Positions 1-64,000 of a stretch of DNA of 64,000 nucleotides are shown here, piece by piece; positions within the stretch are counted from its first letter, which is position 1, and each line of letters begins with the position of its first letter. The DNA comes from Rhizobium rhododendri (GTDB lineage: Bacteria > Pseudomonadota > Alphaproteobacteria > Rhizobiales > Rhizobiaceae), in the NCBI RefSeq assembly GCF_007000325.2, contig NZ_CP117268.1, positions 1 through 64,000 on the forward strand. Reading direction: 5' to 3'. A program made the position numbers and the translations under genes. The notes under the pieces were generated by a model. It did not search any database. It saw only the letters and a program-made list of their open reading frames with translations, and was not told where the DNA came from.

Positions 1-1215
1 ATGGCTCAACTCATTGGTAACATCCCGCCCGCAGACGAAAGTCTCATGGGGCTTATCGAGCGGCATTCCGATACGCTGTCAAGTCAGCTTCAGGCCCATC
101 ATCTAAGCGTCTTTCCGCCCCATGCGGATAAAACGATCCGCTATTTTCAGCCGGCTGAAGCCGCAAGGTTTATCGGTGTGAAAGAGGTGTACCTGAGAAC
201 CCTTGCGAACGACTTAGCCGACGATCTCGACGTTAGCACCGGCCCAGCAGGCCGGCGATCATATTCAGCGATGGATATGCATAAAATCCGCAATCATTTG
301 GACAAGGTCGGCCGCGGAAGTCGGCGTTATCTTCCACACCGTCGCAATGGAGAAGATCTACAGGTCATTTCCGTTATGAATTTCAAGGGTGGCTCCGGCA
401 AGACCACGACCGCCGCACATCTCGCACAATATCTGGCGTTGCGGGGCTATCGCGTTCTTGCGATCGATCTCGATCCGCAGGCAAGCTTGTCCACCCTCCT
501 AGGGGTTCAGCCCGAGACGGATGTCGGCGAGGGAGAGACGCTCTACGGTGCGCTGCGCTACGAGGCCCCTCGGCCCATGCACGAAATCGTCAGGGGGACG
601 TATATTCCCGATCTTCATCTCGTGCCCGGCAACCTCGAACTCATGGAATTCGAGCATGACACCCCGCGTGCGCTGATGAAGCGAAAGCCCGGCGATGTTA
701 TGTTCTTCCAGCGGATGAAGGCAGCCCTCGCCTCGGTCAAAGACAACTATGATGTTGTCGTCGTGGATTGTCCGCCGCAACTTGGCTATCTCACACTGTC
801 TGCAATCGCCGCCGCGACCTCATTATTGGTGACCGTTCACCCGCAAATGCTGGACGTGATGTCGATGAACCAGTTCTTATCGATGATGTCCGATCTTTTG
901 CGCGAGATCGCAGGACACGGCGCGGAGTTCGACTACAAATGGATGCGTTACCTCATCACGCGCTTCGAACCGAGCGATGGGCCGCAAAACCAAATGGTCG
1001 GCTATCTTCGCGCCATGTTCGGCGACAACGTGCTGATCCACCCCATGCTCAAGACCACAGCTGTCTCTGATGCTGGCCTCACCAATCAAACGCTGTTTGA
1101 GGTTGAGCGTGCTGCGTTTACGCGGGCGACGTATGATCGGGCCATGGAGGCGATGAACAATGTAAACGGAGAGATTGAATCTCTCATCAGGAAAGCATGG
1201 GGACGGGCAGCATGA
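1..1215 (+). CDS. repA: RepA, ParA-type partition ATPase of a repABC replicon
   Basis: RepA is the Walker-type ATPase that, with RepB, moves plasmid copies apart and also represses the repABC operon. The 404-residue product has a deviant Walker A motif KGGSGKTTT at about residues 129-137 and a Walker B-like VVVVDCPPQ at about 252-260. The N-terminal ~110 residues, including EVYLRTLANDL, resemble the helix-turn-helix region expected of RepA. Length fits the family (about 400 residues). The ATG is base 1 of the window, so the operon promoter is outside view. The stop overlaps the repB start as ATGA, implying translational coupling. Identification is secure from the motifs and the repB-repC context. 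Confidence 0.97.
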   Translation: MAQLIGNIPPADESLMGLIERHSDTLSSQLQAHHLSVFPPHADKTIRYFQPAEAARFIGVKEVYLRTLANDLADDLDVSTGPAGRRSYSAMDMHKIRNHLDKVGRGSRRYLPHRRNGEDLQVISVMNFKGGSGKTTTAAHLAQYLALRGYRVLAIDLDPQASLSTLLGVQPETDVGEGETLYGALRYEAPRPMHEIVRGTYIPDLHLVPGNLELMEFEHDTPRALMKRKPGDVMFFQRMKAALASVKDNYDVVVVDCPPQLGYLTLSAIAAATSLLVTVHPQMLDVMSMNQFLSMMSDLLREIAGHGAEFDYKWMRYLITRFEPSDGPQNQMVGYLRAMFGDNVLIHPMLKTTAVSDAGLTNQTLFEVERAAFTRATYDRAMEAMNNVNGEIESLIRKAWGRAA

Positions 1216-2249
1216 GCCGTAAAGACATCTTGCCAATTCCGCAGAACATTGGCCGCGTCGAAACAACGCGCCAGGCCAAACCGCGCACTTTGCCACTCAT
1301 GCCCGAGCCGCAAGATAGGCTGTCTCTCGTTGAGCAGCCGAAAGCAGAAAACAAGATCGTCAAACAGGTCGGCTCGACATTTGAACTGGAACGCGAGCGT
1401 CAGGCGCGTGCCGACGATATCGAGAAGCGCCTGCTCGCCGGCCAATCGGTCATTGATATGGATCCCAGTACAATTGACGCATCGTTTCTACAAGACCGAA
1501 TGCCCGGCGACATAGACGGGCTAGTGGTCTCAATTCGTGAGCAAGGGCAACAAGTACCCATTCTTGTGCGCCCTCACCCCGATGTCCTAGGCCGATACCA
1601 GGTCGCGTTTGGCCATCGGCGCCTTCGTGCCGTTGCAGAACTCGGACTGAAGGTCAAGGCAATCGTCCGCGATCTCAGCGACGATCAGCTTGTGGTTGCG
1701 CAGGGACAAGAAAACAATGAGCGCCAGGATCTCACCTACATTGAAAAAGCTAGGTTTGCTGATCGCTTGAAGGCGCGCTTTGCCCGGGACGTGATCATGT
1801 CAGCCCTCTCTGTTCAGAAGGGGGATCTGTCGGTCATGCTGTCCGTGGTCGCCAAGATACCAAGAGAGCTGATAGATGCGATCGGTCCCGCTCCGGGCAT
1901 AGGTCGTCGTAGTTGGATGGAATTTGCCGACTATTTGACCGTAGGAAACAACCTCGACAGGGCAATCAATATCAGCGAAAGCGAAGATGTGCGGGGTCTG
2001 CCATCGGACGAGCGGTTCAAGGCTCTTTTGAAACAATTGAGGCCCAACGCGGAGCGGCAAACAGCAGAGCCTTGGACAAGCCCCCGGCAGCATCGTCTTG
2101 GGCTAATTAAACACGGCAAAGCCACGCTGGATATCTCAATAAGCACGAAAGACGCGCCCGATTTCGCCGCGTTCTTGCTGAACCAAGTACCTGCACTCTA
2201 CGATGAATTTAAATCGAAAAGTGCCGAACATCAACGCAACGGAGAGTAG
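1212..2249 (+). CDS. repB: RepB, ParB-type centromere-binding protein
   Basis: RepB binds the partition sites of the plasmid and partners RepA. I chose the ATG at 1212 because it overlaps the repA stop as ATGA and gives the usual RepB opening MSRKDILP; an in-frame ATG at 1197 would add five residues. The 345-residue product carries a ParB nuclease-like domain at roughly residues 85-180, including the FGHRRLRA motif near 133-140, which corresponds to the ParB GERRLRA box. It is followed by a helical DNA-binding region. Its likely targets are the two palindromes just after repC. Confidence 0.96.
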   Translation: MSRKDILPIPQNIGRVETTRQAKPRTLPLMPEPQDRLSLVEQPKAENKIVKQVGSTFELERERQARADDIEKRLLAGQSVIDMDPSTIDASFLQDRMPGDIDGLVVSIREQGQQVPILVRPHPDVLGRYQVAFGHRRLRAVAELGLKVKAIVRDLSDDQLVVAQGQENNERQDLTYIEKARFADRLKARFARDVIMSALSVQKGDLSVMLSVVAKIPRELIDAIGPAPGIGRRSWMEFADYLTVGNNLDRAINISESEDVRGLPSDERFKALLKQLRPNAERQTAEPWTSPRQHRLGLIKHGKATLDISISTKDAPDFAAFLLNQVPALYDEFKSKSAEHQRNGE

Positions 2250-2259
2250 ACCGGAAAAG

Positions 2260-2309
2260 AAAAAGGCCCCCAAAACGTTGCCGTCATGGAAGCCCCTTCT
2301 GTAGTCCGC
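2260..2309 (-). ncRNA. repABC antisense counter-transcribed RNA (ctRNA/IncA type)
   Basis: repABC plasmids encode a 50-60 nt antisense RNA between repB and repC that limits RepC synthesis and sets incompatibility. Here the minus strand has a promoter-like pair (TTGACT and GATTCT, 17 bp apart). It is followed by a stem of GGCTTCC with GGGGGCC (five Watson-Crick and two G-U pairs; plus-strand arms 2265-2271 and 2288-2294), then TTTTTCTTTT. The expected transcript is about 50 nt, close to known ctRNAs. Ends are inferred from promoter and terminator spacing. Confidence 0.75.
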
Positions 2310-2315
2310 AAACAC

Positions 2316-2344
2316 AGAATCGCACTTCCCTGAAAAACAGTCAA
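2316..2344 (-). promoter_or_regulatory. Promoter of the antisense RNA
   Basis: Read on the minus strand, a -35 box TTGACT (plus 2339-2344) and a -10 box GATTCT (plus 2316-2321) are separated by exactly 17 bp. The -35 is near consensus; the -10 matches only three of six bases. Its position just upstream of the hairpin/T-run unit fits the known organisation of repABC ctRNA genes. Confidence 0.6.
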
Positions 2345-2353
2345 GAGTCTCGG

Positions 2354-2366
2354 CACCATTTTGGTG
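2354..2366 (+). promoter_or_regulatory. Leader hairpin upstream of repC (S-element type)
   Basis: CACCA-TTT-TGGTG forms a 5-bp hairpin in the repC leader, 36 nt before the repC ATG. In characterised repABC plasmids such as p42d, a hairpin here can sequester repC translation signals depending on pairing with the antisense RNA. The role is by analogy; only the inverted repeat is seen. An AAAGG ribosome-binding site follows at 2389-2393. Confidence 0.5.
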
Positions 2367-2402
2367 AGCGGATTTCTTTTGCCTATCGAAAGGTAAGAGA
2401 TA

Positions 2403-3617
2403 ATGCACACAGAAAGCGTAACGACGCCCTTTGGGCGGCGGCCAGTGACGCTTGCCTTGATCAAACGGCAGATGGCGGCTGTGGAAATCAAACCAGGAAA
2501 ATCAGCAAACAAATGGAAGGTGTTTCGCGACATTGCGGCAGGAAAATCACTGCTTGGCCTTCAATCTAGCAGCCTTACAGTTCTGAACGCGCTGCTGAGC
2601 TTCCATCCTGACGCAGAGTTGCGTCAGGATGGAGCGCTCGTTGTGTTCCCTTCGAACGTTCAACTTGCCCTGCGCGCCCACCAGATGTCCGATGCAACCA
2701 TCCGCCGACATATTGCCGCCTTGGTCCAGAAGGGTCTGATTATCCGCAAGGACAGCGCCAACGGCAAGCGCTACGCCCGCAAGGACAGATCCGGCGCCAT
2801 AGAATCTGCGTTCGGCTTCGATCTCTCCCCATTGCTCGCCAGAGCCGATGAGTTTCTGTGTTTGGCCGAGGAAGTGGCCGCCAAACGAGACGCATTGCGA
2901 AAGGCAAAGGCCGACTTGACGATATGCCGTCGTAACGTCCGTAAGATCCTCACAGCCGCGATCGAAGAAGGGGCAGAAGGGAATTGGTATGAGATGGAAA
3001 ACACCTATCTGGGTATTGTCCGCCGCATGTCCCGTTCACCCACGATTACAGAAATAGAGGCTTCTCTAGCTAAGATGGAAATGCTCGAGGCCGATCTTAT
3101 CAACCGTCTGCATTTGTTGGTTAATCCTGGAAAAATGAACGGCAATGACAGTCAAAATGACCGGCATATACAGAATTCAGATCCTGACTCTACTATTGAA
3201 TTTGAACCGCCTATGAAACAAACCGCACAACGGCGTGCCATTGGAAGCGAAAGCACGCCAAGAGATGCACGGGCGATGTATCCTTTGGAAACAATTTTGC
3301 GAGCGTGCCCACTTATCTCGGACTATGGCCCAGGAGGGACCATCAACAATTGGCGTGAGCTTATGAATGCGGCCGTCGTCGTCAAGTCTATGCTGGGAGT
3401 CAGCCCGTCTGCTTATCGGGACGCATGCGAACTTATGGGACCAGAAAACGCAGCTGCAACGATTTCATGCATTTTACAGCGCACAAATTTTATTACTTCT
3501 GCGGGCGGATACCTTCGAAGTCTAACCGGGCGGGCGAGAGAGGGGCGATTTTCCCTCGGTCCCATGATTATGGCGCTTCTTAAATCCAGCATTGGCGAGG
3601 AACACTCGTTTGGTTAG
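2403..3617 (+). CDS. repC: RepC, replication initiator
   Basis: RepC is the only protein essential for repABC replication and acts on an origin inside its own gene. The 404-residue product opens with MHTESVTTPFGRRPVTLALI, very close to the conserved RepC N-terminus (SVTTPFGRRP). A winged-helix-like DNA-binding region follows (MSDATIRRHIAALVQKGLI). The linker at about residues 235-290 is hydrophilic and low in conservation, and the C-terminal domain (residues ~300-404) looks intact. It starts 153 bp after repB, with the antisense RNA and hairpin between. Length is normal, so the replication module looks functional. Confidence 0.97.
   Translation: MHTESVTTPFGRRPVTLALIKRQMAAVEIKPGKSANKWKVFRDIAAGKSLLGLQSSSLTVLNALLSFHPDAELRQDGALVVFPSNVQLALRAHQMSDATIRRHIAALVQKGLIIRKDSANGKRYARKDRSGAIESAFGFDLSPLLARADEFLCLAEEVAAKRDALRKAKADLTICRRNVRKILTAAIEEGAEGNWYEMENTYLGIVRRMSRSPTITEIEASLAKMEMLEADLINRLHLLVNPGKMNGNDSQNDRHIQNSDPDSTIEFEPPMKQTAQRRAIGSESTPRDARAMYPLETILRACPLISDYGPGGTINNWRELMNAAVVVKSMLGVSPSAYRDACELMGPENAAATISCILQRTNFITSAGGYLRSLTGRAREGRFSLGPMIMALLKSSIGEEHSFG
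3115..3215. other. AT-rich segment within repC, likely origin region (oriV)
   Basis: This part of repC is clearly richer in A/T than its flanks (runs such as GGAAAAATG and ACTATTGAATTTG) and encodes the poorly conserved linker of RepC. In studied repABC plasmids the origin lies in an AT-rich stretch inside repC. The assignment rests on that precedent plus local composition; no iterons are visible. Confidence 0.35.
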
Positions 3618-3621
3618 CAAA

Positions 3622-3637
3622 GTTTGCCGCGGCAAAC
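3622..3637. other. parS-type partition site 1
   Basis: GTTTGCCGCGGCAAAC is a perfect 16-bp palindrome matching the repABC partition consensus GTT-N4-GC-N4-AAC. The dyad extends three more base pairs on each side (3619-3640). It begins 5 bp after the repC stop, where parS of p42d-like plasmids is found. It is the probable RepB binding site. Confidence 0.85.
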
Positions 3638-3652
3638 TTTCCCCTCTTAGGA

Positions 3653-3668
3653 GTTTGCCGCGGCAAAC
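3653..3668. other. parS-type partition site 2
   Basis: This is an identical copy of the 16-bp palindrome, centred 31 bp (about three helical turns) from the first, so both sites face the same side of the DNA. The outer flanks differ: the dyad extends by only one base pair here (3652-3669). Confidence 0.85.
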
Positions 3669-3669
3669 T

Positions 3670-5615
3670 GCGCATTTCATCAGCCCAAGGGACAGTCAAT
3701 CGCGATTTAAACGGTCCCGTGACTTCTCAAAACCCCCTCGTCCCACGAAACAAAGAGGGTCACAGGCACGATCGGAATGCCAAGACGAGCTTATCCCGTG
3801 CCCACAGCATGGGTAACCAATGTGAACGCCGGAACATCGCACGGCGACATGACTGGACCCCAACGAGGCTCCGAAAGGCCGACAACGCAATGGAAACCAG
3901 ACTGGTCCTACACAGTGAGCAGTCAGCCGAAAGAATAGGATTTCCCGAACGGTTGAGAGAGTTACAGGCAGAACCCCAAGCATGTGCCCACTGAACCTCC
4001 ATAAGAGGTGCGAACGAAGCGCTCCGTGCAGTTTCGGAACTCCATATTGCAGCAACCTATGGGCCAGCAACACGCCCTTGGTCAGACGGCGCCGTTCGAC
4101 GACAGGCCTTAGACTAGCGGCCAGCAAGAAGCCTAAATTCATTCTACTCAGCGGCTAAGCCGGAGACTGTTCGACATTGCATCGCAATTCTTCACCCATA
4201 CCTTTGCAGCCGCCTCGCGGTAAGCGGCATTCCCCCTGTGGGCAAATTCTCGGGAGGAGACATGTGTGCTTCACGCATTGGCGTGTGGACGCCGTGTTAA
4301 GTTGGGACTGCGCTGCTCCGCGGGCCATAAAATGCAGACAACGACATCGTCGTCCAACGCAAGGATTTTTTCATCCCCACGACGGCGAGAGAGTTCTTGC
4401 GCAATTTCATGTTCCTACGAAACAAGCAACGCTCTCAGCCAGCTGGCAAGGCCGGTGAAGTTGAAAGCGAAAGGCACCAAAAAAGTGTTGCCTTGCAGTC
4501 GCATACGCTAGGAGCAATGAGCGCCAGGGAAAATGATAAGCGCCAGACGTTTCCTTGTTTCGGCCGAAAGACGGTAGCTAGTGCCAAGCAGGTCATGTTG
4601 GGTGGCGACGCCTCGGGATTGTGACGCAGACTAGACAAGTGTGGGTGACGCTATGAGCGTTACGTTACTGCTCTCACGTGCGCCGCCACGTTCGCATGAC
4701 GGTTGAAGTCGATACGCAACCGAGGGTAAAACGGCCAAAGCGCGGAGCCGGTGCCCGACAGATCGGTCCTCTCAGGATGCTGGACGCTCTTTTGACTGCT
4801 CCTTCCCGCCAGCATTCATTACGTTCGTGCGGCGCTTCTGTCGGTCTCCGCTTTTCCAGAGCACTGTCCTTGTCAAGCGGACGGTTGCATGACGAACAGA
4901 GAGGACGTAACTCCCAAGGAAAGGCGGCATTCAACTTGATGACCAGAAACGAGCGCCCCAGCATTTGGCTTGTCTGCCAGATGGAGGGGAATTTTCATTG
5001 GCAGAAATGACACGAAGCCGAAGAACACAAGCCCCCGACGCGAGTTTACGAATGGGATGCTGGCGGCCGTGGTCTGACCTCTTGAAATAATCCCGCGGCG
5101 TTAGTGTGAGGTTTCCCGGCCTATTTCGCGCGGGTAGCAGCAGTGGACGCCGTAGATCGCCGCTTGGGGAATTAAACAATCTGCTTGAGGAGGCACCCGA
5201 TCGGGTTGTTTCGTTCCAAGTAACGCCACTGCAATGGGACTAGTTCTGGCATTCTCCAGTCGTGGAAGTTCGAGATTTGAAATTACACCGGCTCTCACTG
5301 TCATCGAACGCCTTGAAACGCCGGCATTGGGTAAAAGTACCGGTGTTGCTCACAGCCTGTGAGGGCTTCGAAATAAGGTTTTAAATAGCTTCCAGTTGTT
5401 TGAGTCAATAAACAAGGGATGGAGCGTTAAAGTCGATAATTGCCATAAATAAAGAAACTATTTTCCCAGTGAAGGCAGAGTAAAGCGCGGTGAGACCCCT
5501 GCTTTTTCCCGCGGGCCCATTGGATTCGAGCGCACCGAGCCCTTGGCGTCATTTCATGACACTTGAACTTTCTGTGTTGCAGTGCATTATAAGTCGATAC
5601 TAGGGGGTTTATCCA
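3670..5615. other. Long stretch with no supportable gene
   Basis: About 1.9 kb between the partition sites and the next credible gene. Open frames here are all under 150 codons, overlap on both strands, lack good ribosome-binding sites and give Arg/Ser/Pro-rich products unlike any family I know. Two inverted repeats stand out: GTGACGCT-ATG-AGCGTTAC at 4645-4663 (one mismatch) and CTCACAG-C-CTGTGAG at 5349-5363. I saw no transposase, integrase, tRNA or further partition site. It may be decayed sequence or a structural region of the replicon. Confidence 0.6.
5349..5363. repeat. Perfect short palindrome, operator-like
   Basis: CTCACAG-C-CTGTGAG has 7-bp perfect arms and a single central base. 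No T-run follows, so it looks more like a protein-binding dyad than a terminator. It lies about 250 bp before the KTSC-like gene; any link is speculative. Confidence 0.35.
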
Positions 5616-5927
5616 ATGGACGCAGAAATCCTGACAGTTAACTTTAAGTCGAGAGCGGTACGGACGGTTCACTATGAATTCGCGAGCAACCGACTTGTAG
5701 TTATCACGGCGCACGGCAAGACCCGCGTTTACGGCAGCATACCATTTGAGCTTGTGAAGGCCTTTGCGGAGCATCCGACGCCTGGCGTGTTCTATGAGAA
5801 ATATCTAAGGGCGGCGCTCAGGCCGCAACTCTTGTCCAACTTGCTCGTCAAATTCTTGTTGCTCAGGCGTATCAAGCGTGTTGAAACGACCTCGCCTGCT
5901 GATGTTAACCTGACGGTCTATTCCTAG
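5616..5927 (+). CDS. Small KTSC-domain-like protein
   Basis: A 103-residue protein of unknown function. Residues ~12-70 (VHYEFASNRLVVITAHGKTR, then VYGSIPFELVKAFAEHPTPG and FYEKYLRAAL) follow the pattern of the KTSC fold: a beta-strand with a basic/tyrosine 'RVYG.VP' segment, then a helix and a Gly/Phe-Tyr segment. KTSC proteins are thought to bind nucleic acid, though roles are poorly known. The C-terminal tail is basic (LLRRIKRVE). The start is supported by AGGGGG eight bases before the ATG. It stands alone in a gene-poor region. The family call is by pattern and moderate only. Confidence 0.6.
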   Translation: MDAEILTVNFKSRAVRTVHYEFASNRLVVITAHGKTRVYGSIPFELVKAFAEHPTPGVFYEKYLRAALRPQLLSNLLVKFLLLRRIKRVETTSPADVNLTVYS

Positions 5928-6564
5928 CTGGCGATGTGCATTGATGTAAAAGACAGGCTGGCCACATGTCTTTTCGATGCATCCCGCGAAATGTCAGGCC
6001 GGCACGTCCACGTGTTGCGCTGAACCATCCAATGTACCTCGAGGTATATCGCTCTTATACTCGACCTGGTGATGTCGCCTCGGTAACCCCACCCACTTGT
6101 TGCCCAGTGGCAATGCTGGTGGGCAACCCTCCCTCATATCCACCCACCTTGAGTTCGACGCCAATCCGCTTCCGGCGGCGTTATCCAGATTGTCCATCTT
6201 CCGACAAGTTGACTGCTGGCAGTATGCTGCATCAAGCATCATCTGCGCGTATTGCATTTTAGTTGTTGTAGTCCCGCGGAAATTCCTTTGGTACTTCCTG
6301 TTTAAAAAAAATGGGAAAATACCGCCGCATTAAAAATCAATGCATCACAAGTAAATGGCGCCAACGTCGCGCAGTCAAATTGAAATGTTTTCTCGATTCC
6401 AATAGTCGGTGCGATTATCGGCAACCGCCGATAAATTTTGAATGCCAGTTGATGTTACTATTAATTCTTGCCAATTGGTTTGGATTAGGGAAGATGATGC
6501 CAACACATTCCGACCCGGACGATGATCTTCGTTGAGTTGAGAATGTACCAGCGGGTGCCGACGG
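5928..6564. other. Non-coding stretch with nested inverted repeats
   Basis: No credible gene. The part from about 6280 to 6480 is AT-rich compared with the rest of the window. At 6099-6127 an 8-bp perfect inverted repeat (GTTGCCCA/TGGGCAAC, 13-nt loop) overlaps a second possible hairpin TTGCC-CAGT-GGCAA at 6100-6113. The two cannot form together. Confidence 0.5.
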
Positions 6565-6822
6565 ATGTTAAGAACAGAATTTCGTACTGCCTGTATGATT
6601 CTGGTAGTGAGCCTTTCTGCTTTGAGCGCAAATGCCGATACGACCGTTACTCCAAAGTCAACACGGAGTGGCGGCCTACAGATCGAAAATCAATGTCGCA
6701 TCAGAGCAGATATTTGCTTCGATATATGCGACTCCGAGAAAGATGACGACCAGCATATGAGATGTCTGGGAACTTGCGTGGATGAATTTGATACCTGCAA
6801 GAAGGCGGGTGCGACAAAGTGA
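6565..6822 (+). CDS. Small secreted cysteine-rich protein with twin CX3C pattern
   Basis: An 85-residue protein I cannot assign to a family. Residues 1-24 look like a Sec signal peptide (basic start, hydrophobic CMILVVSLSALS, cleavage after ANA). The predicted mature part of about 60 residues has six cysteines spaced C-X6-C-X3-C-X11-C-X3-C-X6-C, a mirror-symmetric pattern suggesting two helices clamped by disulfides, as in helical-hairpin twin-CX3C folds. The acidic segment DSEKDDD lies at the turn. The ribosome-binding site is weak (GGGTG before 6565); an internal ATG at 6595 would give a shorter signal peptide. No partner gene is adjacent. Confidence 0.55.
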   Translation: MLRTEFRTACMILVVSLSALSANADTTVTPKSTRSGGLQIENQCRIRADICFDICDSEKDDDQHMRCLGTCVDEFDTCKKAGATK

Positions 6823-6886
6823 AAATTCATTTTTCTGGATGCTGAGGTAAGGGCGAAGGTGCTTATCCGGTATCTCCTTTTTGCTC

Positions 6887-7801
6887 TCAGTCGCGTATCA
6901 GCCCGAACCTGCGGGCCTCGTCGAGAAAATGACGAACCGAGGATGGTTGCCACTTTCGGCCACCGCGGGGCGGTGTCTCGCCGAGCAATTCCAATTGAGC
7001 CCCAATCCCTCGAAGCGATAAGGTCGGATCGGCAATCGCTATTGCAGCAATGAGCGTCATGAGGCGATCGTCCGGCGTGCGGCGTGGTGACCGGGTGAGC
7101 AAGGCCGAATCGGCGAGATTGGCCCGGGCCATCCTGTGGACAGCGCGCCGGAGGCGCTCGACAGTCCAGTCCATGCCACGACGGTTGAGCACGCGAACGA
7201 CATTATCCCAACTGTGATCCGGTCGAAGCTTCTTGACTGTCGGCAGCCAGACATCTGCCGAGCCAACCAACTGGGAAAGATAGTTTTTATCGCGTGCTTT
7301 CGATGCAGCTTGGATCGCGTCCGGCCGCCGATCCCGTAGACCCGGATTTCCAGCTAGCTTTCCTCGGCTCTTTGCGGCCCTTATGCCAGCTTTGGTCTTT
7401 TCGCTGCCACGCCGTTTCTCAAGCTGGACCAACGCCCGAACAATTGAAAGACACGCAATGCCATGGGGAGGAGAAGTGTCAATCATATCTATCATTGAGC
7501 GCAGATGAACGCCACCCTTCTCGAAGTCCTCCATCAGTAGCAGCAAGGAGCTTGGCGAGAGGTCCAGTCGGTCGAGGCGCACGACGACGAGGGTGTCGCC
7601 AGCCCGAAGCTCGCCGAGCAGTCTCGTCAGGACGGGATGACCGTGAGAGGGATGAGACGGACGCTCATCAAAGATCCGCTCGCAACCCGCTGCAAGCAGT
7701 TCCGCCTGCTGTGTGTCCTCAAATTGCTCATCGCTCGCAGTGCGGGCATAGCCGATGATCCGTTGCCGCTTCAACAGGTCGCTGGATGCACGTTGGATCA
7801 C
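6887..7801 (-). CDS. Serine-recombinase (resolvase) family protein, probably catalytically impaired
   Basis: The N-terminal ~130 residues align with resolvase/invertase catalytic domains (RIIGYARTASDEQ; VVRLDRLDLS; ALVQLEKRRGSEKT), followed by a basic region and a helix-turn-helix-like C-terminal part. I chose GTG at 7801: it has GGGAGGA nine bases upstream and starts just before the conserved domain, giving 304 residues; the longer ATG frame from 7945 adds unrelated residues. Against gamma-delta resolvase, the nucleophile position (Ser10 in YARVS) is Ala with Ser next to it, Arg71 is Leu and Arg125 is Lys; Arg8, Asp67 and Arg68 are kept. It may be a relic or a DNA-binding protein. No invertible repeats or transposon ends were seen nearby. 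Confidence 0.8.
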   Translation of the reverse strand: MIQRASSDLLKRQRIIGYARTASDEQFEDTQQAELLAAGCERIFDERPSHPSHGHPVLTRLLGELRAGDTLVVVRLDRLDLSPSSLLLLMEDFEKGGVHLRSMIDMIDTSPPHGIACLSIVRALVQLEKRRGSEKTKAGIRAAKSRGKLAGNPGLRDRRPDAIQAASKARDKNYLSQLVGSADVWLPTVKKLRPDHSWDNVVRVLNRRGMDWTVERLRRAVHRMARANLADSALLTRSPRRTPDDRLMTLIAAIAIADPTLSLRGIGAQLELLGETPPRGGRKWQPSSVRHFLDEARRFGLIRD

Positions 7802-8374
7802 AGTCGTGCGTCCTCCCAATTGGCTCGATGCGTTACTGTACAAACAATGTGGATCAGTAACCGCCCCATTACAAGTAAGTTTTTGATACTCGTATACGGC
7901 CTCCTGAGCGGCAAAACGCCTTTGTCGTGAAGCGTGGAGAAGCAAAGGGCATAAAATCGCCTGGTGACGGCTTGTGAGGAAACTCGCGCCTAAGACTTTG
8001 CGAACGCATCAGGGTGATACCAAGTCAGCAATGCTGCTTGAACCACAGGAATGACGGCAGCTTGGCAAATGGTGACCAGGTCTGATTGTTCACAGGCGGC
8101 GCCGCGCCGTCATCTTGCTTTGACGCAGAAGTCGACGCAGTGCGCGGGGTCGTTGCGGGAAAACATTGCGAGCGCCGCCTGGGACATACAAGCGTCATTC
8201 GACGCTTGGCGATGTGCAAAGGGAGATCAAGGCACGAAGGGCGCCTCAGACGGCTCTCTACCGAGAGCGTCTCGATGCCCGTTCCCTCTGGCCAAGCGCC
8301 GGCCGGTCCCGTGGTTACGGGTCGGCCATCAGGCTATTGCTCACGCCGCCACCGACGATCGCAAAATATTTCTA
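7802..8374. other. Intergenic stretch, no gene seen
   Basis: This lies upstream of the recombinase start and downstream of the manC stop. Short open frames here have no ribosome-binding site or family resemblance. The recombinase ribosome-binding site (GGGAGGA, minus strand, about 7811-7817) is inside. I see no clear terminator for manC. Confidence 0.5.
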
Positions 8375-9802
8375 TCAGGTGCGGCCGAATTCGTCGTTAA
8401 GGCGAATGATGTCGTCCTCGCCGAAATAGGAGCCGGTCTGCACCTCGATCAGCTCCAGCAGGATCTTGCCCGGATTGGCCATGCGGTGGACTTCGCCGAG
8501 CGGGATGTAGACGGACTCGTTCTCCCGCACGACCTGCACCTTGTCGCCGATGGTGACTTCAGCCGTTCCCTTGACGACGATCCAGTGCTCGGAGCGGTGA
8601 TGGTGTTTCTGCAGCGACAGCTTCTTGCCAGGCGTCACGAAGATGCGCTTCACCTGGAAGCGGTCGCTCTTGATCAGCGACGTGTAGCCGCCCCAGGGGC
8701 GATAGGACGTGGGATGGGTTTCGGTGAGCGTCGCGGTCTTCTTGTGGCCGGCCAGCAGCTTGACCAGCTTGCCGACGTCCTGGCTGTCCTTCAGATGTCC
8801 GACATAGACGGCATCTTCGGATGCGATGACGGCGACGTTCTCGAGACCCTGCACGGCAAGATGAGTACCGTGGGTCATGACGAGAGAGTTTTTGGTGTTG
8901 ACCAGCGTCGTGTTGCCGGCCGACACGTTGCCGTTCTCATCCTGCTTGCCGACCTTCCACACCGAATCCCAGCTGCCGAGGTCCGACCACAGGAAGGACG
9001 AAGGCACGACGGCGGCGTTCGACGTCTTTTCCATAACGGCATAGTCGATGGATATGTCGGGGCTCTTGGAAAACGCCTCGCTGTCGAGACGGGTGAAGTC
9101 GAGGTCGCGAACGCCCTTGGCAAGGGCTTCCTTGGCCGCCTTGACCACGGCCGGTGCAAATTCGTTCAGCTCCGCCAGCAGTGGCGTCACCGGGAAAACG
9201 AAGATGCCAGAGTTCCAGTAGAAGCCGCCGGCAGCAAGCATCGCCTCGGCCTTGTCGACGGGTGGCTTCTCGATGAAGCGTTTGACCGCATGGGCGCCAG
9301 AGGCCAGCGACTTTCCGACTTCGATATAACCGTAGCCGGTGGCAGGCTCGGTCGGGGTGATGCCGAAGGTGACCAGCTTGCCTTCCGCCGCCGTGGCACG
9401 GGCGATGCGGATGCAATCGAAATAGGTGGCGTCTGCCGTGATCTCGTGGTCGGAGGCCAGAACCTGGATGATGGTATCCTTGCCGAAAAGATCGCTCGCC
9501 ACAGCGGCTGCGGCTGCGACGGCGGGGGCCGTGTTGCGGGCAACCGGCTCGAGCAGCACGGCTGCAAGTTCGATGCCGAGCTCGCGGGCTTGCTCGGCCA
9601 CGAGGAAACGGAACTCCTCATTGGTGACGACGATGGCCGCTTCGTAAAGGTCCCTGTCGGAAACGCGCGACAGGGTGTTCTGAAACAGTGTCTGGTCTCC
9701 CACGAACTGGATAAACTGCTTTGGCGCCGTGGCGCGCGACAGCGGCCACAATCGAGTTCCCTTGCCACCGGCCATGATGACCGGGACGATTTTTGCTGCC
9801 AT
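8375..9802 (-). CDS. manC: Mannose-1-phosphate guanylyltransferase / mannose-6-phosphate isomerase
   Basis: A bifunctional cytoplasmic enzyme making GDP-mannose for exopolysaccharide, LPS or Nod-factor fucose. Residues 1-~290 form the nucleotidyltransferase domain with the signature GGKGTRLWPLSR at about 12-23 and FIEKPP further on. The C-terminal ~120 residues are a type II phosphomannose isomerase cupin (GKKLSLQKHHHRSEHWIVV). At 475 residues it is full length for the XanB/ManC/NoeJ family. AGAGGA lies eight bases upstream of the ATG. No other GDP-sugar or polysaccharide gene is in the window, so it stands alone and may duplicate a chromosomal copy. Confidence 0.93.
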   Translation of the reverse strand: MAAKIVPVIMAGGKGTRLWPLSRATAPKQFIQFVGDQTLFQNTLSRVSDRDLYEAAIVVTNEEFRFLVAEQARELGIELAAVLLEPVARNTAPAVAAAAAVASDLFGKDTIIQVLASDHEITADATYFDCIRIARATAAEGKLVTFGITPTEPATGYGYIEVGKSLASGAHAVKRFIEKPPVDKAEAMLAAGGFYWNSGIFVFPVTPLLAELNEFAPAVVKAAKEALAKGVRDLDFTRLDSEAFSKSPDISIDYAVMEKTSNAAVVPSSFLWSDLGSWDSVWKVGKQDENGNVSAGNTTLVNTKNSLVMTHGTHLAVQGLENVAVIASEDAVYVGHLKDSQDVGKLVKLLAGHKKTATLTETHPTSYRPWGGYTSLIKSDRFQVKRIFVTPGKKLSLQKHHHRSEHWIVVKGTAEVTIGDKVQVVRENESVYIPLGEVHRMANPGKILLELIEVQTGSYFGEDDIIRLNDEFGRT

Positions 9803-10177
9803 GAATTCGATCCTCTTTAAAACTTGTCGTCGATGAATTTCTGCAGGCGAGGCCGCCCTGGCCGCTGTCTGGCTCCGGCATCTACGAACGCTGATTTGTG
9901 TCGCTCGTCAAAAGCATGCGAGCACGACGACTGTATCGTGTCTTCCGCTTTCTCCAATCGTTCATTGTCTATTTGTCGATCAAATGAGACACAAGGTTAA
10001 GGCTGCAGTCCGGTCTTGTGGAGCTTACGCTATCTATGTCATCCCGCTGAACCCAATGGGCAGCCGGCACAATGAAGTCAGAATTTCTCCACTACGTCTA
10101 TAAAATAGGTGGTTTTAACTTTTAAGGCGAATGGCTGGTCCGTACCTTTGCACGCAAATGCGACGGGAGGAAAGCTT
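9803..10177. other. Divergent promoter region between manC and the SfnB-like gene
   Basis: About 375 bp serving both directions. On the right a CTATAAAATAG block (about 10099-10109) precedes the SfnB-like start by about 70 bp and could contain a -10 element; no clear -35 was found. An imperfect dyad GTCT-ATTTG/CAAATGAGAC lies at 9967-9990. Confidence 0.4.
9967..9990. promoter_or_regulatory. Imperfect dyad upstream of manC
   Basis: GTCTATTTG and CAAATGAGAC pair with one bulged base across the five-base spacer TCGAT. It sits about 165-188 bp upstream of the manC start and is operator-like. The binding protein is unknown. Confidence 0.3.
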
Positions 10178-11395
10178 ATGGGCGAACTACGGCTGCTTAA
10201 TCGAGACAATGGGGACCCGGTGCCTGCGCTGAAGAGCGAGGAAGACGCGATCTCGACTGCGCGAACGCTTGCAAAGGTGTTTGCCCAAACGGCATCCGCG
10301 CGAGATCTGGAGCGGACGATGCCTTTCGCCGAGATGGATGCCTTGTCGCGCTCCGGACTGCTCGCGATCACCGTGCCATCCGAGTATGGCGGTCTCGATG
10401 TCTCGAATGCTGTCTTGGCCGAGGTCACCGCCATCCTTGCAGAAGCGGATGCGTCGATCGGGCAGATCCCCCAGAACCATTTTTATATTCTTGAAGCGCT
10501 GCGCGTCGACGGCAGCGAAGAGCAGAAACGCTTTTTCTTCGGTCGGGCGCTGTCAGGCGACCGGTTCGGCAATGCATTATCGGAAAAGGGCACCAAAACG
10601 GTCGGCCATTACAATACCCGCATCACCAGGGACGGCATCGGCCATCGTATCAACGGTCGCAAGTTCTATTCGACAGGCGTCCTTTTTGCCGACTGGGTTA
10701 CGATTTTTGCACTTGATGCCGACGACAGGCTGACGATGTCATTCGTGGCGAGGGGCACGGAAGGCATCGAGATTATCGATGACTGGGATGGCTTTGGCCA
10801 GCGAACCACCGGCAGCGGCACCACTATCCTCAACAATGTCTATGTGCAGGCCGATGCCGTCGTTGCGCACCACAAAGGTTTCGAACGGGCGACCACGATC
10901 GGCTCTGTCGGCCAGATCATTCACGCCGGCATCGATCTCGGCATCGCCCGCGCTGCCTTCCAGGACACCATCGCGTTCGTCAATAGCCAGTCACGCCCAT
11001 GGACGAACAGCGGTGTCGACCGGGCATCGGACGACCCTTTGACAATTGCAAAGCTGGGCCAGATCGCGATCCGCATCGAGGCTGCGTCTGCCGTCGTCGA
11101 GCGGGCCGGGCGAAAGATCGACAGCGCCCAGGTCGATCCTACGGAAGCAAATGCCATAGATGCGACCTTGGCCGTCGAGACAGCCAAGGTGTTGACCTCC
11201 GAAATTGCCCTGGAGGCATCGACGACGCTGTTTGAGCTCGCAGGTACGTCCTCGACGCGCGCAGGCCTCAATCTGGATCGCCACTGGCGAAACGCCCGCA
11301 CCCATACTCTCCACGACCCGGTCCGCTGGAAATATCACGTCGTCGGCAATTACCATCTGAACGGCGTCAAGCCGCCGAGGAGCGGCGCGCTATAG
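10178..11395 (+). CDS. SfnB-like acyl-CoA-dehydrogenase-fold flavin monooxygenase
   Basis: A 405-residue cytoplasmic flavoprotein resembling SfnB, an acyl-CoA dehydrogenase relative linked to dimethyl sulfone and organosulfur use. The N-terminal helical domain contains SGLLAITVPSEYGGLDVSNA, and the central domain NALSEKGTKTVGHY and RKFYSTGVLFADWV follows family layout. The C-terminal LDRHWRNARTHTLHDPV is characteristic of the DszC/SfnB branch. The ATG at 10178 has GGGAGG eight bases before it; a longer frame from 10109 lacks this support. It faces the paralogous DszC-like gene across a shared terminator. The true substrate is unknown. Confidence 0.82.
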   Translation: MGELRLLNRDNGDPVPALKSEEDAISTARTLAKVFAQTASARDLERTMPFAEMDALSRSGLLAITVPSEYGGLDVSNAVLAEVTAILAEADASIGQIPQNHFYILEALRVDGSEEQKRFFFGRALSGDRFGNALSEKGTKTVGHYNTRITRDGIGHRINGRKFYSTGVLFADWVTIFALDADDRLTMSFVARGTEGIEIIDDWDGFGQRTTGSGTTILNNVYVQADAVVAHHKGFERATTIGSVGQIIHAGIDLGIARAAFQDTIAFVNSQSRPWTNSGVDRASDDPLTIAKLGQIAIRIEAASAVVERAGRKIDSAQVDPTEANAIDATLAVETAKVLTSEIALEASTTLFELAGTSSTRAGLNLDRHWRNARTHTLHDPVRWKYHVVGNYHLNGVKPPRSGAL

Positions 11396-11467
11396 AGAAG
11401 TTCCGGATACAAACGTCCTCGCAGTCTTGCGGGAAGTTCTACGGATATCGGACCGCGTTCATCTGAA

Positions 11468-11499
11468 AAGGCCTCGCTCGCTTTACCGAACGAGGCCTT
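11468..11499. terminator. Bidirectional terminator between convergent monooxygenase genes
   Basis: AAGGCCTCG and CGAGGCCTT form a perfect 9-bp stem with a 14-nt loop. On the minus strand the stem is followed by TTTTC, giving a rho-independent shape for the DszC-like gene. The plus-strand side has only a short TT. Confidence 0.75.
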
Positions 11500-11521
11500 C
11501 CGGCTGTTCCTAGACTATCGA

Positions 11522-12733
11522 TCAGCTGTAGAGGCTGACCTCCGGGATGGTCCCGTTGAGTACAAATTCACCGACTTCCCTGGCCTTGTAGAATACTGGG
11601 TCGTGAAGGGTGTGGGTCCGCACATTGCGCCAGTAGCGGTCGAAACGATATTTCGAGGCCGTTGCGCGCGCGCCGATGATCTCGAAGACTTTCGACGTGA
11701 TGTCGAGCGAAACATGCGTTGCGTGAACCTTGGCAGCATAGGCCTCAGCCGCCGCTTCACCGCGTTCACGGGCGGTTGCATCGTGGCCGCGCGACAGGGC
11801 TGCCTGGACAGCGGTTGCGGCGAGATCGGCTAAAGCCGCCGAGGCTTTCAGGGATGCTGTGAACTCGCCGACCCGCTCCAGGATATAGGGATCGTCGGCG
11901 GCACGAGCAACGCCGGAGGTGATCCAGGGACGCGTGGTCGTGCGAACATAATCCAGCGCCGCAGCCAATGCTCCTTCCGCGGTACCGAGGTAGAAATTCA
12001 CGAACACCAGCTGAATGAGCGGCGTATTGAAGGTAGCGAGCACGGGCGGCGGCGCATCGGCATCCGCAGGCGGCGCGACGAAATCGCCCTCATAGACCGG
12101 GAAATCGCGGAACTCCACGCTGCCACTGTCCGACAATCGCTGGCCCATATTGTCCCAGTCGTCATTGGCGATATAGCCGGGCCGGTCGGTCGGAACGGCG
12201 AAGTTGACGATCTGTCCGTCGAGAAGCGCGTTGGCGTTGATGTAGTCGGAAACGCGGGCAGCGGTCGAAAACGTTTTCCGGCCGTTTAGCACATAGCCGT
12301 TGCCGCGTTGCGTGAGCACCAGCCCCGGATCGCGCGGATTGACGGCAGCGCCCCAGTAGAGGCTGCGCGCAACCGTCTCGGCGCCGAGCGCCTTGGCGCG
12401 CGACTGGTCGGCGAAGGACCAGTAGATCGACTGGCTGTTGACGTAGTGGTAACCAAGCAGCTGGCCGAGCGAGCTTTCGCCACGAGCAACGATCCGCACA
12501 AGCTTCAGGGCATCGATCCAGTCGAGCCCGCCCCCGCCGATCTCGGCCGCGTGCAGCGCATTGAGAAGACCGGCGTTCTTTAACCGGACAATTTCAGGGA
12601 TAGGCGGCAGGCCATCACGATCGAGTTCCGCACCGCGACGCGCGAAATCTGCGGAAAGCTCTAATGCCCTTGAAAATAGCGCTTCGCGCCCGATGCCGTG
12701 GGCCGCTGCAAAGACGACATTCGACTGGCTCAT
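11522..12733 (-). CDS. DszC-like acyl-CoA-dehydrogenase-fold monooxygenase
   Basis: A 403-residue paralogue of the SfnB-like protein, closest in feel to DszC (dibenzothiophene monooxygenase), which uses reduced FMN to oxidise sulfur compounds. Landmarks: LKNAGLLNALHAAEIGGGGL near residue 55, GYVLNGRKTFSTAARVSDYI near 148-167, WDNMGQRLSDSGSVEF near 195, and the C-terminal DRYWRNVRTHTLHDPV. It would need a flavin reductase, and none is encoded in the window. It lies just downstream of the binding-protein gene on the same strand (68-bp gap). The substrate is inferred only as a small organic, possibly sulfur-bearing, molecule. Confidence 0.82.
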   Translation of the reverse strand: MSQSNVVFAAAHGIGREALFSRALELSADFARRGAELDRDGLPPIPEIVRLKNAGLLNALHAAEIGGGGLDWIDALKLVRIVARGESSLGQLLGYHYVNSQSIYWSFADQSRAKALGAETVARSLYWGAAVNPRDPGLVLTQRGNGYVLNGRKTFSTAARVSDYINANALLDGQIVNFAVPTDRPGYIANDDWDNMGQRLSDSGSVEFRDFPVYEGDFVAPPADADAPPPVLATFNTPLIQLVFVNFYLGTAEGALAAALDYVRTTTRPWITSGVARAADDPYILERVGEFTASLKASAALADLAATAVQAALSRGHDATARERGEAAAEAYAAKVHATHVSLDITSKVFEIIGARATASKYRFDRYWRNVRTHTLHDPVFYKAREVGEFVLNGTIPEVSLYS

Positions 12734-12801
12734 CTCAAATCCTCCAATTGAAAAGTGCGGAGGGCAAGGCGTACGAAACGCCCTGCCCTCACCGCAGATG
12801 A

Positions 12802-13848
12802 TCAGAATAATGCCTGCGGGATCCAGCTGGCGGTGGCCGCGCCGCTTGTATTGAAGGCGGGCAGCTTAGCGGCGAGGTCCTCGATTGTCTTAACGCCGGC
12901 GGCGCGAAGAGCCGCCTGGGTCAGGAGGGTAGGCTCGACCGTGATCTGGTGGGGGACGGGCTGACCGGCGATCTCCAGGGCCGCCGCGCGGACCGAAACC
13001 GCTCCGACGACTGCCGGGTTGGTCGCGACGGTGGCAACCCATGGGCTACCCTCTTCGGTGATTTCCTGAATGTCGGCCGTCGAAACGTCGGCGGAATAAA
13101 TTCGGATCTTGTCCTTGATGCCGAGATCGCCGGCCGCCAGCTTCACGCCACGGGCAAATTCATCGTAGGGCGCAAAGACCACCTTGATGTCCGGGTTTGC
13201 CGTCAGGGCCGCCTTTGCCTGGTCAGCGGTCGTCGTTGCCGTCGTATCGCTGACATTGCCAAAACGCGCCTTCTCGACGACGCCGGCATTGTCGGCCTTG
13301 AATTTTTCCCAGACCTCGTTACGGCGGTCGAGAGGCGCAAAACCGGCAACATAGACGTAGGCCGCATTGAACGCGGTGCCATTTTCTTTTGCGGCCTGTT
13401 CAAGTGCCTGCTTGGCGAGAGCATGGTCGCTTTGCTCTACCTGCGGGATCTTGGGATTGTTGAGGTTCACGTCAAAGGCAACCACCTTGACGCCCTTGTC
13501 GAGTGCTTGCTGCACAACGTCTGTGAGCGATTCGGGCAGGCCGTGGTCGACGACGATGCCCTGGACGCCAAGATTGATCGCCTGCAGGATCTGCTCGCGC
13601 TGTTCCGACGCATCCTGTCGTCCCGGGAAGACACGAAGGTCGATGCCGAGCGCCTTGGCCTGGGCGACTGCCCCGGCCTGGTAGGCCTGGAAAAAATCAC
13701 CGGCCGAGATGTAACTGATAAGGGCCAGCTTGACGCCACCCTTGTCGAAGGGCGCCGGAGCGCCCGCAATGCCACCGGCCGTAGCGGCCTGGCTCATCAG
13801 CAGCGGAAGGATGGCGGCGCCGGCGGCGAGCCGTAGATAAGATCTCAT
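12802..13848 (-). CDS. CUT2-type sugar ABC transporter substrate-binding protein (system 1)
   Basis: A 348-residue periplasmic binding protein of the ribose/galactose class (type I periplasmic fold). The Sec signal peptide MRSYLRLAAGAAILPLLMSQ ends around ATAGG. The mature part has VKLALISYISAGDFFQAYQA and the repeated lobe motifs GVQGIVVDHGL and NPDIKVVFAPYDEFARGV. The ATG at 13848 was chosen because AAGGA lies nine bases before it and the signal peptide begins there; an upstream in-frame extension adds implausible residues. It is divergent from its presumed ATPase and permease genes. Association with monooxygenases makes a simple sugar ligand uncertain. Confidence 0.88.
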   Translation of the reverse strand: MRSYLRLAAGAAILPLLMSQAATAGGIAGAPAPFDKGGVKLALISYISAGDFFQAYQAGAVAQAKALGIDLRVFPGRQDASEQREQILQAINLGVQGIVVDHGLPESLTDVVQQALDKGVKVVAFDVNLNNPKIPQVEQSDHALAKQALEQAAKENGTAFNAAYVYVAGFAPLDRRNEVWEKFKADNAGVVEKARFGNVSDTTATTTADQAKAALTANPDIKVVFAPYDEFARGVKLAAGDLGIKDKIRIYSADVSTADIQEITEEGSPWVATVATNPAVVGAVSVRAAALEIAGQPVPHQITVEPTLLTQAALRAAGVKTIEDLAAKLPAFNTSGAATASWIPQALF

Positions 13849-14088
13849 GTTCGCATTCCTTTTGCATGTCTGTCGGGTCCATCGGGGCGTCGTGCGACAG
13901 ACCGTTTGACCGCCCTGGCGACGCGATTTCAGTAGATATAATTCCCTATTGAATTTGTAGACTGTTTGATGCGTTGTTTCCGGTTGAAGGAGATTGTTTG
14001 TTTCCTGGACAGCCTCTCGGCAGCAAGGCTTTGCCTGTCTCATCGGCATCGCAGCTGGCAGAATTGTCGAAACAACGAAAGTTCGACC

Positions 14089-15570
14089 GTGCCTCTACTG
14101 GATGTCCTCAACCTCCGCCGCAGCTTTGCCGAGACGAAGGCGCTCGGCGGCGCCTCGTTGTCCATCGAGCCCGGCGAGATCGTCGCTTTGATGGGAGTGA
14201 ACGGTGCCGGAAAATCAACTTTGGTGAAAATACTGTCCGGCGTGCTGCCGGCCGATGGCGGCGAGATGCGGCTCAAGGGGCAGAAGTTTGCGCCCGGCAG
14301 CCCGGCCGAGGCGGCAATGGCCGGTATAGTGACGGTGCACCAATCGACCGATCTTGTCGGCGCACCAGGGCAAACGGTGGCTGATGCGCTTCTGCTCAAC
14401 CGCTTCGCCGATGGCAGCATGCCCTTTTTCGTCTCGCGAGCCAGCATTCGCAGACAGGCGCAGGCAATCCTGGACATTGCCGGCTTCGATCTGCCGCTTG
14501 ACCGAGATTTTGGTGAGCTGTCGGCCGCAGAACGCCAACTCGTGGCGATTGCGAGAGCCGTGGCAAACAGGGCAGATTTGCTGATCCTGGACGAACCTAC
14601 GGCCAGCCTGTCGGCGAGCGAGAGTAACCGGCTGTTCGATATCCTGCGGCGAACCCGGCGGACGGGGCTCGCAATCCTCTACATTTCCCATCGCACGGCG
14701 GATCTGCAGGCTATTGCCGACCGGGCGCTGGTCATGCGCGGCGGTGTCATCGTCGGCGCCTTCGGTCAACCGATCGATTTTGACCGTGCTGTAGAGGCGA
14801 TGATCGGCCGCCCGCTTCGCTCGATGCGTCCGGGCGTGGGGGTGGCGCAAGGCGAAGCTGTGTTCACGATGCGGGGCGCGTGCCTTTTACCCGGAAGCCC
14901 AATTTTCGATCTTCAACTGTCGCCCGGAGAAGTTGTCGCCATAACCGGCGTCCTTGGTTCCGGCAAGAGCCGCCTCTTGTCGGCGATCTTCGGCCTACTG
15001 CCGCTGACGTCTGGCGAGATGACGCTCGGCGGATTGCCCTACCGCCCGAAACGTCCTGCCGACGCTATTGCCGCCGGCGTCGCCATGGCAGCCGAGGACC
15101 GGCATCGCTCGTCGTTGATGCCGCCCTCCTGGCCCGGCAATAGCATCGCCGCAACCATCGGCCTGCCGCATCTGGCCAAGTGGTCCCGGCATGGGTTCCT
15201 CGATAGCGCCCGCGAGCGTCGCGAGGGTGAAAAGGCCATCGACAGGTTGCGGATCAAGGCGACCGGACCCTCATCATCCGTCTGGACATTGTCGGGCGGC
15301 AACCAGCAGAAGGTGGTGCTGGCTCGCTGGGAGGCCGAACCGAGCCGCCTGCTGCTTCTCGACGAACCCTTCCAGGGGGTCGATGTCGGTGCACGCCAGG
15401 ACATCATCCAGGCGATCCGCAGCCGCAAAGATCGCGCCACGCTGATTGCCACCTCCGATCCTGAAGAAGCGATTGAAATGGCCGACCGCATCCTCGTCAT
15501 GGATCGCCACGGGCTGCAGTCGCTGAAGCCAGACCGCCACGAAGATACCCGAGAAGGAATACCGGCATGA
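14089..15570 (+). CDS. CUT2-type ABC transporter double ATPase (system 1)
   Basis: A 493-residue RbsA/MglA-type protein with two ATPase halves. The first half has Walker A GVNGAGKST, signature LSAAERQLVAIARA and Walker B LLILDEPTASL. The second has the degenerate Walker A GVLGSGKSR and signature LSGGNQQKVVLARW, the normal pattern for this class. I chose GTG at 14089, just ahead of the conserved PLLDVLNLRRSF; the only Shine-Dalgarno-like element is GAAAG eight bases before. Upstream in-frame ATGs would add about 40 non-conserved residues. It overlaps the permease start by 4 bp. Confidence 0.9.
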   Translation: MPLLDVLNLRRSFAETKALGGASLSIEPGEIVALMGVNGAGKSTLVKILSGVLPADGGEMRLKGQKFAPGSPAEAAMAGIVTVHQSTDLVGAPGQTVADALLLNRFADGSMPFFVSRASIRRQAQAILDIAGFDLPLDRDFGELSAAERQLVAIARAVANRADLLILDEPTASLSASESNRLFDILRRTRRTGLAILYISHRTADLQAIADRALVMRGGVIVGAFGQPIDFDRAVEAMIGRPLRSMRPGVGVAQGEAVFTMRGACLLPGSPIFDLQLSPGEVVAITGVLGSGKSRLLSAIFGLLPLTSGEMTLGGLPYRPKRPADAIAAGVAMAAEDRHRSSLMPPSWPGNSIAATIGLPHLAKWSRHGFLDSARERREGEKAIDRLRIKATGPSSSVWTLSGGNQQKVVLARWEAEPSRLLLLDEPFQGVDVGARQDIIQAIRSRKDRATLIATSDPEEAIEMADRILVMDRHGLQSLKPDRHEDTREGIPA

Positions 15571-16625
15571 GCGCCACCGACAGCAGATCTTTCGAAACGG
15601 AAAAAGGTCTCCCGCCATCTCGCATCGGCGGTCGTGGGTGGATCGCCAGCCTCCATTCATTCGTGCGCGCTGGCGCCGTATTCATCCTTCTGGCAGCGCT
15701 TGTCATCATCTTCACCGGTGCCCAGCCGGCCTTCATTAACCTCGGCAACCTGATGAGCATCCTGCAGGCCGTTTCCGTCGTTGCCATCCTCGGCGCCGGC
15801 GTCACGGTGACACTTGCGGTCGGCGGCTTCGACCTTTCGATCGGCGCCGTTGCCGCCTCGAGCGTCATGGCCGCCAGCTATGCGATGATCGTCTGGGGGC
15901 TCAACGTCTACGAGACCGTCCCTCTGGTCCTGGCGCTCGGCGCTGTTGTCGGCCTGCTGAACGCGCTGCTGATCGTCAGGCTGAGGGTGCCGGATCTGCT
16001 GGCGACGCTGGCCATGATGTTCCTGTTGTCCGGCCTGCAGCTTATTCCGACGGCCGGTCGATCGATCTCGGCAGGGCTGGTCCTACCGGATGGATCGAAG
16101 GCATCGGGTGCCTACGATCCCGCCTTCCTGCTGATCGGCCGCCACAGCCTGTTCGGCATCGTACCGGTCTCCGTCGTCCTGATGGCGCTGGTGGCCTTTG
16201 CTCTCTACGTGCTGACGGAGAGGACCCGCATCGGACGGCTGTTGTTTGCTACCGGTGGCAACGAGGTGGCGACACGGCTGGCCGGTGCCTCCACGCTTAG
16301 GCTGAAAACGCTGGCATACGTGATTTCCGGCACACTCGCCGCGCTCGGTGGCATCATCATTGCGGCCCGGGTTGGCCGCGGTGACGTGTCTTCGGGCGGA
16401 TCGTTGCTGATGGACGCCGTTGCGGCCTCGCTGATAGGCTATGCAGTGCTGGCCCTGCGCCGCCCGAACGTGCTCGGCACCATCGCCGGTGCCGTCTTCG
16501 TCGGTGTGCTGCTCAATGGGCTGACCATGCTGAATGCTCCCTATTACACGCAGGATTTCGTCAAGGGCGCCGTGCTGGTCGGTGCCCTCGCCCTTACCTA
16601 CGGCCTCAACCGCGGCAATGCCTGA
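15567..16625 (+). CDS. CUT2-type ABC transporter permease (system 1)
   Basis: A 352-residue inner-membrane permease of the RbsC family with about eight to ten hydrophobic segments. The family landmark GGFDLSIGAVAASSVMAAS lies near residues 87-105, and GNEVATRLAGAS corresponds to the cytoplasmic loop that contacts the ATPase. It is the only permease of this system, so it presumably acts as a homodimer. The start overlaps the ATPase stop as ATGA. An unusually long, polar N-terminal extension of about 30 residues precedes the first membrane segment. Confidence 0.92.
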   Translation: MSATDSRSFETEKGLPPSRIGGRGWIASLHSFVRAGAVFILLAALVIIFTGAQPAFINLGNLMSILQAVSVVAILGAGVTVTLAVGGFDLSIGAVAASSVMAASYAMIVWGLNVYETVPLVLALGAVVGLLNALLIVRLRVPDLLATLAMMFLLSGLQLIPTAGRSISAGLVLPDGSKASGAYDPAFLLIGRHSLFGIVPVSVVLMALVAFALYVLTERTRIGRLLFATGGNEVATRLAGASTLRLKTLAYVISGTLAALGGIIIAARVGRGDVSSGGSLLMDAVAASLIGYAVLALRRPNVLGTIAGAVFVGVLLNGLTMLNAPYYTQDFVKGAVLVGALALTYGLNRGNA

Positions 16626-16675
16626 GGCCATCAGATGCTGCGGTAGCATCGTTTTACTGCGAAAGGACCAATATC

Positions 16676-18091
16676 ATGAGCCGTGAAATCAGGCTGAATG
16701 CTTTCGACATGAACTGCGTCGGCCACCAGTCGCCAGGTCTTTGGACCCATCCGCGCGACCAGTCTTGGAAATACAAGGATCTCGACTACTGGGTTCATCT
16801 GGCAAAGACGCTGGAGCGCGGCAAGTTCGACGGACTGTTCATCGCCGACGTGCTCGGCGTCTACGACGTGCTGAACGGCAATGTCGATGCGGCGCTGCGC
16901 CACTCCGCACAGGTGCCGGTGAACGATCCGCTGCAACTGATTCCGACCATGGCCCATGCCACCGAGCATCTCGGCTTCGGCCTGACGGCGTCGCTGTCCT
17001 TCGAGCACCCGTACACCTTCGCCCGCCGCATCTCGACGCTCGACCATCTGACAAAGGGCCGCGTCGGCTGGAACATCGTCACCTCCTATCTGAACAGCGG
17101 CGCACTCAACATCGGCCAGCAGGCCCAGTCCAAGCACGACGACCGATACGACCTGGCGGAGGAATATCTGGAAGTCTGCTACAAGCTCTGGGAGGGCAGT
17201 TGGGAGGACGACGCCGTCGTCCGCGACCGCACGACGGGGATTTTCACCCACCCCGAGAAGGTCCACCCGATCGGCCATGCCGGCAAGCACTTCACCGTGC
17301 CCGGCATCCATCTCAGCGAGCCATCGCCACAGCGCACACCAGTACTCTACCAGGCAGGCGCCTCCAGCCGAGGCAAGGATTTTGCCGGGGCACACGCCGA
17401 ATGCATCTTCGTGGCTGCGCCATCGAAGCCGGTGCTCAAGCGCTACGTCGCCAATGTCCGGGAGGCGGCCGAGCGCAACGGCCGCAATCCTCGCGAGATC
17501 CTCGCCTTCAACCTGCAGACTGTCATCCTCGGCGAAACCGACGCCGAGGCGAAGAAGAAGTTCGACGAATACCGCAAATACGTCTCCTACGAGGGTGCGC
17601 TAACGCTGATCTCCGGCTGGACCGGCATCGACTTCAGCCAGTTCGGCCCCGACGAGCCGCTGCGGCATCGCTATACCAATGCCGTTCAATCGGCCGTCGA
17701 AACCTTTACCACCATCGATCCCGACAAAGTCTGGACGGTGCGCGAGATGGCCGATTGGGTTGGCATCGGCGGCTTCGGTCCGGTGTTTGTCGGCTCGCCA
17801 CAGACAGTCGCCGACCTCCTGCAGGAGTGGGTCGAGGACACCGATGTCGACGGCTTCAACCTTGCCTACGCCGTCACACCGGAGAGCTTCGAGGATGCCG
17901 TCGACCTCCTGGTGCCTGAGTTACAGAAGCGCGGGGTCTACAAAACCGAATACAAGGCCGGGACGTTGCGCGAGAAACTCGGCGCCCGGGGACCGCGACT
18001 GACAGCACCCCATCCGGCGGCCGGATATCGCAATCTCGTTCGCGACTTCGAACAACTGCGGGCGAGCGGCTGGGACCGTGTCCGGGTATGA
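16676..18091 (+). CDS. LLM-class flavin-dependent monooxygenase (NtaA/SnaA/DmoA-like)
   Basis: A 471-residue bacterial-luciferase-like monooxygenase using reduced FMN from a partner reductase. The opening (RLNAFDMNCVGHQSPGLWTH), ERGKFDGLFIADVLGVYD, GRVGWNIVTSYLNSGA and DDRYDLAEEYLEVCYKLWEG match the nitrilotriacetate/pristinamycin-synthase/dimethyl-sulfide monooxygenase branch, whose members cleave C-N or C-S bonds or oxidise similar groups. AAAGGA lies eight bases before the ATG. It sits between two transporters, 50 bp after permease 1 and 132 bp before binding protein 2, and probably oxidises their substrate. Confidence 0.88.
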   Translation: MSREIRLNAFDMNCVGHQSPGLWTHPRDQSWKYKDLDYWVHLAKTLERGKFDGLFIADVLGVYDVLNGNVDAALRHSAQVPVNDPLQLIPTMAHATEHLGFGLTASLSFEHPYTFARRISTLDHLTKGRVGWNIVTSYLNSGALNIGQQAQSKHDDRYDLAEEYLEVCYKLWEGSWEDDAVVRDRTTGIFTHPEKVHPIGHAGKHFTVPGIHLSEPSPQRTPVLYQAGASSRGKDFAGAHAECIFVAAPSKPVLKRYVANVREAAERNGRNPREILAFNLQTVILGETDAEAKKKFDEYRKYVSYEGALTLISGWTGIDFSQFGPDEPLRHRYTNAVQSAVETFTTIDPDKVWTVREMADWVGIGGFGPVFVGSPQTVADLLQEWVEDTDVDGFNLAYAVTPESFEDAVDLLVPELQKRGVYKTEYKAGTLREKLGARGPRLTAPHPAAGYRNLVRDFEQLRASGWDRVRV

Positions 18092-18179
18092 GCGTAATAC
18101 GCTGAAACCGGGGCGAAATTCGATGCGGACATTGCCCGGTTCCGCAGAAATTTGAAAAGCTGTTCCTCGTCTATATCGT

Positions 18180-18195
18180 TAGAATACTTATTCTA
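18180..18195. promoter_or_regulatory. Perfect palindrome in the leader of binding protein 2
   Basis: TAGAATA-CT-TATTCTA is a perfect dyad with 7-bp arms, centred about 36 bp before the ATG at 18224 and upstream of the ribosome-binding site AAAGGAGAGG. Its position fits a repressor operator or an mRNA hairpin; no T-run follows. Confidence 0.5.
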
Positions 18196-18223
18196 TCGAC
18201 ATTATTTATTAAAGGAGAGGGAC

Positions 18224-19237
18224 ATGGAATACGAGCGTTCTAAGGGTGGAATTGGCCGGCGTGATCTGTTGAAGCTGTCGGCGATAGCTGGCGCTGCGGT
18301 GGCGGGAGCAACATTGGCCGGGCGGGCGCCCGCATCTGCCGCCGATGGTGAACTGTCTCTGAAGGGCAAACGCATCGCGATCAGTGCTACGGGCACGGAT
18401 CACTTCTTCGACCTTCAGGCCTATAACGCCCAGATTGCCGAAGTGAAGCGCCTTGGCGGCGAGCCGATCGCCGTCGATGCCGGTCGCAACGACGGCAAGC
18501 TTGTGTCGCAGCTGCAAACCCTGATTGCCCAGAAGCCGGATGCGATCGTCCAGATTCTCGGCACGCTCAGCGTCATCGATCCATGGCTGAAGAAGGCTCG
18601 CGATGCCGGCATACCGGTGCTGACGATCGATGTGGGCTCCACCAACTCGCTCAACAACACGACGTCGGACAACTGGGGGATCGGCAAGGATCTGGCACTG
18701 CAGCTGATTTCCGATATTGGCGGTGAAGGAAACATGGTCGCCTTTAACGGCTTTTACGGTGTCACGCCCTGCGCCATCCGCTACGACCAGCTGGTCAATG
18801 TCGTTAAATATTTCCCGAAGGTGAAAATCCTCCAGCCGGAACTGCGCGACGTCATCCCCAATACCGTGCAGGATGCTTTCACCCAGATCACCGCGCTGCT
18901 CAACAAGTTTCCGGAAAAGGGATCGATCAAGGCAATCTGGTCGGCATGGGATATCCCGCAACTCGGTGCCACCCAGGCTTTGGCGGCTGCAGGCCGCACG
19001 GAAATCAGGACCTACGGGGTCGATGGCAGCCCGGAAGTGCTGCAGCTCGTCGCAGATCCGAACTCGCCGGCCGGCGCCGATGTCGCGCAGCAACCGGCGG
19101 AGATAGGACGCACAGCCATCCACAATGTTGCAAAGCTGCTCGCCGGCCAGACCCTGCCGCGCGAAACCTACGTCCCGGCTCTGCTCGCCAATAAGGCCAA
19201 TGTCAACGAAGTCACCAAGAAGCTCGGCATCGGCTGA
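18224..19237 (+). CDS. CUT2-type ABC substrate-binding protein with Tat signal (system 2)
   Basis: A 337-residue periplasmic binding protein of the sugar/autoinducer type. The N-terminus has a twin-arginine signal (GRRDLLKLS) followed by a hydrophobic Ala-rich stretch ending near ASAAD, so it is probably exported folded. The body has type I binding-protein features (KRIAISATGTDHFFDLQAYN; QKPDAIVQILGT; VLTIDVGSTNS). The ATG at 18224 was chosen over an upstream ATG because AAAGGAGAGG lies seven bases before it and the Tat motif is correctly placed. It is the first gene of a four-gene transporter set. Confidence 0.9.
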   Translation: MEYERSKGGIGRRDLLKLSAIAGAAVAGATLAGRAPASAADGELSLKGKRIAISATGTDHFFDLQAYNAQIAEVKRLGGEPIAVDAGRNDGKLVSQLQTLIAQKPDAIVQILGTLSVIDPWLKKARDAGIPVLTIDVGSTNSLNNTTSDNWGIGKDLALQLISDIGGEGNMVAFNGFYGVTPCAIRYDQLVNVVKYFPKVKILQPELRDVIPNTVQDAFTQITALLNKFPEKGSIKAIWSAWDIPQLGATQALAAAGRTEIRTYGVDGSPEVLQLVADPNSPAGADVAQQPAEIGRTAIHNVAKLLAGQTLPRETYVPALLANKANVNEVTKKLGIG

Positions 19238-19307
19238 TCTCGGGGTCATCAATGTCTGCGGCCCGGCCGCAGATCGCTCCCGATGCTGCGCGCCGCGCGA
19301 GGGTTCC

Positions 19308-20852
19308 ATGACGATTACATCCACACCTCCGCCCGGGGATCGCGATATCATCCGCCTCGAAGGTATCGACAAGCACTTCGGTGGGGCACAGGCGCTGTCC
19401 GGTGCGTCGCTCGCGGTTCGCCGTGGTACCGTTCACGGCCTGGTGGGCCAGAATGGGGCCGGCAAGTCGACGCTCATCAAGCTGCTGGCGGGACTGCACC
19501 AGCTGGACGCCGGGAGCATCGTCATCGACGGCCAGAGATTCGAAAAGCTGACGCCACATCTGGTGGAAGAGCTCGGTATCCACTTCATTCACCAGGACCG
19601 CCTGCTGGTTCCGACCTTTACCGTCGGCGAGGCGCTTTTCCTCGGGCGGGAGCCGCGTATTGCTGGAACGCCGTTTCTGGATCGCCGTGCCATGCAGCGT
19701 CGCGCGGCCGCAATACTCGAGGATTATTTTGGCATCAACTTGCCCACCGGCGCCTTGGTCAGCGAACTGTCGACTGCGGAAAAGCAGATCGTCCAGATCA
19801 CCCGGGCATTGCTCAACCAGCCTAAGATCCTCGTTTTCGACGAGCCCACTGCCGCGCTCGTGCACCGGGAAGCGGAAATCCTTTTCCAGCTGATCCGCCG
19901 CCTCCGCGATGAAGGCGTGACAATCATCTATATCTCGCACTACCTCAACGAAATCGAGGCTATCTGCGACGATGTCACTGTCTTGCGCAATGGCCGTACC
20001 GTTGCCGCGCTACCGATGGCGAGCACCTCCGCCAACGCGATTGCGCGGCTGATGATCGAGCGTGACATCGAAGACATGTTTCCAAAGCGAGCGGTGACTG
20101 TCGGAGAGGACCTGCTGCAGCTGGAAAATCTGACATCACCCGGCAAATATGCCGATGTGTCTTTCACACTCCGGCGTGGAGAAGTTCTCGGGTTGACGGG
20201 GCTGCTCGGTTCTGGCGCGAAGGAGCTGGTCCGCACACTGTTCGGCCTTGAGACCGCCACCGCCGGCACCATCGCGGTCCTCGGCAAGGCGATACAGCCT
20301 GCCGATCCGTCTGAGGCCACCGACCGCGCAATAGCCTTGGTGCCAGAGGACCGCCGCATCAATGGAGTGGCGCTCGATCTGGATGTCGGCGAGAACATCA
20401 GTCTGGCCTCCTTGCCGCGTTTCACCCGGTTTGGACTGATCGACCGGAGCCGGGAGGCATCCGAAACGGAGCGGCTGATCCACCGGCTCGAGATCAAGAC
20501 CGCAGGACGGGAGGCGCTGGTTCGGACGCTTTCCGGCGGCAATCAGCAGAAGGTCGCCATCGCCAAATGGCTGAGCCGGCATTCCGAAATCTACCTCCTA
20601 GACGAGCCGACCGTCGGCGTCGATATCGGCTCCAAGGTCGAGATCTACACGCTGATCGGCGACCTCGCCGAAAGGGGCGCCGGCATTATCGTGCTGTCCT
20701 CGGACTTGCCCGAACTGGTCGGGATAACCGACCGCATCCTCGTCTTCTTCCGAGGCCGCATCGTGCGCGAATTCGCGTCGCGCGAGACCACGCCCGATGC
20801 GGTGCTTGCCCAATCGACCGGCTCGAAGGAGGAACTGCGCCATGTCGGCTGA
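19308..20852 (+). CDS. CUT2-type ABC transporter double ATPase (system 2)
   Basis: A 514-residue RbsA/MglA-like ATPase. The first half carries GQNGAGKST and LVFDEPTAALVHRE; the second has the degenerate GLLGSGAKE and signature LSGGNQQKVAIAKW, then EIYLLDEPTVGVDIGSK. I placed the start at the ATG at 19308, giving MTITSTPPPGDRD before the conserved IRLEGIDKHFGG; a longer open frame overlapping the binding-protein gene is less likely. It overlaps the first permease by 11 bp. Confidence 0.9.
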   Translation: MTITSTPPPGDRDIIRLEGIDKHFGGAQALSGASLAVRRGTVHGLVGQNGAGKSTLIKLLAGLHQLDAGSIVIDGQRFEKLTPHLVEELGIHFIHQDRLLVPTFTVGEALFLGREPRIAGTPFLDRRAMQRRAAAILEDYFGINLPTGALVSELSTAEKQIVQITRALLNQPKILVFDEPTAALVHREAEILFQLIRRLRDEGVTIIYISHYLNEIEAICDDVTVLRNGRTVAALPMASTSANAIARLMIERDIEDMFPKRAVTVGEDLLQLENLTSPGKYADVSFTLRRGEVLGLTGLLGSGAKELVRTLFGLETATAGTIAVLGKAIQPADPSEATDRAIALVPEDRRINGVALDLDVGENISLASLPRFTRFGLIDRSREASETERLIHRLEIKTAGREALVRTLSGGNQQKVAIAKWLSRHSEIYLLDEPTVGVDIGSKVEIYTLIGDLAERGAGIIVLSSDLPELVGITDRILVFFRGRIVREFASRETTPDAVLAQSTGSKEELRHVG

Positions 20853-21864
20853 CGCTCACTACGCGGGTATCGATTTCGAACCGGCGCAAGACATTCGCCC
20901 GAGGCTCGGTCGCAATTTCACGACTGCGGCCCTTCGTGGCGGCTCGCTCCTGGCCTTTGCCGCAATCCTAGTGATCTTTTCGCTGACCGCTCCCTATTTT
21001 CTGAGCGTCGGCAATATCGGCAATGTGCTTGGCCAATCGGCCATATCGGGCGTTCTGGCGATCGGGCTTACCCTCGTTCTCATTGCCGGCGGATCGAATG
21101 TGGTGACGGGTGGCATCGACCTGTCGCTGGCAGCCAATATGGGTCTCAGCGCCGCAGTCTATGCCAGCCTGATCCAGTTCGGTTTCGGCGATGCAACGGC
21201 CATCGCGGCCGCCATCGCGACCGGGGCGTTGATCGGTGCTGTCAATGCAGCGGCGGTCGTCCTTGCGGGTATCGTGCCGCTTTTGGCAACGCTGGCGGTG
21301 ATGAATGTTGTCGGGGGCCTGGAACTGGTACTGACGCAGAACACCGTGCTGCCGGCATCGACGCCGTTTCTTTCTCTCCTCTCGGCCACCGACCCGTTCA
21401 GCATCCCTGTTCTCGCCTATGTCCTGCTCGGCTTCACACTGTTGGTGACCGGCATCGTGCAATTTACACCCCTCGGATTACGCCTTTACGCCGTCGGTGA
21501 ATTTGCCGAGGCGGCGCGCGCTGCAGGCTTACCCCTCAAGCGGCTGGTGGCGGGAGCATTTGTCGCCAGCGGCGTCTGCGGCGGCCTGGCTGGAATTCTT
21601 TCAGTCTCCTATCTGAGCGGGAGCACGACGGGCGCTGGCGAGATGCTGCTTCCGGTCGTAGTGACTGCGCTGCTCGGATCCGTCTTTTCCCGTCGCCTCG
21701 TGCCGACCATCCCGGGAACGCTGCTCTCGGCGCTGCTGGTCGGGTTCCTGGTCAACGGCTTTCAACTGCTCAATATATCGAGCACGCTTGTCAGCGGCGT
21801 CCAGGGTGCGCTGATCCTGATCGTCGTGTCCGCGACCACATTGCTGCGTCGACAGGAGAATTGA
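20842..21864 (+). CDS. CUT2-type ABC transporter permease A (system 2)
   Basis: A 340-residue RbsC-family membrane protein. Landmarks are GGSNVVTGGIDLSLAANMG near residues 87-105 and a cytoplasmic loop YAVGEFAEAARAAGLPLKRL. The ATG at 20842 has AAGGAGG nine bases upstream inside the ATPase gene, and the reading frames overlap. It likely pairs with the next permease as a heterodimer. The N-terminal ~35 residues are hydrophilic. Confidence 0.92.
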   Translation: MSADAHYAGIDFEPAQDIRPRLGRNFTTAALRGGSLLAFAAILVIFSLTAPYFLSVGNIGNVLGQSAISGVLAIGLTLVLIAGGSNVVTGGIDLSLAANMGLSAAVYASLIQFGFGDATAIAAAIATGALIGAVNAAAVVLAGIVPLLATLAVMNVVGGLELVLTQNTVLPASTPFLSLLSATDPFSIPVLAYVLLGFTLLVTGIVQFTPLGLRLYAVGEFAEAARAAGLPLKRLVAGAFVASGVCGGLAGILSVSYLSGSTTGAGEMLLPVVVTALLGSVFSRRLVPTIPGTLLSALLVGFLVNGFQLLNISSTLVSGVQGALILIVVSATTLLRRQEN

Positions 21865-21867
21865 TCG

Positions 21868-22866
21868 ATGTCCCTAACCGCACCCTTGCCAGTTACAGAC
21901 GCTGCATCAGCCCACCGCACCCTGCATAACCTTGGTCGCTACGGACTGGTGCTGGCTCTGATCGTCGTCTTTGCCATTTTCAGCCTAACGACGTCGACCT
22001 TTCTGACCTTCGCCAACCTGCAGAGCGTACTCGTCAACAATTTCACGCTGCTCGCTATCGTCTCCGTGGCCATGACCTTCGCAGTCGCCTCAGGCGGCAT
22101 CGATCTATCCGTCGGCACGGCGGTCGACATGGCAAGTTTTGCCTTCGTCTCGGTGGTGCTGGCGGGCCAGCCAGTGGCGATTGCCGCACTTGCTGGGCTT
22201 GTCGCCGGCGGGCTGGTCGGCGCATTCAACGCGCTGCTCATTTCCGGCATCGGCATATCGCCGTTTCTGGCGACGCTGGGAACGCTGTTCATCGGCCGCA
22301 GCATCCAGCAGATGCTCACGAATGGCGGTAACCCGGTCTATCTTCCCCCGAACGGCGTGCCCGCTTCCTTCCGCTTTATCGGCCATGGCACGATCGCCGG
22401 CGTGCCGACCCCGCTGTTCGTCGCATTCCTCATCATCGTGGCTGCAGCTATTATACTTTCCCGCAGCCGGTTCGGACGCGTGCTGCTGGCATCCGGCATC
22501 CAGCCCAGCGTAGTGCGCTATTCCGGCCTGTCGATCCGCGCCCATGTCGCCCTCGTCTTCATCCTGGTCGGGACAATTGCTGCTGCAGCCGGGCTGATCC
22601 TGACCGCGACCGTCAGCGTCTACATCCCCTCGTCCGGAAATGCGTTCCTGCTCAACGCCATCGGCGCAACCTTCATCGGCACTACCTTCAGTCCACGCGG
22701 CCGCCCGAACATCCCCGGCACAGTTCTCGGCGTCCTCCTGCTCGCCATCGTTGCCAACGGCCTGCTGCTCAGCGACCTGAATTTCTACTGGCAGCAGGTC
22801 GGAACAGGAACGCTCATCTTCGCCGTTCTTGCCGTAAGCTTCGCCAGCAGGAAAGCGCACGCTTGA
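21868..22866 (+). CDS. CUT2-type ABC transporter permease B (system 2)
   Basis: A 332-residue RbsC-family permease, three bases after permease A. It has the hallmark ASGGIDLSVGTAVDMASFAF near residues 72-91 and multiple membrane helices; SGIQPSVVRYSGLSIR is the ATPase-contacting loop. Two distinct permeases in one system contrast with the single permease of system 1, so the two transporters are not simple duplicates. It is the last gene of the plus-strand run and converges with the FAD oxidoreductase, with no strong terminator in the 39-bp gap. Confidence 0.92.
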   Translation: MSLTAPLPVTDAASAHRTLHNLGRYGLVLALIVVFAIFSLTTSTFLTFANLQSVLVNNFTLLAIVSVAMTFAVASGGIDLSVGTAVDMASFAFVSVVLAGQPVAIAALAGLVAGGLVGAFNALLISGIGISPFLATLGTLFIGRSIQQMLTNGGNPVYLPPNGVPASFRFIGHGTIAGVPTPLFVAFLIIVAAAIILSRSRFGRVLLASGIQPSVVRYSGLSIRAHVALVFILVGTIAAAAGLILTATVSVYIPSSGNAFLLNAIGATFIGTTFSPRGRPNIPGTVLGVLLLAIVANGLLLSDLNFYWQQVGTGTLIFAVLAVSFASRKAHA

Positions 22867-22905
22867 CGTGGCGCCGTGCGTTTGACCACGCGATGTTGAG
22901 CCAGA

Positions 22906-24228
22906 TCAGGCATGCGGCGGTAAGGCGGCGCCTGCGAGTTTCGTCTTTATCCAGTCGGCAACACGGTAATATCGCAGGGTAAGCGGCGGTCCGTATTTCA
23001 TGTAAAGAGGTGCCGCTGTCAGAGGTTCTAGCTTGAGCGAAAGATCTGACTGCGGAACGCCTTTTGCCCAGTCAGACAGGATGCCGCCCAGCATGCTGCC
23101 GGTCGGCACGCCACGACCCGAAAGGCCGGTCAGCGCAACGACGCCCGGTGCCAGATCGTAAAGACGCGGCACGGTGCGGTACTGCATGTCGAGCTCGCCG
23201 AACCAGAAATACTCCCATCGGATCTCCTGCCTGATTTGCGGATGCAGCCATTTCAACCTGTTGCTCATCACCCTGCGGGTATACTCCATGTCTCGGCCGC
23301 GCCGCCCCATCGGAAACATCGACGCGACGATCCGCCCCTCGGCATTGTACTTGTAGACATAGATATCGCCGCGACCATCGTGGACGGTGGTATTACGTGG
23401 CAGGATCGAGCGGCGCTCGTCTTCCGATAGCGGCTGCGTTGCCGCGACAAAGACCTTCTGGATCCTGAAGGTCCGGTCGAGCTTCGGCCATCCGCCAACC
23501 GTATAGGCCCCGGTGGCGAAGATCACCTTGTCTGCAACGACTTTTCCCTTGGGCGTGCGGATCGCCCAGGCGGTTCCGTCGCGCTCGCAACCGGTCACCG
23601 GCGATTGCGTATGAATAATTCCGCCCTCCTGGATGACCGCTCGGGCAAGGCCGCGGGAATAACCGAGAGGGTTGAGGTGCCCAGCCTCCTCATGCAGCCA
23701 GCCGCCGTGAAAGCGCGGGCTACCGGTAATCGTCGCCACCTCGTCCCTGTCCAGGGCCCGGGTTTTCGCGCCGACGGCGTTGTAAGTGCGCACCTTCTCT
23801 TCGATTGTCTTCATCATGCCGGGATAGGCGGCACCCATGACATAGCCGTGCTGCTGCCATTCGCACTGGATCTGGTAGCGCTCGATCATGGCGGATACGC
23901 GGTCGTTGGCGCGAGTCTGCCTGGCGATCAGCCGTTCTGCCCAAGGCTCGCCGAGCATCCGGCGCAACTCCGGCAGGCTGTAATGAGTGAACGTCGGCGT
24001 GCAATGGCCGGCGTTGCGCCCAGAACCTCCAAAGCCGATCTCTTCCCTCTCCAGAAGCAATACGCTGATGCCGTCGCTGACAAGGTCGAGCGCCGTGGTC
24101 AGCCCGGTGTAGCCCCCGCCAACGATGCAGACATCGGCTTTGAGCGTGCCCTCCAGCTCTTTCGTTTCGACAGCAGGCGCTGCGGTTTCGTACCACAAGG
24201 TCGTCTTGAACGGAGAAAACCGGGTCAT
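22906..24228 (-). CDS. FAD-dependent amine/amino-acid oxidase (PuuB/DAO family)
   Basis: A 440-residue flavoprotein of the D-amino-acid oxidase superfamily, resembling gamma-glutamylputrescine oxidoreductase. The dinucleotide-binding motif VCIVGGGYTGLTTALDL lies near residues 32-48, followed by LLLEREEIGFGGSGRNAGHC, where His/Cys-region residues of the family bind FAD. VALTGLSGRGVPTGSMLGG near the C-terminus is the second FAD contact. The ATG at 24228 starts ten bases after the permease stop and is preferred over an upstream ATG at 24264 inside that gene. It is the last gene of the minus-strand transporter operon, suggesting the imported compound carries an amine. Confidence 0.87.
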   Translation of the reverse strand: MTRFSPFKTTLWYETAAPAVETKELEGTLKADVCIVGGGYTGLTTALDLVSDGISVLLLEREEIGFGGSGRNAGHCTPTFTHYSLPELRRMLGEPWAERLIARQTRANDRVSAMIERYQIQCEWQQHGYVMGAAYPGMMKTIEEKVRTYNAVGAKTRALDRDEVATITGSPRFHGGWLHEEAGHLNPLGYSRGLARAVIQEGGIIHTQSPVTGCERDGTAWAIRTPKGKVVADKVIFATGAYTVGGWPKLDRTFRIQKVFVAATQPLSEDERRSILPRNTTVHDGRGDIYVYKYNAEGRIVASMFPMGRRGRDMEYTRRVMSNRLKWLHPQIRQEIRWEYFWFGELDMQYRTVPRLYDLAPGVVALTGLSGRGVPTGSMLGGILSDWAKGVPQSDLSLKLEPLTAAPLYMKYGPPLTLRYYRVADWIKTKLAGAALPPHA

Positions 24229-24238
24229 ATCGCGCCCT

Positions 24239-25123
24239 TCAGTTTGCATCGCTGCGCGCGTCAAGTGCGTCGCGCAGGCCGTCTCCGATGAAGTTGAAGC
24301 TTGTTACCGCCAGTGTGATCGCCACGCCCGGTACGATCGCGAGCCACGGGGCGCGGTCGAGATATTGCTGCGCACCGTTCAGCATATTGCCCCAGCTCGG
24401 CAGCGGCGGCTGGATGCCGTAACCGAGGAAACTGACATAGGCTTCGAGCAGGATGGCGCGCGCGACGGTCAGTGTGGCGGCGACGATGATCGGGCCGATG
24501 GCGTTCGGCAGGAGTTCGCGAAACATGATCCAGCGGTTGGAAAGGCCGAGCATCCGGGCAGCCAGCACGAAATCTCGCTCGCGCAGCGAGCGCACCTCGG
24601 CTTCGACGATACGGGCGATCTCCATCCAGCTTGTGACTGCAATGATAACGGTGATCATGAACGGGCTGGGCTTGATGAAGGCCGCCAGCGCCAGAAGCAG
24701 GAAGATACTGGGAAACGACAGGAAGGCATCGACGAACCGCATCAGCGCCGCACCGATACGTCCGCCGTAATAGCCGGCACAGACACCGATGACGGTGCCG
24801 AAGATCGTGCTGAGCACCATGGCGAAAAAACCGACGAGCAGCGAAATGCGTCCGGCCATGAACAGGCGGGCAGCGAGATCGCGGCCAAGCGGATCGGTTC
24901 CGAAAATATGGTAGCCGGTCAGCGGTGGGGCAAAGCGGGCGCGAAGGTCGATGTAGAGTTCGTTGAACGGCAGCAGATAGGGACCGATGACGCAGGCAAG
25001 CGTCAGCAGCGTGATCATGATCAGGCCGATCATGGCAAGCCTGTGGCGCGCGAACCGACGGAAGGTGCGGCTCTGCCACCAATGGGATTTGCTGGAGCGG
25101 GGTATGGAAGCGATTGCTGACAT
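24239..25123 (-). CDS. Oligopeptide-type ABC permease, DppC/OppC family
   Basis: A 294-residue inner-membrane permease. The N-terminal cytoplasmic segment and first helix (FARHRLAMIGLIMITLLTLAC) are typical of DppC. HIFGTDPLGRDLAARLFMAGR is the conserved periplasmic segment and EAEVRSLRERDFVLAARMLG the ATPase-coupling EAA loop. It partners the DppB-like protein encoded 10 bp upstream. Nothing looks truncated. Confidence 0.94.
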   Translation of the reverse strand: MSAIASIPRSSKSHWWQSRTFRRFARHRLAMIGLIMITLLTLACVIGPYLLPFNELYIDLRARFAPPLTGYHIFGTDPLGRDLAARLFMAGRISLLVGFFAMVLSTIFGTVIGVCAGYYGGRIGAALMRFVDAFLSFPSIFLLLALAAFIKPSPFMITVIIAVTSWMEIARIVEAEVRSLRERDFVLAARMLGLSNRWIMFRELLPNAIGPIIVAATLTVARAILLEAYVSFLGYGIQPPLPSWGNMLNGAQQYLDRAPWLAIVPGVAITLAVTSFNFIGDGLRDALDARSDAN

Positions 25124-25133
25124 GATCTTTTTC

Positions 25134-26084
25134 CTAACTCAGCCGGATGCGCGGATCGACGAAGGCAACGAGGAGATCGGCGATCAGACTACCGAACAGC
25201 ACGAGTATCGCCGAAAACATCAGGAGACCCATGACAACCGGATAGTCGTTGTACCCGAGACTATCCAGAAACAGCCGCCCCATGCCAGGCCATGTGAAGA
25301 CGGTCTCGGTCACCAGCGCTCCGCCGAGAATGGTCGGAAGCTGCAGCCCCGCCAGGGTGATCATCGGCAGGAGTGCATTGCCGATGACGTGTTTCATCAG
25401 GACCCGCCGTTCCGACAGCCCCTTGGCCTTTGCGGTGCGAACAAAGTCCTGGTGGATGACGTCAAGCGTCGCGGTGCGCATGTAGCGGCTCCAGACGGCG
25501 ACGTTGACGAGCGCCAGAACCACCGTCGGCATGATCAGGTGGATGGCATAGTCACTGACCGAGCCGTTGCCGATCGTGTACATGTTGCCCGCTGGCAGCC
25601 ACCGCAATTTAAGGGCAAACAGATAGATCGCGACAAGTCCGAACCAGAACGTCGGGATCGACAGGGCGACCATGGCACCCACGGTGGCGGAATAATCGAA
25701 GATCGAATAGCGCTTGGTCGCGCCCTTGATGCCGACCCAGGTCCCGACGGCAATCGACAACACGGTCGATGAGCCCATCAGCAGCAGCGTGGCAAAGAGA
25801 TGCCCGGTGATGATGCCGAGCACCGGCTGGCTGTCGCGATAGGAGTGACCCCAGTCACCCTGCAGAAGATGCCAGAGCCAATCGAGATACTGGATCGGCA
25901 GCGGCCGGTTCAGGCCCATCTGCTCGGAGATGCGGTCGAGCGTTTCCTTGGTCATCCCGGGGGTGAGCGCGTATTGCGACAACGGCCCTCCAGGCGCAAG
26001 GTTGAGGACGGCGAAGCCGATCATCGACACCAGAACCAGAAGGATCAGGCTCTGCCATAAACGGCCCATAAGATAGTGCAGCAT
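25134..26084 (-). CDS. Oligopeptide-type ABC permease, DppB/OppB family
   Basis: A 316-residue permease. It begins MLHYLMGRLWQSLILLVLVS, the usual DppB opening, with GGAGAG upstream of the ATG at 26084; an in-frame ATG 69 bp earlier adds a charged leader not found in the family. NLAPGGPLSQY and the EAA loop (VIHQDFVRTAKAKGLSERRV) are present. It is separated from the binding-protein gene by a hairpin-bearing gap. Confidence 0.94.
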   Translation of the reverse strand: MLHYLMGRLWQSLILLVLVSMIGFAVLNLAPGGPLSQYALTPGMTKETLDRISEQMGLNRPLPIQYLDWLWHLLQGDWGHSYRDSQPVLGIITGHLFATLLLMGSSTVLSIAVGTWVGIKGATKRYSIFDYSATVGAMVALSIPTFWFGLVAIYLFALKLRWLPAGNMYTIGNGSVSDYAIHLIMPTVVLALVNVAVWSRYMRTATLDVIHQDFVRTAKAKGLSERRVLMKHVIGNALLPMITLAGLQLPTILGGALVTETVFTWPGMGRLFLDSLGYNDYPVVMGLLMFSAILVLFGSLIADLLVAFVDPRIRLS

Positions 26085-26137
26085 CGCGGTCTCTCCGATG
26101 ATTGCGGGACGCATAGTCCCGGACGTCGAATGCCTCT

Positions 26138-26167
26138 CCCGCCCCTCCCGCAAAAGGAAAGGGCGGG
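26138..26167. repeat. Intercistronic hairpin after the peptide-binding-protein gene
   Basis: CCCGCCC (26138-26144) and GGGCGGG (26161-26167) can form a perfect 7-bp GC stem with a 16-nt loop, lying between the binding-protein stop and the permease start in the minus-strand operon. Such hairpins often protect the upstream mRNA so that binding protein exceeds permease. No T-run follows, so it should not fully terminate. Confidence 0.55.
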
Positions 26168-26180
26168 TAAGGGATCGGCG

Positions 26181-27857
26181 TTAGGATGCCCAGTACCAGC
26201 TCCCGGGGTTCCAGCTGTCGATGCGGACGTTGACATTGTAGGCGATGCCTTCGGCACCCTTCTTGTAGCCGCGCACTGTGGCGTACTGGAAGATGGGCAG
26301 TAACGGCAGATCGGCGCGTATGATGTCCTGGATCTTAAGGTAGATCTTCTTGCGCTCTTCCGGCACAAAGGTCTGGCCGCCCTCGGTCAGCAGCTTGTCC
26401 ACCTCGGGATTGGCATACTGCCAGGTGTTCTGGCCAGAGCCGCCCTTGGCAACAATGGATGTCGACTTGAAATAGTCAGACGTATCGGGATCGGCGCCTG
26501 TTAGGAAGTCGAGGCCGACGACGACGCTGTCGAACTTCGAATTCGACCAGTATTCGCCCCACATCACGGCGGGCGGCAGGTTCGAGATGGTCATTTCGAT
26601 GCCGAGATCCTTGAAGGACTGCTGCATGAACTGCTGCACCTGTTCGCGGATATGATTGCCGGCCGTGGTCGAATTCGAGAAGGAAAGCTTGACGCCACCC
26701 TTAGCGCGGATGCCGTCGCTGCCGGGCACCCAGCCTGCATCGTCCAGGAGCTTCTTGGCCTTTTCGGGATCGTATTCATGCTTGGGCAGATCCGGATTGG
26801 CATAGAAGGATTGCTGCGGCATATAGCTTTCCGTGGGTGTCGGCAGGCCATAATAGAGCGTGTCGATGATCGTCGTCTTGTCCAGCGCATGATAGAGCGC
26901 CTGTCGAACCGCAAGATCCTTGAACTGCGGCCTCTCCATGTTGAAGGTCACGGATTCGACTGTCGAGCCCGGCACGACGAGCACAGTCTTGCCATCCAGC
27001 GCCTTGGCTTCTTCATAGTGGTCCGGCGTGATCCACTGCAGGCCCGCGACATCGATATCGCCGGTCTTGAACTGGGTGTAGAGAACCGTCAGGTCAGGAA
27101 TGTATTTGTAGATGATGCGCTCGAGGTAGGGGCCGTCACCGAAATAACCGGTATTGGCTTCAAGGGTGATGTGATCGCCTGGGACCCGCTCCACCCACTT
27201 GAACGGACCGGTGCCGATGGGCGCATGGTTGAACGGAGCGTTGTTTTTGTCCTTCTCTGCGCCGAGGATGTGCTTGGGCACTATGAAGGTCGAGGCGAGG
27301 ATCGAGGGATAGGGGGCGAACGGTTTTTCCATCTTCCAGGTAATTTCGGTCGGCGACACGACAGTCAGGTCCCGAACCAGTTCATGGCCGGTCTTGCGCC
27401 AGCTGAGGAAGGTTGGATCGACCATCAGTTCCAATGTGAACTTGACGTCTTCGGCAGTGAAAGGCGACCCGTCATGCCACTTGACGTCGTCGCGCAGCTT
27501 GACCTTCCAGGAAAGACCATCGGCAGAGATGCCGCCATTTTCAACGCTGGGAACCTCGACGGCCAGCGCCGGAGTGAACTTGCCTTTGGGGTCGATGGCA
27601 AAAAGCGGGTCGAACAGGCTGAAATGGATACCTTCGTCGACTTCGATATGCAGCATATGCGGATTGAAGACGGTCGGCTCCTGTGAGAAGCCGACGATCA
27701 TCTGGCCTGTCGGCTTTGCTGGCGGCGTCGCTGCAAGGGCCTGGTCGCGGCCGAGAAGGCCGGGCATGATCAAGCCGGATGCACCGGCCAAAGCCATCAT
27801 GGTGAGCGCCTGGCGGCGCGTCGGATTGAAGACTGCATGCTTGGTTTCGTCAGACAT
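26181..27857 (-). CDS. Peptide/nickel-type ABC substrate-binding protein (SBP family 5)
   Basis: A 558-residue periplasmic protein of the DppA/OppA family. A Tat-type signal is present (NPTRRQALTMMALAGASG, processed near ALAAT). The core has the family pattern KVKLRDDVKWHDGSPFTAED near residues 120-139 and repeated RQALYHALDKTTI and YDPEKAKKLLDDAGWVPG elements. It is encoded upstream of its two permeases. In rhizobia such proteins also bind opines, glycosides and amines, so 'peptide' is only the family name. The adjacent amine oxidases favour a nitrogenous ligand. Confidence 0.92.
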   Translation of the reverse strand: MSDETKHAVFNPTRRQALTMMALAGASGLIMPGLLGRDQALAATPPAKPTGQMIVGFSQEPTVFNPHMLHIEVDEGIHFSLFDPLFAIDPKGKFTPALAVEVPSVENGGISADGLSWKVKLRDDVKWHDGSPFTAEDVKFTLELMVDPTFLSWRKTGHELVRDLTVVSPTEITWKMEKPFAPYPSILASTFIVPKHILGAEKDKNNAPFNHAPIGTGPFKWVERVPGDHITLEANTGYFGDGPYLERIIYKYIPDLTVLYTQFKTGDIDVAGLQWITPDHYEEAKALDGKTVLVVPGSTVESVTFNMERPQFKDLAVRQALYHALDKTTIIDTLYYGLPTPTESYMPQQSFYANPDLPKHEYDPEKAKKLLDDAGWVPGSDGIRAKGGVKLSFSNSTTAGNHIREQVQQFMQQSFKDLGIEMTISNLPPAVMWGEYWSNSKFDSVVVGLDFLTGADPDTSDYFKSTSIVAKGGSGQNTWQYANPEVDKLLTEGGQTFVPEERKKIYLKIQDIIRADLPLLPIFQYATVRGYKKGAEGIAYNVNVRIDSWNPGSWYWAS

Positions 27858-27944
27858 CGGCTTTTCCCCTTTGATGTTGCTCAGTCACTGTTCCACTTTG
27901 TTTTTCGGCACGTCATGTCATCTGCCTTCTTTGCCCGGGCAGAA

Positions 27945-29276
27945 TTAGAAACCGCTGATCAGCTCGATTTTCGAGCCGTCGGAAAAGCGGGAAAGGCGGA
28001 AAGCCGTGGGGTCGACCACTGGCGTTCTGCTGGTAACGATGTCGGCCATCAACTTGCCTGCGGCAGGACCGATGCCGAAGCCATGGCCGGAAAAACCGGT
28101 CGCGATATGGAAGCCGGGGATTTGATCGACAGCTGAAATCACCGGCACGGCGTCCGGCGTCACATCGATATAACCCGCCCAACGCTGGGCAATCTCTGCC
28201 TTTTCGAATACCGGAAATGCCTTTTTGAGGTTGGCAAGCGCCAGGTCGGACAGTTTGTTGGCGGGCTTCGGGTCGAGTACGCGATTGTATTCGAACGGGC
28301 TTGCCTCATCCATGGACCAGCGATTGGGGATACGCGCCTCGTCGAGGAAGCGCCCGCCCAGCCGGAATTTCAGCGAGCGCCATTCCTTTCCAAAAGCAGG
28401 CATGAAGTCGCGGGCATAGCGGAAGGATTTCGGCACGATATCGACGACGTTCTCATGTCCGGAGGCAATCGTATAGCCGCCATCCTGGCGCTTGCGCACG
28501 GCGAAACCCTGCGACCAGATTGCCTGCTCCGGCCCACCTTCCAGCGGTTTTGTCCGCAGGACCGAGTTCATCACCTTCAACTGCGGCAGGTCGATGCCGA
28601 AATTTCCGGAAAACAGGCTGGACCAGGCCCCGCCGGCGAGCACCACTGCCGAACAGGCGATCGGGCCACGCTCGGTCACAACGCCCGAGATCCGGCCGCC
28701 GGACGTTTCGATGCCGCGCACTGCGCATTCCGTCAGGATCGTCGCTCCCTTGTCGCGGGCGGCTTCGGCAACTGCGGGGGCTGCGACCTGCGGTTCGGCA
28801 CGTCCGTCCGCGGAGGTGTAGAGCGCACCCTTGATGTCCATATCCGCATTTGGGAACATCGCACGGAACTCGCCGGCACTCAGCATCCTGGAATCCAGCT
28901 GGTAGCCTTCGAGGTTACGGTTCCAGCGCTCGTGATCGGCAAACTCCTGATCGCTGGCGCAGGTGAACAGGATGCCGGCGCGTTTGTAGCCGGTCGCACG
29001 ACCGATCCTCTGGTCGAGATTGCTCCACAGCCGCAGGGCTTCCGCCATTAGCGGCACTTCGCGCGGATCTCGCCTGGAAATACGCACCCAGCCCCAGTTG
29101 CGGCTCGACTGCTCGTGACCGATCCCACCTTTTTCACAAAGGGCAACGCGCAGGCCGCGCTCGGCAAGTTCGAGCGCTGTTGATGTGCCGATGATGCCGC
29201 CACCGATGACGACGATATCGACTTCGGCAGGCAGGTCGGCATCGCCGTGAACGGGAACGACATAGGGTCCGGGCAT
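27945..29276 (-). CDS. FAD-dependent oxidoreductase, DadA/DAO family
   Basis: A 443-residue flavoprotein. The FAD motif IVVIGGGIIGTSTALELAER lies near residues 20-39 and is followed by LCEKGGIGHEQSSRNWGWVR, matching D-amino-acid dehydrogenase/oxidase relatives including opine-oxidase-like subunits. The C-terminal FHIATGFSGHGFGIGPAAGK is the conserved FAD-closing motif. The ATG at 29276 was chosen because it starts one base after the preceding stop, with AGGAATCC upstream. It is the second amine-oxidase-type enzyme of this operon and not a near-copy of the one at 22906. Confidence 0.87.
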   Translation of the reverse strand: MPGPYVVPVHGDADLPAEVDIVVIGGGIIGTSTALELAERGLRVALCEKGGIGHEQSSRNWGWVRISRRDPREVPLMAEALRLWSNLDQRIGRATGYKRAGILFTCASDQEFADHERWNRNLEGYQLDSRMLSAGEFRAMFPNADMDIKGALYTSADGRAEPQVAAPAVAEAARDKGATILTECAVRGIETSGGRISGVVTERGPIACSAVVLAGGAWSSLFSGNFGIDLPQLKVMNSVLRTKPLEGGPEQAIWSQGFAVRKRQDGGYTIASGHENVVDIVPKSFRYARDFMPAFGKEWRSLKFRLGGRFLDEARIPNRWSMDEASPFEYNRVLDPKPANKLSDLALANLKKAFPVFEKAEIAQRWAGYIDVTPDAVPVISAVDQIPGFHIATGFSGHGFGIGPAAGKLMADIVTSRTPVVDPTAFRLSRFSDGSKIELISGF

Positions 29277-29277
29277 T

Positions 29278-29976
29278 TCAGTAGGATTCCTCGAGCTGGC
29301 AATTGATGTTGAATTCGGCGACGCTGGCTTCGTTTGGCAAGTCCAGCAGCATGGATATGATCCGGGCAAGATCGCGCGGGTCGGTCATCGTTTCGGCGGC
29401 GCGGTCGGTGATACCGAGCGCCATGTCTGTCGCAACGAAACCCGGGCAGACGGCGGTAGCGCGTATACCAAGATCAAAGCCCGCATGGCGGATGCCGTGG
29501 GCAAGGGCAACAGCTGCAAACTTGGAGATCGAATACGAACCGGCGCCGGCCGACTTCACGCGCTTGCCGGACAACGAACCGAGAATGATAACCCTGCCCC
29601 GGCCACTTTTGCTGAGAGCCGGCCATGCAGCCCGGGCAAGCCGGCGCGGCGCCTTGACATTGACAGCAAGCATCGCGTCGATGTCCACCTCATCGGCCTC
29701 TATGACCGATTTCGCAATCATGATCCCGGCATTGGCGACGATAGCATCGATGCGGCCGAAACGGTCGACTGCCGCATCGACCCAGGTCTGCTCGGCAGTT
29801 TCTTCAAATGCATCGTAGGTGTGAACATGAACGCGCCGTGGATCGGCCCAGGCAGGCAGCGCCGGCGTGCGCATGCCAAGCGACAGGCGCCATCCCTGCT
29901 CATGCAGAAAAACCGCGACTGCCGCGCCGATGCCACGATTGGCACCCGATATCAACGCTACACGCTCTGCCATCAT
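29278..29976 (-). CDS. Short-chain dehydrogenase/reductase
   Basis: A 232-residue SDR oxidoreductase. Cofactor motif SGANRGIGAA near residues 9-18, NAG at 78-80, and catalytic Ser ... YSISKFAAV (Tyr-X3-Lys). The start is the first of two consecutive ATGs (29976), with AAGGA seven bases upstream. It lies between the MarR regulator and the DadA-like gene with minimal gaps, so all three are probably co-transcribed and act on the same substrate. The substrate cannot be read from sequence. Confidence 0.9.
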   Translation of the reverse strand: MMAERVALISGANRGIGAAVAVFLHEQGWRLSLGMRTPALPAWADPRRVHVHTYDAFEETAEQTWVDAAVDRFGRIDAIVANAGIMIAKSVIEADEVDIDAMLAVNVKAPRRLARAAWPALSKSGRGRVIILGSLSGKRVKSAGAGSYSISKFAAVALAHGIRHAGFDLGIRATAVCPGFVATDMALGITDRAAETMTDPRDLARIISMLLDLPNEASVAEFNINCQLEESY

Positions 29977-30000
29977 GGCATGATCCTTCGAAAACAACGA

Positions 30001-30486
30001 TCAGGACAGGCCGGCGATCCGCCGGTAGGTTCTGCGCAGAATGTCCATCAACAGCTGCCGGTCGCCCTCCGGCACGAAGTCGAAGAAGTCCCTGGATTGC
30101 CGGGTAACGATGGCGCGCACCTCGACAGCCAGCTCTGCGCCTCTCTCGGTGATGTAAAGTTCCTGTGCGCGGTTGTCGTCTACCGACGTCTCGCGGGTCA
30201 GAAGCCCCTGGCTTTCCATCTGCTCGACAAGGCGGCCCATGGCGGAACGATCCTTAAGAATGAGTTGGGCGATCACAGACGGGCGAATTCCCGGATGACT
30301 GTCGACCATGAGCAAGGTAGTGATCTTTCCGGTCCCCTTGGCGACATCGTATCCCTCAAGGCGCTCATCCAGATCGCGCGAGACTGCGATATTGACCGTG
30401 CGGATGTAGAAGCTCAGCGTATCTTCCAGCACATCAAGATCGATGTCCTCAAGCGAAACGGGTGGCGTCTTTCTTCGTTCTGGCAC
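30001..30486 (-). CDS. MarR-family transcriptional regulator
   Basis: A 161-residue winged-helix repressor. The DNA-binding part is visible as LLMVDSHPGIRPSVIAQLIL, KDRSAMGRLVEQMESQGLLT and the wing RETSVDDNRAQELYITERG. I chose GTG at 30486, which has GAGG nine bases upstream; a TTG at 30501 has no such site. It is the first gene of the eight-gene minus-strand run down to 22906 and likely controls it and itself. A near-perfect dyad 34 bp upstream is the obvious operator. Confidence 0.88.
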   Translation of the reverse strand: MPERRKTPPVSLEDIDLDVLEDTLSFYIRTVNIAVSRDLDERLEGYDVAKGTGKITTLLMVDSHPGIRPSVIAQLILKDRSAMGRLVEQMESQGLLTRETSVDDNRAQELYITERGAELAVEVRAIVTRQSRDFFDFVPEGDRQLLMDILRRTYRRIAGLS

Positions 30487-30519
30487 AGTCGAAAGCCTCA
30501 AAAAAGCAAAGCGATACCA

Positions 30520-30545
30520 AGCTATCCTTTCTGATAAGGTTAGCT
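30520..30545. promoter_or_regulatory. Candidate MarR operator
   Basis: AGCTATCCTT (30520-30529) and AAGGTTAGCT (30536-30545) form a dyad with nine of ten matches and a 6-bp spacer, directly upstream of the MarR gene. Size and position fit an autoregulatory MarR site. No copy was seen next to the separate ATPase gene. Confidence 0.6.
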
Positions 30546-30711
30546 ATTACGATCTCGGAACGAGAGACATAGGAGTAGTCTTCCAAGGTCATGATTTGCC
30601 AGATAGTGGATAATTGCAACTATTTTCTGATGAGTTCGCCGATATTTTATTCACCGTTCTGAATTGCCCGTTTATTGGGCGGATACGCATATTCATATGA
30701 GGCAAAACGAC

Positions 30712-30743
30712 AAAAAGCCGCCCTGACACGGGTTCAGGGCGGC
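30712..30743 (-). terminator. Rho-independent terminator of the double-ATPase gene
   Basis: GCCGCCCTGA (30717-30726) and TCAGGGCGGC (30734-30743) form a perfect 10-bp stem with a 7-nt loop. On the minus strand it is followed by TTTTTG (30716-30711). It lies 31 bp after the ATPase stop and separates it from the MarR-led operon. Confidence 0.9.
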
Positions 30744-30773
30744 CACGCTATACGGGATCAGTTTATGGGCGCC

Positions 30774-32417
30774 TCAGGCGGCCGGCTCCCACTCGGCACC
30801 GGGGATCGCCGCGACAAGCTTGCGGGTATAATCGTGGCCCGGCGCGCGGAAAATCTGCGAGGGTGGCCCATACTCGACGATTTCCCCCCGGTACATGACG
30901 GCGACCTCGTCGCAGATCAGGCTCGCGACCCTCAGATCATGGGTGATGAAAATCATTGCCACCTTTGTCTCTTTCTGGATTCGCGTCAGCAACTCGAGAA
31001 TCTGCGCCTGGATCGACACGTCGAGGGCCGACACCGCTTCATCGGCCACCAACAGCACAGGGTCGAACATCAGCGCCCTGGCGATGCCGATCCGCTGCCG
31101 CTGGCCGCCGGAAAATTCATGCGGAAACCTGTCATAGGCACCCTCGTCCAACCCGACCAGCTTCAACGTTCGAAGCGCCTTGGCTTTCGCCTCCGAGATG
31201 GACATCCCATGCGCCACGGGCCCGACGGTCAGGACCCTGCCGATGGTATGACGCGGATTGAGGGAGGCAAACGGATCCTGGAAGATCATCTGGATATAGG
31301 GTCGGATCGATCGGAATGCGTCGTTCGACATCGGCGCGATATCGCGACCGTCGAACAGGATCTGGCCGCTATCCGAATTCATAAGCTTCACCAGAACCCG
31401 GCCGAGCGACGACTTTCCGGAACCGGATTCGCCGACGATGCCGAGGGTTCGCGCCTTGCGGATCGAAAAACTGACATCGTTGACGGCGCGCACAGTTCGA
31501 CCCTTGGTAAAGAACCCGCCGGACGTGTGGTAGGTCTTACTGAGATGAGATACCTCAAGCACGACGGGCGTATCCGCTGCTCCCTGCCGATCCTGCGCGG
31601 TCATGCGCGGAACGGCGGCAATGAGGCGTTTCGTGTAGGGATGCTCGGGCGCGTTCAAGACGATATCGGCAGGCCCCTGCTCCACAAGATGTCCTTTCTC
31701 CATGACGATCACCCGATCGGCAATCTCCGCGACGACGCCGAAATCATGGGTGATGAACATCACGCTCATGTTCTTCCGACGCTGGATCTTGCGGATCAAT
31801 TCGAGAATTTGCGCCTGGGTCGTGACATCCAGCGCCGTTGTCGGCTCGTCGGCGATCAAGACATCGGGATCAAGCGCGAGCGCCATGGCGATCATCACAC
31901 GCTGACGCTGTCCGCCGGAGAGACGGAACGGATACTGATGCTGAAGCAGGCCTGGGTCGGGAAGACCAACCTCGTCGAGAAGACCGAGAACCTTGGCAGC
32001 ACGGCTTTCCGGCGTCCCCACCTTGTGCGCTTCCATCACCTCGGCGATCTGATCGCCGATCGTCATCAGCGGATTGAGGGCCGAAAGCGGATCTTGAAAA
32101 ATGATCGAGACGGCGCGGCCGCGCAACGCCCGCAAAGTCTTTTCATCCGCCTGGATCAGGTCCCGCCCCTTGAACCAGATGCTGCCATGCGTGACGGTGA
32201 TGGCCGGTGACAACAGCCCCATGATTGCATTGGCCGTCACCGACTTTCCTGACCCGGACTCGCCGATGATGCAGAGAATTTCCCCCGATCTCAGATCGAA
32301 GGAAATGTCACTCACCGCATGCGGGCGCTCCATGTTCTTCGGAAGACTGACGGTCAGTTGCCGGACGGACAGAGCAACATCTCCGCCAGCTTCCAGTGGC
32401 ATAGTTTCAGTCTGCAT
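30774..32417 (-). CDS. Oligopeptide-type ABC double ATPase (DppD-DppF fusion)
   Basis: A 547-residue protein with two complete ATPase domains. The first has [13 protein letters not shown] near residue 52, signature [15 protein letters not shown] and DEPTTALD. The second has [28 protein letters not shown] and a Walker B region reading ADEAVSALD, where the usual DEP proline is alanine. Such fusions serve Dpp/Opp-type permeases. The permeases it should power are 5 kb downstream in a different transcription unit, beyond a strong terminator. It is divergent from the LysR gene. Confidence 0.92.
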
Positions 32418-32753
32418 GATGGCGGGCCCTTTCCGATTTTCGCGAAGGCTTGGGGTTATGCAAGAATGATGCCGAATATCGGGAGTTTCCGTGCGGGCGA
32501 ATGCCGAAGCACCCTTGTTGATGATACTACGGCTGGGACAATCGGATGAGCGGACCGCATTTCTAACTCTAAAAACTGAAGTGAACCGTATCGTCTCACC
32601 CGGTCAGTGGGATCGGCGTTACGTCGGATAATGGTCTGCAGCATCAATATCGAAGACGATGCGGCGAACGTCTCGCCAGGTTGCGGCACACGGCTTGGCA
32701 TAAAACATGCTTCTCACCAGCCTGTCACATTCCAAATGGGAAGAAGGCTAGTC
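32418..32753. other. Divergent promoter region between the ATPase and LysR genes
   Basis: About 336 bp with no credible gene. It should contain promoters for both directions and any LysR-type T-N11-A sites. I found no box clear enough to assign. Confidence 0.4.
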
Positions 32754-33746
32754 ATGACGCGACAGGCAAACGGTATGATGGATGTGCGCCTGATGAGGAC
32801 GCTGTTGACCTTGTTGACGGAATGCAGTGTCTCTCGAACGGCCGATATTCTGGGCCAGGCTCAGCCAACGGTAAGTTTAACGCTGAAAAGGCTGCGGGAA
32901 ATGCTGGACGACCCGCTGCTGGTGAGGTCTGGCAGCACACTTGTGCCGACGGAACGGGGCCTTGCGCTGAAGCAGACGTTGCGCGACATTCTCGGCCAGA
33001 TCGACGCTCATCTTTCTCCAGATGCAACCTTCGACCCGAAAACCGCAGCGCGGAACTTCCGCATCATTGCCGATAATTGCCTTGGAGCAGTGTTTCTGCC
33101 TCAACTCGTCGGCAGAATTGCGCAAAAGGCGCCCAATGTGGGTGTCGATGCATCTCATATGCCGAGCTACGAGGATCTGATAAGCCAGTTGGCAGACGGC
33201 TCCATCGACGCGGTCATTGGCAACTGGCCACACCCGCCAGAATACCTGCGGATGTCCCCGTTGCTGACGACCGACATCGTCTGCGTCTTCCGCCCAAGCC
33301 ACCGGCTTGCCAGCCAGCACAAGCCGATCACCATGGACGAGTTTCTGAAAGAGAAGCATCTGTCGCCGACATCGGACAAACGTGCGCATCTCAGCCCGAT
33401 CGACGGCCGGCTGATAGAACTCGGCCTGAAGCGCAATATAGCCGTCTCGGTTCCCGAATATGCGATCACACCTTACGTGCTGACCCAATCCGACCTTGTC
33501 TTTACCACGGGTCGTATTTTTGCCGAGCAGATCGCCCAGTCGTTTCCGTTGGTCGTCAGGGAGGCTCCAAGGGACCTCGGGCAGATGCAGTTCTATATGC
33601 TGTGGCACGAGTGCAAGCATCAGTCGCCCGATCACCTCTGGCTGAGACAGATGATCAAGTCGGTTGCAGCCGACATTCGCGCCTGCGATCCGACGGGCCC
33701 CTTGTCACCCAAAGCCCTTCTTCCTCACGCATCGCTCTACAATTGA
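32754..33746 (+). CDS. LysR-family transcriptional regulator
   Basis: A 330-residue regulator. The N-terminal helix-turn-helix is visible as MRTLLTLLTECSVSRTADIL, GQAQPTVSLTLKRLREMLDD and PLLVRSGSTLVPTERG, within residues ~10-75. The remainder is a type II periplasmic-like effector domain. The DNA-binding domain is of the NodD/NahR-like kind. I chose the ATG at 32754 (AAGG eight bases upstream); the longer frame adds 49 unrelated residues. It lies 138 bp upstream of, and in line with, the polyamine-type transporter operon, and is its most likely regulator. Confidence 0.9.
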   Translation: MTRQANGMMDVRLMRTLLTLLTECSVSRTADILGQAQPTVSLTLKRLREMLDDPLLVRSGSTLVPTERGLALKQTLRDILGQIDAHLSPDATFDPKTAARNFRIIADNCLGAVFLPQLVGRIAQKAPNVGVDASHMPSYEDLISQLADGSIDAVIGNWPHPPEYLRMSPLLTTDIVCVFRPSHRLASQHKPITMDEFLKEKHLSPTSDKRAHLSPIDGRLIELGLKRNIAVSVPEYAITPYVLTQSDLVFTTGRIFAEQIAQSFPLVVREAPRDLGQMQFYMLWHECKHQSPDHLWLRQMIKSVAADIRACDPTGPLSPKALLPHASLYN

Positions 33747-33884
33747 AAGGACCGCTTCCGTTCAGAATGTCCGGCCGCACAAAACTGGCAAAGCGCAATA
33801 TAGTCTATTGTGTATCGGTTATAGGCTTTCCTGACCAAACAGACCACACTCCTCTCAGTTTCCTCGCAACGAGATGAGAGCACG

Positions 33885-34967
33885 ATGGCAGGTTCAGGAA
33901 TTACCCGACGTGAAATACTTGCAGGTATCGCCGCTGGCGCGGCGGCAGGAACTTTCGGCTCGTTGAGCAGCGCGCGGGCTGCCGTGTCGGAGATGGTCTG
34001 GGCAACCTGGGATTCCAACGGCCATCCTGAATACATCGCAGCCTTCGAAGCGCAGACCGGTGTCAAGGTAAAGTTGTCCTATCTCTCCAGCGAAGACGCG
34101 CAGTTTGCGGCGCTGAAAACCGGCACTGCCTCGGATTGGGATATGATCAACCCATCGCTGAACGGAAGCTGGCGCTATATCAAAGCGGGGCTGCTCCAAC
34201 AAATCGACATGGCCAAGATCCCCAACTCCGCCAAGATGTACGATGTCTTCAAGACCACACCCAAGGTCCTCGATGCCTCCGGCAAGCAGTTTGCAGTTCC
34301 CTACCTCTGGGGTCTAAACCCGATCGTCTACCGCAAGGACAAATTCGAAAGCGAGCCAGACTACACGACGCTTTTCAACGAAAAGTACAAGGGCCAGCTC
34401 GCCATGCGCGACTATGCGCTGGAATCGATCGGTATCGCGGGCCTGGTTGCCGGCATCCCGCGCGACAAGGTGTTTTTCATGGAGACCAAGGAGCTTGCGG
34501 AAGCCAAGAAGCTGCTGATTGCCCAAAAGCCGCTACTACGGACTTACTGGCAGACGATCGGAGATCTCACCAACCTGTTCGCCACGGGCGAGGTTTCCTG
34601 CGCATTTTCATGGCGTGTTCCCTACGATACCCTGAAGGACAAGTTGCCGTTGGGCATGGCAAAGCCCAAGGCTGGCATCATGGGATGGTGCGACTGCTTT
34701 GCCATGCCGGCGACCCTGTCTCCCGAAAAGACGGAGATCGGCTACAAGTTCATCGATTATTTGCTCGGTCCGGAATTCGCAACGCAGATCGCCAAGATCG
34801 GCAATTACGCCACGACCTCCTCCGTCATCCGTGACACCTTGTCCAAGGAACAGCAGGAAGCGATCTTCGTAGACGACATGGACGTGATGAAGTCCTTCAT
34901 GTGGCCGGTTGCCCCTGAGAATTACTCAGAGTGGCTGAAGGTCTGGAATGAAGTCAAGGCAAGCTGA
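33885..34967 (+). CDS. Polyamine-type ABC substrate-binding protein (PotD/PotF family)
   Basis: A 360-residue periplasmic protein with a Tat-like signal (GITRREILAGIAAGAAAGTF, cleavage near ARAAV). The mature part follows the family-1 polyamine/iron binding-protein layout: AAFEAQTGVKVKLSYLSSED near residue 54, VPYLWGLNPIVYRKDKFE near 132, and YKFIDYLLGPEFATQIAKIG in the C-terminal half. First gene of the operon that supplies the catabolic enzymes downstream. The ligand is not predictable beyond 'small, probably cationic or polar organic compound'. Confidence 0.9.
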   Translation: MAGSGITRREILAGIAAGAAAGTFGSLSSARAAVSEMVWATWDSNGHPEYIAAFEAQTGVKVKLSYLSSEDAQFAALKTGTASDWDMINPSLNGSWRYIKAGLLQQIDMAKIPNSAKMYDVFKTTPKVLDASGKQFAVPYLWGLNPIVYRKDKFESEPDYTTLFNEKYKGQLAMRDYALESIGIAGLVAGIPRDKVFFMETKELAEAKKLLIAQKPLLRTYWQTIGDLTNLFATGEVSCAFSWRVPYDTLKDKLPLGMAKPKAGIMGWCDCFAMPATLSPEKTEIGYKFIDYLLGPEFATQIAKIGNYATTSSVIRDTLSKEQQEAIFVDDMDVMKSFMWPVAPENYSEWLKVWNEVKAS

Positions 34968-34969
34968 TC

Positions 34970-36052
34970 ATGGTGAATACGCCTGACAGGGCGCCTGATC
35001 TGCCGGGAGCGGGGTTGTTGCTCTCGGCCCGCGGCCTGACCAAGACTTACGGCAGGCAGCGGGTGGTCGATGGCATCGATCTCGACATCCCGGAAAGGGC
35101 GTTCACCACCTTCCTCGGCCCTTCCGGTTGCGGCAAAACGACAATCCTGCGGATGATTGCAGGTTTCGAGAAGCCGGATGCAGGTTCCATCGTGCTGGAT
35201 GGCAGGTCGCTTTCCGGCGTGCCGCCGGAGCGGCGCCCGGTCAACACGGTCTTCCAGAGTTACGCCTTGTTTCCGCATCTGACGGTATTCGGAAACGTGG
35301 CCTTCTCGCTGACGCTGCGTCGAAGCAATATCGATGTGGCAGCCCGCGTGAAACGCGCTCTTGACGCCGTCCACATGGCAGAATTTGCGGACCGATATCC
35401 GCACCAGCTTTCGGGTGGCCAGCAGCAGCGGGTCGCCGTGGCGCGGGCCATCATTGCCGAACCTCACCTGCTTCTCCTCGACGAACCCCTGTCGGCGCTG
35501 GACAAGAAGATGCGCGGACATCTCCAGATCGAGCTGAAAGACCTGCAGCGGCGCCTCGGCATCGCCTTTGTCTATGTCACCCACGATCAGGAGGAGGCGT
35601 TTGCGCTCTCCGATATCGTCGTCGTGATGAACAAGGGCCGCATCGTTCAGAAGGCACCACCGTTGACGATCTACACCCGCCCAGCAAACGCATTCGTTGC
35701 TGACTTCATCGGCGCAGCGACACTTGTTCCCGGCGAGATCGTCGGGAACGGTTCAGTTCCCGGATCGGCCGCGATCAGCACGGCGATCGGTGTTTTCGAA
35801 TGTCCGGCAATCGATGGCCTGTCGCAGGGCGACACGGCAATTCTGGCGATCAGGCCGGAGCACGTCCTTGTCGGCGCAGACGGGTTGAGCGCGACCATCC
35901 AGCACGTGGTCTTCAAGGGTGACCGATACCTCGTCGAAGCCATCGTGAACGGCGTTGCGGTGCGATACATGGCCGATCACCCGATGATGCCGGGAGCCGA
36001 TGTCGCCCTGGTCATCGATCGGCAGCGCGCCTTCATCACGAGGATCGACTGA
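34970..36052 (+). CDS. Polyamine-type ABC transporter ATPase (PotA-like)
   Basis: A 360-residue ATPase with Walker [11 protein letters not shown] near residues 45-54, Q-loop [17 protein letters not shown], signature [15 protein letters not shown], Walker [13 protein letters not shown] and switch histidine [10 protein letters not shown]. The last ~110 residues are a TOBE-type regulatory domain. It starts two bases after the binding-protein stop and overlaps the permease by one base (TGATG). Full length for PotA/FbpC. Confidence 0.95.
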
Positions 36053-36930
36053 TGGATCCGGTATTTCATCGGGCGCAGCTTGCCGTGCCGGTCGCCTGCC
36101 TCTTGATCGTTGGATGCATTTTGCCGCTCGCCTTGCTGGCGGTGTTCAGCGTCTTCGAGGTGGATCTCGATGCTTTCACGCTCGTTCCGGCCTTTTCCGG
36201 GAAAAGCTGGGCGCAGATGTTTAGCAATCCGGTCTTTGCGTTTCTGATCGGCAAGGCTGTTGTCTCAGGCGCAGGCACCGCCGTGCTGGCCGCCACTGTC
36301 GGCTACCCGATCGCTATTTCGATGACGCGCCTCTCGGTTCTCTGGAAAGGGATCGGTAGCATCGTTCTTCTGACGCCGCTTTATACCGGCGAAATTGTCC
36401 GCATTTATGCCTGGCGGGTTGTTCTCGGCTCGGAAGGCCTGATCAACGCCGCTCTGCAATGGGTCGGCATTATCCGTGAACCGTTGAAGTTCCTGTTGTT
36501 TACACCGTTCACCACGCATCTTGTGCTGCTCTACAACAACCTGCCCTTCATGGTGCTGGCAATCTGGATTTCGGCTGAACTGATCGACCATCGCCTGATA
36601 GAAGCGGCAAGGGATCTGGGTGCCCGCCCTCTGGACGCGTTTTTCAAGGTTATCCTTCCCCTGACGACGCCCGGACTGGCTGTCGGCGTGTTTACCGTCT
36701 TTGCACTTGCCGCAGGTGACATGATGACGCCAAGTCTTCTCGGGGGAACGTCTGGTGCTACTCCGATGGCCATGATCGACAATTTGTTCGGAACCGCCTT
36801 CGACTGGCCGCTGGCATCGGCGCTTTCCCTCAGCCTTCTCATCGTTCTTTTCGTGCTTGCCAGCGGCTTTTTAACAATCCTTCTGCGGGTTAGTGGCGCC
36901 AAGGCAGTGTTTCGATGGGGTGCAAGATGA
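36052..36930 (+). CDS. Polyamine-type ABC permease 1 (PotB/PotH-like)
   Basis: A 292-residue inner-membrane protein with about six membrane segments. The conserved cytoplasmic coupling loop is IEAARDLGARPLDAFFKVIL (EAA motif) near residues 182-201, and the periplasmic/membrane region GGTSGATPMAMIDNLF is typical of PotB. It starts on the last base of the ATPase stop and overlaps the next permease by 4 bp. Confidence 0.94.
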   Translation: MDPVFHRAQLAVPVACLLIVGCILPLALLAVFSVFEVDLDAFTLVPAFSGKSWAQMFSNPVFAFLIGKAVVSGAGTAVLAATVGYPIAISMTRLSVLWKGIGSIVLLTPLYTGEIVRIYAWRVVLGSEGLINAALQWVGIIREPLKFLLFTPFTTHLVLLYNNLPFMVLAIWISAELIDHRLIEAARDLGARPLDAFFKVILPLTTPGLAVGVFTVFALAAGDMMTPSLLGGTSGATPMAMIDNLFGTAFDWPLASALSLSLLIVLFVLASGFLTILLRVSGAKAVFRWGAR

Positions 36931-37724
36931 ACCGTATGGTCATTCTCACGCTCGCGCTCGCCGGATGCTTCTTCTATCTTCCGATCGTCGTTCTCGGAAT
37001 ATTCTCTTTCAACGCCGCAAGCACCATGGCTTTCCCCTTGAGCGGCTTCACCCTCTCCTGGTACGGCAGTCTTTTGGGGAATGACGCCTTTCGGGGCGGC
37101 TTTGCCACCAGCTTCTTGATCGCTCAGCCTGTGGGCTTGCTGGGTGCTCTCCTTGGCCTCATGGCCGCACTGGCCCTGACATCGCCACGCATGAAGTTTC
37201 GGGCAGCATTTGCTATCCTGGTTCTCGTGCCCTTTCTGGTGCCGAAGACGGTCCTTTCGATCGCGCAGGCCATGCTCATGAGCTGGGTGGGGCTGGGTCG
37301 CGGTGCGACTGCGCTGATCCTGGCTGAGACTCTGGTCGTCGTTCCCTTCACCACCACCATACTTGCCGCTGTGATGGTTCGTCTCGACCCGCGTCTTGAG
37401 GAAGCAGCGCGAGATCTCGGCGCAACGCCGTGGCAAAGTTTCCGGCGTGTCCTGCTGCCGCAGCTGAGCGTCGCGCTGAGTGCGGCCTATTCCATCGGCG
37501 TCATCCTCTCCCTGGCCGATCTTACCATCTCCATGTTCCTTGCCGGACGAACGCAGCCCCTGTCGCTGATCGTCGCATCGGAGTTCCGGCGCGAACTCAA
37601 ACCCGACCTCAATGCCATGCAAGTTGCGGTACTCGTGCTGACGGCTCTGATCGTGGCGCTGACCGAACTCAATCGCCGCCGCCGCTTGCGTGGCCGTATG
37701 GCGCATTTGCGAGACCAGCTATGA
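36927..37724 (+). CDS. Polyamine-type ABC permease 2 (PotC/PotI-like)
   Basis: A 265-residue permease. The first helix is MVILTLALAGCFFYLPIVVL, and FSFNAASTMAFPLSGFTLSW is the PotC-type periplasmic segment. The EAA loop is LEEAARDLGATPWQSFRRVL. I used the ATG at 36927, which overlaps the previous stop as ATGA. The stop in turn overlaps the start of the FAD enzyme, tying transport to catabolism in one message. Confidence 0.94.
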   Translation: MNRMVILTLALAGCFFYLPIVVLGIFSFNAASTMAFPLSGFTLSWYGSLLGNDAFRGGFATSFLIAQPVGLLGALLGLMAALALTSPRMKFRAAFAILVLVPFLVPKTVLSIAQAMLMSWVGLGRGATALILAETLVVVPFTTTILAAVMVRLDPRLEEAARDLGATPWQSFRRVLLPQLSVALSAAYSIGVILSLADLTISMFLAGRTQPLSLIVASEFRRELKPDLNAMQVAVLVLTALIVALTELNRRRRLRGRMAHLRDQL

Positions 37725-39235
37725 TGATTTCCCCCGTCGATATCCCAGGGACGGCCCTTGACGACTTGAAGCAGGCAGCGCTTGCCGATCTTGCAGCACT
37801 TGGCTATCCGAGCGCGCCGTGGCTCAGCGATCTACCAAGGCCCGACGCCGCAGAGATTGCCGATGTCATCGTTGTCGGCGGTGGCCAGTCCGGCGTCACG
37901 ATAGCGGCCGCCCTGAAATGGGACGGGCTCAGGCGTATCCGCGTGCTGGATAGCAGTGCACCGGGCGCAGAGGGTCCGTGGCTGACGTTTGCGCGCATGG
38001 AAGAGTTGCGCACGCCGAAAACTCAGGTCGGCAACGAGTTCAACGTCGTCAACCTGTCCGTACGCCGCTGGTTCGAAACACGCTACGGGCAGCAAGCTTG
38101 GGCGGAACTGCCGCGCATTCCGCGCACGGACTGGAAGGCCTATCTCGACTGGTATGCCGACGTATTCGAGATCGCCATCACCAACCATTGCACGGTTCTG
38201 GATGTTGCGCCGGACGGCGACCTCATCGCGGTAACCACCAGCATTAGCGGCAGGGTTGAAAAATGCCTGGCGAGAACTGTCGTGCTGGCCACCGGATACG
38301 ATGGCGCCGGCGCATGGAGGGTGCCGGCAATCGTCTCTGGCTCGCTTGCGCCAGACAGGTTCGATCACACCAACGGTCCGGTCGATTTCGGAGCATTGAA
38401 GGGCCGGCGCGTCGGCGTGCTTGGCCATGGGGCCTCTGCATTCGATAATGCCATCAAGGCACTGGAAGCAGGTGCTGCCTCCGTCGATCTCTGCTTCCGG
38501 CGTGCGCGACTGCCCCGCACCAATCCTCACCGCGCTGTCGAGACGCCCGGAATGATGACGCATTACCCCGATCTCTCCGAAACCACGCGCTGGAATATAG
38601 CCAGGTTCTTCCGCAGTGCCGATCAGCCACCGCCGGTGCGTAGTTTCGAGACGGCGATGAGCCTCGACAATTTCCGGCTGCGTCCCGCCACGCCCTGGCT
38701 GGACGTCTCTCAGCAGGCCGATGCAATCCATGTAACGACCCCCAACGGTATCCTGGAGTTCGATCACCTGCTTCTTGCCACGGGCATGGATGTCGATCTC
38801 GCCGCAAGACCTGAACTTAAAACCCTTCACGACCGGGTTGCTCTCTGGGGCGACCGCTATACCCCGCAAGACGGCAGCGCCGATGCCCGACTTGCGCGTT
38901 TCCCCTACCTCGACGGCTTCTACGGATTCATCCCGAGGGATCCAGATGAGACATGGGTCAGCCGGGTGTTCGCGTTCAACAGCAGCAGCTTTGTCAGTCA
39001 CGGCCCTCACTCCACCTCCATCAGTGGGCACAAGCATGCGGTGCCAAGGCTGGTGCGCGGCGTTCTGCGCCGGCTGCTTCTCGATCGCGAAAAGGAGATA
39101 TTGCCGGAGCTGGTCTCCTACGTCTCGGCGGACCTCCCTGTACCGGATGACTTCGAAACAGTGGTAGCCGAGGCCAATCGGCAAGCGGCTAGTTTGCTTG
39201 AAACCGGCAGATCCGATTTGCGGAGTGGCACGTGA
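37721..39235 (+). CDS. FAD/NAD(P)-binding oxidoreductase, monooxygenase-like
   Basis: A 504-residue flavoprotein with two Rossmann motifs: VIVVGGGQSGVTIAAAL (about residues 47-63) for FAD and VGVLGHGASAFDNAI (about 230-244) for NAD(P)H, plus ATG-type motifs VVLATGYDG and LLLATGMD. This layout is shared by flavin monooxygenases of the BVMO/N-hydroxylase kind and related reductases. I did not find a clear BVMO fingerprint (FxGxxxHxxxW), so 'monooxygenase' is a guess. The start at 37721 overlaps the permease stop (ATGA); a second ATG follows at 37724. It probably carries out an early oxidation of the imported compound. Confidence 0.78.
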   Translation: MMISPVDIPGTALDDLKQAALADLAALGYPSAPWLSDLPRPDAAEIADVIVVGGGQSGVTIAAALKWDGLRRIRVLDSSAPGAEGPWLTFARMEELRTPKTQVGNEFNVVNLSVRRWFETRYGQQAWAELPRIPRTDWKAYLDWYADVFEIAITNHCTVLDVAPDGDLIAVTTSISGRVEKCLARTVVLATGYDGAGAWRVPAIVSGSLAPDRFDHTNGPVDFGALKGRRVGVLGHGASAFDNAIKALEAGAASVDLCFRRARLPRTNPHRAVETPGMMTHYPDLSETTRWNIARFFRSADQPPPVRSFETAMSLDNFRLRPATPWLDVSQQADAIHVTTPNGILEFDHLLLATGMDVDLAARPELKTLHDRVALWGDRYTPQDGSADARLARFPYLDGFYGFIPRDPDETWVSRVFAFNSSSFVSHGPHSTSISGHKHAVPRLVRGVLRRLLLDREKEILPELVSYVSADLPVPDDFETVVAEANRQAASLLETGRSDLRSGT

Positions 39236-40050
39236 CCCAATCCTTTTATTGGGCGGATCATTCGACCGCCGACTTTGCAGCCCGCGATTTGAGCGAGACT
39301 GTCGTTATCCTGCCGATCGCAGCTGTCGAGCAACATGGGCCGCATCTTCCCGTGCAGGTGGATGCGGCCATAAACGCTGCCATCCTGGACCGCATGGTGC
39401 GGTTGCTCGACACGAACGCAGACGTCCTGATCCTGCCGTCGATCGGCATCGGCAAGTCCGACGAGCATTTGGCATATCCCGGTACGCTTACCGTATCGGC
39501 CCAGACACTTCGCCTCGTCTGGCTCGATGTGGCCAGAAGCGTAAAACGCGCCGGTGCGCGCAAAATCATCCTGTTCAATTCGCATGGCGGCCAGATTTCC
39601 CTCATGGAAATGACCTGCCGGGATATCCGTGTAGAGCTCGATATGCTTGCGGTCGCTTGCTCCTGGTTCAGGATCGCAGAGGTCGATGACCTGTTTTCGG
39701 CCGCGGAAATCACGCACGGCATTCACGGCGGCGATATCGAGACCAGTATGATGCTAGCCATCGCGCCAGAGCTGGTGGCCATGGACAAGGCAGAGGATTT
39801 CGTACCCTTGACCGTGGAAATCGAAAAGTCCGGCAGCCCGTTGACTGCTGAAGGCGCGGTCGGCTTTGGCTGGCAGGCGCAGGACCTTCACCCGGCAGGT
39901 GTCAGCGGGAATGCCGCCAATGCCGACGCCACCAAGGGCGCTCTCGTGCTTGACCGGGCGGCCGCGGGGTTGGTGCGCCTGATTGCGGCAACGGGCGATT
40001 TTGACATGGAGAGGCTTACCTCCGAAACCCGCTTTTCGGCCGGGAGATAA
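39232..40050 (+). CDS. Creatininase-family amidohydrolase
   Basis: A 272-residue metal-dependent hydrolase. Creatininases open cyclic or linear C-N amide bonds using two metals. Expected ligands are visible in VEQHGPHLPVQVDA near residues 32-45 (Glu, His, Asp), NSHGGQ near 121, and HGGDIETSMML near 165, where HAGEIETS is the commoner form. The start is GTG at 39232, overlapping the preceding stop as GTGA. Relatives include creatinine amidohydrolase, formamide hydrolases in cofactor pathways and mycofactocin/PQQ-linked proteins. Here it is likely catabolic. Confidence 0.88.
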   Translation: MTQSFYWADHSTADFAARDLSETVVILPIAAVEQHGPHLPVQVDAAINAAILDRMVRLLDTNADVLILPSIGIGKSDEHLAYPGTLTVSAQTLRLVWLDVARSVKRAGARKIILFNSHGGQISLMEMTCRDIRVELDMLAVACSWFRIAEVDDLFSAAEITHGIHGGDIETSMMLAIAPELVAMDKAEDFVPLTVEIEKSGSPLTAEGAVGFGWQAQDLHPAGVSGNAANADATKGALVLDRAAAGLVRLIAATGDFDMERLTSETRFSAGR

Positions 40051-40052
40051 CC

Positions 40053-41711
40053 ATGCTGGCACTTCGCGACATCGAAAATCTTCGGATGCCTATGGCGGAC
40101 GGTCTTTACCTGGCGGCCGACGTTTATCGTCCTGTGGGCCCCGAACGCTATCCTGTTCTGGTCATGCGCCTTCCCTATGGGCGTAAAGTTGCCTCGACTG
40201 TCGTCCTTGCCCATCCCGCATGGTATGCGGCGCAAGGCTACATCGTGCTGGTGCAGGATGTTCGTGGCCGGGGTGATTCCGAGGGTGTATTCAGGGTACT
40301 CGAAGACGATGTTGCCGACGGCGCGCAGACGCTGTCGCTGGCGGCCGATCTCGACGGTTGCAACGGCATGGTGGCGAGCTACGGCTTCAGCTACCACGGC
40401 ATGAACCAGTTCCTAGCCCTTGCCGGCGCCAAGAAGACCGGCGGAAAATTGCCCGATGCCATGGCCATCGCCATGGCGGCTTTCGATGTCCGCAATCACT
40501 GGGCATTCGAAGGCGATGGGTTTCGGCTTCAGTCCAACCAGATGTGGGCGTGCCAGATGGCCGTCGAAAACGCCAGGCGGGCCGGCGATCTTGCCACCGC
40601 TCACATGTTACATGCCGCAAAGCCGTCCCTGCATTCCGGTGTTCTCTCGGGAAAGCCTGAGGCTTTGCAGCAGGCAGCACGCTACACGCATTACCAGGAC
40701 TGGCTGACCGACGATCCCTCCTATTGGGGTTCAAGGTCGCCAAAATCGCTTCTTGAAGGTATGACGCTGGATGTGCCTGTGCTGCATGTCGGTGGATGGA
40801 ACGACATTATGCTCGAAGGCACATTCGCAGCCTTCGAGGAGTTTTCCGTTGGCGGCAGTCTGCAGCGACTGTGTGTTGGACCCTGGTCGCACATTCCCTG
40901 GGGCCGACGGGTCGGCGCCCTCGATGCCGGGGCGGAGGCTGCAGACGGCATAGACCGCCAGATCGTCGGCTTCTTCGACGAAGTGCTCAAAGGCCGCGAG
41001 AATATCGAACCGAAGATCAAGCTTTATGACGTCTTCGACAAGGCCTGGGCCGGCTTCGAGCGGCTTCCGGACGCGCAGACACTTGTGCTTCATCTCGCAT
41101 CTGACGGTCGTGCAGCGGCAACGAGCACGGATGGATCGCTTGTTGAAACGCCAGGGCCTTCGAGAATTGACCACCTCGTGCACGATCCATGGCGGCCAGC
41201 ACCGAGCGTGGGCCTTCATCTCGGAACGCCTGCCGATTTTGCCGACAGGTCGGACGTCGACGATAGGGCCGATGTGCTCGTCTATACCTCGAAACCTTTC
41301 GCCCTCCCGGTTCTGCTGAGTGGAGTGGCGGAAGTCGATCTTTTCGTCACTGCCGACAGGCCGAGTTTCGACCTCGATTGCACGTTGAGCACAGTGGCCC
41401 CGGATGGAGCCGTAATTTGCTTGACGTCGACACATAAGACAATAACGGCGAATAAAGATGGACTGGCCGTTCTGCTGAGGTTACGGCCGACGTATCTGAC
41501 GATCCCGGCGGGATATTGCCTGCGCCTGTCGATCCAGTCAGCCTCTTTCCCCGCCTTCCCCGTCAATCCGGGCACCGGCGCACGCCCCCAGGACGCGAGC
41601 GTCACGGATCGGCTTGTCACGACCCTCATGCTCCGCTCCGGCGACGGCTACCCCTCCGTCTTGCGCTTACCGATGCTGTCGCAGGCCACTGCCGGCGGTA
41701 CAGCATCGTAA
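40053..41711 (+). CDS. CocE/NonD-type alpha/beta hydrolase (peptidase S15 family)
   Basis: A 552-residue serine hydrolase. The fold and triad match cocaine esterase and X-Pro dipeptidyl acylases: nucleophile Ser in YGFSYHGMNQ near residue 112, Asp in HVGGWNDIMLEGT, and His in VGPWSHIPWGRR. VLVQDVRGRGDSEG is the hallmark strand before the nucleophile. The C-terminal jelly-roll domain (DRSDVDDRADVLVYTSKP onward) is present. Such enzymes cleave esters or amides. It follows the creatininase-like gene by two bases and precedes the questin-oxidase-like gene by 16. Confidence 0.88.
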   Translation: MLALRDIENLRMPMADGLYLAADVYRPVGPERYPVLVMRLPYGRKVASTVVLAHPAWYAAQGYIVLVQDVRGRGDSEGVFRVLEDDVADGAQTLSLAADLDGCNGMVASYGFSYHGMNQFLALAGAKKTGGKLPDAMAIAMAAFDVRNHWAFEGDGFRLQSNQMWACQMAVENARRAGDLATAHMLHAAKPSLHSGVLSGKPEALQQAARYTHYQDWLTDDPSYWGSRSPKSLLEGMTLDVPVLHVGGWNDIMLEGTFAAFEEFSVGGSLQRLCVGPWSHIPWGRRVGALDAGAEAADGIDRQIVGFFDEVLKGRENIEPKIKLYDVFDKAWAGFERLPDAQTLVLHLASDGRAAATSTDGSLVETPGPSRIDHLVHDPWRPAPSVGLHLGTPADFADRSDVDDRADVLVYTSKPFALPVLLSGVAEVDLFVTADRPSFDLDCTLSTVAPDGAVICLTSTHKTITANKDGLAVLLRLRPTYLTIPAGYCLRLSIQSASFPAFPVNPGTGARPQDASVTDRLVTTLMLRSGDGYPSVLRLPMLSQATAGGTAS

Positions 41712-41727
41712 AAGAGAAGTTTGATCA

Positions 41728-42777
41728 ATGACTGCAACAGAAAACCTATCCGAAGGACTGGAGGCTGTCATGGGCGACATGCCGGCATGGGGCTCGGAGT
41801 TCTCACGCACCTTCGCCAATCATGCTCCCATGGTACTCGTCGCACTGGACCGGATAGGCGGCACGCCGTCTCAGCTTCGGCGCTTCTTCAACCACTACAG
41901 AGATACAAAGCAACTGCTGCCATTCGCGTTGCCTTTGAAGCCACTCAACCGCGACAGCTGGAAGACTGCGATCGGGATACGCGAACGGGAACCGGATCTG
42001 CGAATTTTCTTTACCGGCGAACTGGCGCGCCTGGGCATTCATGAGGCTTTGCAGCTCTATCTACCGGATCTTGCCGACGGCATCGCAGCCAGCGCCTTTC
42101 ACGCATTGATGCGAACGGCTTACGGCGTGCTTCGGGACGACAACACCGATATCGCAATTGCGCTTGCCTACTGGGCGGCAACCTATCTGCCACTTCCGGC
42201 GGCCAGGGGAGCGCACCCAATCACGACCGATCCAGCCGAAGTTCTCGTTCTGACAGCAAGTCTCACGCCATTACACGGGATGCAGCTTCACGACCTGCTG
42301 TGGCAAAATATGCGCGATGCCAGCAGCGTTCCCGAGTTTGCACCCGTGGTGGACTGGCTTGATATCGGGCCTGGCACACTGCAAAAAATGGCGGCCACGG
42401 CGCTTTCCGTCTTTGCGGCAACCCAGCATTTTGCGGCACTTCACATCATCACCGGGTTGCACTGGATCCGTCTCCTCGAGCCTCATTGCGACGAGGCCGC
42501 GTTCCACCGGATGTTGCGGGTGTTCTGGCAAGGGATCGCCGCGCTCATGGGTGAGCTTGGTTTTCCGGAAATTCCGGAGGCGAGCCAGCTTGATCGCTGG
42601 CGTCATATCGAAGTGCCGGATTGGCCCGAACTGCATGCGATCGCCGCGCGCAGTTACGACGAACACGATATCAGTCTTGCTTTTTCGGCCAGCGAAGAAA
42701 TGAAGGTCTACGGGGATCCGCTCTATCGCGTTGTTGTCGCCCGTCGACTCGGGCTTATCGGAGACTATACCAAATGA
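41728..42777 (+). CDS. Questin-oxidase-family-like protein (DUF4243)
   Basis: A 349-residue helical protein that I match by pattern to the questin oxidase family: HALMRTAYGVLRDDNTDIAI followed by ALAYWAATYLPL near residues 129-160, with scattered conserved histidines (TPLHGMQLHD; FHRMLRVFW). Fungal members perform ring-opening oxidation of anthraquinones; bacterial members are essentially uncharacterised. It has no signal peptide or flavin motif of its own and might use the FAD enzyme encoded upstream. The stop overlaps the amidohydrolase start (ATGA), so it is clearly part of the operon. Family assignment needs a profile search. Confidence 0.65.
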   Translation: MTATENLSEGLEAVMGDMPAWGSEFSRTFANHAPMVLVALDRIGGTPSQLRRFFNHYRDTKQLLPFALPLKPLNRDSWKTAIGIREREPDLRIFFTGELARLGIHEALQLYLPDLADGIAASAFHALMRTAYGVLRDDNTDIAIALAYWAATYLPLPAARGAHPITTDPAEVLVLTASLTPLHGMQLHDLLWQNMRDASSVPEFAPVVDWLDIGPGTLQKMAATALSVFAATQHFAALHIITGLHWIRLLEPHCDEAAFHRMLRVFWQGIAALMGELGFPEIPEASQLDRWRHIEVPDWPELHAIAARSYDEHDISLAFSASEEMKVYGDPLYRVVVARRLGLIGDYTK

Positions 42778-44348
42778 GCCCGGACGCATCCATCACAGGC
42801 GATTGCATCATTGAGGCCGGGACAGTGTTGTCGGGGCTTATGCCGGATGGCAGCATGTCGATGCGCCATGACGTCGGCATCCGGGTGGATCGCGGGATGA
42901 TCGCGCAGATCGGGGCGATGGAAGCCGTCACATACGGCAACGACCATCTGCCCCGTTTCGGATCTGCCGAGATGATTGCCATGCCGGGGCTCGTCAATAG
43001 CCATCATCATTTCGGCGTCACGCCGCTGATGCAGGGCGTGCCCTTCGCGCCGCTGGAATTATGGCTGCCGCAGTTTCGGGCGATGCGCCAGGTCGATACG
43101 CGGCTGGATACGCTCTATTCCGCCATCGAGATGCTGGAGAGTGGCACCACGACGGTGCAGCATATCAACAGCGGAATGGCCGGCGCGCCGGACGCCTGGA
43201 TGGCTGCTGCGAATGCGACGCTCAACGCCTATGGCGAGATCGGCATGCGGGCCGGCTTTTCCTTCATGATCCGTGACCGCAATATTCTGACTTACGATGA
43301 CGACGCCAAGGTGCTGGCCGCCCTTCCGGATACCGTTCGCAGCTGGATCGCGCCGAGACTTGCGGCATCGAACATACCGGTCCCGGAGCTTCTCGGCTTC
43401 TACCGCGAGCTGCGGCAAGCCTGGCTTGCGGACCGCCCGGATCATGTGCGCATCAATCTTGCCCCGGCCAACCTGCACTGGTGCTCGGACGCATGCCTGC
43501 AGGCGATCTTCGAGACGGCGCGGCAAGCCGACGCCCAGGTTCACATGCATCTTCTCGAAACCGAACGGCAGTCGCATTTCGCGCACGACAAATTCGGCCA
43601 CAGCGCCGTCCAGCATCTGAAAGCGCTCGAATGCCTCGGGCCAAATGTGACGCTCGGGCACGGCAACTGGATGAGCCGCGAGGATATGGACATCGTAGCA
43701 GAATGCGGCTGCAGCCTGTGCCATAACGCCTCCTCGGGCCTCAGGCTCGGGAGTGGCATCGCCCCAGTCAACGAAATGCGCCGTCGCGGCATTCCGGTGG
43801 CGCTTGGCATCGACCAGTCCAACATTGCCGACGACCGCGACATGACGCTCGAAATGAAGCTGGTCTGGGCGCTGCATCGCGAAACCGGGTTTTGGAACGA
43901 ACGGCCGGATGCCGGCGCGGTGCTGCAGATGGCCACCGAACATGGCGCGAAAACTGTCGGTTTCGGTGGCTTTACCGGCAGGCTCGAACCCGGGCTACAG
44001 GCCGATATCGTCCTGATGGACAGGCGAAAGATCGGCCGGCCGCATGTGAGCGCGCGCACTCCGGTCGTCGAAAGCGTCCTGCACCGGGGTGGACGCCACG
44101 CGATCAGCCAGGTCTTCGTCGGCGGTCGTCTGGTGGTCGACGAGGGAAAGGTCACAACCATCGATCGCGACGCGGTTCTCGCCGAGATCGGCGAGCGGCT
44201 GCAGCGTCCGGAAACGCCAAGCGAGAGCCAAGCCTGGGAGGCGATAAACGCCCTCATGCCGCATCTCGAGGCGCACCACCGTCAGTTCACACCGACGCCA
44301 GGATATCGCCCCTATCGATACAATGCGATGGCGGACGGGATGGATTAG
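42774..44348 (+). CDS. Amidohydrolase, ATZ/TRZ (guanine/cytosine-deaminase-like) family
   Basis: A 524-residue metal-dependent hydrolase or deaminase. Metal and catalytic positions are seen in order: NSHHHFG near residue 75, MHLLETERQ (His plus Glu) near 259, GHGNWMSREDMD near 293, and LGIDQSN near 344. In the last, the usual LGTDG..SN aspartate is kept in a shortened form. The family dechlorinates or deaminates triazines and purines and hydrolyses S-adenosylhomocysteine analogues. The start overlaps the preceding stop as ATGA. It is the last gene of the operon and is followed by a hairpin. Confidence 0.88.
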   Translation: MSPDASITGDCIIEAGTVLSGLMPDGSMSMRHDVGIRVDRGMIAQIGAMEAVTYGNDHLPRFGSAEMIAMPGLVNSHHHFGVTPLMQGVPFAPLELWLPQFRAMRQVDTRLDTLYSAIEMLESGTTTVQHINSGMAGAPDAWMAAANATLNAYGEIGMRAGFSFMIRDRNILTYDDDAKVLAALPDTVRSWIAPRLAASNIPVPELLGFYRELRQAWLADRPDHVRINLAPANLHWCSDACLQAIFETARQADAQVHMHLLETERQSHFAHDKFGHSAVQHLKALECLGPNVTLGHGNWMSREDMDIVAECGCSLCHNASSGLRLGSGIAPVNEMRRRGIPVALGIDQSNIADDRDMTLEMKLVWALHRETGFWNERPDAGAVLQMATEHGAKTVGFGGFTGRLEPGLQADIVLMDRRKIGRPHVSARTPVVESVLHRGGRHAISQVFVGGRLVVDEGKVTTIDRDAVLAEIGERLQRPETPSESQAWEAINALMPHLEAHHRQFTPTPGYRPYRYNAMADGMD

Positions 44349-44439
44349 GGCAGATAGGGGTTGCACGGCACTTTCAGGCGACGCCGTCCGGGAAAAGAGA
44401 AAATAACAATAGCGTAAATTCAAAATGCTTCGCGTGTCC

Positions 44440-44465
44440 CCTCGGCTGCAAAACGTCAGCCGAGG
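44440..44465. terminator. Hairpin between convergent amidohydrolase and chemoreceptor genes
   Basis: CCTCGGCTG and CAGCCGAGG form a perfect 9-bp stem with an 8-nt loop, 91 bp after the amidohydrolase stop and 31 bp after the chemoreceptor stop (minus strand). Neither side has a long T-run (TTCATCT on plus), so termination is probable rather than certain. Confidence 0.65.
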
Positions 44466-44496
44466 TTCATCTCACCCATCCAGGCGCAACGCCTGG

Positions 44497-47064
44497 TCAG
44501 GCGGCGCGGCTGGCGGGTTTGGTGAAGCTGGGGTTCTTTTCCAGGCTGAAGCGGCCGATGAGTTCGGTCAAGGCGTGGGTTTCGTCCGAGAGCTGGCGTG
44601 TCGCGGCGCTGGTTTCCTCGACCATGGCGGCATTCTGCTGGGTCATGCGGTCGATTTCGTTGACCGACGAGGTGACTGACCGCAGGGACTGCGCCTGCTC
44701 CTGGGCGGAAGAGGCGATCCGCTCGACGTGACCGAAGATATCGACGATTTCTCCCGAGATTCCGATAAGGGCGCCGCCGGTTTCCTCGACATATTGCGAT
44801 CCGATGGCGACTTCGTTGACCGAGGTATTGATAAGCTGGGCGATCTCCTTGGCGGCCTTTGCCGAGCGTTGCGCGAGTTCACGGACTTCCTGGGCGACGA
44901 CGGCAAATCCCTTGCCGGCCTCGCCTGCCCTTGCAGCCTCGACGCCGGCATTGAGCGCCAGCAGGTTCGTCTGGAACGCGATGCCGTCGATGACGGTGAC
45001 GATGTTCGAGATCCTGTCGGAGGATTCCTTGATCCTTGCCATAGCCGAGACGGCGTTCTGCACGACCCTGGCCGAGTTTTCCGCGCGCTGCTTGGTGTTC
45101 TGCACCAGTTTTAGCGCAAGGCCGGAGCGATCCGAAGAGGTATCCACAGTGGCGGCGATCTGTTCGACGGCGGCAGCGGCCTCCTCCAGCGATGCGGCCT
45201 GCTTTTCGGTGCGCATTGCCAGATCGTTGACGGCTTCCCCCATTTGCCGGCCATTGTCATAGATCATCTCGGCTGTGCCGCGGATGTCGACCAGCGTCGC
45301 CCTGAGGCCTTCGATGGACTGGTTGAAATCGTCGCGCAGCCCATCGAGATGGGGTGCAAACGGCACGTCGATCGCAAAATCGAGTTCGCCCTTGGAGAGC
45401 CTTTTCAACGCCAGTCCGAGAGCCTCGATCGCTCCGTCGACCTGGACGCGTGCCTCACGGCGCTCGCGGTCATTTCTGACGCGCTCGGCCTCGGAGAGCT
45501 CTCTCGCGCTCTGGGCCTCCTTTTCCATGACCAAGCGGGATGTGGCGTTGTCCTTGAAGACCATCAGCGCGCGCGCCATGTCGCCGATCTCGTCAGGACG
45601 ACCCTCGCCGGCAATGGCGGTGTCGAGCTTGCCTTCGGCGAGCTTGCGCATCGCTATGGTGATCTGGGCGATCGGTCCCTTCAGCGTCATCACGAGGGCT
45701 GCGCCAGCCAACATCGCGACGAGGACGCCTATGGTCATGGCGCCGATGGAGATCGTGTTCGCCTGCTGGCGTTCGACACCGGCATTTGCCTTCTGGCTTT
45801 CCGCAAACTGCGTAAGCAGGTTCCAGGTGCTGTCGATCAACTTGGCGGCGGCGGAAAATTGCGCCTGCTTTTCCAGGGAGTTGGCAGCGATGTCGGCAGC
45901 CTTGGAGGCAAGCGTGTCGAGCACCGGCTTGACCTTGGCCGGAAGCACCGAGAGGACCGGGTCGTCGCTCATCAGCGCAGCAAGGGCTGCAACCTCGTTG
46001 GCGTACATATAGAGCGACTGCTGGACCTTCTTGACGCTCTCTTCGTCGGGCTTGGAAACGAGCTCGGCGAAGACGACGCGGATTTCATTGTTGATGTTGA
46101 CGATGCCGCGCAGCTTGTTGCCGACGGCTTCTGCCATGGAGATTTCCTTGTCGGAGGTGGCGAGATCGAGCACCGAACGGCGCATCAATGCGTCACCGGT
46201 CGCCTTCAGTTTCGCGGTCGGCGCCTGGAGGGCGAGGAGTGCCTGGTCGGCAAGCGCGACTGCGGCGTCCGGGCTTGTCGCCTTGCTCTGTTGATCGAGA
46301 ACAGCGACAGATGCCTGGATGTCGCTTGCAACACTCTTCTGGTCATCCGGCAGCGCGTCGGCAAGCAGCGAGACCGCGGTGACCAGGTCCGGCACGAGCT
46401 TCTTCAGCGCCGCAATCTTGGCATCGGGAAGCGCTGCCTCGGCATAGGCCTTTTCGAGGTCGGCAATCATCGAGGCTGCCGTTCCCAATGCCACCGAAGT
46501 CTTCAAGCCGGCCTTGTTGGTGTTGTCCTTTTTCTTCGCCGCCGCCATCAGCATGAAGGAGCGCTTGCCGATCTGTCCCTGCAGATCGAGCAGCGCTGCC
46601 GAGTTCGCAACGATGTCATCCCAGATCTTCTGCTGGTTGAGCTGGAGCTGCCAGATTGCCTCGATCTTGTCGGGAATTGCTGCGGATTCCGAAAGAGACT
46701 GGTCCAGCAGGGAGACATCCGTTCCGGCGCGCAAACCTTCGGTGGTCTGCTTCAGGAGGCCGAGCTGGTCGCGGGCCTGGGCCGCAGCACCGTCGTGCGT
46801 TTCCTGCGAAGGCTGCATCAGGAAGGTGCTCATGCTGGCGAACACATGCTTGAAGCCGCTGAGCGACTGCAGGACGCTGTTCGAGACCTCCATCCTGCCT
46901 TCGAGCAACCGAGAGGCATAATAGCCCGTCAGGCCGACCGCGCCGATACACAGAATGAACGGTGTCACGAGCACCAGAACTTTTGTCTGGATCCGCACCC
47001 GCGACATCATTTTGTCCATCATATTTTTCATTTTCCCGACCGTCCCCGTCTCATTGTCGCTCAA
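44497..47064 (-). CDS. Methyl-accepting chemotaxis protein
   Basis: An 855-residue membrane chemoreceptor. A first membrane helix at about residues 29-50 ([20 protein letters not shown]) is followed by a long, Ala-rich, all-helical periplasmic sensor of about 390 residues, then a second helix near 440-463 ([20 protein letters not shown]). A HAMP domain and the cytoplasmic signalling hairpin follow. The tip is present as [20 protein letters not shown] followed by [19 protein letters not shown]. There is no CheR-binding pentapeptide at the C-terminus (ends TKPASRAA). The oversized helical sensor is unusual in size and gives no ligand clue. It is flanked by catabolic clusters and may sense one of their substrates. 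Confidence 0.94.
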
Positions 47065-47343
47065 GGTGCCACGAGTTTATAAAATTGCCGTTAAGCATAC
47101 TGGAAACCTGCGGCCTTATTCCCGTTTTACTTGCGCCGTGCTCAGTCGGATTCGTTCGACGTTGCGAGCACGATCTTCAGCCGGAAGCTCTATAGTCGTA
47201 CGTCATTTTAAAAGTTGTCACCGGCGATCTTTTTGGCGGGCCGGGACGGTTGTGCGAATTTCCGGTCAGCGGTTGCACTTCGTTGATTAACAACGCATAA
47301 TTCCACCTCTGCACATTCTGGCAGACAGGAACGTCGCATATCG

Positions 47344-48378
47344 ATGAAAAAGCTGACGCACCGGACGATGGAGGATTTTGCGAAATCCAGCGGGATATCG
47401 CGTCCGACCCTGTCCAAGTTCTTCGACGATCCGACCAGCGTAAAGCCAGCCACCCGTGCTCTGATCGAGGCGGCGTTGCGGTCTTCGGACTACCAGCCCA
47501 ATCTCTATGCGCGCAATCTCAACCGCAAGCGCACCCGCAACATCGGCATTCTCGTGCCTGCTCTCGGCGACCCCTTCTATGCTGAAATGGTCAACCGGCT
47601 GGAACTCCGCCTGCGCACCAGCGGCTACTGGCCGATCGTGATTTCATCGCATGGTTTGCCGGAACTGGAGGCCGAGGCCGTCAAAACGATGCTGTCGCTG
47701 AAGGTGGCCGGGGCGTTGGTGGCACCCCTCGGCTTCAAGTCCGATCCGCGCGTCTTCGAGAAACTCGGCCAGAACCTGGCGATGGTCTATTTCGACACCT
47801 TCATCGAAGGCAGCACGCCATTTGTCGGCAACAACAACAGCCAGAGCGTCGCGACGATCGTCGACTATCTCTGCCGGTCCGGCGACGCGCCGGCCTATCT
47901 CGACATTCCGCATATCAATCACAATTCGCCGGAAAGGCTGGCAAGTTATGTCGCCACCGTCGAGGCGGCCGGGTTCGAGCCGCGGGTGATCAAGACGAGC
48001 GCGGACTATACCTGGGATTTCGAGCGGATCGGCTATGAACAGATGGACGATATGCTGCGCAGGAAGTCCCTGCCGAGCAAGACGATCCTCTGTGCTAACG
48101 ATCGCCTGGCCTTCGGTGTGATGGCGGCAGCCTTTGCCAACAACCAGAAGGTCGGACGCCGAAAGGGCGCTCATCTCAGGATCGCCGCCCATGACGACCA
48201 TCCCCTCAGCCGATATGCATCGCCGCCGCTGACGACAATGGCGCAGGATTTCGCGGCAATGACGGCCAACAGCGTCGACACATTGCTCGCCCTTCTCGGC
48301 GAAGGAGAGACGACGACAGGCGCTATCGTCCATGCCATGCGCTCGGACGGCACCCTTGTGATGCGCCAGTCCGCCTGA
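47344..48378 (+). CDS. LacI-family transcriptional regulator
   Basis: A 344-residue regulator. The N-terminal helix-turn-helix is MEDFAKSSGISRPTLSKFFD (residues ~9-28), and the hinge region reads YQPNLYARNLNRKRTRNIGI. The rest is a periplasmic-binding-like effector domain (GILVPALGDPFYAEMVNRLE; LCANDRLAFGVMAA). It is divergent from the chemoreceptor (279-bp gap) and converges with the esterase/dehydrogenase pair. It is the only sugar-type regulator near the large operon starting at 50688 and is its likely repressor. The HTH reads FAKSSGISRPTLSKFF rather than the classical VA..AGVS..TVSR, so it is somewhat diverged. Confidence 0.92.
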   Translation: MKKLTHRTMEDFAKSSGISRPTLSKFFDDPTSVKPATRALIEAALRSSDYQPNLYARNLNRKRTRNIGILVPALGDPFYAEMVNRLELRLRTSGYWPIVISSHGLPELEAEAVKTMLSLKVAGALVAPLGFKSDPRVFEKLGQNLAMVYFDTFIEGSTPFVGNNNSQSVATIVDYLCRSGDAPAYLDIPHINHNSPERLASYVATVEAAGFEPRVIKTSADYTWDFERIGYEQMDDMLRRKSLPSKTILCANDRLAFGVMAAAFANNQKVGRRKGAHLRIAAHDDHPLSRYASPPLTTMAQDFAAMTANSVDTLLALLGEGETTTGAIVHAMRSDGTLVMRQSA

Positions 48379-48393
48379 TCCACCGTCCACTTA

Positions 48394-49347
48394 CTATGGA
48401 GTTGATGTCTCGAAGCTGTTCCACGCAATCACCGCCTCATCGATGGCCGCGCGTGCTTCCGGGATGTACTTGCCCATGGAAGCGAAGCCGTGGATCTGCG
48501 TCGGCCAATGGCGCAGGACCACGGGAACGGCGTCTTCCTTGAGGCGATCGGCATAGGCGACACCTTCGTCAGCGAGGATGTCGTGGCCGGCGATGGCTAT
48601 AAATGCCGGGGCGGCACCTGAGAGGCTCTCTGCCTTAAGCGGCGAGACGCGCCAATCGTCGATATCGTCCGGCGTGCGAATATAATGATCGCGAAACCAG
48701 TGCATGGTCGAGGCCGACAAGCCGAAGCCCTTTGCATAGCGCCGGTAGCTGTCTGCGGTCTGGGCAGCGTCGGTATTCGGATAGAGCAGCAGTTGCGCTG
48801 TCAATGGCGGCTGATCGGATACCCGGGACATCAGTGCCACCACCGCAGCGAGGTTGCCGCCTGCGCTGTCTCCGGCCACGGCGATTTTTTCTCGGTCGAT
48901 GCCGAGCGTATTAGCCTCTCCGGTCATAAATGCCAGCGCCGCGAGGCAATCTTCAAGCCCGGCGGGGAATTTGTGTTCAGGCGCCAGGCGATAGTTGGGG
49001 CAGACGACCGTGCAGGCCGCGCTGTCGGCAAACCACCTGCAGATGTCATCATGGGACTCGAGGTTGCCGATCACCCATCCGCCGCCGTGAAGATACAGCA
49101 GCCCGCGCCCGCCGCTCTCCGGTGCACCGAGGCCGCGATAGATCCGGATGTCGATAGGGCCATTCGGTCCCGTGATCGTGCGGTTTTCAATAGAGGCGAC
49201 AGGCTGCAGATCGCCTTTTAATGCGGGCGCTCCCGCGTTGTAATCTTTACGGGCCTGTTCCGGCGTGCCGTCCTCGAAAGGCCTCGATCTTGCGGCCCTG
49301 CCGAGATCGAGCACCCGCTGGGCTCCGGCATCGATTCTGCCAGTCAT
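48394..49347 (-). CDS. Alpha/beta hydrolase of the hormone-sensitive-lipase family
   Basis: A 317-residue esterase-like enzyme. The oxyanion motif HGGGW lies near residues 83-87 and the nucleophile elbow GDSAGGN near 156-162; acidic and His residues appear in GHDILADEGV and QIHGFASMG. This is the GDSAG/HSL (bacterial family IV) pattern. I placed the start at the ATG at 49347, directly after AGGAGAGGGGAGG; an ATG at 49365 overlaps the upstream stop. It is co-transcribed with the MocA-type dehydrogenase and may remove acyl groups from a sugar derivative. Confidence 0.9.
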   Translation of the reverse strand: MTGRIDAGAQRVLDLGRAARSRPFEDGTPEQARKDYNAGAPALKGDLQPVASIENRTITGPNGPIDIRIYRGLGAPESGGRGLLYLHGGGWVIGNLESHDDICRWFADSAACTVVCPNYRLAPEHKFPAGLEDCLAALAFMTGEANTLGIDREKIAVAGDSAGGNLAAVVALMSRVSDQPPLTAQLLLYPNTDAAQTADSYRRYAKGFGLSASTMHWFRDHYIRTPDDIDDWRVSPLKAESLSGAAPAFIAIAGHDILADEGVAYADRLKEDAVPVVLRHWPTQIHGFASMGKYIPEARAAIDEAVIAWNSFETSTP

Positions 49348-49361
49348 CCTCCCCTCTCCTG

Positions 49362-50510
49362 TCATGCGAGCAAGCTGCGCGCTTCATCCTCGCCGAGCAA
49401 TGGTGGCTGCTGGAAAGTCCCGTCGATTGTGATCGATTGCTGGCTCTCTCCGGATGCAAGGATGGCTTCCATGATGTCGAGAACATGCAACGCAAGATCG
49501 CCGGAGGCGCGCGGCGCCCTGCCTTCCTCGAGCGCCCGGACGAGGTCGGCGACGCCAAGCATCCGGTAATTTGCCCTGTCCGGTGCGGCATATGGCCAGT
49601 TTCTGGCGCCATAGAGTTCGCCGTCGCTATCGAAGTCCCGCCACTCGGCGCCGTGCTCGGACAGGGACACAGTGCCGCCGAATGTGTCGGGATCCGGCAG
49701 ACGCAGCGAACCTTCCGTGCCGTGCAACTCGATCGGATGATTGGAGTGGCGGAAGACATCCCAGGAGGCGCCGAAATTCACCGTCGCGCCGGATTTGAAT
49801 TCCAGAAGCGAGAGGACATTGGTCGGCGTGCCAACGGTGAAGGTGGTGTTCTGGAACGGGCCTTCAGCGGTGATCAGTCGCTCCTCCTGCCCCTTGGTGG
49901 CCATCGCCATGACGCGGACCACAGGGCCCAGCAGGTTGACCATCATCGTCAGGTAATAGGGTCCCATGTCGAAAACGGGGCCGCCGCCCGGCTGGTAGTA
50001 GAATTGCGGATTGGGATGCCAGTGCTCCATGCCGCGGCCCATCATGAAGGCGGTGCCGCTGACGGGACGGCCTATGGCTCCTTCCTCCATCAGGCGCCGC
50101 GCCCGCCGGCCGGCCGCACCGAGAAAAGTGTCGGGTGCAGATCCGAGCAGAAGTCCACGCTGCCGTGCCTCTGCCACCAGAGTGCGTCCGTCCGCCGCCG
50201 ATGTGGCCAGCGGCTTTTCGGTGAAGACGTGTTTGCCGGCCGAAAGCGCTGACATCGTCACATCGAAATGCACTGCCGGGATCGTGAGATTGAGGACAAG
50301 ATCGATTTCCGGGTCGGCCAGCAGCTGGTCGACGGTGAGCGCGCGGATATTGTATTGGCCGGCCCGCAAGGCTGCCATATCGGGCGAGATATCGGCGCAG
50401 GCTCTCAACTCGACACCGGCAAACAGGGCTGCGTTGCGCAAATAGGTCATCGAAATATTGCCGCAACCAATTACGCCGAGGCCGATTTTTGCGTTGTTCT
50501 TTCTGGTCAT
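49362..50510 (-). CDS. Gfo/Idh/MocA-family NAD(P)-dependent dehydrogenase (1)
   Basis: A 382-residue oxidoreductase acting on sugars or cyclitols. The Rossmann motif IGLGVIGCGNISMTYLRNA lies near residues 8-26, and the active-site strand AGKHVFTEKPLAT (Glu-Lys-Pro) near 91-103. The start at 50510 has GGGAGGAG eight bases upstream; a longer in-frame ATG at 50549 lacks this. It is divergent from the sugar-transporter operon and shares its promoter region. It is only distantly like the second MocA-type protein at 54636, so the two likely catalyse different steps. Confidence 0.92.
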   Translation of the reverse strand: MTRKNNAKIGLGVIGCGNISMTYLRNAALFAGVELRACADISPDMAALRAGQYNIRALTVDQLLADPEIDLVLNLTIPAVHFDVTMSALSAGKHVFTEKPLATSAADGRTLVAEARQRGLLLGSAPDTFLGAAGRRARRLMEEGAIGRPVSGTAFMMGRGMEHWHPNPQFYYQPGGGPVFDMGPYYLTMMVNLLGPVVRVMAMATKGQEERLITAEGPFQNTTFTVGTPTNVLSLLEFKSGATVNFGASWDVFRHSNHPIELHGTEGSLRLPDPDTFGGTVSLSEHGAEWRDFDSDGELYGARNWPYAAPDRANYRMLGVADLVRALEEGRAPRASGDLALHVLDIMEAILASGESQQSITIDGTFQQPPLLGEDEARSLLA

Positions 50511-50687
50511 AAAGCCCACTCCTCCCATTGCTTTCGCTGGTTGCCGCACCTCGATACGGCCTCCTCACCAGCGACTGATTGCCGGATTAAACCATTTTAT
50601 TTCTTGACGCGCGACAAATTTTTATAAATCATGCGGAAATGCTGGCGCGGAGTTTTGGAGGTTGCCAGTCTTCCTGGGAGGGAAAAC

Positions 50688-52034
50688 ATGTCTGATGTTA
50701 AGGACGAGCCTTCGCGCTCGAATTCGACTTTAAATTCGCACATGATTGATCGCCGCCGGCTTCTTATCGGGGCGGCCGGGGCTGCGGTCGGTGCCGCTGC
50801 CCTTGGCGTCACCTCGAGCCTGGGCGTGCGCTCGGCCCGAGCCGCCGACCGGACAGAGATCAGCTTTGCCAGCGCCAGCTTCTTCGGCAAGGAAGGCCTC
50901 GGCGATCTCGTCAAGGCGTTCAACGAGTCGCAGGACCGCATCATGGTGAAGTTCATCGAACTGCCACCACCGAGTTCGTCGACCGAAGTCTATCAAGGGC
51001 TGATCCAGCAACTGGCCCGCCGCAACGGGACGCCCGACGTCTTCACGCAGGACGTCGTCTGGATTGCAGGTTTTGCCGCCGCAGGCTGGGCGCTGCCCCT
51101 CGACGAGTATTTCCCCAAGGAAAAGCGCACCGACTATTTCCCCGGCACGGTGGCTGCCTGCACTTATAATGAGAAGCTGACGGCGCTGCCTTGGTTCGTC
51201 GATTCCGGCATGTTCTATTATCGCAAGGACCTCGTCGAAAAGCACGGCGGCAAGGTCCCTGAAACCTGGGACGAGATGGCAACGATGGCGGCGGCCGCCC
51301 AGAAGGCCGGCGATGCCAAGTTCGGCTACCTCTGGCAGGGCAAGCAGGCCGAAGTGCTGATCTGCGATGCAGTCGAGATCATCACCTCGAACGGGGGCTC
51401 CATACTGGCGCCGGACGGGAAATCCTCCGTGGTCGGAGACAAGGCCGCGGTCGAGGCCATCCAGTTCCTCCACGACACGATCAACAAGACCAAGATCAGC
51501 CCGCAAAACGTTCTTTCCTGGGACGAAGAGCCTTCGCGCCAGCCATTCACGTCCGGCGAAGCGATGTTCATGCGCAACTGGTCCTACGTCTATCCGATTG
51601 CCCAGGATCCTAAGGCCTCGCAGGTTGTCGACAAGGTGGCGGTTGCGCCCTTGCCGCATTTTGCCGGCGGCAAGAGCGCGGCCTGCCTCGGCGGCTACCA
51701 GCTGGGTGTCAACGCCAACTCCAAGAAGCGCGAAGCCGCGATCGAGTTCTTGACCTGGATGTCGTCGCCGGCAACCCAGACCCGGCTGGCACTGAATTTC
51801 GGTCTGGCGCCTTCGCGTCCGGCGATCTTCGAGGATGCCAAGCTCAAGGCCGAGCAGCCCTTCATGGCGAGCCTGCAAAGCGTCTTCACCGGCGCCACAC
51901 CACGGCCGATCACGCCACAATATGCCAAGGTCACGCTGGCGCTGCAGTCGAGTATCTCCAAAGCCCTGGTCAGCGGCGACGTGAAGACCGAGCTCGCAGC
52001 TGCCGCTGCGCAAATCAACAAGATCGTCGCCTGA
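50688..52034 (+). CDS. CUT1-type sugar ABC substrate-binding protein
   Basis: A 448-residue periplasmic sugar-binding protein of the MalE/UgpB family. A twin-arginine signal (DRRRLLIGAAGAAVGAAALG) after about 20 polar residues ends near ARAAD. The body has TPDVFTQDVVWIAGFAAAGW, KLTALPWFVDSGMFYYRKDL and ASVVDK-like lobes typical of the family. The ATG at 50688 has GGGAGGG before it. A TTGACG box at 50604-50609 could be part of its promoter, but no well-spaced -10 was found. First gene of a ten-gene coupled run ending at 60188. Confidence 0.92.
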   Translation: MSDVKDEPSRSNSTLNSHMIDRRRLLIGAAGAAVGAAALGVTSSLGVRSARAADRTEISFASASFFGKEGLGDLVKAFNESQDRIMVKFIELPPPSSSTEVYQGLIQQLARRNGTPDVFTQDVVWIAGFAAAGWALPLDEYFPKEKRTDYFPGTVAACTYNEKLTALPWFVDSGMFYYRKDLVEKHGGKVPETWDEMATMAAAAQKAGDAKFGYLWQGKQAEVLICDAVEIITSNGGSILAPDGKSSVVGDKAAVEAIQFLHDTINKTKISPQNVLSWDEEPSRQPFTSGEAMFMRNWSYVYPIAQDPKASQVVDKVAVAPLPHFAGGKSAACLGGYQLGVNANSKKREAAIEFLTWMSSPATQTRLALNFGLAPSRPAIFEDAKLKAEQPFMASLQSVFTGATPRPITPQYAKVTLALQSSISKALVSGDVKTELAAAAAQINKIVA

Positions 52035-52035
52035 C

Positions 52036-52968
52036 ATGGCGGTTTCAGCCACAGTCCCGGCAACGGGGCAGTCACGCAAAGCAAGGAGGGCGCTGCCACG
52101 CGCCCTCTGGCCATGGCTCCTGCTGTTGCCGGCTTTCCTGTCGCTTGCATCTGTGTCCTTCTATCCGATCGTCAACGGCCTCTATCTGTCGCTGACAAAC
52201 CGCTCGCTGATCACCCAGGACAATGATTTCGTCGGCTTTGCCAACTACGTGCAACTGTTCAACGATCCGGCGTTCTGGAATGCCTGGCGCCATACGATGT
52301 GGTTTACCGTCGCATCCACTGTGCTGGAAACGCTGATCGGTCTCGGCATGGCCCTCATTCTCTGTGAAACCTTCGGGGGACGCGGGATTATCCGGGCGGC
52401 CATGCTCGTGCCTTGGGCAATGCCGACCGTGGTCACCTCCAAGATGTTCGGATGGCTGTTCGATGGCCAGCACGGCATCATCAATTTCATTCTCCTGCAT
52501 CTCGGGCTGATCGACCAGAACGTCAACTGGTACGGATCGCCGAACACCGCCCTCCTCACCATCATCCTTGCCGACGTCTGGAAGACCACGCCGTTCATGG
52601 CGCTGCTGCTTCTGACCGGATTGCAGACCGTTCCGAAGTCTCTGATCGAGGCGGCGCGGATGGACGGCGCCAAGGCCTGGGTGATCTTCTGGAACATCCG
52701 CCTGCCGCTGCTGCTGCCAACGCTGCTGATCGCCGGACTGTTCCGTGCGCTGGACGCGTTCCGCATCTTCGACCTTGTTTACGTGCTGACCGGCGGCGGC
52801 CCCGCCGATTCCACCGAAACGCTGTCGACGCTGTCCTACAAGATCCTCTTTTCGACCCTGCAGTTCGGCTACGGCTCGGCAGTCTCCACGGCGATGTTCC
52901 TGACTGAAGGCGTGATCGCGGTGGTGTTCTGCCTCTTCCTCGTCCGGCAGATAAGGAAGACGACATGA
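52036..52968 (+). CDS. CUT1-type sugar ABC permease (MalF/UgpA-like)
   Basis: A 310-residue membrane protein with six helices. The first is WPWLLLLPAFLSLASVSFYP. The EAA coupling loop is SLIEAARMDGAKAWVIFWNI, and LTGGGPADSTETLSTLSYKI is the MalF-type region before the last helix. It starts one base after the binding-protein stop and overlaps the second permease by 4 bp. Confidence 0.95.
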   Translation: MAVSATVPATGQSRKARRALPRALWPWLLLLPAFLSLASVSFYPIVNGLYLSLTNRSLITQDNDFVGFANYVQLFNDPAFWNAWRHTMWFTVASTVLETLIGLGMALILCETFGGRGIIRAAMLVPWAMPTVVTSKMFGWLFDGQHGIINFILLHLGLIDQNVNWYGSPNTALLTIILADVWKTTPFMALLLLTGLQTVPKSLIEAARMDGAKAWVIFWNIRLPLLLPTLLIAGLFRALDAFRIFDLVYVLTGGGPADSTETLSTLSYKILFSTLQFGYGSAVSTAMFLTEGVIAVVFCLFLVRQIRKTT

Positions 52969-53801
52969 CCCAGGGCCGCTCCGTTCTCCAGAGTACTGTG
53001 ATCTATGCCGGTGCGCTGTTTATCCTGATATGGTCGGCCGGGCCGTTCCTCTGGCAGTTCTCGACCTCGCTGCAGCTCGACAAGGCGCTGACCGAAGGCA
53101 CGCCGTCTCTCATTCCGCATCCCTTCACGCTGGAGCATTACTACAATGCGTTCGTCGAGAAGGGCCTGCATCACTATGTGCTGAACTCGCTGATCGTCTC
53201 GCTGTCGACCACGGCGCTCTGCCTGATCGTCGGTTCCCTGTCGGCCTTTGCGCTGTCGCGGCTCGATGTGAAGGGCCGGTTCGGGATCCTGATGGTGATC
53301 CTGTCGGTGTCGATGTTCCCGCAGATCGCGCTTGTCGGCCCGCTTTATCTGCTGGCCTCGGATCTCGGTCTCCTCGACACCCATACCGCTCTGATCATCA
53401 CCTATCTTGCGCTGGGTCTGCCGTTGGTGACCTGGGTGCTGTTTGGCTATTTCGAAACCCTGCCGCGCGAAATCGACGAGGCGGCGCGGATGGATGGCGT
53501 CGGTGTCGTCGGCCTCCTCTGGCACATCATCCTGCCGATGTCGCTGCCGAGCCTTGTGACGACAGGGCTGCTGGCCTTCATTACCGCCTGGAACGAGTTC
53601 CTGTTCGCGCTGGCCTTCACCTCCGATCCCGACAGCCAGACCATTCCCGTCGGCATCGCCAACTTCACGAACCAGTACTACGTGCCCTGGGGAGATATCG
53701 CGGCTGCGTCGGCTGTCGTCACCGTGCCGCTCATCATACTCGTGCTGGTCTTCCAGCGACACATCATCGAAGGCCTGACGCAAGGCGGAATCAAGGAATA
53801 G
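52965..53801 (+). CDS. CUT1-type sugar ABC permease (MalG/UgpE-like)
   Basis: A 278-residue permease. SGFAL-type FALSRLDVKGRFGILMVIL and the EAA loop EIDEAARMDGVGVVGLLWHI are present, followed by FITAWNEFLFALAFTSDPDS, a MalG hallmark. The start overlaps the previous gene as ATGA. The ATPase for this pair is encoded about 5 kb downstream at the end of the operon. Confidence 0.95.
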   Translation: MTQGRSVLQSTVIYAGALFILIWSAGPFLWQFSTSLQLDKALTEGTPSLIPHPFTLEHYYNAFVEKGLHHYVLNSLIVSLSTTALCLIVGSLSAFALSRLDVKGRFGILMVILSVSMFPQIALVGPLYLLASDLGLLDTHTALIITYLALGLPLVTWVLFGYFETLPREIDEAARMDGVGVVGLLWHIILPMSLPSLVTTGLLAFITAWNEFLFALAFTSDPDSQTIPVGIANFTNQYYVPWGDIAAASAVVTVPLIILVLVFQRHIIEGLTQGGIKE

Positions 53802-53804
53802 ACA

Positions 53805-54623
53805 ATGACCACGGATTTCAAGGTCGGCTGCCAGACGTTTACATGGGAGATGCTGGGCGCCGGCTGGAGCGGGACCGCCGATGACCTGTTGGCAGCAATC
53901 GCCGCCGGCGGTTACGAGGGCATCGAAATCACCGATACGATGATCGGCCGCTATGCTGACAAGCCTGCCGATTTCAAGAAGGCGCTGGCCAACCACGGAC
54001 TGCACCTGGTGTCCTTCGCCTTCGGCTCGCAGACGGGGTTCACGGTTGCCGACCACATTGACGCCGATCTGGTCGTCGCGCAGCGCTGGGTCGATTTCGC
54101 TTCCCATTTCGAGGGCGCACTGGTGTCGATCGGCTCTGCCACGGTCGTATCGGACGGCCCACGCGGGGAGAAATTCAAAGTCGCCGCCGAGTTCTACAAT
54201 CGTGCTGCGGCCCTCGGCCACGCATCGGGCGTCACGGTGGCGGTGCATCCGAGTTCGCATCATAACACTCTGCTGTTCGACCGGGCCGATTACGACACGA
54301 TCTTTGGGCTGCTGGATCCCGCGCTGGTCGGCTGGATCCCGGATACCGGGCACATCCTGCGCGGTCACGACGACATCCTCGACACTCTCAAAACCTACCA
54401 GGCCCGCATCCGCTACCTTCACCTCAAGGATGTCGATGCCAACGACCAGTGGGCGATGCTTGGCGAGGGCGTGCTCGACACGCCGGCCGTGCTCGACATC
54501 GTCGGCAAGGCGCCGAACTTCAACGGCTGGCTGGTGCTCGAGGAAGAATCCGAGACGGCGGGGCGCGATCCCGCTGCTGCCGTGAAACTCAACCGCCAGA
54601 CAATGCGCGGCTATGGTGCATAA
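53805..54623 (+). CDS. Sugar isomerase/epimerase-type TIM-barrel protein (1)
   Basis: A 272-residue protein of the xylose-isomerase-like/AP-endonuclease-2 fold. KVGCQTFTWEML, GGYEGIEITD, VAVHPSSHHNTLL, WIPDTGHI and YLHLKDVDAN mark successive strands that usually carry Glu/Asp/His metal ligands. The spacing and the WAMLGEG segment recall inosose dehydratase (IolE)-like enzymes, but this is not enough to name the reaction. It likely isomerises, epimerises or dehydrates an oxidised sugar made by a MocA-type dehydrogenase. Confidence 0.82.
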   Translation: MTTDFKVGCQTFTWEMLGAGWSGTADDLLAAIAAGGYEGIEITDTMIGRYADKPADFKKALANHGLHLVSFAFGSQTGFTVADHIDADLVVAQRWVDFASHFEGALVSIGSATVVSDGPRGEKFKVAAEFYNRAAALGHASGVTVAVHPSSHHNTLLFDRADYDTIFGLLDPALVGWIPDTGHILRGHDDILDTLKTYQARIRYLHLKDVDANDQWAMLGEGVLDTPAVLDIVGKAPNFNGWLVLEEESETAGRDPAAAVKLNRQTMRGYGA

Positions 54624-54635
54624 GGAAGAAGTGCA

Positions 54636-55712
54636 ATGATCGAGAAAGAACAGCGTCGATTGCGGGTGGGCGTTCTCGGCTGTGGGCCGATTGCCCAATT
54701 TGCCCATCTCGAATCTTGTGTTAAAGCGCGTAACGCCGATCTCTACGCAATCTGCGATGCAGCACCGGATCTCCTGGCGCGCATGGGTGCGACCTACGAG
54801 CCGCAGAAGATGTACGGCGACTACGACGCCATGCTGGCCGATCCCGAGCTCGAAGCCGTGATCGTCGCCACCTCCGATGCCTACCATGTGCCGATGTCGA
54901 TCAAGGCTCTCGACGCAGGCAAGCATGTTCTCTGCGAAAAACCGATCGGCGTTTCCGTCGAGGAAGGCCAGCAGCTGGCCGATGCGGTGAAGCGCTCGGG
55001 CAAGATCCTGCAGGTCGGCCACATGAAGCGCTTCGATCCGGCTCTGGAAGCGGCGCGCGACTTCGTGCGCGACGATATCGGCCAGATCTTCGCGCTCAAG
55101 GCCTGGTACTGCGATTCCACGCACCGCTACACCAACACCGACGCCGTCCAGCCGCTGCCGGTAACCAGCAAGCTGGCACGCAAGCCGGGCGGTAATCCGA
55201 AGGCCGATCTTCGGCAGTATTTCATGCTGGCGCACGGCTCTCATCTGGTCGATACGGCGCGCTTTTTCTGCGGCGAACTGGTCGCGGTCCGGGCACGCCT
55301 GCTGGAGCGAGCCGGTGCCTATTGCTGGTTCGTCGAAACCGAATTTGCCAACGGAGCGCTCGGCCATCTCGATCTGACCGTTGCCGTCAGGATGGATTGG
55401 CACGAGGGCTTCCAGCTCTATGGCGAGCACGGGTCCGTTCTCGCCAAGACCTTCAATCCCTGGTATTTCCGCGCCAGCGAGGTCGATATCTTCCACGAGA
55501 AGGACGCGACCACCCGCAGGCCTCTGGGCGCCGATGGGCATTTCTTCCGCCGCCAGCTGGAGGGTCTCGCCGATACGGTTCTGACCGGGGCTCCGATGCG
55601 CGGCGCCAATGTCGATGACGGCATTGCCTCGATCCGTGCCATGGTCGCCATTGCCCGTTCGGTTGAAACCGGCGAACGCGTCAAAATCGCATCCGTGACG
55701 GGATCGGTCTGA
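54636..55712 (+). CDS. Gfo/Idh/MocA-family dehydrogenase (2)
   Basis: A 358-residue NAD(P)-dependent sugar or cyclitol dehydrogenase. Rossmann motif RVGVLGCGPIAQFAHLES near residues 8-25, active-site strand AGKHVLCEKPIGVS near 93-106, and catalytic-type QVGHMKRFDPAL near 125. It ends on the first base of the next gene (TGATG). Together with the TIM-barrel proteins on either side it forms an oxidise-isomerise-oxidise style module known from inositol and rare-sugar routes. Confidence 0.92.
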   Translation: MIEKEQRRLRVGVLGCGPIAQFAHLESCVKARNADLYAICDAAPDLLARMGATYEPQKMYGDYDAMLADPELEAVIVATSDAYHVPMSIKALDAGKHVLCEKPIGVSVEEGQQLADAVKRSGKILQVGHMKRFDPALEAARDFVRDDIGQIFALKAWYCDSTHRYTNTDAVQPLPVTSKLARKPGGNPKADLRQYFMLAHGSHLVDTARFFCGELVAVRARLLERAGAYCWFVETEFANGALGHLDLTVAVRMDWHEGFQLYGEHGSVLAKTFNPWYFRASEVDIFHEKDATTRRPLGADGHFFRRQLEGLADTVLTGAPMRGANVDDGIASIRAMVAIARSVETGERVKIASVTGSV

Positions 55713-56533
55713 TGCAGGTCGGTATCTTCGCCAAGACCTTTCCGGGGACAGATCCGCTTGCCGTCCTGTCGGCGGTCGCCGGCAACGGCTATTCAGCGAC
55801 GCAGTTCAATCTTGCCTGCTGCGGCCTGCCATCGATGCCGGACGCCGTGCCGGAGAGCACTATCACCGCCATCCGGACGGCTGCCGAGACGAGTGGCGTC
55901 TCGCTGGTGGCGCTGTCCGGGACCTATAACATGGCCCATCCGGACCCTGCCGTCAGACAGGCCGGGCTGAGGCAGCTGGAGGTCGTGATCAGAACTGCTG
56001 CGGCGCTTGCCATTCCGCTGGTCACGCTCTGCACAGGCAGCCGCAACCCTGTCGATCAGTGGGCGCACCACCCGGACAATGCCGATCCTTCCGCCTGGGC
56101 CGACATGGCCCTGGAGATGGCCAAGGCCTTGGCACTGGCCGAAGGCTATGGCGTCATGCTCGGCATCGAGCCTGAGCAGGCGAACATCGTGACCTCGGCA
56201 GAAGATGCCATGCGACTGATCGCCGAGATGGGATCGCGCAAGCTGCACATCGTCCTCGATCCCGCCAACCTGTTCGAGGCTGCCACGCCTGACGAGGCGC
56301 GATCCATCGTGGCGCGAGCGGTCGATACGGCTGCCGGACACGTCGCCATGGCGCACGCCAAGGACCGCCATGCGGATGGTAGCTTTGCCACTGCCGGCAA
56401 GGGCGTCGTGGATTTCGGCGATTTCCTCGCTCGCCTTAAAGCCTCCGGCTTCGACGGGGCCCTCGTTACCCATGGGCTCGCGGCCGATGAGGCCTCCGGC
56501 GTTGCAGCCTTCCTGAAGGGAATGGTCGGATGA
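55712..56533 (+). CDS. Sugar isomerase/epimerase-type TIM-barrel protein (2)
   Basis: A 273-residue protein of the same fold as the one at 53805 but clearly different in sequence. Conserved strands: VGIFAKTFPG, SLVALSGTYNMAHPD, PLVTLCTGSRN, GVMLGIEPEQANI (likely metal-binding Glu) and KLHIVLDPANLFE (Asp). AMAHAKDRHADG supplies a His/Lys near the C-terminus. The start overlaps the dehydrogenase stop. The reaction is unassigned. Confidence 0.85.
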   Translation: MQVGIFAKTFPGTDPLAVLSAVAGNGYSATQFNLACCGLPSMPDAVPESTITAIRTAAETSGVSLVALSGTYNMAHPDPAVRQAGLRQLEVVIRTAAALAIPLVTLCTGSRNPVDQWAHHPDNADPSAWADMALEMAKALALAEGYGVMLGIEPEQANIVTSAEDAMRLIAEMGSRKLHIVLDPANLFEAATPDEARSIVARAVDTAAGHVAMAHAKDRHADGSFATAGKGVVDFGDFLARLKASGFDGALVTHGLAADEASGVAAFLKGMVG

Positions 56534-57360
56534 GCGAGCCAGTCTATCTCACCCGCGACGATGCCGAGCTTGCCGTCTTCGACTTCGGCAACGGTCCGCC
56601 GGTGCTCTTCCAGCACGGGCTGGGAGGCAATGACGCGCAGGTGGCGCAGGCCTTTCCCGACGGCCGCGGCTTCAGGCGCCTGACTGTGGAATGTCGCGGC
56701 CATGGCAGCTCGTCGCTCGGCAGCCGGCGGCCGTTTTCAATCGCCATGTTTGCCGACGACGTTCTCGCGGCTGCCGATCGGTGCGGCATCGAGCGCCTCG
56801 CCGTCGGCGGTATTTCCATGGGCGCCGCCATCGCGCTCCATCTGGCCCATTTCCACAAGGACCGCATCGCAGCTCTGGTGTTGGTGCGGCCAGCCTGGAC
56901 CTTCGATGCCGCGCCCGAAAACATGGCGCCGATCCGCACTGTCGGCAAACTCATCCTTACTCATCCGCTCGAGCAAGCACGCGACCTATTTGTCGCCTCA
57001 GAGACGGGGTCCGACCTTCAACGGGACGCGCCGGACAATTTCGCATCCCTGCTCGGCTATTTCAATCGACCTGACGCTGCCGCCTTCGCAAAGGTACTCG
57101 TCGATATCGCAAGCGACGGACCGGACGTGACCAAGACCTCGGCCGCTGCGCTTGACGTTCCGACGCTTGTCATCGGCAACCGGCAGGACGCTATCCATCC
57201 GCTGTCATCAGCCGAAACGCTTGCGGCCACAATTCCAGGCGCCGCCTTCGTCGAGGTCGCCGCCAAGGCTGCCGACAAGGCCCGTCATTTCGCAGAGACC
57301 CAAAGCGCCATCTCGCAATTCCTCTCCTCTGAAACCCTCCGGAGCCGTTTCGCATCATGA
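56530..57360 (+). CDS. Alpha/beta-fold hydrolase
   Basis: A 276-residue single-domain hydrolase. The oxyanion region is VLFQHGLGGND near residues 22-32, and the nucleophile elbow GISMGAA lies near 96-102. A C-terminal Asp in VIGNRQDAIHP is seen, but the usual His is less certain; ADKARHFAET is the best candidate. Substrates of this fold range from lactones to esters. In a sugar operon, opening of a sugar lactone made by the dehydrogenase is a reasonable guess. Overlaps both neighbours by 4 bp. Confidence 0.85.
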   Translation: MSEPVYLTRDDAELAVFDFGNGPPVLFQHGLGGNDAQVAQAFPDGRGFRRLTVECRGHGSSSLGSRRPFSIAMFADDVLAAADRCGIERLAVGGISMGAAIALHLAHFHKDRIAALVLVRPAWTFDAAPENMAPIRTVGKLILTHPLEQARDLFVASETGSDLQRDAPDNFASLLGYFNRPDAAAFAKVLVDIASDGPDVTKTSAAALDVPTLVIGNRQDAIHPLSSAETLAATIPGAAFVEVAAKAADKARHFAETQSAISQFLSSETLRSRFAS

Positions 57361-58082
57361 TCACGAAGACCCTCTCTGGCCCCGCCGCCATCGCCGCCCT
57401 CCCCCGCGACCGCCTGCTCGGCGAATTCTCACTCTGGTCGGCCGATCTTATAAACATGGAAACCGATCTCAAACGGATCGAGGATCACGTCGACCTGCAT
57501 CATATCGACGTTGCGGATGCGCGCTTTACCCCGGGCTTCCTGTTCTTCCCCGATCTCGTGGCCCGCATTGCCAAGTCCACCGCAAAGCCCATCCACGTTC
57601 ACTTGATGGTCGAAGCCGAGATCGTCGAGGAGCAGACCCGTCAGTTCATCGAGGCCGGTGCCGACCTCATCAGCGTCCATGCGGAAAACGGCGAGGCCGG
57701 TCTTCGGGCATTGGCGATCGCCAAGGAAATGGGCGCAGCCGGCGGTGTTGTCCTGCGGCTGGAGACGCCGGTGGAAGCGGTCAAGCCGTTCCTGCCGCAT
57801 GTTGCCTTCGTGACGTTGCTCGGAACGTCCATCGGCGTGAAAGGTCAGAGCCTGTCGGAAAAGGCATGTGATCGGCTGATCGAGGCGCGCGCGCTCATCC
57901 GCGCTGCCGGCCGTGAAGCCGAAATCGTCCTTGCCGCAGATGGTGGCATTCGCGAACAGACCGTGCCGCTTCTGCGTGCTGCTGGCGCCGAGACAGTCGT
58001 CCTGGGGTCGCTGGCCTTTGGCGACAAGGATCTGGCCGCCCGGATGAAATGGCTGCATGCCCTGGAAAGCCACGCCCAGTGA
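57357..58082 (+). CDS. Ribulose-phosphate 3-epimerase-family protein
   Basis: A 241-residue TIM-barrel protein homologous to Rpe/AlsE. The metal ligands of Rpe are kept: His and Asp in HHIDVAD near residues 45-51, His in HVHLM near 82-86, and Asp in ADGGI near 195-199, the catalytic acid. The substrate loop differs: Rpe has MSVNPGFGGQ, here LGTSIGVKGQ, and DVMDGHFVPN is DVADARFTPG. Chemistry is therefore probably epimerisation of a keto-sugar phosphate other than ribulose 5-phosphate. The next gene, a ROK kinase, could supply the phosphate. Confidence 0.88.
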   Translation: MITKTLSGPAAIAALPRDRLLGEFSLWSADLINMETDLKRIEDHVDLHHIDVADARFTPGFLFFPDLVARIAKSTAKPIHVHLMVEAEIVEEQTRQFIEAGADLISVHAENGEAGLRALAIAKEMGAAGGVVLRLETPVEAVKPFLPHVAFVTLLGTSIGVKGQSLSEKACDRLIEARALIRAAGREAEIVLAADGGIREQTVPLLRAAGAETVVLGSLAFGDKDLAARMKWLHALESHAQ

Positions 58083-59116
58083 CAGACGCCGCCCTCGCAT
58101 TCGACCTCGGTGGAACGGAGCTGCGGGCCGCGATGGTGAACCGCGCGGGCGACCTGCTGTCATTCCTGTCGGTGCCAACGCTGGCAGCGGACGGGCCGCG
58201 TGCAGTCATCGGACAGATGCAGGCGCTAGCCGCCGAGATCAGGGGGCAAACGCCAAACATCGAACCGGTCGGCGTCGGCGTCGGTGCTCCTGGGCCGCTC
58301 GATCCCGTTTCCGGCATCGTCATTGCGCCGCCGACCCTCACCGGCTGGCATGACGTTCCGCTCGCAGACATCCTGCTGGAGCACTTCAAGCTGCCGGTCT
58401 GGCTCGAGAACGACGCCAACGCCGCCGCTCTGGGCGAGTGGCGATACGGCGCTGGCAGAGGTGCGGCCTCCATGGTCTTTGCCACCGTTTCGACCGGTAT
58501 CGGTGGCGGCGTCATCGCCGATGGCCGTATCCTGCACGGGCGACGGGGGCTTGCGGCTGAAATCGGCCATATGACGATCACCAACGAGGGAGAGCGCTGC
58601 TTTTGCGGCGCGATCGGCTGCTTCGAAGCCTTGGCCTCGGGCACCGCGCTCGGCCGAAGGGCGACCACCGGCACGCGGCCTTTCGACGGATCGATGATGC
58701 GGGCGCTGTCGGCCGATGGCGATGTCACCGGCCGGCATGTCGTCGATGCGGCACGCCGGGGTGATCGGCAGGCGCTGGAGATGCTGGCGGTCGAAGCTCG
58801 CTGGCTTGGCATCGGTCTCACCAATCTGCTGCACCTCTATTCGCCGGACATCATTGTCGTCGGCGGTGGCATCTCCCACGGCTTCGATATGCTGCATGCA
58901 CAGATCAAGGCCACGGTCGCCGAGCGTGCCATGTCCGCCTACCGCGACGTTCCGATTGTCGCGGCCCAACTCGGTCGTCACGCCGGGCTGATCGGGGCGG
59001 CGAGCCTGGTCCTGCACAGCGAGGACAGGGATACCGCCACGTTTGCGGCCCAACCGAACAATTCAGGCGGGGACAGTCCCGCCAGCACAACGGAGGCTCG
59101 TCATGGCCAATCTTAA
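58079..59116 (+). CDS. ROK-family sugar kinase
   Basis: A 345-residue kinase-type protein. ATP/sugar motifs: [16 protein letters not shown] near residues 6-21, [10 protein letters not shown], the catalytic [12 protein letters not shown] near 113-124, and the zinc-binding ROK signature [12 protein letters not shown] near 176-187. No N-terminal DNA-binding domain is present, so it is an enzyme rather than a NagC-like repressor. The start is GTG at 58079, overlapping the epimerase stop as GTGA. It extends about 14 bp into the ATPase gene. The sugar specificity is unknown. Confidence 0.92.
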
Positions 59117-60188
59117 ACTGCGCGATGCCCGCAAGGTCTATGGTGCGGTCGAAGTCATCAAGGGCATCGACCTCGACGTCGTCGACCGCGAATTCGTGGT
59201 GTTCGTTGGGCCATCGGGCTGTGGCAAGTCCACCCTGCTGCGGATGATCGCCGGTCTCGAGAATATCACCGGCGGCGATCTTGTCATCGATGGTGTCCGG
59301 GCGAACGATATCGATCCCTCCGAGCGTGGGCTGGCCATGGTGTTCCAGTCCTATGCGCTATACCCGCACATGACGGTGGCGGAAAACATGGGCTTTGCAC
59401 TCCGGATCGCCGGCATCCCGGTCAGTGAGCGCGACGCCAAGGTCAACGCGGCAGCCAAGGTCCTGGAGCTCTCGCACCTGCTCGACCGGCGACCCAAAGA
59501 TCTGTCCGGCGGGCAGCGCCAGCGCGTTGCCATCGGCCGGGCCATCGTCCGCAACCCGAAGATCTTCCTGTTCGACGAGCCGCTGTCCAATCTCGACGCC
59601 GCCTTGCGCGTCAACATGCGTCTCGAACTGATGCGTCTGCACCAGACGCTGGAAGCGACGATGATCTATGTCACCCATGACCAGATAGAGGCGATGACCA
59701 TGGCCGACAAGATCGTCGTGCTGAATGCCGGCCGCATCGAGCAGGTGGGATCGCCGCTCGATCTCTACAATCACCCGGCCAATATCTTTGTTGCCGGCTT
59801 CATCGGCTCGCCGAAGATGAACCTGCTGCCGGTCCGCGTCGATGCCATTGGTCCGGTTGGCGTGACGGTGGTTGCTTTGGACGGTGTTGAGATACCCGTC
59901 GCTGTCGCCCCTGGCGAGATCAAGGTCGGCGATGAAATCACGCTCGGGATCCGGCCGGAGCATATCCGTATCGGCGAGACCGGTCAGTTCGACGGCAAGG
60001 CTATCCTTGCCGAACGGCTTGGCGGATTGACGGTCTTTCACGTCGACATCTCGCCTGACATATCACTTGTGGTACAGACGGATGGCGCTGACAAAACCGC
60101 CCTCCATGCCCCGATCAAGCTCGGCATAGAGCCGCACAACTGCCATCTCTTCGACAAGGCCGGGAAGGCTCTCGCCAAGTTGAACTGA
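59103..60188 (+). CDS. CUT1-type sugar ABC transporter ATPase (MalK/UgpC-like)
   Basis: A 361-residue ATPase with Walker [10 protein letters not shown] near residues 36-44, Q-loop [20 protein letters not shown], signature [15 protein letters not shown], Walker [13 protein letters not shown] and switch [12 protein letters not shown]. The C-terminal ~120 residues form the TOBE/OB regulatory domain. The ATG at 59103 starts inside the kinase gene (14-bp overlap). It completes the transporter whose permeases are at 52036-53801. Confidence 0.95.
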
Positions 60189-60241
60189 CAAGGACCGCTC
60201 GCCATGCGATCGGTCATTCCTTCGAAATCGAGGTAAGAGAC

Positions 60242-60661
60242 ATGACATTCACACGCGAAACCCTGACCCTCAGCCATGCCGGCGCGTTGCAGGCCGTATC
60301 GGCCGCAGTCGACAAGGCCGTCGCGATGGGCGTGCCCCAGTGCATCCACATCGTCGATGCCAGCGGCGAGACGATCGCCAGCCTGCGCATGGACGGCGCC
60401 AAATATCTCAGCATGCACACCGCCCGCGCCAAGGCCCGCACCGCGGCGTCGATCAACGCGCCGACGGGCGGCATGGCCTTTGAATTCGGGGCCGCCGCCG
60501 GCATCGCCTCCCAGGGCGGCGTCACCCACCTGCCGGGCGGCCTGCCGATCCGTTTCGCCGGCAAGCTTGCAGGCGCCATCGGCATCGGTTCCGGCAGCGG
60601 CGACCAGGATTTCGAAGTCGCCCGCGCCGCGCTCGCCGCCATCGGCGCAGATCCGGTCTGA
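60242..60661 (+). CDS. GlcG/HbpS-family protein
   Basis: A 139-residue cytoplasmic protein of the GlcG/HbpS/DUF336 family. AVDKAVAMGVPQCIHIVDAS (residues ~20-39), GETIASLRMDGAKYLSMHTA and the Gly-rich end GGLPIRFAGKLAGAIGIGSG match the family, whose members bind haem or cobalamin-like ligands or assist catabolic enzymes. AGGTAAGAG precedes the ATG. It lies 53 bp after the ATPase, at the tail of the sugar operon, and near glcF-glcE, where GlcG is often encoded. Which of the two it serves is unclear. Confidence 0.87.
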   Translation: MTFTRETLTLSHAGALQAVSAAVDKAVAMGVPQCIHIVDASGETIASLRMDGAKYLSMHTARAKARTAASINAPTGGMAFEFGAAAGIASQGGVTHLPGGLPIRFAGKLAGAIGIGSGSGDQDFEVARAALAAIGADPV

Positions 60662-60746
60662 GGATTTGCTGGCGTTAGCAGCTGAAAGACCTGCTAACGC
60701 AGACCGCCGTCACGCGGTGCACGACCGATGGCGAGGAGTTTGCGAC

Positions 60747-61022
60747 ATGTTTGCTTCCAATTCGCGCCGGATGACGTTCGTAGCTGTCTCGGCATTATTT
60801 CTCGTAAGTTGGGGTATCGCCGCTGCTAACGAGGTCAAAGTAATTCCACGACCGCCAAAGCAAGGTGCCGCGAGCACGTCCGCGGCTGCGTCCCGGGATC
60901 AGTCGGCGCACATCGGTATCAGGTGCGGTGTCTCCGGACGAAATGGCAAGGACGGGAAAGCCGGCAAAGGTACTGCTGCCGGCAAGGGCGGAAGAGCCGG
61001 CGTAGAACCTTGCGCAAACTGA
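60747..61022 (+). CDS. Small secreted Gly-rich, collagen-like protein
   Basis: A 91-residue protein of unknown role. GAGGAG lies eight bases before the ATG at 60747; the open frame continues upstream but only this start has a ribosome-binding site and leads straight into a signal peptide (TFVAVSALFLVSWGIAAA, cleavage near AAANE). The mature C-terminal half is rich in Gly and Lys with near-triplet repeats (GRNGKDGKAGKGTAAGKG) framed by two cysteines (IRCGV and EPCAN). It is not similar to anything I can name. Confidence 0.6.
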   Translation: MFASNSRRMTFVAVSALFLVSWGIAAANEVKVIPRPPKQGAASTSAAASRDQSAHIGIRCGVSGRNGKDGKAGKGTAAGKGGRAGVEPCAN

Positions 61023-61103
61023 GTTTATCTTTGCCGACAGGCGAATGATCGCTCCCAGGCCCTAGCGGCGGGTCGAGGACATCAACGGGGCATCCGCTTG
61101 TGA

Positions 61104-61655
61104 TCAAAGACCCCAAACGGGTCCATCGGCAGTGAGCTCAATAGGCACCGGCGGACCACAGACGTCAACAGTGGGGCCGCCGAGTTGATTCCAGCGGAAC
61201 AGGTTCAGGTGCCACCCGCCCGGGATAAGGCGCGATCTGTCGATAATTCCATCAGCTCCGGCGCGCCGGGCTATGTCTGCGTTGTGCCAGGAGGGTGGCT
61301 CCCGACCCTCCGACAACGCAGTTTGCCAGGACTCATTTGACAATTCTCGATCGATACCAAGCTGACTGCAAGCATTCTCGTCATGTTGATCGAGCACAAG
61401 AGCTTCGCCGACGTGAAGCGGGACAACGACGCGTGGCCGACTGTCCTGACGCATGTATCCGGCTATCGCCATAACGGCCCATTCGAAGGTCGCGCTCGTA
61501 TAAAGTGTTGGCTCTCCGTGCCGGTGATAACGACCTGCATGCGTCCCAATGGGAGGTTCCAGCACGTGGTCAACACGATCCAACAAAACAGAACGGAAGA
61601 AGCGTCCGGAAATCTTCCTAAAGTGACCTTGGATCTCGATCATGCAGTTACTCAT
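61104..61655 (-). CDS. RES-domain protein, orphan
   Basis: A ~183-residue protein resembling RES-domain proteins, which act as NAD+-degrading or modifying toxins paired with Xre/MbcA-type antitoxins. Conserved features: GRYHRHGEPTLYTSATFEWA near residues 40-59, DRELSNESWQTALSEG, and GGWHLNLFRWNQLGGP near the end. No antitoxin gene lies upstream (only 149 bp before glcF on the same strand) or downstream, so this is an orphan; the toxin function is unproven. The start is uncertain: ATG at 61655 or 61643, or TTG at 61664, all without a clear ribosome-binding site. A remote antitoxin or a non-toxin role is possible. Confidence 0.72.
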   Translation of the reverse strand: MSNCMIEIQGHFRKISGRFFRSVLLDRVDHVLEPPIGTHAGRYHRHGEPTLYTSATFEWAVMAIAGYMRQDSRPRVVVPLHVGEALVLDQHDENACSQLGIDRELSNESWQTALSEGREPPSWHNADIARRAGADGIIDRSRLIPGGWHLNLFRWNQLGGPTVDVCGPPVPIELTADGPVWGL

Positions 61656-61804
61656 TTTAGCCAACCGACGGCAAACCGATGAATTATCCCGAGATTAAGA
61701 CGGTCGAGTGACGCGCGTAGAAGCGCCCAATATCTACCATGTGATCCAAAGTGGCCCTGCTGTCGGTCCTCGCGTGTGACCTTTCACGCGACTGCGCCAG
61801 AAAC

Positions 61805-63148
61805 CTATGACGAAAGCGGCCCTTGAACCTGATCTACCAGTCCAGCCAACCCTCGCAGCTTTTGCGGGACATCGCCGCCATAGGCCCAGTCCAGCAGTTC
61901 TATCGTGTGCAGGATCGGGGTTGCGGTGCCGGTGGCGATCTGGGTGATGCAGCCGATGTTTCCGGTGGCGATGATATCGGCGCGGGTGGCTTCGAGATTG
62001 CGCACCTTGCGGGCCTTGAGCTGGCCGGAAATGACGGGCTGCATGATGTTGTAGGTGCCGGCCGAGCCGCAGCAGAGATGACCTTCGGCGGGATCCTTCA
62101 CGGTAAAGCCAGCAGCTTTCAGCAGCAGCTTCGGCGCGGTGGTGATCTTCTGGCCATGCTGCATCGAGCAGGCGGAATGATAGGCGACGGCGATGCCCTT
62201 TGGCTGCTGTCGCGGGAGATCCAGCCCTGACAGATATTCGGTGATGTCCTTGGTCAGCGCCGAGACCCGGGCCGCCTTTTCTGCGTAGGCCGGGTCGAGC
62301 CGCAGCATATGGCCGTAGTCCTTGATCGTCGTGCCGCAGCCGGAGGCGGTGATGATGATGGCATCGAGGCCACCCCGGTCGATTTCGCCGACCCAGACGT
62401 CGACATTGGCGCGCGCCTGCACCAGCGCCTGATGCTCGCGGCCCATATGGTGGACAAGCGAGCCGCAGCATACCTCGCCGGCTGGTACCACGACCTCGAC
62501 GCCGAGCCGCGTCAGCAGCCGGATCGTCGCCGCGTTGATCGCCGGATCGAGCACCGGTTGCGCACATCCCGTCAGGATCGCCACGCGGCCGCGCTTTTCA
62601 GCCTTCGGGGCATGGGTGCCGGGTTTTGCGAATGGCGAGGACGGCGGGATGGCGCGGGGTGCGAGGTCGAGCATCGTTGCAAAAGGCAGCAGCGCCGGCA
62701 CGCGCCGAAGCAGCGAGGCAAACGGCCGCCCCAGCCTGGCGAGACCGAGCGCCAGCCGGAAGCGGCGGGGGTAAGGCAGGACCGATGCCAGCAGATTGCG
62801 GATCATGCGGTCCATCAGCGGCCGCTTGTAGGTTTCCTCGATATGGGCGCGGGCGTGGTCGATGAGGTGGGTATAGTCGACACCGGACGGACAGGTGGTG
62901 ACGCAGGCAAGGCACGACAGGCAGCGGTCGATGTGGGTCACCACTTCGGCGTCGGCGGCCCGGCCGTTTTCCAGCATGTCCTTGATCAGGTAGATCCTGC
63001 CGCGCGGGCTATCGAGCTCGTTGCCGAGCGTCACATACGTCGGACAGGTGGCGGTGCAGAAGCCGCAATGGACGCATTTTCGTAGGATCTGCTCCGAAAA
63101 AGCAACGCTCGGATCGGTCAGCTGTTCGGCGGTGAAATTGGTCTGCAT
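61805..63148 (-). CDS. glcF: Glycolate oxidase iron-sulfur subunit
   Basis: A 447-residue subunit of the membrane-associated glycolate oxidase (GlcDEF), which oxidises glycolate to glyoxylate. Two 4Fe-4S motifs: CVHCGFCTATCPTY (residues ~25-38) and CLSCLACVTTCPSG (~74-87). Two CCG-type domains follow with GEVCCGSLVHHMG and GHLCCGSAGTYN, and SGCGTTIKDYG. Length and order fit GlcF. It follows glcE by 31 bp on the same strand, as expected for a glcDEF operon whose glcD would lie beyond the window end. Confidence 0.95.
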   Translation of the reverse strand: MQTNFTAEQLTDPSVAFSEQILRKCVHCGFCTATCPTYVTLGNELDSPRGRIYLIKDMLENGRAADAEVVTHIDRCLSCLACVTTCPSGVDYTHLIDHARAHIEETYKRPLMDRMIRNLLASVLPYPRRFRLALGLARLGRPFASLLRRVPALLPFATMLDLAPRAIPPSSPFAKPGTHAPKAEKRGRVAILTGCAQPVLDPAINAATIRLLTRLGVEVVVPAGEVCCGSLVHHMGREHQALVQARANVDVWVGEIDRGGLDAIIITASGCGTTIKDYGHMLRLDPAYAEKAARVSALTKDITEYLSGLDLPRQQPKGIAVAYHSACSMQHGQKITTAPKLLLKAAGFTVKDPAEGHLCCGSAGTYNIMQPVISGQLKARKVRNLEATRADIIATGNIGCITQIATGTATPILHTIELLDWAYGGDVPQKLRGLAGLVDQVQGPLSS

Positions 63149-63179
63149 CGGATCTTTCGCTGATGGGGAACGTCACCGC

Positions 63180-64000
63180 TCATCCCATCTTCCCTGGATT
63201 GAATATGCCTGCCGGATCGAATTTCTGTTTGATACGCGCCGAGAGAAGCGCCACCGCTGGCTGTTGCGGCTCGAAGGCGTCGTTTTGCGCGCGGGCGTCC
63301 GGCGTGGCGCGCAGCAATGTCGCGTGACCGCCGCCGGCATTGGCGATGTGACGGCGCAGCACGGCGCCATCCGGCTCGGCTTCCATCCGCAGCCATACAA
63401 GGCCGCCCTGCCAGTCGTAGAAGGCATCGACTCCGGCCTCCTGCCTAAGGGCGGCGACCAGCCGATGGCCGGCGCCGGGGGCGACGGAGACACGCCAGAC
63501 CGGCCGCATCGTGCCGTCGGCAAAGGGCACGACATCGCGTATCGCGCGCCACACGGCTTTGCTTTCGGCATCCGGCAGCTGGCCGACGGGGCCGATGCCT
63601 GCCATGGCGCGACTGAGTTTCTCCATCCGCACGTCAACCGATGCGGCAAGACCTTCGATGCGCAGGACCATGGCGGAATGAGCGGACCAGGCGGCGGGCG
63701 CGAATGTCGAGGCGACCGTGACCGGCAGGTGCGCGGCACCCGATACCTCTACCGACAGCGCCATGGCGGCGGCCATCGCCTTGGTCGCAGCTTCATCCGT
63801 AAGATCGGAGATCACGAGCGTCTGCTCCGTCTTGGGGCTCGGCGGTACGCGGAAAGTGACCTCGGTGAGCAGGCCAAGCGTGCCGTGCGACCCGGCCATC
63901 AGTTTGGGAAGATCGAGCCCGGTGACATTCTTCATCACCCGCCCGCCCGCCTTGACGATCTCGCCGCGACCGTTGACGAAACGCACGCCGAGCAGGCTGT
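63180..64000 (-). CDS. glcE: Glycolate oxidase FAD-binding subunit, partial (5' end beyond window)
   Basis: At least 273 residues of GlcE, the FAD-binding subunit of glycolate oxidase. The visible start SLLGVRFVNGRGEIVKAGGR continues the FAD-binding domain (VMKNVTGLDLPKLMAGSHGT). The frame stays open to the last base, so the N-terminal ~120-130 residues are outside the window. The apparent GTG at 63986 is internal to the domain and is not the true start. The stop is 31 bp before glcF. Confidence 0.92.
   Translation of the reverse strand, partial: SLLGVRFVNGRGEIVKAGGRVMKNVTGLDLPKLMAGSHGTLGLLTEVTFRVPPSPKTEQTLVISDLTDEAATKAMAAAMALSVEVSGAAHLPVTVASTFAPAAWSAHSAMVLRIEGLAASVDVRMEKLSRAMAGIGPVGQLPDAESKAVWRAIRDVVPFADGTMRPVWRVSVAPGAGHRLVAALRQEAGVDAFYDWQGGLVWLRMEAEPDGAVLRRHIANAGGGHATLLRATPDARAQNDAFEPQQPAVALLSARIKQKFDPAGIFNPGKMG

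Follow-up and report, generated by a model that had tools for sequence, protein, structure and literature searches.

The question raised by this locus of the root-associated soil bacterium Rhizobium rhododendri (GCF_007000325.2, contig NZ_CP117268.1) is what compound would be taken up and broken down by a run of genes joining an importer to five unlike enzymes, one of them a relative of questin oxidase. The window analyzed is the whole stretch of 64,000 nucleotides from position 1 to 64,000 of that contig, and the operon occupies 32754..44348 of its forward strand (Table 1). A preliminary description had spoken of ten co-directional genes, nine of them in a tight run, and both frames and spacing agree with it: the reading-frame check found all ten frames open on that strand, Pfam families match the names given to all ten proteins, and the measured spacings yield a tight run of nine genes with the LysR gene 138 bp in front. 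Within the run, the coordinates give gaps of 2 bp (SBP/ATPase and creatininase-like/CocE) and 16 bp (CocE/QOX), and overlaps of 1 bp (ATPase/permease 1) and 4 bp (permease 2/flavoprotein, flavoprotein/creatininase-like and QOX/amidohydrolase), permease 1 and permease 2 overlapping by 16 bp with the start at 36915 or by 4 bp with an alternative ATG, in frame, at 36927. Searched on both strands, 32400-44600 holds 7 terminator-like sites vs 9.4 expected from shuffles, and so no excess over chance. Riboswitches were set aside as a clue to the substrate, as no Rfam family reaches its gathering score in 30000-48000, and the matches in seven related loci were limited to a cobalamin riboswitch in L063 and an sRNA in L060, each lying some 19 kb into its locus and thus away from QOX, which lies at 10 kb.

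Table 1. The ten genes of the operon, with their positions in the window and the matches behind each name.
Product	Position	Strand	Basis
LysR-type regulator, 330 aa	32754..33746	+	PF00126 and PF03466 above cut-off
SBP: periplasmic solute-binding protein (SBP_bac_8), 360 aa	33885..34967	+	Pfam; PotD-type PDB chains
ABC transporter ATPase with TOBE_2 domain	34970..36052	+	ABC_tran and TOBE_2; PotA model
ABC permease 1, PotB-like	36052..36930	+	BPD_transp_1
ABC permease 2, PotC-like	36915..37724	+	BPD_transp_1; other in-frame start 36927
FAD/NAD(P) flavoprotein, class B monooxygenase fold	37721..39235	+	Pyr_redox_3/Lys_Orn_oxgnase
Creatininase-superfamily amidohydrolase, GTG start	39232..40050	+	PF02633 Creatininase, 229 bits
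CocE/NonD serine hydrolase (CocE), optional member	40053..41711	+	Peptidase_S15 and PepX_C; TIGR00976
QOX: questin-oxidase-like protein, predicted non-heme-iron ring-cleaving oxygenase	41728..42777	+	Questin_oxidase PF14027
TRZ/ATZ-type amidohydrolase, predicted deaminase or ring/amide hydrolase	42774..44348	+	PF01979 Amidohydro_1, 133.8 bits

The same gene order, which had been proposed as something to look for elsewhere, is kept for the nine genes in 24 of 79 loci carrying QOX, and all 24 of these complete operons, among them L034 of the symbiotic R. lusitanum P1-7, have LysR in the same position. CocE, counted earlier as part of the set, proves to be optional, since it is found in 14 of the 24; a deaminase gene, absent from the window operon, is present in 13 by tblastn (12 by our home-made codon-score gene caller). 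In locus L035 this deaminase lies in two pieces. The home-made calling, which missed the ATPase of L082 shown by tblastn, leaves starts and small genes in the loci rough, and annotated database records served as a check on it. Among 61 genomes, QOX (E <= 0.001) occurs in 11, the flavoprotein (E <= 1e-30) in 16 and both in 10 (one-sided Fisher p = 9e-7, for genomes that are related and not independent), six having the flavoprotein without QOX, and the flavoprotein lies within 5 kb of QOX in 11 of 12 cases when the copies at E <= 1e-45 are taken and a copy divided between two contigs counts once (the exception is in G032). Co-occurrence and proximity together argue that the set is more than a chance grouping, as had been supposed. 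Both genes share a locus in 73 of the 79 (up to about 10 kb apart), though the local layout varies by type; the six loci lacking the flavoprotein are three that end short on one side (L053, L094, L105) and three that are not shortened (L068, L074, L101).

Farther afield, QOX at E <= 1e-15 is present in four of 398 genomes of the phylum: the one that contains the window, G029 and two more with distant copies (L111, L112), around which (L114, L115) no match to the flavoprotein was found, the distant QOX (28-30%) being there without the rest of the gene set. One search gave 1042 QOX-related proteins at E <= 0.001 among 8000 scored candidates. A plasmid search with the distant QOX returned 77 records, all Rhizobium by tally; other QOX searches counted Streptomyces and Nonomuraea plasmid matches. 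On a QOX tree of 74 rows, rooted at the midpoint and including near-copies that favor clustering, the labels of the window's type cluster, with 3 changes vs 21.1 in shuffles, and on its starred branches the allophanate-hydrolase type requires at least 5 changes and the 8-oxoguanine-deaminase type at least 2.

As for what is imported, the transporter had been called polyamine-type, a term that we keep for the family and do not extend to the specificity. All four proteins resemble PotABCD/PotFGHI at the level of family, and SBP matches PotD-type chains in the PDB (best 9.9e-24), but they remain below the curated cut-off of every listed model (the best 25 for the ATPase and permease 2), with 89.9 bits against 582 for the PotD equivalog on SBP, 358 against 482 for PotA, 138 against 348 for PotB and 123 against 326 for PotC. 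In an alignment read by eye, the residues that we take to be the ligand contacts of PotD are in part retained in SBP (a Trp, and those like Glu171, Trp229, Trp255 and Asp257) and in part substituted (those like Glu36, Tyr37, Tyr85 and Asp168), and because of this loss the term is limited to the family. The N-terminus of SBP includes a twin-arginine-like stretch, ITRREIL.

The flavoprotein carries two Rossmann nucleotide-binding motifs, GGGQSG at 53 and GHGASA at 235. Its model, ranked by VIA-align 2 within the chains proposed by Foldseek, has the fold of class B flavin monooxygenases and matches the N-hydroxylating ones, the nearest folds being the N-hydroxylases of ornithine, putrescine and cadaverine; it is a putative NADPH-dependent class B monooxygenase. 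These folds, the PotD-type binding protein and the nearness of CocE to cocaine esterase (3.8e-39 in a sequence search) would also suit an aliphatic or alicyclic amine or alkaloid, imported as a cation, N-hydroxylated by the flavoprotein, carried by QOX to oxidative C-N or C-C cleavage and deacylated by CocE. We consider such a substrate unlikely, given that the amine pocket of PotD is partly lost in SBP, and that the loci with QOX and the flavoprotein carry sugar-, NMT1- and PotD-type importers alike; as the transporter type varies between cluster types, the substrates may differ too.

PF14027 enzymes have been described for the polyketide chemistry of fungi and for a single antibiotic pathway. 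QOX passes the Questin_oxidase model with 68.2 bits (cut-off 27), and the R. rhododendri genome holds one match to this family. The structure prediction that had been suggested for this gene product gives, together with the profile, the fold of the solved members BTG13, PaD and AflY. The relationship to solved structures is visible only by profile and fold; a single-sequence search of the PDB gave no match at E <= 10. Four histidines of QOX, H32 (192 of 195 rows), H125, H239 and H313 (195 of 195 each), align with histidines of BTG13, while, in a profile alignment with residues counted by hand, Ser316 (Ser in 195/195) occupies the position of Lys377, which we take to be the carboxylated iron ligand of BTG13, and Met35 (Met in 195/195) that of His58, the residue mutated in 7y3x. 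QOX departs from the BTG13-type carboxylated-lysine site at both positions, and to judge from these residues its iron site may differ from that of BTG13 or be absent; candidate metal ligands in place of the lysine are H32, H125, H239, H245 and H313 as well as D311, E312 and D314. QOX is 13-17% identical to these fungal enzymes, has an extra invariant His245, and is found in uptake operons of catabolic appearance, whereas they belong to polyketide biosynthesis.

The titles of the solved relatives (hydroquinone dioxygenase PaD, questin oxidase BTG13, AflY) would point to a nitrogen-free or nitrogen-poor aromatic, such as a plant quinone, hydroquinone or polyketide, which the flavoprotein would hydroxylate and QOX cleave at the hydroquinone ring, leaving esters or lactones to be opened by the amidohydrolases and by CocE, itself of an esterase family. 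The probability of this is low, for 10 of the 24 complete operons lack CocE, and it is not evident what the deaminases, allophanate hydrolase, biuret-hydrolase relatives and AtzH-like protein of related clusters would do if the ring had no nitrogen. OzmD, named with MinC for the minimycin (oxazinomycin) pathway, is reported to be an iron enzyme that rearranges a pyridine. Passages of PMC8724604 give MinC a DUF4243 domain, that is, PF14027, in a pathway whose product is an oxidized N-heterocycle on a sugar (a C-nucleoside); this likeness to QOX, one of domain, gives the reading of the operon as N-heterocycle catabolism a bacterial precedent. The same domain, and the similarity of the flavoprotein to siderophore N-hydroxylases, could suggest a cluster that makes or modifies a small N-heterocyclic metabolite in the same style, the transporter bringing in a precursor. 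Such a reading is highly improbable: NRPS and C-glycosynthase genes, the other minimycin core genes in those passages, are absent from the ten proteins, which instead include an importer and three hydrolases, with allophanate hydrolase in relatives.

Among these hydrolases, the creatininase-like protein keeps its name as a Pfam label, with E33, H35, D44, H118 and E170 in 38/38 rows, but not as a creatininase, for it scores 90.4 bits against a cut-off of 235 with TIGR04448, and Glu122 of creatininase, a ligand residue, aligns with its Gly120. CocE exceeds the cut-off of TIGR00976 (324.5 bits, cut-off 66.3) and has the catalytic triad S113, D251, H280 in 19/19 rows. The TRZ/ATZ amidohydrolase retains H77, H79, H259, E262, H296 and D347 in 38/38 rows and, at 169.7 bits, is far below the cut-off of 532 of the 8-oxoguanine deaminase model NF006055.

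The neighbors in related clusters narrow the substrate further. A family with an 8-oxoguanine deaminase representative is found in 13/79 loci, the members scored, those of L075 (622.5 bits) and L141 (604.5), lying above that cut-off of 532, and a family with an allophanate hydrolase representative likewise in 13/79 (661, cut-off 511); L134, on plasmid pRLN4, is of the allophanate-hydrolase type. Isochorismatase-fold relatives of biuret hydrolase (scored member 104, BiuH cut-off 370), cytosine-deaminase-like amidohydrolases (207, cut-off 438) and a PuuE-like protein (311, cut-off 425) stay below their cut-offs; an AtzH-like protein occurs in 4 QOX loci. Related clusters also contain a sugar kinase and a polyol-type dehydrogenase, and the short-chain dehydrogenase of the sugar-type clusters is near quinuclidinone reductase 3ak4 (1.9e-110), a further point for an amine or alkaloid. 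Annotators of the database records give the same names; one or two members were scored per recurring family, f50, f33, f34, f36, f49 and most few-locus families being unannotated. Where no QOX adjoins it, the flavoprotein once more has 8-oxoguanine deaminase as a neighbor in L141, together with a PuuE-like protein and an amidase, and in L139 it is close to a hydantoinase B, in an inspection that leaves out G005 and G011:C90. Locus L082 forms a bridge, combining the window's transporter families with QOX, flavoprotein, creatininase-like, cytosine-deaminase-like and biuret-hydrolase-like genes, and L046 has flavoprotein, QOX and amidohydrolase without creatininase or full transporter. Where the preliminary description had only a cyclic or aromatic nitrogen compound, the 8-oxoguanine deaminase, allophanate hydrolase, biuret-hydrolase relatives and AtzH-like neighbors indicate an N-heterocycle yielding acyl-ureas; the first two and the last also count against an amine. 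It speaks against this substrate that the diagnostic nitrogen genes are present in related clusters and absent from the window operon.

Among described pathways, s-triazine, triuret and biuret catabolism (AtzD/E/G/H/F, TrtA, BiuH) shares allophanate hydrolase, isochorismatase-fold hydrolases and an AtzH-like protein with the QOX clusters, but is hydrolytic, with no QOX or flavoprotein of this kind among its named enzymes, and the window operon lacks its genes. Loci L049-L051, where gamma-glutamyltranspeptidase, amidase and AtzH-like genes stand together, resemble in this grouping the ggt-atzG-atzE-atzH clusters described in parts of PMC6219798. Riboflavin or lumichrome catabolism (rca, lum) is alike in that a fused pyrimidine ring is broken down by oxidation and hydrolysis; the flavin would fit as a fused N-heterocycle bearing a polyol chain, QOX would open its ring, and the sugar kinase and polyol-type dehydrogenase of related clusters would use the ribityl chain. 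This was rejected as very improbable, because the gene sets differ: excerpts of PMC12746152 list RcaE, P450, thiamin-dependent decarboxylase, xanthine oxidase, and Rieske and catechol dioxygenases for the reconstituted pathway, all of them absent from the ten proteins. Nor is there an FMN riboswitch in the seven related loci, or any Rfam family around the operon. The mismatch concerns the reconstituted pathway and not the older route described for Pseudomonas, which passes through a quinoxaline dione and whose enzymes are not known. Vicine, the pyrimidine glycoside of faba bean, was set aside, as the titles and first abstract lines of the papers listed gave no rhizobial pathway and the annotated families no glycosidase, though it stays a candidate. 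No characterized cluster with this gene set was found in open-licence papers, in line with the earlier statement, and the pathway seems to be undescribed.

From the gene set, its order and conservation, the predicted folds, the conserved residues and the family-level neighbors, we infer the following reactions, with their metal, regulation and substrate: (i) SBP and the ABC transporter would import the compound; (ii) the NADPH/FAD class B monooxygenase would oxygenate a ring carbon, a ring nitrogen or an exocyclic amine, so that the heterocycle becomes hydroxylated and electron-rich; (iii) QOX, as a PF14027 non-heme-iron oxygenase, would cleave the ring with O2; (iv) the creatininase-superfamily enzyme, the TRZ/ATZ amidohydrolase and CocE would hydrolyze amide, imide or ester bonds and strip amino groups, joined in relatives by a cytidine-deaminase-fold enzyme; (v) and finally, ammonia would be set free from the acyl-urea nitrogen, a step for which relatives would use allophanate hydrolase and biuret-hydrolase-like enzymes of the cluster, and R. 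rhododendri perhaps such enzymes from other parts of the replicon. The sequence of uptake, flavin oxidation, ring opening, and hydrolysis with deamination, sketched beforehand, agrees with the folds and with the homologues' neighbors. To the view that this is a catabolic operon under LysR control, serving the breakdown of an N-heterocyclic compound, we give roughly even chances; the best supported class of substrate is a 2-amino-oxopyrimidine ring of the guanine/8-oxoguanine, pterin or diaminopyrimidine type, which in some relatives would be attached to a sugar or polyol.

A more specific proposal, tentative and somewhat doubtful, is that the flavoprotein and QOX make up a ring-opening module of two enzymes, so far unreported, that acts on 2-amino-oxopyrimidines, which in some hosts would be conjugated to sugars. 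QOX would work with a PF14027 iron site that has lost the carboxylated lysine, and acyl-ureas of the biuret, triuret or allophanate kind would be the products. Parts of PMC7948467 describe triuret degraders with plant-associated hosts and report the natural source of triuret as unknown. If true, triuret and biuret, for which degraders occur among plant-associated bacteria, would have in this module a natural source of enzymatic origin. A bacterial branch of PF14027 is found here in uptake operons together with nitrogen-releasing hydrolases and, if the proposal is right, heterocycle catabolism would gain a new ring-opening step, a family annotated by name alone would gain a function, and the natural origin of triuret and biuret, left open in PMC7948467, would become testable.

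The ten co-directional genes of the preliminary description are confirmed, all of them open and on the + strand at the positions assigned to them, and so is the tight joining of nine genes behind a LysR regulator: from the binding protein to the end of the amidohydrolase, each gene overlaps the next or is separated from it by no more than 16 bp, with the LysR gene 138 bp ahead. Terminator-like sites within this stretch number 7, against 9.4 expected from shuffles, and so show no excess. A chemotaxis receptor gene (MCPsignal, HAMP) converges with the operon end, and was not grouped into any family shared with genes called at the other loci.

Coordinates of the operon and of the related features (C1 and C2, contigs of the window's own genome; L, fetched loci; G046, a searched genome)
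Feature	Sequence	Coordinates	Strand
Operon, LysR to amidohydrolase	window	32754..44348	+
Coupled nine-gene run	window	33885-44348	+
Binding protein N-terminus	window	33885-33980	+
FAD/NAD(P) flavoprotein (FAD)	window	37721..39235	+
Questin-oxidase-like protein (QOX)	window	41728..42777	+
Chemotaxis receptor	window	44497-47064	-
Cytidine-deaminase-fold homologue	C1	3321946-3322380	
Ring-opening hydrolase cluster (L133)	C2	1492000-1511900	
FAD homologue beside 8-oxoguanine deaminase	L141 (G046)	about 834-16872	
Importer and FAD without QOX	L140 (G046)	9261-15508	
Type B short-chain dehydrogenase	L078	3159-3938	

The preliminary description had proposed looking for the same gene order elsewhere. 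Public genomes were scanned with a QOX protein alignment, and the best 80 of 85 confirmed stretches gave 79 distinct loci, which are not independent, as they were picked by QOX likeness and many are from Rhizobium; they include the window's own operon (L028, Rhizobium sp. L51/94 chromosome 2, with a 100% identical QOX). According to gene calls, the complete set of LysR, binding protein, ATPase, two permeases, FAD, creatininase-like protein, QOX and amidohydrolase is present in 24 of the 79, in identical order and on a single strand in all 24; the gene set is recurrent and not a chance placement. The CocE hydrolase accompanies 14 of these 24 operons, and a cytidine-deaminase-fold gene (PF00383 in the single member scored) lies 5′ of QOX in 13 by tblastn, against 12 by gene calls; beyond them, tblastn found it among the 79 loci in L056 only (40%), and the window operon is without it, a 63% identical homologue lying elsewhere in the genome (C1). 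FAD was found in 73 of the 79 loci, being absent from three loci that are truncated on one side (L053, L094 and L105) and from three others (L068, L074 and L101), and it lies within 3.5 kb of QOX in 67 of the 72 loci where both were called. A separate search of 61 genomes found QOX in 11, FAD in 16 and both in 10.

The pair occurs in several layouts: (i) type A, that of the window, with a PotD-type importer, with which the gene names annotated in R. tumorigenes 932 agree; (ii) type B, with a sugar importer (38 loci; QOX called in 36, FAD in 35), also carrying FGGY kinase (31), cytosine-deaminase-like amidohydrolase (30), DeoR (29), BtpA (28), short-chain dehydrogenase (28), isochorismatase-fold hydrolase (17), allophanate hydrolase (13) and 8-oxoguanine deaminase (13) genes, and agreeing with the names annotated on the R. 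leguminosarum plasmids pRlBT01b, Vaf-108 and pRLN4; (iii) type C (L049-L051), with creatininase-like, amidase, AtzH-like, isochorismatase-fold and gamma-glutamyltranspeptidase genes; (iv) and type D (L056, L061, L062, L066, L103), with other importer permeases and the family to which an NMT1-type binding protein belongs. L082 combines the importer families of the window with QOX, FAD, creatininase-like, cytosine-deaminase-like and isochorismatase-fold genes, and the sugar-type QOX clusters of five Martelella loci have next to them a LysR-creatininase-CocE block (41-54% to the window). L046 (Methylorubrum zatmanii) has LysR and fragments of permease 2 ahead of FAD-QOX-amidohydrolase and resembles a window-type operon with a reduced importer. 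In L103 (Shinella sp. UYSO24) and L099, QOX and the adjoining genes match as several pieces, and this fragmentation suggests broken frames or sequencing errors.

The neighbour families were identified by scoring one or two members of each against Pfam and NCBIfam. Cut-offs are exceeded by allophanate hydrolase (698 and 661 bits; cut-offs 487 and 511) and 8-oxoguanine deaminase (622; 532), while the cytosine-deaminase-like protein (207; 438) and the isochorismatase-fold protein (104; BiuH cut-off 370) fall below, the closest PDB chain of the latter being biuret hydrolase (3e-27). Allophanate hydrolase and 8-oxoguanine deaminase never occur in the same type B locus; they might be alternatives for handling one fragment, and kinship accounts for part of the exclusion.

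Eight regions were fetched around FAD homologues lying away from QOX. In L141 the homologue (43%) adjoins an 8-oxoguanine deaminase (604 bits, above cut-off) together with an amidase, a PuuE-like protein (under cut-off), an HpaB-type hydroxylase, an arylmalonate-decarboxylase-like protein, an aminotransferase and a histone-deacetylase-fold protein, possibly another heterocycle pathway. In L139 an AMP-binding enzyme stands between the homologue and hydantoinase B. A LysR and an SBP_bac_3 importer accompany the FAD homologue, without QOX, in L136, whose gene lengths recur in L137, L138, L142 and L143 (gene identities being those scored in L136), the five regions coming from five genomes of the window's genus. 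L140 holds the window-type importer, FAD (65%) and the cytidine-deaminase-fold gene (61%), with QOX, creatininase-like and amidohydrolase genes absent next to them.

Aligned by eye with PotD, the binding protein keeps a Trp and the Glu171-, Trp229-, Trp255- and Asp257-like residues, and has replaced those like Glu36, Tyr37, Tyr85 and Asp168, all positions that we take to be ligand residues; a ligand carrying a basic or amino group at a single end would be more fitting than a diamine. Its N-terminus carries ITRREIL, in our view a twin-arginine-like stretch, from which export in the folded state may be predicted. Presumed catalytic or metal residues are kept in every row compared, the window counting twice (itself and L028): E33, H35, D44, H118 and E170 of the creatininase-like protein (38/38), H77, H79, H259, E262, H296 and D347 of the amidohydrolase (38/38), and S113, D251 and H280 of CocE (19/19). 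Creatininase has Glu122 where the creatininase-like protein has Gly120.

The preliminary description knew of no pathway with this set, and a search of mainly open-licence papers agrees with this: it returned no paper joining "questin oxidase" with "Rhizobium", no occurrence of "questin oxidase family protein" and no description of the FAD and QOX pair. As far as could be seen, it is this enzyme pair that is undescribed, heterocycle-catabolic operons as such being already known.

What the neighbours have in common is the chemistry of oxopyrimidine amino groups, of cyclic imides and of acyl-ureas that lead to allophanate. Adding the class B monooxygenase and the ring-cleaving iron-oxygenase fold makes the simplest reading one in which an N-heterocycle would be hydroxylated by the former, opened oxidatively by the latter, and then hydrolyzed and deaminated. 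A 2-amino-oxopyrimidine ring would best account for the 8-oxoguanine-deaminase and deaminase-fold genes. The C2 cluster of the window's own genome, with an AtzD/TrzD-type ring-opening hydrolase (469 bits), two isochorismatase-fold hydrolases, an ABC ATPase and an allophanate hydrolase (800 bits), resembles known cyanuric acid/biuret gene sets, and its enzymes could process acyl-ureas further. For type B, the sugar genes suggest a glycosyl or polyol conjugate as substrate. The type B short-chain dehydrogenase of L078 and its relatives are near quinuclidinone reductase 3ak4 (1.9e-110), the natural substrate of which might be revealed by the type B context.
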